64,000 nucleotides of DNA from Owenia fusiformis (lineage: Eukaryota > Annelida > Polychaeta > Sabellida > Oweniidae): positions 5,651,341 to 5,715,340 of the forward strand of contig CAIIXF020000008.1 in the NCBI GenBank assembly GCA_903813345.2, written 5' to 3'. Below, piece after piece: positions 1 to 64,000 of the stretch. The notes beneath the pieces were generated by a model. The model was given only the letters and a program-made list of their open reading frames with translations. It ran no database searches and was not told the origin of the DNA. Within the stretch, counting starts at the first letter, position 1. Each line of letters starts with the position of its first letter. Both the position numbers and the translations under genes were made by a program.

Positions 1-975
1 TAAAGGAAAAAAGGAAAAGTCAGTGCTTCATAATACGTAAGAGTCTGATATAGTGGCTCGTTTGGTGACGATACAAGCGATTGATACCAGGTATCAAAGA
101 TGGATACGTTAACATATCTCATATTTTGCTGAAATCTTCCAAATATTCATTCTGATACTCAGACCATCTCTCCCATGCAAAAAAGGAAATTGATAGGAGA
201 CTGTGATATCTCATGCACGATGCCAAATATTTCACTTTTTGAGAAATCATTTCTTTATTTTAGTTTGGTTTTCCACTACTGATGTGGCACAAATGCAAAC
301 AAAATGCTAGATTGTTAGTCAAAGTGTGAACAAATTTTTTTGTCTTCATAATTCAATGTACTGGCTCTTATTAAAATGTCTATATTCTGGTTGACTCAGC
401 TTCGTTTGGATGGCAAAGCTTTTTCTGGATGACTCGGCTTAAAAAAAGTCTTAAAACAACTTGTTCAATTTCACATGTCAAGTTCAATATACTGCCTTGA
501 CTTTTTATCCCAAAAAATAAATTTAAAAATGTTTGTTCATTGAGCGAAAAAATATAAGCCTAAAAAGTATGTTTGAAATTATAGAGTATTAATGTTAAAC
601 ATATGAGGTTGAAACTTTTGAACACCCTTGATATAATTACACTCATATAAAGTACCAGGCATAGATAGTTACTGTAACCCCCCCCCGCTCCCCCATTAAA
701 ATGGTATGTTTGGGACAATGTTGACACCCTTAGTAAAAACTAACAAGAAGACAGACAAACTTCCAAAAATAATTTGCAAAACATGTAGAGCTGATTTAAA
801 CTACACCTGTAGAGTTGATGATTGGCTATTCACTCAATGTGATAGTGTACAGTTATTGTACTTTAACTAAATCATTGTTACAGCAGCTGATAGACTTGCA
901 ACTCTGACTTGACTCAAGTTACAGTGCTGTCCCTCAGTCAATATAATACATCTGCTATTTATCTATAACATATAC
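1..975. other. Non-coding flank left of the esterase exons
   Basis: No exon of the esterase C-terminus (the segment with the catalytic histidine) was recognised on the minus strand here, so the remaining exons probably lie beyond the left edge. The stretch is AT-rich with a short poly-C tract near 680-695 and nothing else that I can name. Confidence 0.4.
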
Positions 976-8229
<7,254 letters not shown>

Positions 8230-8487
8230 CTTCCCTGTCAGTCTCAGAATTCAGCAATGTTTACCTTGAGTAGTCCCTCTGACCACAATGCTACCAGCTC
8301 TGCTGTGATGGTGATGAATGATGTTGAATCATTCACTAACTGCACAGATCAATTTGACCCTTTAAGCTGTTTATTTAAGCAATCTGTAATTTTTAACTAA
8401 AGTGGAATAATACAACAAGCGACCCACTTTACTATTTTGAGATTCTGTCACAGGCAAAGTACACGTATGTTCTAAGGCTATTTCATC
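8230..8487 (-). promoter_or_regulatory. Putative 5' flank / promoter of the esterase gene
   Basis: Region directly upstream of the esterase start codon (8229). No TATA box or named site can be defended. It is limited on the far side by the MITE at 8488. Confidence 0.3.
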
Positions 8488-8890
8488 AGCACTGTTCCAC
8501 AACTAGTTACTTTGACGGAACGTCAATGTAACAAAATGGATGAACCTCCTGTATACAAGTTTTTTATATTTAGCCCCTCGCTTTTGTTACATTGACCAAC
8601 GTCCATTATATTACCAATGTATGTTACTTTGACGACTTATGTCAATGTAACAAAAGTGATGGTGTAAATGCATGAATTACAGCTTTATTTAAAAATCAAA
8701 TTTCAAACTAAGAGCATCTCTAAAAGCGAGACTGTATTGTCTAACTTTGTGCCAAATACATGTAATAATTCGCAATATGACTTACGTATATGTAAGTTTA
8801 AATCAAGGAAACAAAAAACTTGTATCCAAGAAGTTCATCCATTTTGTTACATTGACGTTCCGTAGAAGTAACTAGTTGTTGAACAGTGAT
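8488..8890. mobile_element. MITE with about 75-bp terminal inverted repeats
   Basis: Arms CACTGTTCCACAACTAGTTAC... and its near-perfect complement ...GTAACTAGTTGTTGAACAGTG face each other. GTCAATGTAACAAAA is repeated in both arms and again inside (8640s). There is no coding capacity. Confidence 0.8.
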
Positions 8891-9239
8891 AAGTGAATCA
8901 CTAGATAAAAAGGATTATGATTATGAAATATCATAAAGGCCCCTTACAAAGTCTTATATTATAGTCCTACCCAATCAATCGAAATGCACTTTTTGAAACT
9001 TTATTTCAATTTAATTTCAAGAAATCGTGAATTTATTTTAAATAAAATTTTAGTCATGTACATAATAATCCACACCAAATAGCGTTATAGTCAAAATAGC
9101 CATAGTCTGAGACTTCCTAGATATAGAGCCAGAATTCTGGGCACAGTATGGTGATGGCAATGGTGTAGCGTCATATACCCTAGTCTATGTTGCAGCAGGT
9201 GCCCGTCAGTACACTTCATTTATAACATGCCAGATCTAA

Positions 9240-9402
9240 ACAGTGTGTGTGTTTTACTTTTCTTGAATTTTTCGTATATCTATATGTAACATTGTAAATG
9301 AAAGCCAACATTAAATGCCAAAAGGCGTTTTGCCGCATGATTGTGTATAATGCCATGAAAAATATATCAATGAAATAAACTAATTGTTTAAAAAAAAAAA
9401 TT
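9240..9402 (+). mobile_element. Possible retroelement 3' tail ending in poly(A)
   Basis: AT-rich segment ending in AATAAACTAATTG and a run of ten A residues at about 9391-9400, like the 3' end of a truncated LINE or a SINE. No open frame remains to name the family. Confidence 0.3.
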
Positions 9403-9538
9403 CAAAATGGCATAAAAACACAATCTTTGGTAATTCAAATAGCAGTGGATGGATTTGGCTCAAATTTTATATCTATCAAAACATGTTTTGTTTGGTGGGA
9501 TTTGCTACTCCGTGGAGTTGCTGTTTTTCTAGTTCACT
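9395..9538 (+). mobile_element. 3' fragment of the CCCAACGAAC-family element
   Basis: Contains TTCAAAATGGC and the conserved terminal string GGGATTTGCTACTCCGTGG followed by GAGTTGCTGTTTTTCTAG, matching the right ends of the copies at 1651-2409 and 50187-51394. The 5' part is missing. Confidence 0.65.
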
Positions 9539-9798
9539 CTCTATATAAATTAATGATCAAAAATGGTTTACTCTATGGTTAAGTTTTTATTTGGTCTATA
9601 GTCTTGCTCCAAACCTTAAGGGGAGGTTCCAACTATACATGTAGTCGGATGTATAATGTGTGTGTGTAGGGGGGGGGGGGCATAGACATGTTGCAATGTA
9701 TTACTTCTTTGTACAATTTGGCTCTTCCTAAGAAATATCTAAATCAGTACCAGTGTATTCCTTATATGCCTAAAGTTATCACTGAAATGTAAATGTCT

Positions 9799-10165
9799 TT
9801 ATACCACTCTAAGTCCGATTACAGTTGTATAACATGGGTCTATAACAATGATATACAGTGGAGAGTGGTATATCATCATTGTATACAACTCCTCCGTATA
9901 CACTCCAGCGTATACCACTGTAGAAGTGCATTCTGGGAACTAATGAATATTGACCGAAGAACGAGGTATATGTTTTGTTACACATGATTTCCTAGAATCA
10001 AGTTACGTCATGAATGGTTCCTATGATTTGCTAGAATCAAGTGACGTCATAAATGGATCGATATCAACATCGGCATTACTGAGTTGGCTATGGGATATTT
10101 TTATGGTTTTTATAATTGTTATGATTGTGTTTGAATCAAATGTAATTGAACTTAGAGTGGCATAA
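9799..10165. mobile_element. Short-TIR MITE
   Basis: TTATACCACTCTAAGT (9799-9814) is inverted at 10150-10165 as ACTTAGAGTGGCATAA. Internal copies of the same motif (GAGAGTGGTATA) lie at about 9861-9875. The element directly abuts the palindrome at 10173-10310. Confidence 0.6.
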
Positions 10166-10172
10166 TAAGATA

Positions 10173-10310
10173 AAATAATGGTTCATTCTGTATATCGTGC
10201 ATTTTATACTCTCGTGAGAATATAATATATTCACTCGTTCGCTACGCTCACTTGTGAATATATTATACTCACTCGAGTATAAACACGATATACAGAATGA
10301 ACCATTATAT
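10173..10310. repeat. Long palindrome, about 60-bp arms
   Basis: Arm AATGGTTCATTCTGTATATC... is mirrored by ...GATATACAGAATGAACCATT around the loop CGTTCGCTACGCTCACTTG. The arms also share TATAATATATTCAC. It could form a long hairpin. No coding content. Confidence 0.8.
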
Positions 10311-12628
10311 AACCTCATAGAATGTAACCTTGTATTCAAGTTCATATTATTTATTGCTCAATAAATGTTCAGAATAAAATATCACAAGAACTAAATGTTT
10401 CTCTTTTATATACATCTTAAATTGGATTGGCTTAAATACTGGAAAACTGTGTCCAATATCTCTGGTAGTATCATATTTATATTGTTATAGTCTCCAACTT
10501 TTTTATGGATGGCGTTAGGCATCTGTAAGAAATGGCAAGTGAAGTCATCATGCATTTTTAATGCCTTGTTCTAGGAGCTGTAAAAGGTCTTTCCTCAAAG
10601 GAAGGTCCTTTGCTCTAGTAATGCAACACATGGTGCAAGTCATCTCTGTTTAATTCAGTTGTGAATAAGAACTGGAGTTTATAGTCAGGTTTCTGATCCA
10701 GTTACATATTTTTATTGAATTTGTCAATTAATAAAATAAGAGGATAACCATCCTCTCATCCATAAAATGCAAAATATGGCCATGGTTTCAGTATGTTGAA
10801 TTTACAGTTTTTTTCCAGGGATCGGTCAGTCTCATTACAAGAAAAGAACAGAACAAATTTAATTATAATTTGTATATCTACAGTTTATATATATTGATTG
10901 AATCATTATTTTCTTACAGCTACTGTACATTCTTTACAAATTATTTGCATTTATAATAGAATTTGGGCAACATCTATTTTCTTATAAAGAAAATCAGTAC
11001 GGTTAATTCCTTCATCATTGATAAATTAATAAACAACATAATTGTCTCAAATGGATTATAATCTAGTTTTTAAAAGCTAATAAAAACAAACCTTTACTAT
11101 TTTTTCATCTTCAAATTGAATTAATATTAAATAATTATTTTTCAACCCTGTCACAATTTCTGAAATGTGTGGGTGATTTCTCAAATAAATGCAAAAGTGA
11201 ATCCTTAATAATAATAGTAATAATATAACACATTTCAGCAATATGGCACCATGTTTAACGTAACTGGAACAACGAAAGCCATGAAAATGTCACAATGTTC
11301 ACATTAACGTCACAATGGTTATGTCTCAAAGTGTGACAAAGAGGAATGCATGACAAAATGCCATAAAATTACATATTGCAATAATAGTATTCATGAAACA
11401 TAGTCGACATTTTATTCATGGGTACAATCTATGCTGAATTCTTGCATCATTTAATGATACAAATATTAGCTGCATCTTTACACTGGGACTGAGACAGTTC
11501 ACTGTTTAAGGTAGATAGAGCATGATGTTATCAAAAGCTAACATACTGACACAATGCTCAAATTGGTCTAAAAAGCATCACGCTTGGGTCACCTTAACCC
11601 CTTGAATACCAAGAGGGACAGATATACCAGTCATAGAATATCTCTAAAATGGCTCTTCCTCTGACAATTTGATAATTCACAAATATCATATGTTAAAATG
11701 GCTCATTTAAACTGATTTGACAAAGTAAAATAACATTGAGAAGTCACCCATTTGGTAACACTGTGTTATTTCCCAGGTACTGTATGTGTTAAAACTATTT
11801 GATTACATCATTTAGAACGTATTGCACATCAGAATTGAACATTAAATTCATTGTTACGCAAATGTATGTCATCTACAGTATATGTTATGACACAAATAAA
11901 TAAATAAATGATGAAGTACAGTGTATCACATATATTTCCATGATTCACTTCACAAGTGTCTCATTTTAAACCACTTTTTCATGAACATTGCTTTAAATTT
12001 TCATTTTATAAACATCTCTATGTGGACACTCTCAGAATGTGACCTGGTGTTTTACATATATTTTTCATCAATGAGCAAATACACAATCACACATGCAGTG
12101 TATATCATATGGCTAATATTTGATAATGCAATGTACATGCTACAAGAAAGGCTGGTGCGCAATGTGTACTATCAGTAAAGATACAAATGCCATGGTTTGG
12201 GCATTTTTCCACATTATGGTAACCTACCTTGACTACTTTACAGATCCTCATTTAAAACAAACAAAAAACGTACCACAATCAATAAATAGTGTTTCAATGT
12301 GTTTCCAAGGGGATGTGATTTTTTGACATCATCATTTACATCATAATCACAGTAAAATATGTCTATAGCTTAACAACATAACAATTCCATTCCCAGAATA
12401 GTTCACACTGCAATAACATTTCTTATGAAAGCATTTACTGTGCATTGAATGCAATCATGCACTGTTCACTAAGATACAGGTTTTGCTGTTATATTAAAAC
12501 GATCAATTTACAATACCTAAACTCTGATTCATTTGTTTAACAACACCCTGAGCACAATACTGCATCCTCATAACACAGATGAATATAGTTCTTAAATGAT
12601 ATATTACTCCGCACAACAATAATCTGCA
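10311..12628. other. Intergenic region and probable 3' UTR of TANGO1
   Basis: About 2.3 kb of AT-rich DNA downstream of the TANGO1 stop codon. Its right part probably holds the 3' UTR of that gene. No other gene, RNA or clear transposon was recognised. Confidence 0.4.
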
Positions 12629-15600
12629 TTACACAAAAGAAGTTCGTTCTGGGGGTGGAGCTGATCCTTCCCGGGGGTACTGCTGCTGTCCTGGGGGTGG
12701 GGGCCCAGAATCCCGGGGATGAGGGGAAGGACGAGAATCAAACGGGGATGAACTACCTACGGGTTCCATAAATTGACCAGTACCTGCAAACAAACAGGAA
12801 AAGCCTTAAAGGAATATTCCACACAAAAAGTTCATAATCACATTTTTGAATTTTTTCACAATTTTGTTATCACAGATTTGACTTTTTAGATGACTTTGGG
12901 GTATCTGAACTTTAATACTCGTACATGTCCTATTGAACACATGTGCCATATTTATTTCGTACAAGTGGCCCTGAATGTATGTAGATTTCCAAACATGAAT
13001 ATAGCTGAATTTAGGGAACCCTTGACAATATGGGCTACTACTGCGTTGATAATGGTCTCCCCTTGCCTAATTTATTGTGTGGAATATTTCTTAAACCACC
13101 AACATTCATACAACACTTTATTATATTTTACAATTATACACTATACACTTTACTAATTGGTTTGAAAAGGGTAAAAACACCACAACCAGAAGTACAGTTT
13201 TTGCTCTTTAAAGCAAATATAAATCGAACAACAAACATGAGAAGGACTGCAGAGATATGAATATTTTTTGAACATTTTTACAGTTCCTAGTTGAATATTC
13301 ATACAGTATTCCTATTCAATCTAGATTGCTACTAACACGTGACTTGTAGCATATATTAATCTAGCACACACCTATATTCTTCAATGAAAACCTATTCATT
13401 CTTCGTTGTACTCTTGACTGACCTATTGGCTTAACTTACAATGTGTTTAACATTCCTATATGTGTGCACTCTTGTTGGGGTGTGCCCTATTACCTTGTCT
13501 AGAATGTGTACGTTCCCCTGGGAATTCTCTCATATCTCTCCTGGGGGGTGGGAGACCATATGATCCAGGGGGAGGTGCTCCATATGGCGCTCCCATCCTT
13601 GGGGGGAGGCCTCTCAATGGGGGTGGAGCTCCACGGAAATCTGGAGGTCCTCGGAAATCTAATGGTGGAGATCTGCGGTCAAAATCGGGAGGAGACCTTC
13701 TAGGGTCAAAGTCCATAGGGGGAGACCTGCGTCCAAGTGGTGGTGGGGGTCCTAATGGGGGGAGGGACCGCATGTGTGGGGGTGGCAGCGGAGGGGGGAA
13801 TCTTCTGTCTATTGGGGGTGGTAGAGGATCCATATCTTCATCCCTGAAATACAAACATATATTATAATGTACAATTTAGTATAAAAAGGGGCATGATATA
13901 CAACTGTACAAGGTATGAAATACTAAATAGGCATACTGTACAGAACAGGGATACAGCAAACTACATGATAGAGTAGCATATTACACTATAATGGGTTTTA
14001 CAGGGGAATGCATGATATAATGTAAAAGAAATAATATTAAACAGAAGTGAAACAGGTAACAGGTTTATAATATATTAGAAGGGTAACAAATATTCAAAAG
14101 TGTTGATATTAGAGATGAAAATAAATTAAAAAGTATGTATTAATAACAAGGCATGATATATTGCAAGGTGCCGTATATTATAATTGATGAAAATCTACAC
14201 GAGCTTTCCTTCTGCTCCATGCAAACCAATCAACAAACCATTATGATTACAGTATGGCATATACCCAGAGTACAATAAGTATATGTTGAGTGTTAATAGT
14301 ACCGGTATATGTTATAACTACCTACAAGATGTGTTTTATAATACTGTACAATGGAAGCCTATGTCCAGTGTTAGACATCTAAAATGTACACAAGGGTTAC
14401 AATATCCTCAAAAGTCTCTATATGTTATACAACACAGTATTCCACCACCCTATTTTACCTTATGGGAGACCCATCTCTTGGATCATCATAATATGGGTCG
14501 TGTCTAAATTCAAACTCTGGTAGCGGTGGAACACCACTCCTAGAATGTTCTGCAATATCTGTTAATTCTAGGCTTGAGTCGTCAAGGTCTGGCTGAAGTA
14601 TTGGGGGCCTTGGGGGGTTGATAGGGCTAGAATATGATATGGTACAATGCAAGCAAGCAGGTTAGTACAGCAGCTAGCAGGAGAGTGTGGTGGGGGAAAA
14701 AGCATTTACAAGGGGTAGCAAAAGGGATATAGGAACTAGACAATCCAAAACTGTTCTTTATCGAGATCCAAAATTTCATATTGTATATGAATGTAACAGT
14801 CATGTATGTCCTTAAATTCAAATGAACCCTGTATATGTGGATATCTTAAATGCAAATCACCAATCACATTACTACCTCATGCTATTAAAAGTGATACTTT
14901 GGACAGCTATTACTTTATGTACAAATGTCTAGATTTGTAAAAATAAAAGAATTATCTTGGATTGTCTACTTTCCTGCAAGGCATAAGTTTATCAGGTGTA
15001 GGGAGAAACATAGCATCTATTTTAAACATTGTAAACAACATTTCATATCTATACATAATTATCATGACAACATCAACTTTTATACTAATGATTATATACA
15101 ATTTTTTCAATCAATAATAATAAAATAAGTATCAAGATTTAATAATTCATGCAAAATAATAAATTGACATCAAATAACCATCAATTGACAAATCAAATAG
15201 TTTTTCTGTGGTTGTGAAAGATTTTTATGAGGGGGAGTTCACCTTTGACCCTCAACCAAATTATTTTTATCTGATATTTGCTTGATGATCGACATATTTT
15301 ACTTCATTTAAAATATAAGATTTGCCAAGATCTAGTGACCCAACCCAAAGCTCTCATCAAAAGTGAATGCATGCTAGTTTTAACTAAACAAAAAGAACCC
15401 TCATACTAAATCTTAACCCCTAAAAGCCATACATAAACAGTCACATTTATCTCATTTTTGCTCACTAGTGTTGTCACGATGTGCATTGCAAGAATTACTT
15501 TTGGCGATGCACCTAGCATCACTTTTTAATCACAACAACACTAACATGCACTATCTTTGTCTTATATCATCTTGTACTAAACAGAAAAATCTCAATACAA

Positions 15601-18600
15601 TTCCATGCCTTTGCTATCTTAAAATCAATGCAGAAAAAGCTTGTAATAGCAGAGAAAATTAAAGAGAAATGCTATCACATACCTCCTGTATGACATGAGA
15701 AGAAAACCAAGGATGAATGATATACATGTGTTTTGAATTAGGGATTTCACAACCAAGTAGCTCGAACTAAAAACTAATAGCCTTTTACCTACTCCTATAC
15801 CCAAACAAAACTAACTCTTTGATGAGCATTTTGTTTCAAAAATACTAACTAATGTTGAACAGGGGACTAACTACAGAGTGAGCTAAAAAAGGTAACACAA
15901 TTTGATAACTCTGTCATTCAGCATGGGTTATTACATTAAACAAAGGATAATTGTGCCAAATATGACTTTAAACCAAGGCTAAATGACTGAGTTACTAACA
16001 TTCATTATTTGGGTTACCTTTTTTGCACTTTACAACAGTTGTCTGTATAATAAATATTAATATAATATCTTTTAATCTCACCGTAATGAGTTAGGTGACA
16101 CCATTCCTGACACTCTGGAGCCTGGTCTATCTAGGGGCGGGGGCCCATTCAACAATGGGGGTAGATCTCTCCTGGGTAAAGGTCTGATTAGCCCCTCACG
16201 GGATGTCTGGTCTAGCTTGCGTTCAGTTTCTAACAATCTGTAAGAGAAGAAAGTTATTCAATATGAAAAGAGCAATATCTCTAAAAATGTCCAAGTGGGG
16301 AGCCACATTTCTAACAAATTGTGAAGATATGCATATTAAATTAAGATGATAGTTTGATTGTATTACATTTGCAGCGCTTCAATTGGGTTACTACTGCAGC
16401 CAAATTTCATACAAAACTGACATCATCAGTGTGTGTGATGTCAGTTTGTGTATATCATATCATGTTTTATGGGAGTTTACAGTTAGCAAATAAATATTAG
16501 ATCATTGAAAGATGGCACTGTATACAGCAAAAATGGCAACTTTCCAATAGATGGCAGATAATGACTTATAACTTCAAGTTGTATTTGACGATTCATGTGT
16601 TTTTGGAGAAGGTCCACGATCAACATCACATAAATAAACCATTGTTCTTATTCATTTTCCCTGTCTCTATTCAATGTGAATTTCAACATAATGTTGCAAG
16701 TAATTTCCAACATGTTACAAATGTGTACAAAATGTCCCCACCTTTTGGTGATCCCGTCAAATGGTTATCCCAAAAATTGAGTAGACAAGACTTTACCGAC
16801 ACAATTTGAGGATGGAAAATCCAAAATGGCCACCTTAAAATTTACCCAGAATGCCAAAAATTAATCAGTTCTAGATTTTCATACTAAGAACCACCCCTGA
16901 AAATTTGAAATTGATCCGTCACACAGTTAACCAGAAAACATGTAAACAAGACTTTACAGACGAGATTTGAGGACAGAAAATCCAAAATGGCTGCCTTGAC
17001 ATTTATCCAGAATGCCAAAAAACTAATCTGTTCTCTAATATGTCCAAATGTATTCATCGGTTAGGTAAAGATAATTAATTTGTATTACTTTCCTCAAATC
17101 ACTAAACCAAGCACCAGCTACGCCTAGAGATAGACCTCCTAGTGACAGTGTAGATAGGGAAATTAGTGTAGTGTTACCTTATATTAGTACTATTGCTCCC
17201 AAACTTCAACGCATCTTTCAAGAAGCAGGAGTTAAGACTAGTTTTAAGTCTGTTCAAACCTTACGTCAAATGTTAGTATCACCCAAAGATCCCACCCCCA
17301 CAGGTGAGAGATCAGGATAATATACCAAATTGAATGTAAGGACTGTAGTGAACTCTACATAGGGGAAACCGGTAGAGCGATTGATACAAGAGTTAAGGAA
17401 CACAAGGACGCTTTTAGACTGAACAATCCCAATAAATCCGCCATCGCTGAACATATAGTTTCCAAAGCGCATAGGATTAACTGGGAGTACAAAATCCTAG
17501 ATAGAGAACCCCATTACTTTAAACGGAAAGTAAAGGAAGCACTTCATATTCATACAAGCAAGCCACAACTTAACAGGGACTTTGGATTTAAGGTTTCCCC
17601 GGGACTGTTGGAACTACACAGGAGTAAAACCCAAACCAGGTCAAGGGTCAGCCCATTTCCCGCCAATATATCATCTTGACAAAGGTAGTAGCTGCTACCG
17701 AAAGCTCGAAAAAGTAAGTTATTTTGGTTAGTGATTTGAGGAAAGTAATACAAATTAATAATCTGTTCTCGATATTCATACTAAGAATCATCCCTGAAAA
17801 TTTGAAATTGATCTACCAAACGGTTCACCTGGAAATGCGTAGACATTGGCTTTACAAACAAGATTTTAGGAGAGAAAATCTAAAATGGCTACCTTGATAT
17901 TTACCCAGAATGCCAAAAAACTAATCAGATCTAGATTTTCATACTAAGAATCATCCCTGAAAATTTGAAATTGATCTTCCAAACGGTTCACCTAAAACGT
18001 ATAGACAAGACTTTACGGGCAAGATTTTAAGACGAAAAATCCAAAATGGCTGCCTTGACATTTACCCAGAATGCCCAACAACTAATCAGATCTAGATTTT
18101 CATACTAAGAATCATCCCTGAAAATTTCAAATTGATCTACCAAACGGTTCACATGGAAATGCGTAGAGACAAGACTTTACAAGACTTTACAGACAAGATT
18201 TTAGCACGGAAAATCCAAAATGGCTGCCTTGACATTTACCCAGAATGCCCAACAACTAATCAGATCTAGATTTTCATACTAAGAATCATCTCTGAAAATC
18301 TGAAATTGATCTACCAAACGGTTCACCTGAAAACGCATAGACAAGACTTTACAGACAAGGTTTTAGGACAGAAAAATCCAAAATGGCCGACAATAAAAAA
18401 GTGATTATGAGGTTTTGCTGATTTCTTTTTACAAAATCATCACATATAACTACTGTTAACAATAACATAGGCTTTTACAACAAAGTACACCTGAAATTAT
18501 TTATAAGGCTACTAAATAGTTAAAGTATGAAAACTGAAAAACACCATTCAATATGATACAAAGTATTATCGTGCGCTAACTTTCCTTAAAACATTCAAAA

Positions 18601-21529
18601 TGGCTGACATGACTAAGCAAACAGGTCCAAAACCTAATCAGATCTAGAATGAAGTGAGCTGAACAAGATTTTAAAGTTTTAAAAGCAACTGTGAAGCCAT
18701 TTTTCTTAAAGTTTGCAGACAAGGATTTTAGCATTTGACTTCAAAATGGCTGACAGGAAGTAGGTATCGAGTTAATTTTTTTTCGTCCACATCTGTATGC
18801 ACTCATAAGTTATCCCTGAAATTTTGAAGGTGATATCTGTAGGGGTTTTGGAGAAAACTGCCAGACGTACGGACAGACGGACAGACAGACGGACGCGCCT
18901 AGGCCGACAATATGGCCCCACATTATGTGGTGGGGACATAAAAAGTGAATCTCAATATCAAAAAATGTGATCAGCAAATTAAAGGAAAGTGATACCCTGC
19001 TATTTTAGCACACATTATTTGGCAAAATTCTTACTTCTGTCTGAGCACTGCATTGTTTTCTTTTTCTTCTTTAAGTTCTCTCTCCTTCTTTCTTTGCTCA
19101 ATCTGCAATAATAAAAAAAAAAAAAATCTCAACATATAATATTCCTATATATTTTCATAACTTAATGCTTAAAAAGTCAAATGCATTTTTGATAATTTAC
19201 ATGGTAATGATAGAAACAAGATTATTTTATTTGAGAAATTAATATAAAAAGGACTGATTACTCCAACAATAACATGAGGAATTAACATGCAAAATGTCAC
19301 CACCTGTCAATTGTTACAGACATCGCACACCAAATGCTGAACACCATCCATAAAAATTTTAGTGACTGTAACAATATGTCACCTCTTGTGATGGTGGTGA
19401 CATAATAAACATGATAGATATCGGAATTGTTACTGACATCAGTCTGATACTCATCATATCTTTCTGTTTCCCTTGAACACAACTCATATGGCTGAGAAGA
19501 AATGAGATGCAATGGTTTATCATGATGAACAATCATATTTTAAGAAAAAGTTTCAAGTAAAAATTAAAAGACAATAAAACAATTTACTTCAGAAGTTCTT
19601 CTATTATCTTAAAAATTACCCATCTCTGTTGATGCTAACACAATAATAATGGTGGTAGATGAATTAGATTGGGACTTGGTTCAAGGACATTATTACATAT
19701 ATCATGGGGTTATAGTTTTCTTTATCTAGGACCATCAATACCATTACAATGTTCACCTCACTGTTTCATAAATGTTAGCATAGAACATTAAAATAAATAT
19801 ATATGATTAACATGTAGTATGCTGAGCTCCAATGATTTTGAGAAATTTTATAGAGTAAGCTACTCGTTATGTATTATCATCACTGAAATTATAGCAAATG
19901 GCAGGTATTTGGCACACAGTGGGAACACGCTTAATGAATGACTGATAAGACTTATAAGTCCAAAAATAATATGCTTATTGTTTAATCATACAATCCCAGG
20001 CACTTATCACATATGAGTATATTTCATAACCATTCTTGCAAATTTATAAATCTATTGTTGATCTAAACTATGATACCCATGTAAAAAAGTTATTATTAAG
20101 TTATGATTGCTAACAAAAAGAACCAACAACAATGCAATGTAGGTCTGGAGCCAGGGAGGGGGATCTCCTAAACATGTAGACCTACGTTTTAAACTGGGCA
20201 ATTAATAAACTGGCATTACTGGAATTTTTTTTAATTTGGCATTAATTTTCAAAATTCGGGCCAGAATTTTTTCTGGAAGATTTTGCCCCCCTCTGGATTT
20301 TTTTATGAATTATTTTGAAGGTCAACACACTATATGGGTTGTTTTAGGACATTTCTAATGACTACCTTGCCGAATTCCTAACCTGGTGAGCAGTAGGACA
20401 AGTTCCAAAAACTACCTGGGGATTGTTTCAGAGCTAATAAGAGGTCAGCGATCGGGTTTGACTCTGGGAGGCATGGCAGGTACTTTTGATATCTAAATGA
20501 GTTGCCCAGTAACTGGCAGTTGCTAAGCTACATATCATTATGAATCAAAATCATCCTTTTGGATTACTTGGGATAAGAAACCATTATTTTATCAAACAAT
20601 TATTTAGCATGAGATTATATCTATAAGGGATATAATAATACAAATACACAAGAACACAAAGTGTAAAATATTACAATGACTTACATTTGAAAGAGAACAA
20701 AAAAGCAATATTTGTGACTTAGAATTTTTAACTAGTTTATTTTAGTCACACGCAATATAACATAAAACAGGGCTTCAAAATCCAGAATATATTCTTCCTT
20801 TTGACCCCCTGCGATAAGCAGTTAGCATTTCCCCGATTAAAAACTCGCAATCTGATTGGCTGTCGCAACACTGCAACAGAAATCATGTATAAGTCATTGC
20901 GCATAATTAAATCAAGAAATTCAGTTAAATCGGGCGCTTCCAAATTGGTTATAGCAGGGGGAAGAAGAAGGTACGGATTCTGGAACCTGCTTAGGAGGAT
21001 GATAAAACACATGTTTTGGAGAAATCTCCACATGACCATGATACCTGCCTTTATGGCCAATTTTACTGGGCGTTTCTGCAATCAATAGTCTTTTTATGAT
21101 AGTGACATTTCTACAATTAATGAGAGTGTTTCTGCAATCAATAAGAATGTTTCTGCAATTAATGAAGTTTCTACAATTATGCAGAGTGTTTCTGCAATAA
21201 ATGAGATCATTCCTGCAATTCATGAGAATATTTCTACAGGCCTGTCAACTGTCCCGCAATTTGTGTATTTGTCACGCATTTGCTGAAGAATTTGAAGTCA
21301 CGCCAGTTATTTTTGCGTGACAGAAAATGTCACGCAAATACGCATTTTACCTGGTAATTGTCAAGCAAAAATAATTCTGTAGAAAAATTTCTAAAAAAGA
21401 TCGTCTACACAGCAAAAATACGAACGCCGGAAAAAAATGTACGCATTTCGTTCGGACTTTTCACGCGAATTACGTATATGTCACGCATTCCGTTCGAAAT
21501 TTTTCGTACCTACCCCCCCCCCCCCCCCC

Positions 21530-21573
<44 letters not shown>

Positions 21574-24500
21574 TTGACGCATGTATGAACCCCGAGCGTA
21601 GCGAGCGCGAAAAATTTGAGGTGTTCAAAATTTGGCAAGATGTAATAAAATTTAAACCAAGGTGTTCAAAATTTGAATCAAGGTGTCCAGATTTGGACCA
21701 AGGTGTCCACATTTTGAGGGGAGGTGTTCAACATTTCCAAGTCACTCATGTTAGGTGTTCCCAAGTTGACAGGCCTGTTTCTATGAATTATGAGAATGTT
21801 TCTTAACATTTCTTTTTATATCACGAGAGTGTTTCTTTCTGTTATTAGACTGTTTCTTAACATACGAATGTGTAGGTTCAAGTTCTGTGCATCCTCCAAG
21901 CTTATATTTTCTTGTGTACTCTGCCATGAACTCATATCTCTGAAGTCTATTATCTAATCTAGCCATTGGGTTACGAATGAACTCCTTTGAGTCACTTGTC
22001 CGGTTATGAGGTATATGTGAGACCCAACAATCTGGGAGAACTTTAAATCTGTAGCCAGCAGCTTTTAACTCCATAAAATAGCTAACTTTATTCATGCCGT
22101 ATGCCACAAAGTTTTCATTAAACAAGGGAATTTCACTATGCTTTCTTATTACAACATAAGGTTCATATTTAACTTGGTATTTCTGAACCTCATATGAATA
22201 ATTTGTATAAAACCATTTAATATATTCTGTTGATCTTTGATTATCTGAAGTTTGGCCATTAAAAGTTTCGATACTGCCTTCTCTGTAAAGTTGTCGCACT
22301 TTTGATTTTGATTTTGGAAAGTCAGGATTTTTAAAAGGATTCTTTAAATATGCAAAGGCAGGAGCAACAAAGGCAGTTTTGTTAATATAAGGTCTCCAAG
22401 TATCACTTTGAAGATGTTGTTTTATCACAGCTGTGGCATTTATTTGAAAGTCAATTGATGGCAAAAAGTCAGCGTCTGATAGTAGCATAAACTCGGATTG
22501 GACACTTTGAATTGCATAATTCCTCAATGTATTTATCGGATACTTTTCGTTCAAGTATGCTCCATACAGAATTGTGATTTCACATCTATGTTTGACATTT
22601 CTAAATTTTTGTTTGATATGCTCGTCGAAATTGACACCACGTTCTTGCATATCAGAGTGAATGTAAACTGCAGAGATGTAGATTGCTATGGAAACCGGAC
22701 CATTCCAGAAAGGTAGGATATCAAGCATCATGTCCAGTCGGTCAATAGTTGCTTGGGTTACAAGTGTGATGGTTTCCACGGAGCTTATGTTTTGAGGATT
22801 TAATGTAAAATTTGTGATTCTAAATTTCATAGTTTTTGAAACAATAGCTGTTTTTTCTGGACATTCAACGATGAAGTTCTCACTTTTAAGATCAAGTGGC
22901 ATTGTAATGTTATCAACAATTGGTGAAATTTTTACATCCGTAAATGAGACTTTTCCATTATATCCAGAACACCCAAGAGATAGCGTAATGCTTGAGAGAG
23001 CAGCACCATCTTTAGGCAGCATGTAGGTATCACTCTGATGCTGTGTACCACCTTTAGGTGAAAACTGCAACTGAATGGTATAGTTTGAACCATTTGCAAA
23101 TTTTAACAGTGCCATGGCGCTATAATGAAAGACTGTAGTGTTCCTCTCTAGTAGCTTTTTACTTGAGCTTTTCACTGAAAAATACACTCCTTTTAAAGGT
23201 GCAGATTCCCGTATGGGTATGTATTGGTATATTGCACGTAGGTCACTTATACAAGGTACCGTAAAGGTATTCTTATGTTTCGAGTACCAGTGTTCCTCCC
23301 TAACCAACCACCAACCTTTTGATAAAGACACATCACTATTGTCAACTATATAACTTGATGATAAAGTTATATTTAGTTGAATATATTCAAAATGTTTCAC
23401 ATTAGATGTGATTTCATAATTGTCATTAGGAACCAGTGTATGTTTAGCAGTTAATATATCCATAGACCTAACTCTATTGTGATTCACAGGTACTTTCAGG
23501 ATATCTATTAATTTCTCTGTCCTCAGATTTTGCTCAGGGGTTATTGTCAGCACGATGAACATGTAGCATGCAGCTACGAAAATCACAGTAACTTTCCTCT
23601 TTTTCAGCCACCTAACAGGTTTAATAGCATAAAATTTCAATATATCCATTTTACTTTGACAGAAATGTTTCTTAATATCCATCGATATGCACCAGCTTAT
23701 TAAGTATTTTACTATATTCTTCACTTTATATTGTGTAAATCTGTGTCAGCAGCAGCCCTGGAGTTAAAGCCCATAACTTCAACTATGCATGCAGACAACA
23801 TCAATGAGTGAGCCATGGATGACAATTGAGTGAATTTCTGGCACCAACCTTCACTTCAGGGGGCCCCTGGGCCCAATGAGGTGATCATGCTATCTGGCAT
23901 ACTGTAGGCCTAGTCTGTTTTGACATAGTGTTTAATAAATGTAAACTAAGCTAAACTTAAACTGACCACTTAAAATAAGGCTGAAATAACACTATCCCTT
24001 AATTCAACTATGGTTTCAGTTGACTGCATGTTTAATATGTTTACTGTGTATACTTTATAATCAGACCCAGTTTGAATAGGTGCATAATGTCTATGTTTAG
24101 CAAATTATCACACATGATTTCACATGAGGCTGTTAGTTTGGTGATATTTCATCAGTGGTTTGGAAGATGCTATAGCAAAGGAGAATCATCCAGTCCTCTA
24201 ATCATATTATTACAATAACATGACATAAAAATAACTTATTATGTAAAAACTTGATAACATTCCTTTGGATTTCACTCAAAATTGCCGTCAATGTCATTAG
24301 ACTTTGGCAATTGTTTAAGTTTGTATATCTGTATTTTATGGAATAACAATAAAGATGATTAATAAAAAAAAAAAAAAATCATATTATTGTTCATAAGATT
24401 TTAACATTTAACTGGTCCTCTTGTTGTGTTAGTTTTGGCTTGGTTTGCAATTTTTCATAAATAGGGGAAAAGTATTTCATAATTATTGTACAAATGTTAA

Positions 24501-27500
24501 TATAACCACTCAAGGCTTCACTGTCATGAATTTACCTATCACATCAGGCAATCTGCAGTTCACTCTGCCATCTTGGCATTTAAATGAAGTTTTACTTAGC
24601 ATAATTAACGTAATGAACTCAATTAGTCATTTAGGGAGTTGGGAAATCCATTAATATTTGACAGTTAAATTGGAAAATTTCAATGAAATAATAACTACAT
24701 GACTTAACAAGGCCTTACATGACACAACATGCAAACGATTACAAAACTGGTTCAGTTTTTTTATATGCAAATTGCCAAGGTTTAATTCTGAATACTGAAT
24801 GCCAGCCAGAACGTTTATTTGTGGTGACATAAAAATGGTGACCCCAAGTAGCAAGTTCCACTGAATTAAATATGTTTTTTTCAAATCTTTCCTCATTTCA
24901 AACATTTAATAGCCTAGTGACATTTTTAATTGGTGACTTCATCGCAAATACAAAGCTTGGTATGGGGGAAACAAGACAAAATTGTCACAATTTTACAATA
25001 TATATAAAAAAAAGTGAACCCCTGCGACTGGCTATTTTTTTCTTAATACTTGCATGAATTGCCTCATATTATCATATGTTTATTTATTTGCAATAAGATT
25101 TTACACTTGTTAACATACTAGGAAGGCCTATTTTTGGTCAGATAGAAAGATAAGTATCGATCTGAGTCATAAAGAAAAAGCAAGAACTATAATTTCTGGG
25201 CTCAATCTAGCACATCACTGATCTTTACTTCAGTAAAATGTTTTCCATGTTATAGGCAGATGTTCAAAATCACAAGTTTTCTTGATGACGAAATAGTTTT
25301 CTTCATCTTACTTATTTATCTTACGATACTTTTACAGAATGGTAAAAAAAATGGAAACCCTCATACCCTTTTTCCTCATATCTTTGTCATTTAAATAACT
25401 CCCTGATATTTTACTTATTTGTACATCATTCGATTTCCTAACAGCCTATTTTATTCCATGACCATCAGCTTAATATTCACAATGTTACAGCACTTTAAAA
25501 AAACAAAACATGCCCCAGTGGCCACTATTGCGCTGTCGGGAAACCTGCACTTATCGTCCAAAGACCAAAATGTCTCTACCTGTCGGTATATGGCAGAGAC
25601 AAAGTGTATGAGAATGACCTTAGGTCAATTGCAAACCTAAAAAGTGAGAGTCATCCATGTCATTCAGGCCATACTATCAGTCTGATGGTCATGAAATATG
25701 GTAGGGTAGTAGGAAATTGAATGATGTACAAATGTGTGAAATATCAGAGTGTAATATTTTAAAGATATACATGTAAGGAAAATATAGGGTTTCCAATTTT
25801 TTTACCATCCTGTAATATTCCATTTTCCATATATGGTGGTTGAAAATTCTTGCTTCAAATATAATCATGGCAACTATTTATTTTCATTTAGACCCTTTAT
25901 GTCTGTTAAACTTTCTTATTCAGGAACCCCTGAAGATTTGTTTATCCCATTTCAACAACTGCAAAAGTGATTCTTGCAACTCCATCAAAATATTTTTGAA
26001 ATATAAGCATTATACAAAATGTTATGCCCTAATAAAAAAATATGGTCATTTTTGGTAGGTAGTATTTAGGAGTTTAAGAAATTCTCATTATATAATGACT
26101 TACCCAGTTTTCATGAGCTCGTTTCTCTTGTTGCGCTATCTGCTGTTTATAATGTCTTTCTGACTCCTCCATCTCCTTTCTTATACTCTCAAGCATTAAC
26201 CTAAAAGAAACAAAATGCAATAGTGTCTAACTGTTGAATGCAAATAAATAAAGCCATTAACATAACAAAATATAGACGCGAGACACCAACAACTTATCAC
26301 CAACCACTCATCATTACAATATGTCACCGCTTATTGGTGGTGAGAAGTGGTGACATAATTATGAGGAGAAACTAAAGATATGATTGAATTTGTTCCAAAT
26401 CTCACCTGACATTATCGTGTTCCTCAACAGCATCAGATTTCTGTTTCTCTATACTGGACAATGTCCCTTCAGTTCTCTTACGCAATGCCTCCTGTTCTCC
26501 AAGCTCCCTAGAGTCATAGGAATATTGTACACATAATTGAAATGCTGCATTTTGATTGGTCAATGCACAATGCATGCTCAATATTTAATTCACTGTCCAC
26601 CACAGGGTGACGGTTAGAAATGCTGAAATCTTTTAGTATTTTACTGTATATCAAGTAAGCATGGTTTTGGAATCTATCATTTTTGCATGTGTATGTCAAC
26701 TTCTATTCCCCATCATAGCCATTTATTACATTTTATTCCAGGCAATTCCAATTTCTTAAAAATTTCATAAAAAGGCAATACCACTTTCTTTAAATTATTC
26801 ATGTATACACTGTAATTCCAACCCACCTTTGTAATGCAATTTCCTTTTCTTTAAAATAGCTGTTTAATACTTGTAGTTTTGTTTGAGCTTCTTCTGCTGA
26901 CTTCTCAGCTGACTGGTGACCTTCCTTGAGTGTTTCCAACTCTGTTTTCAGCTTCTCAACCTTATCTGAACAAACATTAAACAAAGAATTATTGATATTG
27001 TATCATAACATAATTATTATTTGTCCAATACATACAGAATTTCTTTTTTTCAGGGAAATTTTGTTTTGTGCTTCTATAACTCTCTGAATCTGAACAAATG
27101 TTGAACTGAATTCATAAAGATAAAGAGACGGAATGCTTGTTCACTAGCTATTATCTTCCAAGAACTAAGTTTAAACAAAGGTAGGGGGGGAATAAGAAAC
27201 ATTGACAGGTCTATGATTTGTAAAATAAAAATGTCATGATGATATTGTGGAATTGTTTTTTTGGGGAAGAATTAAAGATTACATGCTACTAGTATTTATT
27301 TTTTGTAGTTTCTCACCTTCCAATTCAGACCTCGATTCCCTTTCAATTCTCAACTGACTACTGAGGTGGTCCCTGTCTTCCTGTACAACATTTAATCTTG
27401 CTTGGATCCTGGATACATCCACCATTGACTGGATCTTCTCATGGATATCAACCTCTGCAAACACATAGAACAGCATTAGTTCCCATAATGCAATTGGCCA

Positions 27501-30500
27501 GAATTTCCCAGGGTGCATCATGGTTTCCCATAATGCAGTTGCTATATGCATATGATCATAAAACTTAGCTATGACACATCATGCATCTGATATATATGAT
27601 AAATTGTTTAAATTCTTAATTGAGAATACTCAGTGCTCATTGCATCATAGAAAATATAGATAATGATTTTAAATAAAAGCAAGGAGAAACTAATACTTGG
27701 TTTTTCAGCCTCCTCTTCGTTTTCTTCCTCAGCTGCATCTTTGTCTTCATGTAAAGCTTTCAACTGAACAAAACAATCCTTCAAAACCTGCAATGTATTA
27801 TCATAATGTGTTTTACTTATCTAAACTTAAAATAATTTACAAGCAAGATACATCAACAGTATGTGACTTGTCAAATCATAATCGTACACATCCATTTCAG
27901 ATTTTGTTCAAATGTTTTTGGATGTTATACATGCATGGTTTGAAAATAAAATAAATATGAAAAGTTTTGCAGCTTGTAACGCTATTTTGTAAAGATGTGA
28001 CCTACAAATTACATGGATGTTATCAATCTATGGGATGCAGGCCTGTAGCCAGGGGGGGGGGGTTTGAGCAAACCCGCCCCCTGGCCAAAAAATCTTTCAA
28101 AATCATGCAGTTTTTTCACCATTCTGAGCACATTTTAAGTGATTTTGGTAATTTTTGGACCAAAATTGTCACAAGTGAACCCCCCTGGAATTTTTCAAAA
28201 AGTGAACCCCCCTTGGCAAATCCTGGCTACGGGCCTGGGGATGACACAATTGCTGCTTACTCTGTAGCACTATTTGTAAGATGTGGTTAATATTTTGATG
28301 AGTGTATCTTTGCACATTTGAAAATATTGAAACTTGCCAGTTTAATGTGTACTGCTTACACCAAATTTCATGTGCAACATAAATGTGTGTCAAACTTATA
28401 TCTTTATTCAAAAACTGCATTGTTCTTGTGTCAAGCTATAGAAATGATTCAATGTATTATTTTCAACTACATGTTCTAACCTCAATTTCATTATCCTTGT
28501 ATGAAATAGTTTCTTGAACTGTTTTTATATCAGCATCTTTCTGATCACACTGCTCCTCTAGATCTTTAAGTCTGAAATAAATACAAAATATGAAAAGAGT
28601 TTTCAGATTAGGTCCAGATTGAAATATGAAGGGCAAAAAAAGAAATTTCATATGTTATACTCAGCATAGAAACTGACATTATAATAATAAGGCAATTTTT
28701 TGGGGAAAATATTCGAAACCATGGAATATCAATTCTTAAGAAGTGATATTCGATAGTTTAAAAGTGATATTCAATGGTTTGATAATCTTACATGTTTTAC
28801 ACTCAAAGACAGAGTCATAAACCCTTCCTTGGAGGAGCCCTGTGTTTTTTTATGTACACCGATACACAGCCATACAAGTACACACCACAGCTTTTTATAT
28901 GAGTTGTCGACAACTCAGTCAAACACCCAGAATTACATAAAGCACAAACAAATTAGTCTGATCCTGGAATCAAACCTGGGGCCAAGCAACAGTGGTAGCC
29001 TTGACTCTGCCAATGAGCCATAGCGGGTGGAAATCACATGCTATTATTATTGAAGAAGTCTATAATGCAATAAATGAATAAGGAAAACTTACTTTTCTTT
29101 CCAATCTTCCTGTTCGTCTAAAAGTTGAGATTTTGTCTTCTGGACTTGGTTGATTTCTTCCTTTAGGTTGACAATCTGTGATTTGAGACTATCTTCTGTG
29201 CTTTCACTCTCATTCATGGAATCCTTCATCTGAATATTAGATAATACTTTCAAGTCACAATTTAATTTTTTTCACACTCAAAGTCAAGTGGTTATATAAC
29301 TTCTAAAGAATAACATTTTCATAAATTACAATTTACAAATCTATCTATTCTTCATCTAAGTTGAAATTAACCTTGACAAGACAATCAGAATGCTGCTAAA
29401 ATATTATCAAATAATACTAATAATACTTGCATTAAACAGCATAAATCAAAATGAGTTCTCACATTTAGAGAAGGTAATAAATAAACAAGTTAATTTACAA
29501 CCTTTGAAATGAGCAAGAAACATAATTGATTGGATTTACAGAATCTTCCTTGAGGATATTTAGTAAGAGTGCATGGACATTAAGGTTCAATACGAGCATA
29601 ATGTTACTGGATGCAAGTAAGAGAAAACTTTATAAATATAATTCAAATCCTGTGTTAATAACCTTTTTGATTTGGATTGTATTTGTCACTTGGATTATAT
29701 ATTCAATATGGATTTGCCCTGGTGATCAGGGTGCTCTGAAAGTGGGATATCAGAAAAGAATCGAATATATGCGATATAACACAGAGAGTTTCCAAGGATC
29801 TAACCAACACACCATAAACCATAATTCATGTAGCTTAGAATTTTTACGGGACTATTTTATGAGACACGAGCATCTGTACCAGGATGGCTCATGGGAAGGT
29901 AAAAACTGGATACCGAATGGTTGCGTCGTACCCATTTCCAGAGAAGAGATAGGGAAACATTTGAAGAAACGTGGTTTGAGAAAAATTACCATAATTGGAG
30001 ATTCAACAGCGTCAAAATTCAATATAGCATTCTTGAGGATGATCAAAAAAAGTGGCATTTGCAAAGTATTAAAAAAAGAAAAAGTAAAAGACAATTGCCC
30101 AAATAAAACATATTATGGTTTTCCAAATATGAATGTACATTCTCGAGATTGTAGCTCTTGTACATCCAAATTGAGTTTATGTAAACTCAACTCTTCTGAG
30201 CATACAATGTTTATAGATTACTTAGCTATGGAAAATTACATGGATTCCCACATGTCAATATTGCGTGGTAAACTTCCACACCCTGGGTCTGAAGTCTGTA
30301 GACAGAATCGCGAACAGAATAAAGATTGGGATGTTTATTGCCCTGAATCTATCACTACCCAACAGGTGCTTTTCAACGAGTACCTCCCAGCACAGAGAGT
30401 ATACCCTGATGTTATAATACTGGTGGGTAGCCAACATGAGACATTTAGGAGGAACACCAGGGCATCATCCAGGGCCCTCACATGGCTCCTAGACCTCATA

Positions 30501-33500
30501 GACCAACGTGTCAAAAACACAACCAGGGTATTATTCCTTGAACAAACTACAGGGAATGACAATCTTAAGCCAAATATTTTTCAAAAGTGGACAGGGGAAT
30601 CGAGACTGGAAGCAATCAGGGAGGATTCATTTAAGGTACTTTCTTCCGCATTGAAATATTCTAGTGTCCTGTATCCATTCTATGGATTGGCAAGTATAAG
30701 CAGAGATGTCATTTCATGGAACATGGATGGTGTACATTATCATAATGATTTTTATGAAGCAATGGTACATCTTATAATAGGTGCTTTGTGATAGGTTTTA
30801 CAAACAAACATTTAACTCAGAGCCCCAAGGGAACTTTTATGTTCACACAGTGTATTAACATAATAGGACAAGGCATAAACAAGTCCAAATGTCACCACCT
30901 AGTTGCTCACAATATTATTAGTTCAAACTTAAGTCAGATTTGAATTTTTGAGAACTCAGTAGATGATTTTGAAAAAAAGGTCAATTTGAAAGAAATTTTT
31001 TGACCCTGAGAAGGTCATTGAAGGAGAAATCTTATAAGTCAGATTTGAACTTCTGAGAACTTGAAGATGATTTTGAAAAAAAGATTGGTCAATTTGAAGC
31101 AAGTTGAAAAAACACCTTTTTGACCTTGGAAATATCATTGAAGATCAAATCTATATTCAGATTTGAACTTTTGAGAACTTGTAGATGATTTTGAAAAAAA
31201 ATTGGTCAATTTAAAGCAAGTTGAAAAAAGACCTTTTTAACCATTTTTGACCTTGAAAAGGTCATTGAAGGTAAAATCTTATTCTAGAGTCAGATTTGAG
31301 CTTCTGAAAACTTGAAGATGATTTTGAAAAAAATTGGTCAATTTGAAGCAAGTTGAAAAAAACCTTTTTTAACCTTTTTTACCTTAAAAGGTCATCGAAT
31401 GTCAAATCTTAATTCAAGAGTCAGATTTGAACTTCTGAAAACATGTAGATGATTTTGAAAAAAATTTAAATCAGTCTAAACAGTATTTGTCAAGTTATTG
31501 GAAGTTATAAGAAATTGTTACAGACGCCGATCGCCAACCGCCATCTGCCGATCACCAACTGGCATCCACCGATTGCCATCACAAAAAAATGGAGACCATA
31601 ACAATATGTCACCAGATGATTTTGAAAAAAAATTGCAAAGCAAAGCAAAGCAAGCTCCCACAATGCATTAGCACTTACCTCTTGAACTTGAGTTTCCAAG
31701 GCAGTAGCATGTTCTTGAAGTTGGACCATCTGCTCCTTCTCTGACGTGAGTTCAGCATCCTTTGCCTTGTAGGCGACCTCCCATTGGTTGATGGTCTGAG
31801 CATAGGTGTTCAGTTGCTCCTGGTACTGACCCATTGAATCTGTCAAGTCTTTGTTTTGCACCTGGATACAACAGTACAATAGCATTTATTCAATATTTAA
31901 TTGTCTCATTTTTAGCATTCATATAAAATTCTGAATGTTGTATACAATTTGAAACAAGTTGATTGGAGGATAATAGTTCACCTATGTAAGCTAAAAACAT
32001 TCACAAAATGCCTCAATACAATAGATTGTTCCGATAAATCCTGCCACCTTTTAATATATCTGTGAAATTTTGATATAATGGCTAGCTTGATGATGTCATA
32101 GGTTGTATTTTTCAAAATTAGCAATAAGTTGATCCTGTTTTTGCATGGCCAAATTTCTACCTACACCATTAATTCAGCCAATATATCATCATTTTTCTGA
32201 TATATCAAAAGGTGGCAGGATTTATCGGAACGGATAATTTCAAACTATTTTTACTCTTTTAATCTTATTTTCTAAATACCACGACAACCACGACACTTTT
32301 TAAGATTCATATACTGTAATATTTATCTTTTGATGTTTTTGAGTATCTTATGTTTTTTCAAAGGTCAAATAAGAGATTTCATTAATCAAAGCTCTTACTT
32401 TCAGAGTGTCTATTTCTTTCCTCATCTTCCCCTCTCTCTCCTTCGACTTCTCCACTTTCTCCTGCATCGGCTTGCTCAGTCTTTCATACTCTATAAGCTG
32501 CAGGAGAAACATTCATCATTATTCAAACAGTTCATACATGTATAAGAGGAAGAGGGTCAAAGGTCACCCATATTTTGAATAAAAAGATTTTAAATCTAAT
32601 TTCATTTTCATCATAAAATGGTATCATGGTATCAAAAACAGCTAAATAACAAGTGATTGTTAAAATTTGTTATTTCCTTATACATGTCAGCTATATATTA
32701 TAATATAAGACAATATGAAAGCATGATTTCCCTGAATGAAAGAGTGAATATCTGTCTGACCTGTTGCTTCATAACTGTGTTGTCTTCTTCTAAGGCCTCA
32801 TTCATCTTCGTTGTTTGATACAACTTCTCTTCAAACTTACGAGCTTCCGCTACAAATAATAGTATATAAACTTTAAATTCTATTAATTAGTATGTAACTT
32901 CATTTATGCCTTAATGGGCTTCATCATTGCCATGGACTTGCATGATATCTGAACTTTAAAATACAAAACTTCAAGATTGGAAGTTCAAATCAAAGATTGT
33001 CAGTTATCTTCAATATTTCCTATATTCCCAATTGTTTAAAATGAAAATAAATAATGTTTATTGAATTAAATGTAGTTGTGTTATTTTGTATTTTGTATCG
33101 TAACTTGCAAATATTGAAATAAATCAATTGAAATATGTGATTTTATAAGAAGGTCAGTAAACACTTATTAACCAGAGTGTCATTAAAAGAAAGTTCGTAA
33201 AGTTACGAATTTGTTAATCAGTTGTTGTAACCATGGATATGATGACATCACAGTTAGAGAACAATGAACTTTACCAATTGTTTACTTTAAAAAGTTTCTG
33301 TTAATGGCCCCAAGGTTAATTCTGTCCATACTGAAGAATTGTAATAAAGGGAATTATGCAAATACAATATTACCCAATGGATCTGGTCCTTTTTTCTTTG
33401 AGCCACATGTACAGAAAGTATACACAACTGATGAGATGAGGACGATGAGTAGGAACAAGGCAGAGCGCAGGGGAGGTAGTCCCAGGACACCTTGCATAGA

Positions 33501-36500
33501 AGCTGGTAGCTGAAATACATTATTTGTAACAAGAACATTTGTATTTGTTAGTCGTAACAGTCATATCTTGATGGTGTTGAATTCCTCAGAAGAAGCCAAC
33601 TGACGATGAACTGACATTAGCTATAGCAAGAATGTTTGTGTCTTAACGACCCTTTGAGTTACTGTACCTAGGCAGCTCTGGTTTTACCTGAGTTATCAAC
33701 GAACTAATTAACCAAAACCAGACTGCAATTATAGCTTAGGTACTCATTTAATATTTCCAGTCATATTCTAATTGTGTGATCAAGTTTGAATTTTTCAAAA
33801 TAAATCATGATCTCTTACCAGATTCACAATGGGCTGCATGATACCCTCAACAGCATGAATTCCAGATCCAACAGTTTCAAGTACTTCTGCAGAATCTGAC
33901 TCATTTTCATCTTTTTCTAACTGGGCCTCATCAGGTATTTTACGAGATTGGAATCCTGAATCATTTTCAAATGGGTCTCCTTCTTTTAAGATGGTTGGGG
34001 GAGTGACAGTCTCCTCTGTTAAAGGAGGAACAGGTTCCTCATATTCACTTGTGGTACTTTCCTCACTCTTTGACTCTATGTCTTCAACTGTTTCTACAGT
34101 GTCAGTAGTTTTAGGGGGTTCCAAGTTTTTCTGGGAGTTGTCTTCCTTATCAGATTCATAACCATCATCTTTATTATCAGAAGTTTCAGGGGCATCTGGG
34201 GCAGTAGTTTCTTCATTTTCCTTGGGTTCATCTTCATCACTTTTATTGTCTGATGTCTCTGGAGTTTCTACATTTTTCTGAGTGTCTTCAGACTCGGATT
34301 CTTCTTCTTTTTTTAGATCATCGCCATCGGGGACCTTAGGGCTTGATTCATCTACAGGTGTAGCCGCTTCATCAGCAGTATTAGATGCATCATCTGATGT
34401 TTCTTTATTTCCCTCAACACTACCATCGGGAGCATTAAGATTATCAGAATCAGGTTCTTTTGACTCTTCAGGTTTAACATTATCTAAATCTTTGTTATCT
34501 TCACTGGAATCCATTGGTTCATTGGTCTTTGGTTCAGCTTGATTATTTGTGTTCTCAAGTGGTTTTCTGGACATAAAATCCTCAGTTTGATAAGGGTCTT
34601 TCACACCTGCCTGTGTAGCCTTTACCAAGTCATCAAGGTTTGGTAAATCCACTTTAAGAGGATCTGAGTCAGTCGTATTGACTGCGATTGTGTCAGTTTC
34701 TGTAGCCATGATATTGGTATCAACTGGGGATACCTCAGATTCTTTAAGTTCAGTTTCTTCATGGAAAGGTTCAACTTTGGTTGCTTTGATTGACTCAGAT
34801 GGTTTAGCCAGTGATGTGATTGTAGCCTCTTTTAGAATTGGTGTAGCAACTGGAATATTGCTTGATTTCAAATCAACAGATGGGGCCAAAGTCTCTTCAA
34901 AGTCTTCCAAGGGGAAGGCAGTACCATCAATCATTGTCATTCCTGGTGGAGCACTTTCCACCTGGGTAGGTTTTATATCAACATCTGGAGTACCATTTTC
35001 CTTTGAACTATCTTTGTTGGACTCAGCTTCTGCTTCAGAAATTTTCTGTTCTTCTGTTTCAGAAACCTTTGGAATTTCCTGCTGTGGATCTTTGGTGGAC
35101 TCGGGGATATTTTGCTTTTTCTGCTCTTGCTCCTGTTTTTCTTTCAAAAGCTTCTCCTTTCTCTCCTGCGCTTCTTTTCTTTTCTGATCTTCTCTTGCTC
35201 TCATTTGTTCGTATCTTTTCCTCTCTTGCTCTTCACGTCTTAGTTCCTGTTCACGTCGTCGTTCTTCTATTCTTTTCTGCTCCTCAATACGTTTATTCCG
35301 TTGCTCCTCCATTTGTTTGTGCACTTTTTCTTCAGCTGAAAGTTGCTCCTTTTCAGCATGCTGTTTTGCTTCAAGCTCCTTCTGTATTTCTTCTTGTTTG
35401 ATTTTCTCTTCTTCCTGTTTTCTGTTTTCTTCCTCATCTTTCTTTTGTTTCAGCAATCTCTCCTCCTCTAGTCTCTTTTCTTCAATTGCCTCTTGCTGGT
35501 CCTTAAGTCGCTTTTCTTCTACAATCCTTTTATCTTCTTCTAGCTTTCTTTTCTCTTCTTCAAGCTTCTGCTGTTCTTCAAACTTTCGTTTTTCTTCTTC
35601 AATCCTTTTCTGTTCTTCCAGTTTTCTATTTTCTTCTTCAATTTTTTTCTGTTCTTCTAATTTTTTATTTTCTTCTTCAATTCTTTTTTGTTCTTCTAGT
35701 TTTTTATTTTCTTCTTCAATTCTCCTTTGTTCTTCTAGTTTTCTTTTTTCTTCTTCAATTTTTTTCTGTTCTTCTAATTTTTTATTTTCTTCTTCAATTC
35801 TTTTTTGTTCTTCTAGTTTTTCATTTTCTTCTTCAATTCTCCTTTGTTCTTCTTGGAGTCGTTCTTCTTCAATCTTTTGCTGTCTCATTTCCTCCATCTC
35901 AATCTGCTTCTTCTTGATCTCTAATTGTCTCTGAAGGTCTTCAGCTTCAGCTGGTTCCTTTTGCTGAGTTTGCTCATCCTGCGTTACCTTTGATCCTTCA
36001 GTCTCAACTTCCTCTTGCACTCCCTTGTCCTTTGTTCCATCTGTTTCCTCCTCTTTTACAGTCTTTTCTGTTGTTGCTTCTTGTTGTTGAGAACCATTAG
36101 GGTCTGCTGTGAAACCAATATCAACTGGTTTAAAAACAGGAGTTGGTTGAACAGCATCATCTGTATGAGTGGCTGGCTCATTGTCTTTAACTGGTTTATC
36201 CTCATTTTCAACATTTTCCCCTGGAGTTTTATCAATATCATCAAGTGGTGCTCCACCTATATTTTCATCTACTGGATTCTTTTCTTCTTTGGTTGCATCA
36301 ATAGGTTGTTTGTCCAAGTCATCTGGAAAAAATCCACAAAATTTTGAATATTATACAAAGCTATACAAATGAGAAATTCTGATCAAATAAGTTCTTAGAG
36401 CCATATATGACTCTACCATGATTGTAGCAATCTACGGTATATCTCCATTAGATCATAAACTGAACTTCAATCTAAAAGTTCTCTCTTACCTTTATCCTTG

Positions 36501-39500
36501 TTGGTGTCCACACCATCAGCTGTCTCAAGATTTTTCTCGTAGTTGCTCTCTAGAAGTGCATTCAGGTCTGAAACAAATAAAGAAAGTGTACAAAGGGGAT
36601 TCAAGAATCTGAATGGTACAACTTTTAACATGGTTTTATAGCTATTATCTCATTCTGAAAAGACCATTGAAATGCTCATTGTAAAACAAATTAAAACAAT
36701 CTCTCCATAAATATCAAAATAGTTTCTTCAAAATGATTGGCAAGTAAAAATATTCATATAATATACAGGGGATATAAAACATAATGTAAATCTGTGAACA
36801 TGTAGGGTACATATAATAAACAAACATCTACTATGGCATCCAGTTCTCTCAATAGGAAAGGTGCATTATACAAAATACCACAGTCGGATAACACACCATT
36901 TAACTATGAACCAACAACAAGTAAATGTGCTAATGGCTACTCACAATACTGTAGCTATGAGATATGCAACTCATTTCTACAAGCTATAAAATGTATGGTC
37001 TCACATGGATTATTTGCGAATTCTATTTATTTTTTGATTGAACATAAAAGTACATGAAATAATAAATTATTTTTGTGGAATGACACTCAAATATACAAAA
37101 TCCTCCATGTGAGACTATTTGTCAGGAGCCTCTATTTTGCTAGCTAGATATTCTCAAGCCACATTCATATTTAATTTCTAAACATATGCAAGTAAAAGAT
37201 TCAAGATCAGGTATGATAGTATATTATATACATGTGGTTCATGGACTTAACAATCATATTCACATTTAGTAATAGTTATTTGATTAAATAATAGAAGTAT
37301 AAGTAATAAAAATCTGTAATGCAGGTTGTATTAGTAATATTTGTGGCATATTGACAGTGCAATGTAAGAAAGGGAGTGTCATCATGTTTATTCTTAGTTC
37401 ATTATTAACACTCTACAGCTACCACCTATTTTACTAATTATCAAAGCAAGACATTTAGAGCAGTTTGAAAATATATTGATTGATATAAAAAATCATTTTT
37501 GATAATAAAAACATGATAGACCTAATTAATTTTGGAGATGTTCTACATAAAGGCAAAGTTAATAAATCACCATTTGACATTTTTGAAAGTGAATAAGATC
37601 TAGAAATACTGGCAGTTCTGGCATATTGACAGTTGAAATTTGTAATTATTTTGAACCGATCCTTTTTAAATTGTAAGTAGAAGCAGCATATATTATATTA
37701 GTAACATCTAGCATGCTATAATGTATTTGAACTATCTAATATATAAAGTCTATACAGTTAAGCCTGTAAAAGTGGAATGCACTTCAAAATAGTGTTCCAC
37801 TTGGGAGGTATTCTAGAGTTCATTAATATTACTTAATTGGTGATGGGACTTGAAAAATGTTCCACTTATGGAGCTGTTCCATTTTACAGGTTTAAATGTG
37901 GAGTAATATCCTACATAGTCAAGTGCACAGACTCAGATAAACTATATGGTCAATAATGAAAATAAATAGAGAATTTGTGCAATTTCTTGGAGTAGTACAC
38001 CAGACTATATAAATGTGAATTATTAGCAAGATTCAAAATAATTGAATGTTCACCATCTACATTTCCCTGTGGCATCCCTGCGTGTTCTCGTTGCCGTAGC
38101 AACTCTTTCTGCCCTAATAATGGTGAACAAATATTTGGGAATTTAATACAAAACCTTAATACATAAAATAAGAAACATAACTTGAACTATCTATATAATG
38201 TTAAGGATTTAATGAGTAAATCAACACATAAACTATTAAAAAGTGAGGTTCAGAAACTAAGATTTGATATTATATCAAACAAAAAACGTTGGGATGTTTC
38301 ATGAAGTCTACTTACCATCAACTTCTGTTGCTTCTGTTGAACTACCATCCTCATCAGGAGTATCTCCATCAAACCAACCTGACCACCAACTACCCTCCTC
38401 TTTGGTGCCCTCCCCTTCTTTTGGTTCACCTTCCTTATTCTCCTCTTCATCCATCTTTACTTCTTTGGTTTCACCCTCCTGTGTTTTTTCCTCGCTGTTG
38501 TCACCATTAACAAGTTTTTCTTTATTGTCCTGGTTATCTCCTGCTTCTTGTGCCGCAACTGGTGGAATTGGTTCTGTCCCAGAAGGCATGTCAACAAGAG
38601 TCCCTTCTGCATTTTCTATTACCTGGAAATATGACTGCTAAGTGAACATCAGTTGCTTCTGCCTGCATTTGAGTTGAGTAATATTACAAATCATGTAATA
38701 TCACAGGTAATTTTACAGTAATGAGATTGATACAATTAATTATAAACAATATAAATATATTTAGATGGTTTACTACAGAATTTATTGGATGTGAAATTGT
38801 ACAAACTTTTACATACAAATTGAACACAGCAACATGTAACAGAACAACATTAGCTAATTTAAAAATTAAAAACCTAGGGTCCCAAAACTGTTGGTGAAAT
38901 GAAAAATAATTCCAGAAAAGGAGTTGACCTGATCCTATTGCAATAGTGCAATAGTGAATTTTGGGTAGTCAATATAATACTGATAAACATGACCAGTATT
39001 ATTTCTTCAGTAATTATTTCATTATACAGGGATACCGTAAAATATGGAAAAGGGGATGATCAGTATTATTTGAGCACCCTGTACATAAAAAGTCTCCCAA
39101 TACCTACAAAAAATTATACAAAAAGCCCTGGAAACAATTACAACAGAATCATACAACTACAACAATGTAAACAACTACACATAATAACAACACTAACATA
39201 CCAACTATTACACAATTTACCTGGGAAGCATCTACCGTGACCAGAGTGAAGAAATCAAAGGGCTTCAGGAGCAAGGTAACGAGCTCAGACCACCAGGTAT
39301 TCTACAGGTGTGTATTGGCAGAGGGGTTAGTAAGTTAGTTGGTAAAGTATTCATTCACAAAAGCCTTGTGGTGAAAACCTTTCAAAACTGATTTTTTGAT
39401 TTGTTTAAATTAAACCTGCACAAAAATCTAAACCAAAAAATACAGAAAGAATACCAAAGACAATATTTAGTGTAGGGGATGAAAAACATGTTTGTGAGAG

Positions 39501-42500
39501 AATTCATTATGAATTCAGCAAATCTAAAAAATATTCTATGCTGAACACTGTGATTATTATTGTGACGAGAGCCAATAGATTATTCAAATCCAAAGTATTT
39601 TTGTGTGAACACTGAATCTGCAGTAAAAAAACTCTGATGTGATTAAATATTTGCTAGTACCTGTTCCTTATTTTCATTTTCTTTCTCTTCATCATCCCCA
39701 GCCTCAGTATCATCCTCATCTGAAAATATAAATGTTAATAGTCAATATTTGATGACTAAATAATTTCTATGTTCTTTGCAACAAGGGTACAACACAGATA
39801 AACAGCTTGAGATATATCATTTATATTTTATATAAACTGTTATAAATAACTAATGACTAAAATTGAATGATTCGGAGCATAATCCATTTCGTGCCAGCCA
39901 CAGGAAATGCATTATTTTCCCATCCAATAATCGTGCTACCAATACAATTAATAATAATAATTATAAGTTCATGACGATGTGTGAATATACATTTTCTCCT
40001 ACCTTCATCATCATCCACTTCAGTATCATCTTCTTCATCAACTTGTTCCTCAACCTTATCAGCAGTATCTCCTTCCTGTTGATTCATTTCAACAACATTG
40101 TTATCAGCTTCCTGATTGGTAAATGTAATATCATCATTGTTATCTACTTCAATTTCATCATTACTATCTGTTTTCTCATTGGCCGGATCTGTGTCATCTT
40201 CTATTTCAGTGTCATCCACCTCAGTGTCATCAAGCTCATCATTTATGTCTTCTGCTGTGTCTGCTGAATCTCCATACTTATCTTTCAATAACTCTAATTC
40301 TATGCCCCTCTGGAATCAATCATAATACATGAAAAAAATGATATGAAGAACCAAACTTGTTCCCATCTCTTTGCTATTCTTGTAGATTACAAAATGGCTG
40401 AAATGACTTTAGAATAATGGCAATTTCAGTATTTGGGTTTTGTGTTACCTAGGGTAAAATCATGTTCATGGGAAATGATGCGTGGCATCTGACCCAAAAG
40501 TCTCACATTGAATTCCTATATTTTGCTATTCTTTTGTTGGACTGAACACAGGATCCATTATTTTAACTTTACTTGGAATTCTTCGGTTTTTGATGAGGCA
40601 CTTACCTCTGTCTGTACAATGTGCTCTGGTTGATGGATCAATATTTTGTATTCTTGAACAAAATTCTTGGGGAAATATCCTCTCTTTCCATTCAACTACA
40701 ACAAATAAACATTTATGTACAAAGCACATCAATTTGAATAGTTTAATACATGTAAATGCATTCTCCATCTGTCCATAGAGACATGTGAATTCTAAACCTA
40801 TTTGTTGTCCCATACTTATCTATGGTACAGGTGTTTAAAGGGTCAAGCATTTTTTTATAATTTTAGAACACAACCACAGCCTGTTAACCTCATAAATAAA
40901 GCACGACCACATATTTAGCCTTGTGAGAAAATATGAACACACATCCCTTCTAATACCATTACTTAATACTGTAATGTGGGCATATCACCTGTTGCTCACA
41001 AGATTATTCAGTCAAGGATGACTTATTCACTTACCTCTCCACTCCATAGGTCAGGTCTGTCCCCTGCACCTTTAGACTGAACCCTTATGGAGCGTCCAAT
41101 CTCAAAGTTGAGAAATCTGTCATCTGAACTGGAGTGGCGACCAATAGTTCTAGCAATTGAGATAGTTTCTGAAACAAAACATTAAAAATTGCACTAATTC
41201 TGCAAATATTCATGAATAAAGTAATAGTTAATATAATTGAGGATTACTGGTATTAGTTATCAGGTCTTGTTGACCTTCCAAGAATTGTTTCCTGCGAATT
41301 AATGTTATTTTCCCAGCTGTAGCAATTAAACAGAACAAAAAGGTAAAAATGATTTCGATCCTATCTGTTCTGATGAAAACCATGTGACATAAAAGTATAC
41401 ATAAATGGCTGGGAATTTTTGCTTTATGCATTTCTATTTGCTTGTGCATATAATCTTAAATCTAATAATATAATATAATTTTGAGTTCTTATTTAATTTT
41501 TTCTTTTTTATTCACCCTGCAATTATTAATCAAGTGGCTGATAATGCCTTCAGCAAAGTCACTACAAGCGTACAATGTTTATGTATTGTATATGTATTTG
41601 TAAAATAAATTCTACGAATAAAAAAATAAATAAACAAATAGTCTTAAACTTGAGTGGACAGTTCAACCTGTTATAGAATAACACAATCAATCTTAAGTAT
41701 AGAAATAAAACAAAAATCTTGATGCCAAGAAAGTATAAAGCCCATGCAATTTTTGAAAAATCAACAGATATCCCATGCAAATTGAGTTTTATAGAGGGTC
41801 TGAAATTCAAGAAAAAGTTTTAGGCCAGCTGTTGTGGCTAGACCTTATGGCTCAGCGATAGAGCATCGGACTTTGGAGCGAAGGGTTCTGGGTTAGATTC
41901 CTACAAGGAATAAATTTAGCACACTCCCACAATAATACAGGTCCAAAGAGGTGCCTCGGTTTGTTAGATTGGTGTTAGAAGTGGGATGATGGTCCTCGTG
42001 TATATCCTGGGTAAAGACAGCATCATCCTCGGGATGGTGTAATAACCCTCAATAATAAGTTGTATTGCTACTACAGCCCAGCTATCCCTCAAGGCTCAGC
42101 GGTAGAGCATCTAACTTTGGAGAGGAAGGTCCTGGGTTTGATTCCCACACATTGCATTGAATTTAGCACACTCCCTATCATGTCCAGTGTCTTGTTACAC
42201 TACAGCTCCCAAATGGCGCCTCTGAAGTTTACAATTGAAGCATTTGGTTCAAATATAAGATCAAGAATTGATATCTCGGCGCCTCGGGTCATACAATGTA
42301 ACAAATGTATTTAGGATAGATGGAATCGGATGACTCCGGTCCCGGCTCCGGTGTGGTTTGGATGGCTCAGGTTTGGTGCAGATTAGTCTGTATCCGGCGA
42401 CAGACTACATCAGTCAATCTTCTTCGTTTCTAGTACAGACTCTGTGGAAGGATATTTTGTTACTTCCTGCGAAAGCTATTTGGATTTTGATATTTTGTAC

Positions 42501-42968
42501 TTCATTCATAACAATTCTGTTCATTTTTATCATGAGATTGTACATTAGACTCTATAGTTTCTATGTTTATGAAGTCTGTCAATAATCTGCAAAAGGCTAT
42601 GTTGGAATACCTTTCATGCAATGTTAGTCTATGGAGGTTTCACCATGCCCCACTTGTGGTTGCCGAGGTGAAGATTGATTAAGATCCAATAATCCATCAT
42701 GTAAGAGTGACTATGTAATGTCTACCTCCAAAAATCTATGGAATTATTGGAAGAATAAAAATCTTGAAAAATTGAGAAAATGGAAGCTAAAAACACTGCT
42801 CAAACTTTTGCTGTTTCGGGCCGATTTCAACAAAACTATGCAGACTTTATTCTTACCTTCACAACTTTCATCTCCACAGAGTTGTTCTGTCGATATTTCA
42901 TCGGCATGGGTATAACATAGTAATGTTATGAGGCAAAATAATAACTCATGCCCTTTCATTTTCTCCAT
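12629..42968 (-). CDS. MIA3: TANGO1/MIA3, ER exit site receptor for bulky cargo (26 exons, 1976 aa)
   Basis: ER-membrane protein that binds cargo in the lumen with an SH3 domain and recruits Sec23/Sec24 on the cytosolic side for export of collagen-sized cargo. Exons on the minus strand: 42968-42857, 41168-41035, 40695-40606, 40309-40003, 39719-39661, 39301-39221, 38622-38316, 38113-38054, 36567-36490, 36322-33819, 33509-33374, 32849-32761, 32497-32399, 31861-31679, 29229-29093, 28571-28481, 27787-27697, 27454-27317, 26965-26827, 26507-26406, 26200-26104, 19102-19035, 16237-16082, 14626-14459, 13843-13494, 12783-12629. All borders are GT-AG and phases agree. The total, 5931 nt, is a multiple of three and ends in TAA. 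I chose the ATG at 42968 (context GGAGATGG); the next, at 42959, would also keep the signal peptide. Domain order and length match vertebrate MIA3 (about 1900 aa). Alternative exons or a short isoform starting near the membrane exon cannot be excluded. Confidence 0.93.
12806..13095. mobile_element. MITE flanked by TTAA in TANGO1 last intron
   Basis: TTAAAGGAATATTCCACAC at the left is inverted at the right as GTGTGGAATATTTCTTAA. TTAA at both ends would be a piggyBac-like target duplication, but the termini do not begin with the usual CCC, so the superfamily is left open. Confidence 0.6.
14661..14667 (-). promoter_or_regulatory. Consensus branch point upstream of TANGO1 exon 24
   Basis: Minus-strand TACTAAC, the optimal branch-point heptamer, lies about 35 nt before the exon that starts at 14626 and is preceded by a pyrimidine-rich stretch. 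Confidence 0.4.
16732..18939. mobile_element. Non-autonomous element with ATGTCCCCACC ends, internal 160-bp tandem repeats
   Basis: ATGTCCCCACC (16732) is inverted at the right end as GGTGGGGACAT (18929-18939). Inside are at least five copies, about 160 bp apart, of a unit containing AAATCCAAAATGGC, AGAATGCC and ATACTAAGAATCATC. A GACGGACAGACAGACGGAC run sits near the right end. A retroelement remnant (17036-17759) is inserted in it. It fills much of the TANGO1 intron between 16238 and 19034. Confidence 0.75.
17036..17759 (+). mobile_element. Penelope-like retroelement remnant with GIY-YIG domain, nested insertion
   Basis: An 11-bp direct repeat AATCTGTTCTC (17025-17035 and 17760-17770) flanks the insert, and about 30 bp at its left (17074-17105) are inverted at its right (17726-17759). 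Plus-strand frames encode the end of a reverse transcriptase followed by a GIY-YIG endonuclease: KTSFKSVQTLRQMLVSPKD is the usual linker, then IECKDCSELYIGETGR and a tail to a stop near 17678. The RT-linker and endonuclease frames are offset by one base with a stop between them, and most of the RT is missing, so it is dead. Penelope-like elements are the main metazoan carriers of this domain order. Confidence 0.8.
19294..19403. mobile_element. 110-bp MITE with ATGTCACCACC ends
   Basis: ATGTCACCACC at the left is perfectly inverted as GGTGGTGACAT at the right. A shorter relative lies at 26321-26356. The ends differ from those of the 16732-18939 element by one base. Confidence 0.6.
20130..20350. 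mobile_element. Possible fragment of the GGCCTG-type MITE
   Basis: GGAGCCAGGGAGGGGG near 20145 and CCCCCCTCTGG near 20284-20295 resemble the inner ends of the elements at 28038-28237 and 61794-61962. The outer ends are not clear. Confidence 0.3.
20767..20995. mobile_element. Degenerate inverted-repeat element
   Basis: CCAGAATATATTCTTCC with GACCCCCTGC at the left is imperfectly mirrored by GCAGGGGGAAGAAG with GATTCTGG at the right (about 20957-20983). No coding content; a weak call. Confidence 0.4.
21237..21777. mobile_element. 541-bp MITE with CAGGCCTGTCAAC ends and TTTCTA duplication
   Basis: CAGGCCTGTCAAC at the left is perfectly inverted as GTTGACAGGCCTG at the right, and TTTCTA occurs directly outside both ends. 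Repeats of TGTCACGCA and AGGTGTTCAAAATTTG occur inside, with a long poly-C tract at 21513-21572. No protein is encoded. Confidence 0.8.
21513..21572. repeat. 60-bp poly-C tract
   Basis: 17 C residues, one T, then 42 C residues inside the MITE. Such a length is slippage-prone, so the exact count may be an assembly estimate. Confidence 0.9.
21781..23682 (-). CDS. GT49 (LARGE/B4GAT1-type) glycosyltransferase, single exon, nested in TANGO1
   Basis: Type II Golgi membrane protein of 633 aa. Order: short cytosolic tail, membrane anchor at about 31-48 (VTVIFVAACYMFIVLTI), a lumenal stem/beta-sandwich-like region at about 90-260 (N-glycosylation sequons, GYNGKVSFTDVKISP), and a GT49 domain at about 304-590. 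The domain begins TITLVTQATIDRL, has WNGPVSIAIYIS, INTLRNYAI, the metal-binding DxD in SDADFLPS (about 402-409), FPKSKSKV, EPYVVIRK, FVAYGMNKV and VLPDCWVSHIPH. GT49 members add glucuronic acid (B4GAT1; one half of LARGE) during matriglycan synthesis on dystroglycan; the acceptor here is unknown. First ATG at 23682; an in-frame GTG 42 nt upstream is less likely. It lies in one TANGO1 intron on the same strand, without introns of its own, suggesting retroposition or an old intronless family. The Lys/His/Ser tail overlaps the minisatellite. Confidence 0.88.
   Translation of the reverse strand: MDIKKHFCQSKMDILKFYAIKPVRWLKKRKVTVIFVAACYMFIVLTITPEQNLRTEKLIDILKVPVNHNRVRSMDILTAKHTLVPNDNYEITSNVKHFEYIQLNITLSSSYIVDNSDVSLSKGWWLVREEHWYSKHKNTFTVPCISDLRAIYQYIPIRESAPLKGVYFSVKSSSKKLLERNTTVFHYSAMALLKFANGSNYTIQLQFSPKGGTQHQSDTYMLPKDGAALSSITLSLGCSGYNGKVSFTDVKISPIVDNITMPLDLKSENFIVECPEKTAIVSKTMKFRITNFTLNPQNISSVETITLVTQATIDRLDMMLDILPFWNGPVSIAIYISAVYIHSDMQERGVNFDEHIKQKFRNVKHRCEITILYGAYLNEKYPINTLRNYAIQSVQSEFMLLSDADFLPSIDFQINATAVIKQHLQSDTWRPYINKTAFVAPAFAYLKNPFKNPDFPKSKSKVRQLYREGSIETFNGQTSDNQRSTEYIKWFYTNYSYEVQKYQVKYEPYVVIRKHSEIPLFNENFVAYGMNKVSYFMELKAAGYRFKVLPDCWVSHIPHNRTSDSKEFIRNPMARLDNRLQRYEFMAEYTRKYKLGGCTELEPTHSYVKKQSNNRKKHSRDIKRNVKKHSHNS
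24240..24378 (+). mobile_element. Possible retroelement 3' tail with poly(A)
   Basis: AT-rich segment ending AACAATAAAGATGATTAAT followed by about 15 A residues. It has the look of a truncated LINE or SINE end inside a TANGO1 intron. Family not identified. Confidence 0.35.
24379..25332. other. TANGO1 intron, no further feature seen
   Basis: AT-rich intron sequence upstream (minus sense) of the GT49 gene. It could contain that gene's promoter or 5' UTR, but no motif is convincing. Confidence 0.4.
25333..25814. mobile_element. Long-TIR MITE (about 140-bp arms)
   Basis: TACAGAATGGTAAAAAAAATG at the left is mirrored by TTTTTTTACCATCCTGTA at the right. The arms keep matching inward through GTACATCATTCRATTTCCTA and TGACCATCAG. 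The middle carries no coding sequence. It sits in the TANGO1 intron between the GT49 gene and exon 21. Confidence 0.78.
26321..26356. mobile_element. Minimal relic of the ATGTCACC-ended MITE
   Basis: ATGTCACCGC faces GTGGTGACAT within 36 bp. Probably an internally deleted or solo copy of the family at 19294-19403. Confidence 0.4.
28038..28237. mobile_element. 200-bp MITE with CAGGCCTGTAGCC ends
   Basis: Left end CAGGCCTGTAGCCAGGGGGG is inverted at the right as CCTGGCTACGGGCCTG. GGGATG occurs just outside each end, a probable target duplication. A second copy with its own duplication is at 61794-61962. Confidence 0.75.
29601..30791 (+). CDS. Type II membrane SGNH/PC-esterase-like protein, nested antisense in TANGO1
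   Basis: Protein of 396 aa with one membrane anchor at about 17-38 (LITFLIWIVFVTWIIYSIWI) and a lumenal domain of the SGNH/PC-esterase superfamily (the fold of CASD1, plant TBL and NXPE C-terminal domains). Block I is KITIIGDSTASKFN with the nucleophile Ser135. A Cys-rich middle follows (CSSCTSKLSLC). PDVIILVGSQHE resembles block III, and WNMDGVHYHND near the C-terminus supplies Asp376 and His379. Such proteins transfer or remove O-acyl groups on glycans in the Golgi. Which activity applies, and the substrate, are unknown. The start is the first ATG (29601); an acceptor-like TTTACAG at 29535-29541 suggests an upstream non-coding exon. It lies wholly in the TANGO1 intron 29230-31678, on the opposite strand. 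Confidence 0.75.
   Translation: MLLDASKRKLYKYNSNPVLITFLIWIVFVTWIIYSIWICPGDQGALKVGYQKRIEYMRYNTESFQGSNQHTINHNSCSLEFLRDYFMRHEHLYQDGSWEGKNWIPNGCVVPISREEIGKHLKKRGLRKITIIGDSTASKFNIAFLRMIKKSGICKVLKKEKVKDNCPNKTYYGFPNMNVHSRDCSSCTSKLSLCKLNSSEHTMFIDYLAMENYMDSHMSILRGKLPHPGSEVCRQNREQNKDWDVYCPESITTQQVLFNEYLPAQRVYPDVIILVGSQHETFRRNTRASSRALTWLLDLIDQRVKNTTRVLFLEQTTGNDNLKPNIFQKWTGESRLEAIREDSFKVLSSALKYSSVLYPFYGLASISRDVISWNMDGVHYHNDFYEAMVHLIIGAL
30930..31490. repeat. Tandem repeat, five units of about 105-135 bp
   Basis: Each unit contains CAGATTTGAACTTCTGAGAA, GATGATTTTGAAAAAAA, GGTCAATTTGAAGCAAG and TTTTTGACCTTG. AATGTCACCACC just before it (30887) and AATATGTCACCAG after it (31603) suggest it is the inside of an ATGTCACC-type element. 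Confidence 0.7.
32028..32231. mobile_element. 204-bp MITE with 25-bp perfect inverted ends
   Basis: GTTCCGATAAATCCTGCCAC + CTTTT at 32028 is exactly inverted at 32207-32231. Non-coding; in the TANGO1 intron between exons 14 and 13. Confidence 0.85.
33374..33509 (-). other. MIA3: TANGO1 exon 11: membrane-spanning segment
   Basis: Contains the hydrophobic run SALFLLIVLISSVVYTF (about residues 1258-1275) followed by a basic KKK stop-transfer. It separates the acidic lumen from the cytosolic coiled coils. Confidence 0.8.
33819..36322 (-). other. MIA3: TANGO1 exon 10: 2.5-kb lumenal exon, charged helix plus acidic linker
   Basis: Encodes residues of about 410-1244. The first part is acidic. A stretch of some 150-200 residues then alternates E/K/R/Q with a 13-residue period (consensus KKLEEQKRIEEEN), predicted as a very long helix. 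The rest is an acidic, Ser/Thr/Pro-rich linker. Such length and charge fit the lumenal part of TANGO1, but sequence identity is not expected to be conserved between phyla. Confidence 0.8.
35520..35850 (-). repeat. MIA3: Coding minisatellite with 39-bp period in TANGO1 exon 10
   Basis: About eight imperfect 39-nt units encode the 13-residue motif KRIEEENKKLEEQ and variants. Codon use within the units is nearly uniform (GAA, GAG, AAA, AAG), pointing to expansion by slippage or unequal exchange. Confidence 0.75.
36568..38053. other. TANGO1 intron 8
   Basis: 1.5-kb AT-rich intron. Apart from the MITE at 37753-37894 nothing was recognised. Confidence 0.5.
37753..37894. mobile_element. Small MITE with CCTGTAAAAGTGGAA ends
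   Basis: TACAGTTAAGCCTGTAAAAG faces CATTTTACAGGTTTAA at the right, with GTTCCACTT repeated inside. Related scraps (GTTCCACT, GAACACCTC) occur at about 5104-5170 and 44328-44390. Confidence 0.55.
41829..41945 (+). mobile_element. tRNA-derived SINE copy
   Basis: Begins with a tRNA-like head: GGCTCAGCGATAGAGCATCG (A-box region) and GGTTCTGGGTTAGATTCCTA (B-box region), then AATTTAGCACACTCCC, shared with the copy at 42068. There is no acceptor-stem pairing, so it is not a working tRNA gene. Confidence 0.65.
42068..42195 (+). mobile_element. tRNA-derived SINE copy, same orientation
   Basis: GGCTCAGCGGTAGAGCATCT, then GGTCCTGGGTTTGATTCCCA and AATTTAGCACACTCCCT. It matches the copy 240 bp upstream and is better preserved in the B box. 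It lies in TANGO1 intron 1. Confidence 0.68.
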
Positions 42969-43167
42969 CTCCACACGTCATCAGAATCAGCGTAATCCGG
43001 CTGAAAAGAGGAGCTCTTCAAAAGAGATTTGCCAAGTGTACACATCAAAATTTCTCAGTTTATTATTGCGTTTTGCGTTTTAACCAACTTATAATGTGGA
43101 ATTTGGTGCTTGACTATAGCAACATGAATACTTGAAGAATCCAGAGGACTAATTAATATAGAAAAAA
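42969..43167. promoter_or_regulatory. Shared bidirectional promoter of TANGO1 and COG2
   Basis: Only 199 bp separate the two start codons, so both 5' UTRs and core promoters must overlap here unless upstream exons exist. On the minus strand at 42974-42982 it reads GATGACGTG, containing the TGACGTG core of CREB3/CrebA/XBP1-type factors that drive secretory genes. No TATA box is evident. Confidence 0.5.
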
Positions 43168-46100
43168 ATGTCTGCAGATTCCGGGAAAAATCCACTCCCA
43201 AGTGGACCTTCAAATTTGTGTTTCAACAAGGAAGAGTTTATGAAGGTAGGGAGGGGATTGTATCCATGCATGCCCATTCTGATTGTTGGGCATATAATTC
43301 CCAGGCACGGTTATGGGAAGTCCTCCATATATTACTTATATTAATATACCTCCTAGATGGAGGACTTCCCACTATCCGTGTTCCCAGGATATAATTTCAC
43401 TGCAATTTCCACAGGGCAGTACAGTAGGTTGACTAGAAGTACATACTGGGAGCCTATAGAGTACAGTACAGTAGTTTCAGCCTTATCCCGTGCCTGGCAC
43501 GGGATAAGTTTGAGTCCTCAAACTTCAAAATCAGGAACTATCATCATTTGAACAAAACTGCACTTCATTCAAGCAAATAATGTATCGTTCAAAATCAAAA
43601 AATTACTTTTTTGTAAAAGTGCAGAACTACTTACTAATACCAGTTATATTTCTTGTTGATTACAGAATGACTTCAATACAGACCAGTTTGTTATGGAGTG
43701 TAGGCGGCATGTCTCTCTTGAGACTCTAAGAGATGATCTACTGGTTTACCTGAAGGTGCTGAGGAGTGCCATGATAGAACTCATCAACAAAGACTATGCA
43801 GATTTTGTTAATCTCTCAACTAACCTAGTAAGTGATGAGTTGGGCATCTCTGAATACTTGTATGTACATAGAGATGGTGTTACAGCATTAAAAGTGTTCA
43901 AATTAGCAACATGTCGTTATTGTCTTGAAAAGGCATAAAGCCAACTGTAAAATGTATTGACATCTGTGAATGCAATTTTATAACCACTGTCACAGAATTC
44001 ACTTTTTCCACAATTAGTGAAGGAATATAGACCAAACAAGTCAATGTTTTCTTATATGTCTCGAAATCTGTGCCATAGAACTAAAATTAAATAATCACAT
44101 TGCAGGGTGTCTAATACTGTCTATTCTCTATTCAGCCCTCTATGCATGACATGCATTCCCATGAAAAGTTCATACAAGCCATTTTTAATGTTTGATTCAA
44201 ATATATATATCAGAAATATTTATATTGTGTTGTAGGTTGGGATGGACAAAGCCATAGGTAACCTGTCTACCCCACTGGGTCAACTAAAGGAAGAGGTTCT
44301 GGTAAGTTAAGTCTTGGGACTCTCAAAAGTGTTCCACTAACAGAGGTGTTCATCATCTTGAGGTGTTCCACTTTACAGGTTCCGCTGTAATGAGCAATAA
44401 TTACAGATTGTTCAAAATTGCTGTCAGATTTTACAAGATAATACAATGTATTTACAGGGTGTCTAGAATTCAATTTTTTACTTGTTTCAGAGTGTCCAAA
44501 AATCAATGGATGATGCTATGGAGCATATTGAGGAAAAGATGAAAAGACAAAAACAGATAAGAGATCAAAAGGTTGGTTATTATTAAGTTTTTTTTATAAG
44601 GTTATTTCATTTCCATATTTGAATCATATAACATACAATAATACATGGATATGGAGAAACAAGCCTACGTTTGCACATTATTGGCTTGTGAAAATACATT
44701 TTATACAGTGGATATTTACATGTGCAATAATTTACATAAATGCAGTCTTCAGATAGGATGAAGTTGAGTGATGATGTTATGAAATTTGGCAAAGTACAGT
44801 AGCTATGACACTGGTTTCACAATATTTTGTTAATAAAATCTGATGATAGATTTATAAGTATGGAGTTAAGCTTTGGTGATAGTTCTTTATCGCCAAATAA
44901 AATCATATCAACCTTGTCAACGTGGCTAATAAGTAATAATACTAAAAGCACAGCCTCTTACACTGTATTATTGTATTGTATTCTTTGTACAAATGAATAA
45001 CTTAATAAATAAAAAAAACTAAAAAACTTGCCATATTTACGTTTACTGGAGACAAGTTTGAGGTCGGGGTTATTATTAAGTTATTTTGGTCAAGCTCTGA
45101 CTAGGATTAAGAAGAGCACTAAAATCACTTTAGAAATAACAAAAGTTATCAGTCTTTCTTAATGAGATGCTATATTGGAACCTTTATACATAGGCTTCTC
45201 CTTAAGAGACATAATAATGCTGTTAAATTGATGCAATTGCTTAATTGTTCCGTATCACCAGACAACCGTCCTCTAAGTTGTCTTTAAAATGATCCTTATT
45301 GATTTTTATACTGATTTAACCAAATGTTCTTCCTCACTTACAGGTCTGTCTGCAACGGCTGATGAGTGTCTCTGCATCAGTAGAGAAGATGGAGAGACTT
45401 TTGGGTATTGCTGAGGATCATGGGAGTGGCACACAGTATACTGGGTACTTTGCACCTCTTTTTGTTTTCAAATTATCCTTTTTGTCTTCCATTTTGCTTT
45501 TATAGGATGATTTTTTATTGATCCTCTCAGTTTAGCAGATAATTTGAACCAAATGAAAAACATATTACTGACTAGATGATTAAAAGAAACAATGGTTTTG
45601 TTTGGTTTTGTAGCAACAGTGATTTTATTTCTTATGTAACTAGTCTGGCCTTACTATACTCGAGAACTTCAATTCTCACACAATCTATGTAAATAATTAT
45701 GTTGAATTATATAGAAATAAATAACAATAACCTATAAAAAAAAGCTTCAATTCTTCGTCATAAGGTGAAGTGGCATGTCCACATACATGTACATACAGTA
45801 ATCCTTATATGCTATACTGTGTTTCAGTGAGCTGACAGGACATCTTATAGAGCGAGTAGCATCAGAGTTCAACAAACTACAATTTAACGTTAACAAAACT
45901 AGAGGGCACCCTTTGGTGGAAACAATAAGACCTGTAAGTTAATGTGCAATATGCATGTCAGTGTGCAATACACGTTTTGATTTGTAATAAACATGTCAGT
46001 ATGCAATACACATACGTACATGTCAAAGTGCAATGTAAATTTGTAATTGTTATTGTGAAATATGCAAGTCAGTGTGCAATATGTATGTCACCGACTCATT

Positions 46101-49100
46101 GTGCAATATATGTGTCAGTGTGCAATATGCATTGTCAATGTGCAATGTACATGTCAATGTGTAATATATAATATGCCTGTCAGTGTTTTCCCAGGACTAT
46201 ATTTCAATTTCGTTGTATTCAAGTCAGGGTACAAGCTTGATTTTCAAATTCTCAACTGGGCACTTTGCCTAAATGGTTCAGTGCTGGGGAGATCATTGTC
46301 GTGTCCATCTTATCATTGGAAACCTGCCATGGAGGGTGTGAAACAATACCTTACATAGAGGCTCATACATTTAGATGTGTCACATAATTTACACGAATAT
46401 TCAATGTCCATGTACATGTATGTATCTTTATACCAAAATGTTATTTTCCAGAGAATTTCCAACATTACAACCACTTTACAGTACAGCCTAGAGGGATCAT
46501 TCCGGGATAGTTTAGACCAGGGCCAGACAGACATATTACGGCAATGTCTACGTATCTATGGTACCATTGATAAGATGAGAGATGCTGAGGCATTGTTCAG
46601 ACAACACATAGTTAGACCATATATGCAAGAGGTACATTCACCTAAACATATCGTAATAATACTGATGATTTAAGACTATTGAATAATGTACCACTTCTAC
46701 TTCTACAGCCATATGTATTATCAAGAACCATATTGTAATAAGAAGTCTTCAAAGGTTAAATTTTGAGAACTGGTGTTTTTACCTGTGATTGTTGATCATT
46801 TAGGGGGGCCTTGGTAAATTGTTTGCCTCTGTTACGAAATATTATTTGAACGTAGACTCAATTTCAGAATACCATTAGAAATTGAGAAATAACATGAGAT
46901 ATATCGTATCTGTTATAACAAGTTGTGCATATTAATTTGATATGAGTATGTTATTGTTGTTGATAGGTATTAACTGAGCAGTATATCCAGGCCAACCCTC
47001 ATGGTTTGAGGGGCATGTACAACAAGGCCCTGGAGTTCATCCCCAAACACTGTAAACAGTTAAAAGAGGTCACCAGTGGTACAGCTCCAGGGTGAGTTGA
47101 CACATTCAAGAAATTGTCAAAACTTTTGCAGGTCGTGTTTAAGATATAAAAGACTAGAAGCACAGTCAATAATGTAAATGAAATAAAATAAAAAATGAAA
47201 TATTCAGGTTTGTTCAGGGTTATTATGATTGTGACTGGAATACAGGTTTACCATTTTCAATCTGCTTATTGTTACATTTAATAAATGATATTCTCTTATT
47301 ATCTATGTTCCTTTAATCAATATATTAAGAACTATACATCACAATATATTCAATATTTACTTTAAGGAGTGAGGCTGTGAAAGGCTATGATTTCCTGGTG
47401 AACTCGGTTTGGCCAGAAATAGTGTCCAACATAGAGGCAAGAACTCCAAGCATATTTGCCCCTGGAAACCCTGATGTTTTCCATGAGGTATGTTATAATG
47501 GATGGCACGCTTTGAGCCTGAGTACTGAGTAGAAAAGTAAAGAAATAACTTAAGTAAACTCCAAATTGAACTCTAAGGAATTCTATCTGAGTGAACATAA
47601 TGTAAATCGAAAATTTGAATTCAACATCTCCTTTTGTTGTAATATTCATGTAAGTGCTAAACTGATTTGAAGTCAAAAATCAATTTAGTGAAGATATAAG
47701 TGTTTATCAGAAATTATCATGTTATCATTCAGTGGTGTCAAAGCAGTATATTGAATATTGTAAAATGTTTCAGAAATACACTATAAGTATGGATTTTGTG
47801 GATAGATTTGAGCGCCAATGTGGCAGTCAGGCAAGTGTGAAACGTCTCAGGGCTCATCCAAGCTTCAGCACTTTCATGACAAAATGGAGTCTTCCTGTTT
47901 ATTTCCAAATAAGGTATTTTACATTTTTTATTGAGTAAGTTGAGAAAGTTTTGTATTAAGTAAGAGATGATATCAAATAGTTTTCCGTACTTCACATGCT
48001 GCAAATACAAATTTTTAGACTTTATCTCAGTCTTTAAATCTATAAATAACACCAGAGCATCATTGATTAGATTCATGTCGTGTATTTCTCACCATGTAGC
48101 TTGTTCTGAAATTATTTTCATTTTTTGTATTTCTATAATTGTACATGTACGAGGCCCGATCAGAAAGTAAGTAACCAACTGCTCTTATTTCTTCATACTT
48201 TATTCAATCACGTTGAAATTTTCACAGATGATGTAGAAAATATTAACCTATTAAAGAAGACCAAGGACAATGGGTAAGCGCCAATTCCATTGTTATTGCT
48301 GTTGCTATGGTGACAATTGTTTTGGGTAGGCGGGGCACCCTGTTTTAAGTGGCGTTTGAAATAATTTGTTGAGTTTTTCTACATGTTGTAATACTTCCAA
48401 ATATATCCAATTCAAATGTAAGACTACATTTTAACACATAGTTCTTCAAATTAATCGCCACGAAAGTCAATGCAGTTGAATCAATGTTTCGTTCCGTCCT
48501 TAAAGACGTGCAACATGGCATGCACCATTCAATGACTGCAAACTGCCGTTGAAAGCTTTAATGGTGGCCTTATTGCTATCCAAACAGACTCTCCATAACA
48601 ACACATTTGCATTTGGAAAGAATTTAGTCACGTGGGGCCAGATTTGGGGAATAGTGAGCCGGGGGTAGTTGTGTGGCCATGGAAAAGGATTAATCTACTG
48701 TATCTTTGGTAATGTTGGCTCTGTGGAGGTGGACCATTGTCATCGTGTGAGTAAAATCCCCCTTCAACAACATTTGACTGGATTGAAACTGTGACTGAAT
48801 CATAACCATCATTATGACAGATATACCCTTGATATCTTTGTGTTGATGACTTGTAAATGAGACAATGGTACCAAGTTACCACTGTGGTAATACATAAAAC
48901 AAATTATTCAGTCTTCATAAAAAATATTAGGTCATTTCGAGGAATACAGCATGTAAAAAACTCTACAAACCATCTTCCAAAGCCGCTTATAAAAGTGTGC
49001 CCCGCCTATCCAAAACAATCATCACCATAGCAACAGCCATAACAATGGCATTGACGCTAACCCATTGTCCTTGGTCTTCTTTAATAGGATAATATTTTCT

Positions 49101-52100
49101 ACATCATCTGTGAAAATTTCAATGCGATTGAATGAAGTATGAAAAAATGAGAGCAGTTGGTTATTTACTTTCTGATCGGGCCTCGTATGTGACATGTAAC
49201 ACAAGTACATAATGTATAGACACTTTTTCCAATCCCAGGTAAACCCCCACTGGAAGTGTGAGTTTCATGTTATATCTCAAATACATTATTCAATGTTCAA
49301 AACATAGAATTGCAAAACAGATATTCTTCAAAAATAGGAATAACTAAATACATTAAAGTTTAATTTTCACTTGTTTATTGTAGATTCCAAGACATTGCTG
49401 GTAGCTTTGAGCTGGCCCTGGAGACTGGGCTCAATAATGCAGCTGGTAAGGACGCCTAAAGACGCGCTTAGTTTCATTGATTTCTAGCTAATTACATGTA
49501 TACATGTTTATGTTATCATTATTTTCATAATGTTTGCAGTTTGTAGAACTCCATTATTTTACAACAGATTGTAGAACTCAATGTATTTTACAACAGATTG
49601 TAGAACTCTGTGTATTTTACAACAGATTGTAGAACTCAATGTATTTTACAACAATTTGTAGAACTCAATATATTTTACAACAATTTGTAGAACTCAATAT
49701 ATTTTACAACAGATTGTAGAACTCTGTGTATTTTACAACAGATTGTAGAACTCGATGTATTTTACAACAGTAAACAGTAACAGTATTTTACAACATTATT
49801 TACAACAGTAAATAAAAATACCATGTACCACGGTACAATCTGATTTCATAATTCTATTATAGAAGACTCCAAATACCATCTCCATGCCACAGATGTATTA
49901 GCTACTTGTCTGAGAAAATGTTGGCAAAATGATGTTTTCCTTATACCCCTGTGCCACAGATTCTGGAAATTAACCCTTCAGCATCTCTCCAGATATGCCA
50001 CCTGGATAGAGGAAGTAAAGAATGATGAGGTAAGAGTGTGACTATGGGCATAGCCAGTCATGAGGCAAGGGAGGCAATTGTCTCACTAAGAGTTTCAGAA
50101 CTGTATTTATTCAGCCATTTTTTCTAGAATTAAAACTAACCGGAAATGAACTCCAACAGTAGTAATATATATACATATATATATTTATCCCATCGAACGA
50201 AGTTTGGAGGGATATAGGGAACGCCTCCGTCCGTACGTCCGTACGTCCGTCCATCCGTACGTCTGTCCGTCTGTCCGTCCGTCCGGGCAATAACTCAAAT
50301 ACCGTTGGCCCGATTTTGTTCATATTTTGTACACATATACCCTATGGGGGTAGAAGTTCTGCTCGAAAGCCGATTTTCAAAATGGCTGCTCATTTCAAAA
50401 TGGTGGCCATTTTAGTGCAGATTTTACAGTAATTTAGGTGCAATATGTAAAACTGTAATAGCAATATGTTTTAAATGTAAAAAAATTATAAAGGACATTA
50501 ATAGTGCTACAAATGTAGATATTAAAGAAGCACATGGCAGCCATCTTGAAAAATGGCGGCCTTTACTCATCATTTTACGATTGAAAAATGGCCGCCATTT
50601 TAACATATTTTAATTACTATAACTCGAAAAGTAGTGGAGCGATTTTGTTTATATTTGGTATGTGAATACTATAAGCATGGCACACTGTCCTTTGACACTT
50701 TTGGTAGAAGGCAGCCATTTTGAAAAAAATTTTGAAAAATGGCCGCCATTTTAACGTATTTTACTATAACTCGAAAAGTAGTGGAGCGATTTTGTTCATA
50801 TTTGGTATGTGAATACTATAAGCATGGCACACTTTTCTATGACACTTTTGGTAGAAGACGGCCATTTTGAAAAAAAATTTGAAAAATGGCCGCCATTTTA
50901 ACGTATTTTACTATAACTCAAAAAGTAGTGGAGCGATTTTGTTCATATTTGGTATGTGAATACTATAAACATGGCACACTGTCCTATGACACTTTTGGTA
51001 GAAGGCAGCCATTTTGAAAAAAATTTTGAAAAATGGCCGCCATTTTAACATATTTTTTAACTCGAAAAATTAATGGAGCGATTTTGTTCATATTTGATAT
51101 GTGAATACTTTAAGCATGGCACATTGTCTAATAAAACTTTAGGGAGTAGTCGGCCATTTTGAAAAATGGCCACCATTTTTATGTGTGTTATTTTACAAGT
51201 ACGTGTGCGATTTTAGAGGTGGCTGCTTAAAAGCATATTATTTCTTCTGATGACAACTTGGCTAGTGAGCAACCATTTTGAAAATGGTGGCCTTTCTGGA
51301 GTGTTGTTATATGATATTTGCTATTTGTTTGTAAAGATGCCAGCCATTTCTGTTCGATGGGATTCGCTACGCTTTGGCGTTGCCGTTGTTCTGGTTCCTT
51401 TAGCCTCAATGCAACACATAAAATATTTACAATTCCCTGCAATTTTTTTGATCATGGCTACACCCCTGTTTACAGTATATAAGACTTATACATCATAATA
51501 TTGAGTCCTAGAGATGAAAAGAAAGAGACAAGTCTTTTACTTTATTTATTTTAAGATGTTTTAATAATGATGCATTAAAAATTATTTTTAGCTGAACAGA
51601 AAACCTGTTGTGCCGAAAGCTAAGAAACCAGGTGTTGGTGAACAGGTAGCTGAACCTGAGGGTCCCCCTCCACCCCCTCCCATTACTATGGGCCAAATTG
51701 TGTGCCTTGTCACTGATGCTGAGCTTATATGTAACCAGGTAAGACTTAACAGTTTTCACAGCCAACTCTACATGTTTTTGGAATGAGGTTAAAGTGTCTC
51801 ACATATTCGATCAAAATTTGCCATGCAAACATGTTAGTCTACTTTACTGGCCCCCCTTGCTGTAACAAGGAACCCAAAACACATCAAAACGTAAACATTA
51901 ACCAATTAGTCACTTCACTATGAAAGTGAGGGGTGTTAGTCCATGCACACAGCGTATTCTGCTAATACATATTTGCTAACACAATATCAGTGGCCATTTA
52001 CTGTGTCAACTTAGTAACCCTTGCATATCGTGCTCACTCAAGTATTGAATTTTTTTATGATCTAAATGTTTGTGGTTTATAAAAAAATGTGATATATTTT

Positions 52101-54687
52101 AGTTAGAAATACATTAATTAATATATTCATTCAAACAGCACTAGAATGCGGGAAGAAAGAGCAATGGTGACAAAATGCAGACAGAATTTTCTGTAAGGGT
52201 TTCAAACATTTCTGGACACAATCATACATGTACTTCATGTGTACTGTTATTTTTAGTGCTGTATTTATAGATATAATTTCACATATTAAAATCAAATTTT
52301 GCAGCAATGACTTCAAATTCGGAACCACACCCATATCACATTTTCTTCAATAACTCCAAACATGTGTAAACATTGACCATGTGCATATAAATTCAGATTT
52401 CCCGAGCTCTGTCCTATTCGAGTACCATGCACCCCTGCATGGATTTCAGTTGGATTCGCCTTTTATACGTGAGCCGACACACTCGCAAACGCTGATTGGA
52501 TAAAGATTGCGAGAATCTTTAAAGCAAGATGGTATTGCAACAATACAAAAGGAGAAACTCAGAGTTAGCTAAACTACCTGTAAATTCTTTTATTGAACTT
52601 CATTCAAGAGGAAGATTAATGTTGGTATATACAATGTAATGGACCCACTGTCTGGAGATTCTTTCCAATTTATTCTACCAATAAATTATCTACTGGATAG
52701 TTATATGTCACATGTATATTTTCAGATTTCTGAAATGTTTGATGAAATAATGTCTCCTAAGTTGGCACTGATTGGTTGTCATGACAACCCTTTACTTACA
52801 GGTAAGCAATCAGGAAAATGAACATGAACATAGAAAGGAGTGGTTGTTGAAACTATCTGACACAGTCTATGCAGCCAATTTTAAACTATTCCTTAGCTGT
52901 TATTTTGAACATGGTACATGGTGGGCCAAAATAATGTAACCCAAACAAATGTTTGTAACTCAGTCAGTCAGCATGGGTTTAAGGTCATATTTTACAGAAT
53001 TAATCCTCGTTCAATGTTCTTTCATTCTACTAAGTTTCTGTATATGTATTTCAGAGAGTTTGAATGAATCTAAAGTTATGATCTTGGCTCCCCTGCCTGT
53101 GTTCAACGAATACATCGTGGATGACATCACAAACCAATGTTCAGTCCATCTGAAACTAGTCAATGATATTCCAAGGCTTTATAGGAAAACCAACAGAGAT
53201 GTAAGTTCATAATGTCAACACAAATAGCAACAAAATTTTCTCACCCACGAGATTGTTGCGCTGCTGCATACTTTCACTATAAAGTACGAGCCTAACTCAT
53301 TTTATGCAAATTTCGACTCCATTTTTGTATGTAATTCGATTTTGGAATTTTCCCTTTCACTAATTTTATCAAAAGAATGTGCAACTTTCTATTTTGTTTT
53401 AATGACCGTTCACATATAAATCGCATTATGTGTATACTGATCAAATTTTATATCGCTTGCTTGTCAATCTTTTGATTCAGGGTCCCTCAGTTGTACAAGT
53501 ATACAGTTTTACATTCATGAACTTAAATACAGTGTAAATATCCTTTCATATCTTTTCATTTCTAGATACCTTCCAAAGCTTCCAACTACATTTGCAACAT
53601 CTATAAACCAATCAAAATCTTTGTCTCGGAGCACCAAGGGGCCCTCAGCAAAGACAAACAGATTGAGATTATAACATGTGTTCTCAATAACATCCTGAAA
53701 TCGTAAGTTACAGATATTAAGTAAAAATGTGAAGTTGTGAAATTGGGTTCCCAGAGTGGAAACTAGTGGTGCAAAAATCCTTAGTGAACATACACCTGAA
53801 GAAGTGGATGGGAGGTAGCCCAACTAAAGACTTGTTGCAAAACTTATGGGAAACATTTTAGTTTGACTTTTATAGGTTTAGGAAGATGAGTCTGTTAAGA
53901 GAAAAAACAACAACACATTTGCATCCATTTTTAAGATATTGGCATTTGTGAAATACTTTTGAAATAAGAAAATTAATCTTCTGAATTAGAATAACTGATT
54001 TAAGATTACATTGTATGAATAAGATGAAAATATCCACAACAATGAACTATTTTCTTTACATTCTAGATATTACGGAATAACGTCAGATTTGTTGACATCA
54101 GTTAAAAAGATGGAGGACAGTTTAAAAAGGTTGAAGAAGGCACGTAAAACTGACAAGAGTGCAGGTACCACAGGAATGAGTGATGACGATAAAATACGAC
54201 TACAGCTCTCAATAGATGTCACTGAGTTTAAGAATCAGGTATATAGAAAGAGGGGGATATGAATTTAAAAGTTGATTAACAACTTAAAAAAAAAAAATTT
54301 TTAGATTAATTTTTCATGAAGGTTTCAAGTATGATATCACTTTCAGTAAATTTGAATAAAAAATGATGAAAATGATGATAATTTCTCCTTGCATCTAAAT
54401 TTGTCATGTCATCATGTGACATGTAAATCCAGATTGTATTATGTTATGAATGTGGTCCATGTGGTATTTGTGGAAAATACATGGTGATTCAGTTGGACAT
54501 TTCCCCAGAAATATTGTATTTTACCAAAATTTCAACAATGCATTTACACAGTAAACACATGTTGTCTATGAAATATGTATTTTCTATTTTCCAGTTTGAG
54601 GAATTGAATCTTGAGGCAAGTAAAGTTGAGGACTTTAAAAAGATGCAAGATCTGGTTGAAAGTGCAAGAACTGGAGTTACCACATGA
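43168..54687 (+). CDS. COG2: COG2, conserved oligomeric Golgi complex subunit 2 (18 exons, 719 aa)
   Basis: Lobe A subunit of the COG tethering complex, which captures vesicles for retrograde traffic within the Golgi. Exons: 43168-43245, 43666-43827, 44236-44301, 44491-44571, 45344-45444, 45828-45933, 46452-46631, 46967-47091, 47367-47487, 47774-47913, 49384-49445, 49863-50029, 51592-51738, 52726-52801, 53055-53200, 53566-53702, 54067-54238, 54595-54687. GT-AG borders and phases agree; the total is 2160 nt including TGA. The N-terminus has the family signature CFNKEEFMK and LINKDYADFVNLSTNL. Coiled coil follows (residues about 90-160), then the helical-bundle legs (LRIYGTIDKMRDAE, WKLTLQHLSRYATWIEEV, VFNEYIVDDIT). 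Human COG2 is 738 aa, so this is full length. A proline-rich insert GPPPPPPITM sits in exon 13. Head-to-head with TANGO1. Confidence 0.95.
43301..43507. repeat. Inverted repeats and a perfect 25-bp palindrome in COG2 intron 1
   Basis: GGGAAGTCCTCCAT (ending 43327) is inverted at 43357 as ATGGAGGACTTCCC. Downstream, TTATCCCGTGCC-T-GGCACGGGATAA (43483-43507) is a perfect hairpin. Together they look like a degenerate MITE, and they lie less than 350 bp from the shared promoter. Confidence 0.55.
44572..45343. other. COG2 intron 4, no feature seen
   Basis: AT-rich intron. A short A-rich tail near 45000-45025 may be the end of a small retroelement; otherwise nothing recognisable. Confidence 0.4.
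45943..46190 (+). repeat. Degenerate minisatellite GTGCAATATRCATGTCA
   Basis: About ten variants of GTGCAATATGCATGTCA spaced 20-30 bp apart directly after the donor of COG2 exon 6. Confidence 0.6.
48150..49185. mobile_element. Mariner-like non-autonomous element, about 185-bp inverted arms
   Basis: CGAGGCCCGATCAGAAAGTA (48150) is inverted at the right end as TACTTTCTGATCGGGCCTCG (49166-49185), and TA flanks both ends (48148-48149, 49186-49187). The arms match through AACCAACTGCTC and on to GGCGGGGC. Terminal sequence and TA target fit the Tc1/mariner superfamily. The roughly 650-bp centre has no intact transposase and its short open frames were not recognised. It fills most of COG2 intron 10. 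Confidence 0.82.
49541..49770 (+). repeat. 29-bp minisatellite, about eight copies
   Basis: Units ATTGTAGAACTCAATGTATT + TTACAACAG with few substitutions, in COG2 intron 11. Each unit holds the dyad-like TTGTAGAA / TTTTACAA. Confidence 0.85.
50187..51394. mobile_element. Full-length copy of the CCCATCGAAC-family element with internal 165-bp repeats
   Basis: Left end ATCCCATCGAACGAAGTTTGG, a (GTCC)-rich run, then about four repeats of roughly 165 bp built on AATGGCCGCCATTTTAAC and GTAGTGGAGCGATTTTGTTC, and right end GTTCGATGGGATTCGCTACG with GTTGCCGTTGTTCTGG. The short inverted ends match the copy at 1651-2409. Non-coding; in COG2 intron 12. Confidence 0.78.
51739..52725. other. COG2 intron 13, no feature seen
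   Basis: AT-rich intron of about 1 kb. I see no exon, RNA gene or clear repeat. Confidence 0.5.
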
Positions 54688-55200
54688 TCAAAAGTTGCCA
54701 GAAATCTAATAATGAATTACAAAATGTGCTATTGAAGTCACTTTGAATGCACATTACATGCACTTACTCTGTATAACAAATCACATCAAAATTGATGGAA
54801 CAATATTCGAAGAATTTGTCACAAAGTATGGACTGAAGTTTCATTTGGAGAAATAATGATGCCGCGAGAGAAGAAGATGTCAATGTCTTGAAATATTCTT
54901 AATTGAGAAATATCTAAATCATTGTTGAACATTGTTGTAACATAATGGCTCATAGGTTTTGGCTCAAAGCTTTGGCTTAAAACACTAAACATCTCATATT
55001 TTAGGAGATTTCACAAAAAATCATTAAGAGATTGTGCATCATATTTGATTTCAAGTGGAAATTTTGCAGTATTGGTTATAATGTATTATATAATTGTATA
55101 TATGATGGACGATTAATGTTATCAAGAATATCTATGAATATTTGTACAAAAATAAATGAGGGGATATAAAATGAAATAAAATCACATTTGTGTTCTGTGA
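54688..55200 (+). other. COG2: COG2 3' UTR with polyadenylation signals
   Basis: AATAAA occurs at 55151-55156 and 55175-55180 downstream of the TGA at 54685-54687. The transcript probably ends just beyond. Confidence 0.5.
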
Positions 55201-55289
55201 AGTTAAGTGATTAAGTATGTGAAAATATTTTATTGCACCTAACAGCCTAATAAAAGGTACTATACTGATGTCTTCAACCATTTCTTTTT

Positions 55290-56090
55290 GATCAACAGAC
55301 AACCAATACCTCAGACCATCAAAGACAAAACATATTTCATCACCACCAAAACATCCAGTACTATCATAAGATAACTAATACTGTAGAAAAATTCCAGGGG
55401 CCCACTATTGACAACTTTAGACCAAAAATGGCTAATATCACTTAAAAAGTGCTCAGAATGATGAAACCATGGCCTGGGGGGGGGGGGGGCTCGCTAGTTA
55501 CTAGTCCATGAAACATAAATTACTTCAAGACCAACAAGACAACCAATACTTCAAGACAACCAATGGTTCAATACATGTACCATCAACGAAAATACTTCAA
55601 AACCACCAATGCTTCAAGATCAACAAAGACAACCAATACTATAGTATAAAACTACCAAACACAACCAGTACTTCAAGACAACGAGACAAACAATGCTTCA
55701 AGACCACCAAACACAACCAATTGTTCAAGACCACCAATGCTTCAAGATCAACAAAGACAACCAATACTATAGTATAAAACTACTCTACACAACCAATATT
55801 TCAAGACAATGAGACATACAATGCTTCAAGACCATCAAAAACAACTGATACTTCAAGACAACCAATGCTTCAAGACGACTGGTGAAGACATCTAAAACCA
55901 AAGTATAAGATCACCAAAGACAACCACTACTTCATAACAACTGATGCTTGAAGACTTACCAAAGCTTGACAACCAATACATGTACTTCAAGACAACAGAA
56001 GACAACCAATACTACAATCAACAATACTAACAAAAACGAATAATATCTCAAGAATACCAAGGAAAAACAATACTACATGAATCCCAAAAA
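55290..56090 (+). repeat. Degenerate satellite of CAA/CTTCAAGA units
   Basis: Irregular tandem array of ACAACCAATACTTCAAGACC-type units of about 20-40 bp. A G-rich insert at about 55390-55500 (CCTGGGGGGG) resembles the GGCCTG MITE family. Open frames across it are low-complexity and not genes. Confidence 0.7.
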
Positions 56091-56149
56091 TAGCAAAAAG
56101 CAAAAACATCGAAGAGAACACTTCCATGATATTAAACATTGTACAAGTG

Positions 56150-56309
56150 TTAAAAGTCCGACCAGAGCAAGTTAGTATTTATTGGCGTTCGGTTATTTAC
56201 TGCATCAACCCGGAAGTCCATGTGGTCAGCTGTGAGTGGTTGAAAGAAAACTGCACATTTCTCCAAACTTTAGCACAATATATAAACTTTTAGTCGCCTC
56301 CTTGTACGA
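56150..56309 (+). other. FKBP2: Probable 5' untranslated exon of FKBP2
   Basis: A locally GC-richer block (CAACCCGGAAGTCCATG, GTCGCCTCCTTGTACGA) ends in a strong donor, GTAAGTATG, at 56310. The matching acceptor TTTTGCTTCCAG ends at 59058, 13 nt before the FKBP2 start codon. CCGGAAGT is an ETS-type promoter/initiator motif. Inferred from splice signals only. Confidence 0.45.
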
Positions 56310-57429
56310 GTAAGTATGCTGTAATATTCATGTTCAATTATGGTCACTATTGAAGTGATTCCAGTCTTAGACTATAATGTTTTTGCTTGGAAGAAAACTT
56401 AAAAATTGCTTTTGAATTTGAAAATATTTGATTTGAATTATTGAATATTGAAATTGAAATGGATATTGATTGACAAAGTATAAGCAAAGGTGGTGTAACA
56501 CAGAGCTATTTCGACAAGAGTTTGTGTTGTGTTCAGCCAGTCCTATTCCTATTGTTGAGCTCATGAGCTCCTTTCATTACATCAATCTAGAGAATCAAAA
56601 ACAATGAATGGCGATGGATCATTTACTTTATCTAGTGCATGTTTGGAAATTAAAGATTTACTTCAGACATAGATCCCGGCCAGATTCTTTTGTAGTAGGA
56701 TCAGTAGCTCAATAAATATTCCTCAAGATGAGACACCTCAGAAAATTTCAAATTTTAAAATGACGATTATTGAGCCATTTCTGAAAAATATGAGACAAAT
56801 CATACCTCATTCGAAGCATCTTGTTATTCTTTAACTTTTTTATCACCAATGACTGTTATTCAAGCAATGCTGCGTTGATAAGAGGCCAAAACAGTGATAT
56901 TTTATCGTCGGACTCTTGTCTGTCCAAATCTGAATGGTGCTCCCGTGGTTCCAGAAATGTGACGTCATCAGTACAATGCTATTTGGACACACAAGAGTCC
57001 GGATCTCGTGAAAAATATTCCCCATATTAAAAGTCAAATAACTGCATCCATAGGTTATTTACTCGAACCTAACAAGTAGAAATAGAAAGATGAAGATCTC
57101 AGCTATAAAATAAGTGCAAAATCTGTCATGGGGAAGCAGGTACCATTTTGTATAAGGAACATTTTTAAAAGGTGGTCATATTTTTTTGAAATTTTCTGAT
57201 TTAGTGTCGTATCTTGTGAATTATTCTTTGACCCTCTGAGATCCTCCTACAAAACGATCTGGCCAATATCTGTGACTTCAGATATTAAAATAATCAAATT
57301 AATCTCTCATGATGTTTTTTAAAGCAATTGGCAAGATGCTAAAATGTCTCCTGGGAGAAACATGTTCCAGTCACTCCTTTTCACTTAATTACAATATTAG
57401 AATCAATAGATATTGATATTTGATAAAGA

Positions 57430-57893
57430 TACAGGATGACATAAAAAGTGCCACCCACATAATATTGCATGACTTTTTTGTCTGCATGATTTCTGACTTG
57501 TTCTTTACCCCATTAAAACTCTATGAGGCAACTCCACAAGAAGTTCTTTCTGATGGTCTCTATATTCAGGTGTTCTATGGTTTTAGGGTTTGTTACATAT
57601 ATAAAATCCTTCAAGTACCCCCAAAGAATAAAAATCTGGATGGTTTATATCAGGTAAATATGGTCAATAAATTTGCCGGTAGAATCTAGAAGTGTGCCTC
57701 CAATGGAATGGACAACATTTAGAGCACATCTTGTAACAGTCATAAAAAGTGCACCTAGTTGAGCTAGCCCTCTGAAACTTCTTGTTGAGTTGCTCCATGG
57801 AGTATAGATTTACTGTGTGAAGGAACAAATCAGAATTTATGCAAAAAAAGTTATGCAACATTATGTGGGTAGCACTTTCTGTGTCACCCTGTA
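57430..57893. mobile_element. Long-TIR MITE ending TACAGGRTGACA
   Basis: TACAGGATGACATAAAAAGTG with CCACCCACATAAT at the left is mirrored by ATTATGTGGGTAGCACTTTC and GTGTCACCCTGTA at the right. Homology of the arms runs more than 130 bp inward. Non-coding. Confidence 0.75.
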
Positions 57894-57963
57894 TTTGGAT
57901 CAGGCCCTGGATTGTCTGGAGATAATTCCAACATCCTGAACCCCGTAAAAAATAATCTACAGG

Positions 57964-59033
57964 ACAGGGTGGGCCAAAAAATTTTGCAACTTTTTTAAAA
58001 GGCTTGAAAAGGATCATAACATTAAGGTATTGACATAAAAATTCATACACAGAAACTTTAGGATAGGCATATTTTACCATTCAAATATTTAAGCTAATAC
58101 TGACTTCAAATTTTTTCAACAGATCTTTGAATATCAGTGGTAAATTGTTCATGTGTCCAAGATTTACCATTTTTCCTAGAAAATGTGAATTTCTATGATT
58201 CTGTGTGATTAACAATAACACATTCATTATGTTCTTTAAATCTGCTACAATCTTTTAATTGTTTAACCAATGGCTAGTACAGTTTTATAATAAGTATCTA
58301 CTATGGTATTATTTTATACTGTATCTATTAATTATTTATTTAAAAATGTTCCATGCATCCGCCTTTTACCTTCACTATCACACAGACACAAGGGCGTAAC
58401 TGTACTTCTTTCAACTTCTCCTAACCTCTTTTAGTTGATCAATAGGGTGTGGGGATTACCATTAACTGCAATAAACTGCTCCAGGTGCCTCCATGTGTGA
58501 TAGTCACAGGGGTTGGCATTTGGTGTATTGGGCAGCCATTTATAAGGACTAATAAATCTAGAGGTATCATCCTCCAGGTATTCCAAAGACCCTTGCCTGA
58601 TGGCTGGGAGCGATAGTGAAGGTGAAAGGTGGATGTAAGAACATGTGATTAATAAATAATTAATAGATACAGTATACCATAATACCATTGTGAGAAGATA
58701 CCGATATAAAACTGTCCTAGTATAGTGAATAAACAGTTATCAGAGATTGTAGCAGATTTAGTGAACATAATGGATGTGTTATTGTTGGTCACATAAAATC
58801 ATAAAAAGTCACATTTTCTTGGAAAAACAGTTAATCTCGGACACATGAACAATTTACCATCGATATTCAAAGATCTGTCAAAAAAATTAGAAGTCAGTAT
58901 TATCTTAGATATTTGAATCGGAAAATATGCCTATCCTAAACTTTCTGTAAATCGATTTTTATGTCAATACCTTCATGTTTTGATACTTTTCTAGCCTTTT
59001 AAAAAAGTTGCAAATTTTTTTGGTCCACCCTGT
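57964..59033. mobile_element. Degenerate mariner/IS630-like element with about 300-bp inverted arms
   Basis: ACAGGGTGGGCCAAAAAATT at the left is inverted at the right as AATTTTTTTGGTCCACCCTGT, and the arms match through AAGTTGCAA, ATGTCAATACCTT, AACAATTTACCA and TAACAATAACACAT. In the centre (minus strand, about 58460-58570) the peptide WLPNTPNANPCDYHTWRHLE matches the block around the last catalytic Asp of IS630/Tc1-mariner transposases (SPDLNPxDYxxW). The rest of the transposase is lost. The right end is only 25 bp from the splice acceptor before FKBP2 exon 2. Confidence 0.75.
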
Positions 59034-59071
59034 ATATGCAACATGCTTTTGCTTCCAGAGATAAAGTCACC

Positions 59072-61572
59072 ATGCAGTTGTCATGGATATATTCCGTCAT
59101 TGCGTTTGCTGCTGTCGTCATCAGTTGCCATGGTGATGAAGAGAAGAAAGAGAAGAAGAAGGTTGATAAGCTTCAAATTGGAGTAAAGAAGAGGGTAGAC
59201 CCAGCAGATTGCAACATAAAATCTAGGAAAGGAGACAAACTGCACATGCACTACACGGTGAGAAAATTCTGTGAAAGAATCCATGCTCTACAAATTGATG
59301 TCATCAAGCTTAAGTGCAAGTTCAAATGATGAGGCTATGGGTATCGTCCACTTGACTCTCTTTGTCTCTCCATCCATCAACAGTTTTCAAACTAATGAAA
59401 TCTGAGCTACTGCTTATCCATACTCTGTTGAATTTTTGTCTCATTGTGGAGGTTGAGAACTCAAAGTACACAGGCAAATTACATCGGGCCCCGTACGAGC
59501 TCGTACGAGCCTCGAGAATTACGAGTCATTACGGGCTAAAAGGAGCACCATCCTCGTACGGGCTCGTACGAAGCTCGTTTTCGAGGCCCGTGCGAGCTCG
59601 TACGATGCTCGTAATTATTGTTTTCGGGACCCGTACGAGCATGTACGAGGCTCGTAATTTCGAGGCCCGTACGAGATCGTACGAGGCCCGTTATCGAAAT
59701 CCGAACAAAAAAATTAATTGTTGTCATACTACATTCATTCATGTATCTATCCAGAACATATAATCATTTCAGATTGATGGTTTTATTCACACATTTCATA
59801 ACAATAACATTATTTATTTACATCACATCACATTTCTAATCATTTATAATGCACGCAAATGTCTTTATATGCATTTACTTCACTTGTAGAGAAATATGGT
59901 GTCTCCTATTGGTAAACCTCCTGTTTATTTTGTTTCCTAGCTTTTATACTGTTTATTTTGTTGATACAGACATGCGAATATTTTGAAATCATTGAAGACA
60001 TATTAATTCATAATTAGATATAATTGAAATGTCATTTCTCAAGTATGCTGTATTTTATTTTATCGATCAAAAGGTGTTCATCAAAATCAACGAGCAATTA
60101 CGAGCCTCGTTACCAGCCCTGTACGGCCCAGTACAGTGCTCGAAAATGACGAGCCATTACGGGCCTTGTTACGGGCATCGCACAGGCAAGTACAAGGCTC
60201 GAAAATTACGAGCTATTACGGGTCTCGTAACAGGCACCGTACAAGCAGGTAAGGGGATCGAAAATTACGATTAATTACGGGGCTCGTTACGGGCACCGTA
60301 CGGTCAAGTACGGGGGTCGAAAATTACGAGCTATTACGGGCCTTGTAATCACAAGCTCTTCCGAGGGTCGAAAATTACAAGTAATTACGAGACTCGAAAC
60401 GAGGCATGTACGAGGTTGTACAGGGTCCGTTGACACAGCGAGCTCCGTACAGGCTTGTACGGGGTCCGATGTAATTTGCCTGTGTATCAGTTTCAGTTTT
60501 AGCTTTCAAGTTCAGGCTTTTCTCCGAGCTCTTTATAAATTTTGCAAATATGCAATTATCCTATTGTATTATATGAGTTATATTATACTTATCCATGATT
60601 TATTTGTCATTTGAGTCTTGACCTGGTTATAAAAATGAGTATAGAAGTCACTATGTTAGCCCATCGAAAGGTACAATTTAAAAAATATTTAAAGATAAAA
60701 GAATTAGGGCAGCTATAATAAAACCAAGATTTTTCTAGGATCATTTTTACTGATTTTCTCCAATGGTTATTTACTGTCTCAAAATGAATTCACAAAGTCA
60801 TTGCGGCTTTGCAGTACACGTCAATAGGAATGTAATTGTCTTTCACCTGTAAATCAGAGAGTAAACCATCATCATTAATCTTACCTTTATGGCTAAAACT
60901 GTACATAAATTAGTGTATAGTAAGCCTATAGGGGAAAATCATCAGCTTTCATATACAGAAAGTCATCAGCATCCTCCTTACAAATTAATAAAAATATTAG
61001 AATTTTAATTCATTCCTCTTTTTATTGCTAATACGAAATATTATAAAAAACAAAAAAATCACATGGTTTTATATTAACCTCTTGAATCCCAGGCTCTAAA
61101 ATTGGTTGAAACCAGAGATTTTTTTCATTTTTGCCACCTTCTGACATTTTACTACATGTACATACCTATACAACTATAGAAGCTCAACTTAGTAAAATTA
61201 GACGGAAGAGGTCATTTCTACACATTTTAAAACAATTTTTGTGTAAATTGTTTAAATAAGAGCAATATTAGTGAAAAATTTTGTGACAGATTTTCTGAAT
61301 CTCTGTGTTTCAAGGTCATTTCTGAGGTGACGAGAAATCTCGTCACTCCAGGTATTCAAGAGGTTTAGTGTGTGAGTAAGTTGTGAGTATGTGCAAGGGA
61401 GAAACAGTAGGGAGGGGGAAGTGATGCAAGCCTAACATGATTCTTATATTATATTCCAGGGCACATTGGAAGATGGTACAGAGTTTGACAGCAGTAGAAC
61501 AAGGAACCAACTCTTCACATTCACTCTTGGCCAGGGTCAAGTCATCAAGGGATGGGATCAGGGACTTTTAGG
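59072..61572 (+). CDS. FKBP2: FKBP2, ER-lumen FK506-binding prolyl isomerase (first two coding exons)
   Basis: Peptidyl-prolyl cis-trans isomerase of the ER lumen that helps secreted proteins fold. Exon 59072-59257 encodes a signal peptide ([17 protein letters not shown]) and the very conserved [14 protein letters not shown] and [10 protein letters not shown]. Exon 61460-61572 continues [12 protein letters not shown] and [13 protein letters not shown], which include FKBP fold and active-site residues (Tyr, Asp, Val-Ile, Trp). The 299 nt give about 99 residues of an expected 140. The last exon (with the C-terminal strands and ER-retention signal) must lie beyond 64000, since none was found before it. 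The match is much closer to FKBP2 than to FKBP14 or FKBP7, which add EF hands. The exon 2 donor is triplicated (see 61571-61660). Confidence 0.92.
59467..60486. mobile_element. CpG-rich non-autonomous element, TACACAGGCAAATTACATCGG ends, in FKBP2 intron
   Basis: TACACAGGCAAATTACATCG at the left is perfectly inverted at the right (60467-60486). Two flanking blocks (59486-59700 and 60090-60475) consist of tens of short units such as CGTACGAGCTCGTACG, GAAAATTACGAG and ATTACGGGC, with GTAC and AGCT palindromes, unlike the AT-rich 400-bp centre. No coding content. Confidence 0.82.
60487..61459. other. Rest of FKBP2 intron
   Basis: AT-rich intron before exon 61460. No other feature recognised. Confidence 0.45.
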
Positions 61573-61660
61573 GTAAGCTTTTGTTTGATTGTGTTTGATA
61601 GGGTAAGCTTTTGCTTGATTGTGTTTGATAGGGTAAGCTCTTGTTTGATTGTGTTTGATA
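61571..61660 (+). repeat. FKBP2: Three 30-bp tandem copies spanning the FKBP2 exon 2 donor
   Basis: Unit GGGTAAGCTTTTGTTTGATT + GTGTTTGATA is repeated at 61571, 61601 and 61631. Each copy brings an identical donor, GG|GTAAGC, with GT at 61573, 61603 and 61633. Only the first keeps the frame open. Confidence 0.85.
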
Positions 61661-62582
61661 AATTTTGTGTTACGCAAAGATCAAATCCCACTCTATTGAT
61701 AGGCTAAAGCTATTCACTCATGTTTCCGATTATTGTGTTATGAATTTAACATCTAAAACAGTTTATTTTTTATGTAACCATTTATTTGTAATTCAGGCCT
61801 GTAACCAGCTTTTACCATGGGGGAGGGGGGTGGTTTTACCAAAGGGGGCGGGCTTTTGACAATATTGGCAAAAAAATTATTTGAAAAGTGCTCAAAATGA
61901 TTTTGAAAGAATTTCTGGCCAGGGGGACCGCTCTTCTGCTGCCCCCTCTGGCTATGGGCCTGTAATTCACACATGAAAGCCAATAAAAACACAGTATTTC
62001 AGATGCATTCTAAAATTTGACAACAGAGTGCATGGCTATTTTTAGATTCAGGGAAATTGATTACCTTCATCAATTGTATATTTCAAGTTATCAATTTTGT
62101 AAAAACTTATAAATAATATCTATCAGAAGGAATAGTAAGACAGCTTTTGCAGGTCAAAATGTCAAACCTCGCAAAGCCGTTTCAAAATAGTTTCCTTGCA
62201 AAAATCATGTTGAGTGATTCTGTACAAAATTTGCAATGTGTGAAAACAAATAAGCACAAGACTTAATGAATTGTAGATAATTTAAACCACATATGCTGTA
62301 TGTCTTGTATCAAGACTTGGAATGAGAATAGCAGCCCGAATGCAAAGTCTGGGATATAAGACATGGGTGCATTAAATCATTCTGGGCTTAAACACATCTT
62401 GCACTAGCTATACACATGTATGTTACAAACTAATGTGCTGTATATAAAATACATCATTTGATATGTTGAGATTATCCCATATGAAGTTCAGAATATTGGG
62501 ATTTTTCCGAGGCAAATGTAATTGTTTTGATCAGGGCCTTTGCTGAGATGTTATATCTATAAATGGTTTTGTCTGTATATGT
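61661..62582. other. FKBP2 intron downstream of exon 2
   Basis: AT-rich. Contains the MITE at 61794-61962. No FKBP2 exon was found here or in the remainder of the window. Confidence 0.45.
61794..61962. mobile_element. 169-bp MITE, second copy of the GGCCTG family
   Basis: CAGGCCTGTAACCAG at the left faces CTGGCTATGGGCCTG at the right. TAATTCA directly repeats at the two junctions (left ending 61796, right beginning 61963), a probable 7-bp target duplication. Confidence 0.75.
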
Positions 62583-63762
62583 TTATTGTTGTAAGTTTTG
62601 AGAGTCTTCTCTAGGATTTGGTGACTGTTTAAGGGTAGTCTCTGGTTCACTGGAATTTACACTTGTTGTTGATTGATTTGTTGATGAAGCGCACTGCTGT
62701 GGCAGCAAAGGTTCTCTAGATGTACCATGTTGATGGTGCTGTGTGGTATAAGGCACTTCATCTTCAAGTGTGATATTGTGCAATTCTGAAATAAACAGGG
62801 ATTTAAAATAATATTACCATCTTTGAGAGAAGTTTAATAGGCCTTCTTATCAGAAAAAATTAGACTTGAGAGTTGTCTTAAATGAATTAAAATTTTGATT
62901 CTTGGATAATGTGGTAACTAAAAGTGGTCCAATAAGTGCCAGCTATTTGAAATTTTGACCAATTTTGGTGCCTATCAATCTTGAAGTAAATTGAAATAAT
63001 TTATGATTTTAGAATCTTACTGACCTACAGTTGCCAGTTGTGGCTTTTCACCCTTTTCTGTAAGCAATCTTTGTTCACATCTCATTTGTTCATTTTCTTG
63101 ATTTCTCTTGTTTATAAAGTACAGTGTGATCACAAAACATGCCACAATCGCCATTACTGTTAATAGTATTGTACTCATCTGGGTGGCATAGTGTAGCATC
63201 TCTGAGAAAGACATTTGTGATTCCTGAATTTTCCTTTCCTGATTCAAATACATCCACACTGAAGAAAAGAGAAAATTATTGTTAATATTAATTAAAGCCA
63301 ATCATAAGTAGCCCATATCTTATTCAAATTATCCACTTATTTGTTTATCCATTCACTATTTATAATAACTTTACAACATTTCTTAATATCGACAGTCATG
63401 GTAAGGAAAAATAAAATAAAACATAAAAATTTTTTGAATGTAAATTGTAATATATTAATTGTGCATAATATCTATTTATTCCCAATACCTGAGCATATTT
63501 GATAACACTGTTGCTGTAGTCTTATGTTTCCCTTTATTCGCCATTCCTCACAAAAATCTGGACAACTGCTACACTTGTCCATCTTTTCTTCACAGAAACT
63601 ATTCCTTAAATCACACTCAGTTTTAGATTTTCCACATTCCATGACCCAGGCGTCTGTGTTGTCATTTTTTGAGTTAACATTGTCTGCTAGGGCCAAATGT
63701 GGCGATATTGTCAAAACCATGCAAAGCATGACTGCTCCAACTATAGCAGCATTGCTCCTCAT
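62583..63762 (-). CDS. Unidentified type I membrane protein with eight extracellular cysteines
   Basis: Exons 63762-63489, 63258-63025 and 62785-62583 (GT-AG, phases agree; 711 nt including TAA) encode 236 aa. A signal peptide (AIVGAVMLCMVLTISPHLALA) ends near residue 26. The ectodomain has Cys at 43, 50, 57, 64, 67, 71, 86 and 90 in a compact pattern (CxxC, CxxxC). One membrane segment lies at about 121-140 (TILLTVMAIVACFVITLYFI), followed by a 95-residue polar tail rich in Gln, Ser, Thr and Pro. One small Cys-rich module plus membrane plus tail recalls single-module TNF receptors (BCMA/TACI or Grindelwald-like). This is only a shape resemblance and I do not assign it. It lies antisense to FKBP2 and apparently inside its next intron. 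Confidence 0.7.
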
Positions 63763-64000
63763 TTTCCCTGTTGTTCAAGTTTGTTATTTTATTGGTTTGT
63801 TTGTTTGTGGTAATTATGTTTGGTGTATTTATGAATTTAACATCTGTAAAAGTCTTTTAGGTTTTATTCAGCAGATTCCTTTTCGAATTCTGACTAGGTT
63901 TTACCTAACTGGTAGTTTGGGTCTTTGCCTGAATTTATATACTACCTCACATATTGGGATTAGGGAATACCATACGTGGTGGAATTATTGTGTGTAGTTA
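63763..64000. promoter_or_regulatory. 5' flank of the Cys-rich receptor-like gene
   Basis: AT-rich sequence upstream of the ATG at 63762. No core promoter motif can be defended. Confidence 0.3.

Follow-up and report, generated by a model that had tools for sequence, protein, structure and literature searches.

The proportion of protein-coding genes that lie nested within other genes has been estimated in several animals. According to one account, it ranges from 4.3 to 8.7% in seven vertebrates (the values for human, 4.4%, and mouse, 4.3%, being roughly half the Drosophila share), and the internal genes are usually short and intronless (PMC8467205), while another account gives approximately 6% for the fly, 2.1% for the worm and 0.5% for human (PMC3786989). 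Among simple nested pairs, 74.3% of 296 in human and 77.8% of 248 in mouse have the two genes on opposite strands (PMC8467205). A described example of such an arrangement is Drosophila 2mit, a protein-coding gene with one intron, which is located wholly within an intron of the longer and unrelated timeless2 gene.

Two groups of glycan-related enzymes are also relevant to the locus analyzed in this study. Glycosyltransferases of the GT49 family, such as LARGE1 and B4GAT1, combine an N-terminal hydrophobic anchor with a GT49 domain containing a DxD motif; in LARGE this domain is preceded by a GT8 domain. Mutation of the DxD motif of B4GAT1 is reported to abolish its function (PMC4227050). The PC-esterases were defined by Anantharaman and Aravind by (i) a GDS motif, (ii) a W or H residue replacing the Asn and (iii) a DxxH motif; according to this founding paper, most members escaped the profiles available when it was written, and the Fam55 (NXPE) subfamily has undergone massive expansion in amphioxus and the snail Lottia (PMC2824669). 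One of these proteins, NXPE1, is an acetyltransferase acting on sialic acid and retains both the GDS and the DxxH motif (PMC12216134).

The analyzed window (64,000 nt of the genome of Owenia fusiformis), whose spliced genes mark it as eukaryotic, contains a gene of the TANGO1/MIA3 type that hosts two such genes, one encoding a GT49 glycosyltransferase and the other a PC-esterase-like membrane protein (PCE), in two separate introns. The coordinates of these features are presented in Table 1.

Table 1. Features of the TANGO1/MIA3-like locus (positions within the window)
Feature	Position	Strand	Characteristics
TANGO1/MIA3-like host gene	13456-42968	-	Spliced model, ATG at 42968, stop at 13456; 22 coding exons, 1834 aa
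Host intron 12 (holds PCE gene)	29230-31678	-	2449 nt, phase 0; flanking exons 31679-31861 and 29093-29229
Host intron 19 (holds GT49 gene)	19103-26103	-	7001 nt, phase 0; flanking exons 26104-26200 and 19035-19102
GT49 glycosyltransferase CDS	21781-23682	-	Single exon, 633 aa, N-terminal hydrophobic anchor
PC-esterase-like membrane protein (PCE) CDS	29601-30791	+	Single exon, 396 aa
Candidate poly-A signal	20736-20741	-	First AATAAA 3' of GT49, 1039 nt past the stop

The model of the host gene was assembled by hand from a list of candidate minus-strand exons with their splice sites; an automatic gene model, which missed exons and included one false exon, was rejected in favor of hand-picked splice sites. 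All of the 21 introns are bounded by AG/GT, the splice phases are consistent throughout (including across introns 12 and 19), and the spliced reading frame contains no internal stop. Scores of the acceptors range from -2.0 to 5.5 and those of the donors from -2.4 to 5.5, a few boundaries being weak. The longest stop-free run of the entire window (851 codons) is the frame of exon 8 of this gene.

The identity of the host, named as TANGO1 in the first-pass annotation, is supported by homology and by domain layout. Residues 1-371 match the Pfam family SH3_2 (E=3.1e-7), and of the 89 distinct PDB sequences matched at E<=0.1, the best is chain 7r3m, from a TANGO1 homolog (E=2.3e-8), followed by the MIA protein. 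The protein thus possesses the N-terminal lumenal MIA/SH3 domain of TANGO1/MIA3. The remainder of the TANGO1/MIA3 layout consists of a transmembrane (TM) segment, cytosolic coiled coils and a proline-rich C-terminus. The host matches this layout when the spliced model is read by eye, without TM or coiled-coil predictors: a signal peptide, the MIA/SH3 domain and an acidic, E/K-repeat lumenal region are followed by a hydrophobic, putative TM exon (33374-33509), by short, coiled-coil-like exons (10-20) and by a proline-rich C-terminus. The C-terminal 637 aa produced no Pfam match above the cut-off; similarity to WBP-1 (E=0.024) falls below that cut-off and was taken as chance. COG2, another Golgi-traffic gene, starts near the start of the host and runs in the opposite direction.

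Both nested coding regions lie entirely within a single host intron, and the host splice sites are intact on either side of each. As had been proposed from the first inspection of the sequence, the GT49 gene is on the host strand and the second membrane-protein gene is on the opposite strand in a separate intron; the coding regions are uninterrupted (633 and 396 codons, one open frame each), and the description of the insertion site as a long, open intron is apt, introns 19 and 12 being the longest and third longest of the 21, although 1191 of the 2449 nt of intron 12 are the PCE gene itself. The loci had also been placed correctly, but the positions given earlier were those of stop-to-stop frames (21781-23745 on the minus strand, 654 codons, and 29526-30791 on the plus strand), within which the first ATG codons are at 23682 and 29601, respectively. 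An alternative start of the GT49 gene is an ATG at 23649.

The two frames are far longer than expected by chance. In 500 order-2 Markov resamples per intron, the longest stop-free run obtained was 251 codons for intron 19 (654 observed) and 203 codons for intron 12 (421 observed), and the frames of GT49 and PCE rank second and third among the stop-free runs of the whole window. A tblastn search of the window revealed no further GT49 or PCE paralogs at E<=1, and no RNA family was matched at gathering scores. Among the literature matches listed, no title concerns nested GT49, PC-esterase or TANGO1 genes.

Compared with 2mit and timeless2, the likeness consists in protein genes lying wholly within introns of a longer, unrelated host; the differences are that two nested genes occupy separate introns of the same host, in opposite orientations, and that neither of their coding regions has an intron. 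The orientation of PCE is the one found in most animal nested genes, whereas the GT49 gene differs from them in sharing the host strand.

Assignment of the first nested gene to the GT49 family, based on its predicted protein, is firm. The protein matches Pfam PF13896 (E=2.3e-40; 139.4 bits versus a cut-off of 27) over positions 2-329 of the 329-position profile, and two LARGE1 sequences (E=6.9e-35 and 8.3e-35), with which about 290 residues can be aligned. The GT49 domain is located in the C-terminal half of the protein and contains a DxD motif, DAD (residues 403-405), aligned with DID of LARGE1. There is a single hydrophobic segment, near the N-terminus. The protein therefore resembles LARGE1 and B4GAT1 in possessing an anchor and a GT49 domain with DxD. 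Unlike LARGE, it contains no detectable GT8 domain, PF13896 being the sole Pfam match at E<=1 (NCBIfam gave no match). It also differs from both LARGE1 and B4GAT1 by a stretch of approximately 250 residues between the anchor and the GT49 domain, for which no Pfam match (E<=10) and no credible PDB match were found. A PDB match of the N-terminal region to tandem cyanovirin-N (E=0.031), of which no stretch passes alone, was attributed to chance, and a single-sequence AlphaFold2 model of the protein (mean pLDDT 34.0) was too poor for a fold search or for recognition of the GT-A fold typical of the family. Upstream of the gene there are acceptors at 24169, 23866 and 23757 (scores 3.1, 3.2 and 1.9), so that a non-coding first exon could be accommodated. 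The product is expected to be a type II membrane glycosyltransferase, which would transfer sugar in the Golgi lumen; in the characterized relatives LARGE1 and B4GAT1, this sugar is glucuronic acid.

The second nested gene probably encodes a PC-esterase-like protein, as judged from three published motif features in the absence of a profile match, so that membership of the PC-esterases is not proven. These features are (i) GDS (residues 133-135), which follows a hydrophobic run and contains the putative catalytic Ser, (ii) H279 within VIILVGSQH, which stands for the SGNH Asn (an equivalence assigned by eye, without alignment) and (iii) DGVH (residues 376-379), corresponding to DxxH, 17 residues from the end of the protein. 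The last helix, after DxxH, is visible solely in a low-confidence model. The protein has one hydrophobic segment (residues 18-36), its putative anchor. In these features it is similar to CASD1, NXPE/Fam55 and PMR5, from which it is distinguished by the lack of a profile match and of a second matched domain; the spacing of the catalytic Ser and Asp is 241 residues, versus 171 in NXPE1 (S355, D526).

Shuffling residues 41-396 20000 times never produced the ordered PC-esterase pattern, and of the 58 frames of at least 90 aa in the window, the PCE frame alone contains it; a looser GDS..DxxH pattern appeared in 68 of 20000 shuffles of the same residues. Since these patterns were defined after the sequence had been inspected, the shuffle result supports, but does not prove, the membership. 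No PC-esterase match (PF13839 or other) was obtained in Pfam at E<=10, where the HMMER filters may hide weak similarities, nor was there any NCBIfam match, and PDB matches were at chance level (E>=0.54). The SGNH/PC-esterase-like identity suggested in the first-pass annotation is thus upheld by the motifs and lacks confirmation by a profile. Similarity to DUF1965 (E=0.083-0.13, below the Pfam cut-off) was also taken as chance, and the single-sequence AlphaFold2 model (mean pLDDT 34.7) was too poor for a fold search or for recognition of an SGNH-type fold. Neither AATAAA nor ATTAAA occurs on the PCE strand in the remaining 887 nt of intron 12, and there is no acceptor scoring above 0 at 29230-29620; the ends of a PCE transcript were therefore not located. 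By its predicted topology, PCE would be a type II protein and may add acyl groups to glycans or remove them.

Taken together, it is quite probable that GT49 and PCE are independent single-exon genes, which were copied by duplication or retroposition into introns of TANGO1 and kept there, their nesting being neutral. The active-site residues are preserved in both (DAD in GT49; GDS, H and DxxH in PCE), which argues for this reading, as do the intact host splice sites around whole coding regions, the length of the frames, the frequency of nested genes in animals and the expansion of Fam55; the minority orientation of GT49, the lack of retroposition marks, the unlocated ends of a PCE transcript, the failure of the scans to collect homologs for a dN/dS estimate and the lack of a profile match for PCE count against it. 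The most likely origin of each nested gene is a duplication, probably via an RNA copy, that landed in a TANGO1 intron and was retained since insertion there need not harm the host. Both genes would be transcribed from their own promoters, and host splicing would remove them together with its introns.

The coding regions of both genes are intron-free, as in retrogenes, and to this extent the retroposition proposed earlier is consistent with the sequence, but its other marks were not detected. No poly-A tract occurs downstream of either gene (A-runs do not exceed 8 nt). Between the two 1.5-kb flanks of GT49, the longest shared word has 11 nt, which equals the control median and was reached in 86% of 300 random placements; the PCE flanks, which extend to the boundaries of intron 12 (371 and 887 nt), have no common word of at least 11 nt. 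In recent retrocopies, direct repeats on either side and a poly-A tract are expected, marks that are lost in old events. With introns missing and these marks not found, the RNA-copy route is a guess. In molluscs, numerous intronless genes of at least one family, probably products of retroposition, are reported to have been retained (PMC6896357). Two scans of viral contigs for homologs gave four and one pattern matches, and scans of genome_contigs with PCE and with the GT49 domain gave 21 and 35, respectively; none was confirmed as a relative. As scans of this type reach close relatives only, and the collections are viral and prokaryotic, the result says little.

It is unlikely, in our estimation, that the two frames are inserted copies which are open merely because of their youth, unexpressed and destined to become pseudogenes. 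No homologs that could demonstrate selection were confirmed in the scans above, PCE has no poly-A signal within intron 12, and intron-poor copies of mollusc nAChR genes are described as silent more often than intron-rich ones (PMC6896357), all of which would fit such a state. However, a recent RNA-mediated copy should still exhibit the poly-A tract and target duplication that were sought above without success. Moreover, the GT49 protein is distant from LARGE1, yet it has kept the DxD motif and its alignable residues, which requires long selection, though possibly in the parent gene.

Slightly less probable still is a functional role of the nesting, in which the enzymes would be kept within TANGO1 because a common chromatin environment or shared transcription would couple the expression of glycan-modifying enzymes to that of the cargo-export gene. 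The host is TANGO1-like, both nested products look like enzymes of the secretory pathway, COG2 begins close to the host start, and finding two genes of this kind in the same host is suggestive, though this coincidence was noticed post hoc. Against this, GT49 and PCE point in opposite directions. For the host, GT49 and PCE, the 400 nt upstream of each gene were compared by the longest word that two of them share; five of six comparisons were at the control level; the sixth (PCE versus host) gave a 12-nt word, reached in 4% of control pairs, which is unremarkable among six. This comparison therefore provides no evidence of shared regulation or of a functional effect of nesting. Early microarray work on nested pairs, as summarized in one account, found weak positive correlations, and fly RNA-seq showed expression divergence (PMC8467205); in another, the expression of host and nested gene was not significantly correlated in 109 human and 752 fly pairs (PMC3786989). 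As it stands, the locus adds a further example to the nested intronless genes that are common in animals. If the nesting proved to be conserved, or the two genes to be co-expressed with TANGO1, glycan modification would be tied to cargo export by gene layout.

It is very improbable that the GT49 frame is an alternative last exon of TANGO1 giving a TANGO1-GT49 fusion, for although it lies on the host strand, behind an in-frame acceptor at 23740 (score 1.3, at the 94th percentile of AGs in the window and within the host acceptor range) whose phase suits the donors of exons 17 and 18, and although the predicted topology (an anchor with its C-terminus in the lumen, following a coiled coil in the cytosol) is suitable, about 1 in 17 AGs scores as high, the natural donor would be exon 19, whose in-phase acceptors score poorly (-6.0 at 23718 and -4.2 at 23670) or run into a stop after three codons (23757), and GT49 has ATG codons and a hydrophobic anchor of its own. 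That the GT49 exon, besides having its own transcript, is spliced to TANGO1 exon 17 or 18 via 23740 is equally doubtful. Such a fusion would replace the proline-rich C-terminus of TANGO1 with a glycosyltransferase facing the lumen, linking glycan extension to ER exit sites. For GT49 as an independent gene, the stretch of unmatched residues that joins its anchor to the catalytic domain is a further point of interest.

Between its N-terminal hydrophobic anchor and the GT49 domain, the single-exon GT49 glycosyltransferase gene, nested in intron 19 of the TANGO1/MIA3-like host gene, encodes a region of approximately 250 residues without a match to any Pfam family. The GT49 frame has 11 N-glycosylation sequons, 7 of which fall within this region; as judged by eye, the region could constitute a carbohydrate-binding beta domain.

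At the 3′ end of the GT49 gene, an element that spans approximately 540 bp and carries terminal inverted repeats (CAGGCCTGTCAACT) has been inserted into a tandem array of a 21-bp unit. It contains a C/G run of 60 nt and a minisatellite (20-21-bp unit), and is accompanied by an apparent 6-bp target duplication (TAGAAA), within which the GT49 stop codon falls. By eye, the codons of the GT49 C-terminal tail continue the 21-bp repeat of the surrounding array.

Intron 20 of the host contains a GIY-YIG domain fragment, located between 42-bp inverted repeats and close to tandem repeats of 161-174 bp, an arrangement that looks like the remnant of a Penelope-like element. In host exon 8, approximately 8.8 tandem copies of a 39-bp unit encode an E/K/Q-rich protein repeat of the lumenal region.

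A COG2 gene is oriented away from the host. The distance from the host ATG to the start of the frame with the COG2_N match is approximately 0.7 kb, and these two secretory-pathway genes may share a two-way promoter. A carboxylesterase-family gene, in pieces, lies downstream of the host.

Coordinates of the features (window positions) and their Pfam matches
Feature	Position	Strand	Match
Carboxylesterase-family gene	2385-5543	minus (host strand)	PF00135, E=1.8e-15, 6.7e-14, 5.8e-10
Inverted repeats	17069-17110, 17723-17764		
GIY-YIG fragment	17308-17679		PF01541, E=1.8e-6
Inserted element	21237-21777		
GT49 anchor-to-domain region	22780-23541	minus	
39-bp repeat	35512-35853		
Interval from host ATG to COG2_N frame	42969-43660		
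COG2_N	43660-43935	plus	E=4.5e-22
COG2_C	54023-54259	plus	E=2.3e-19
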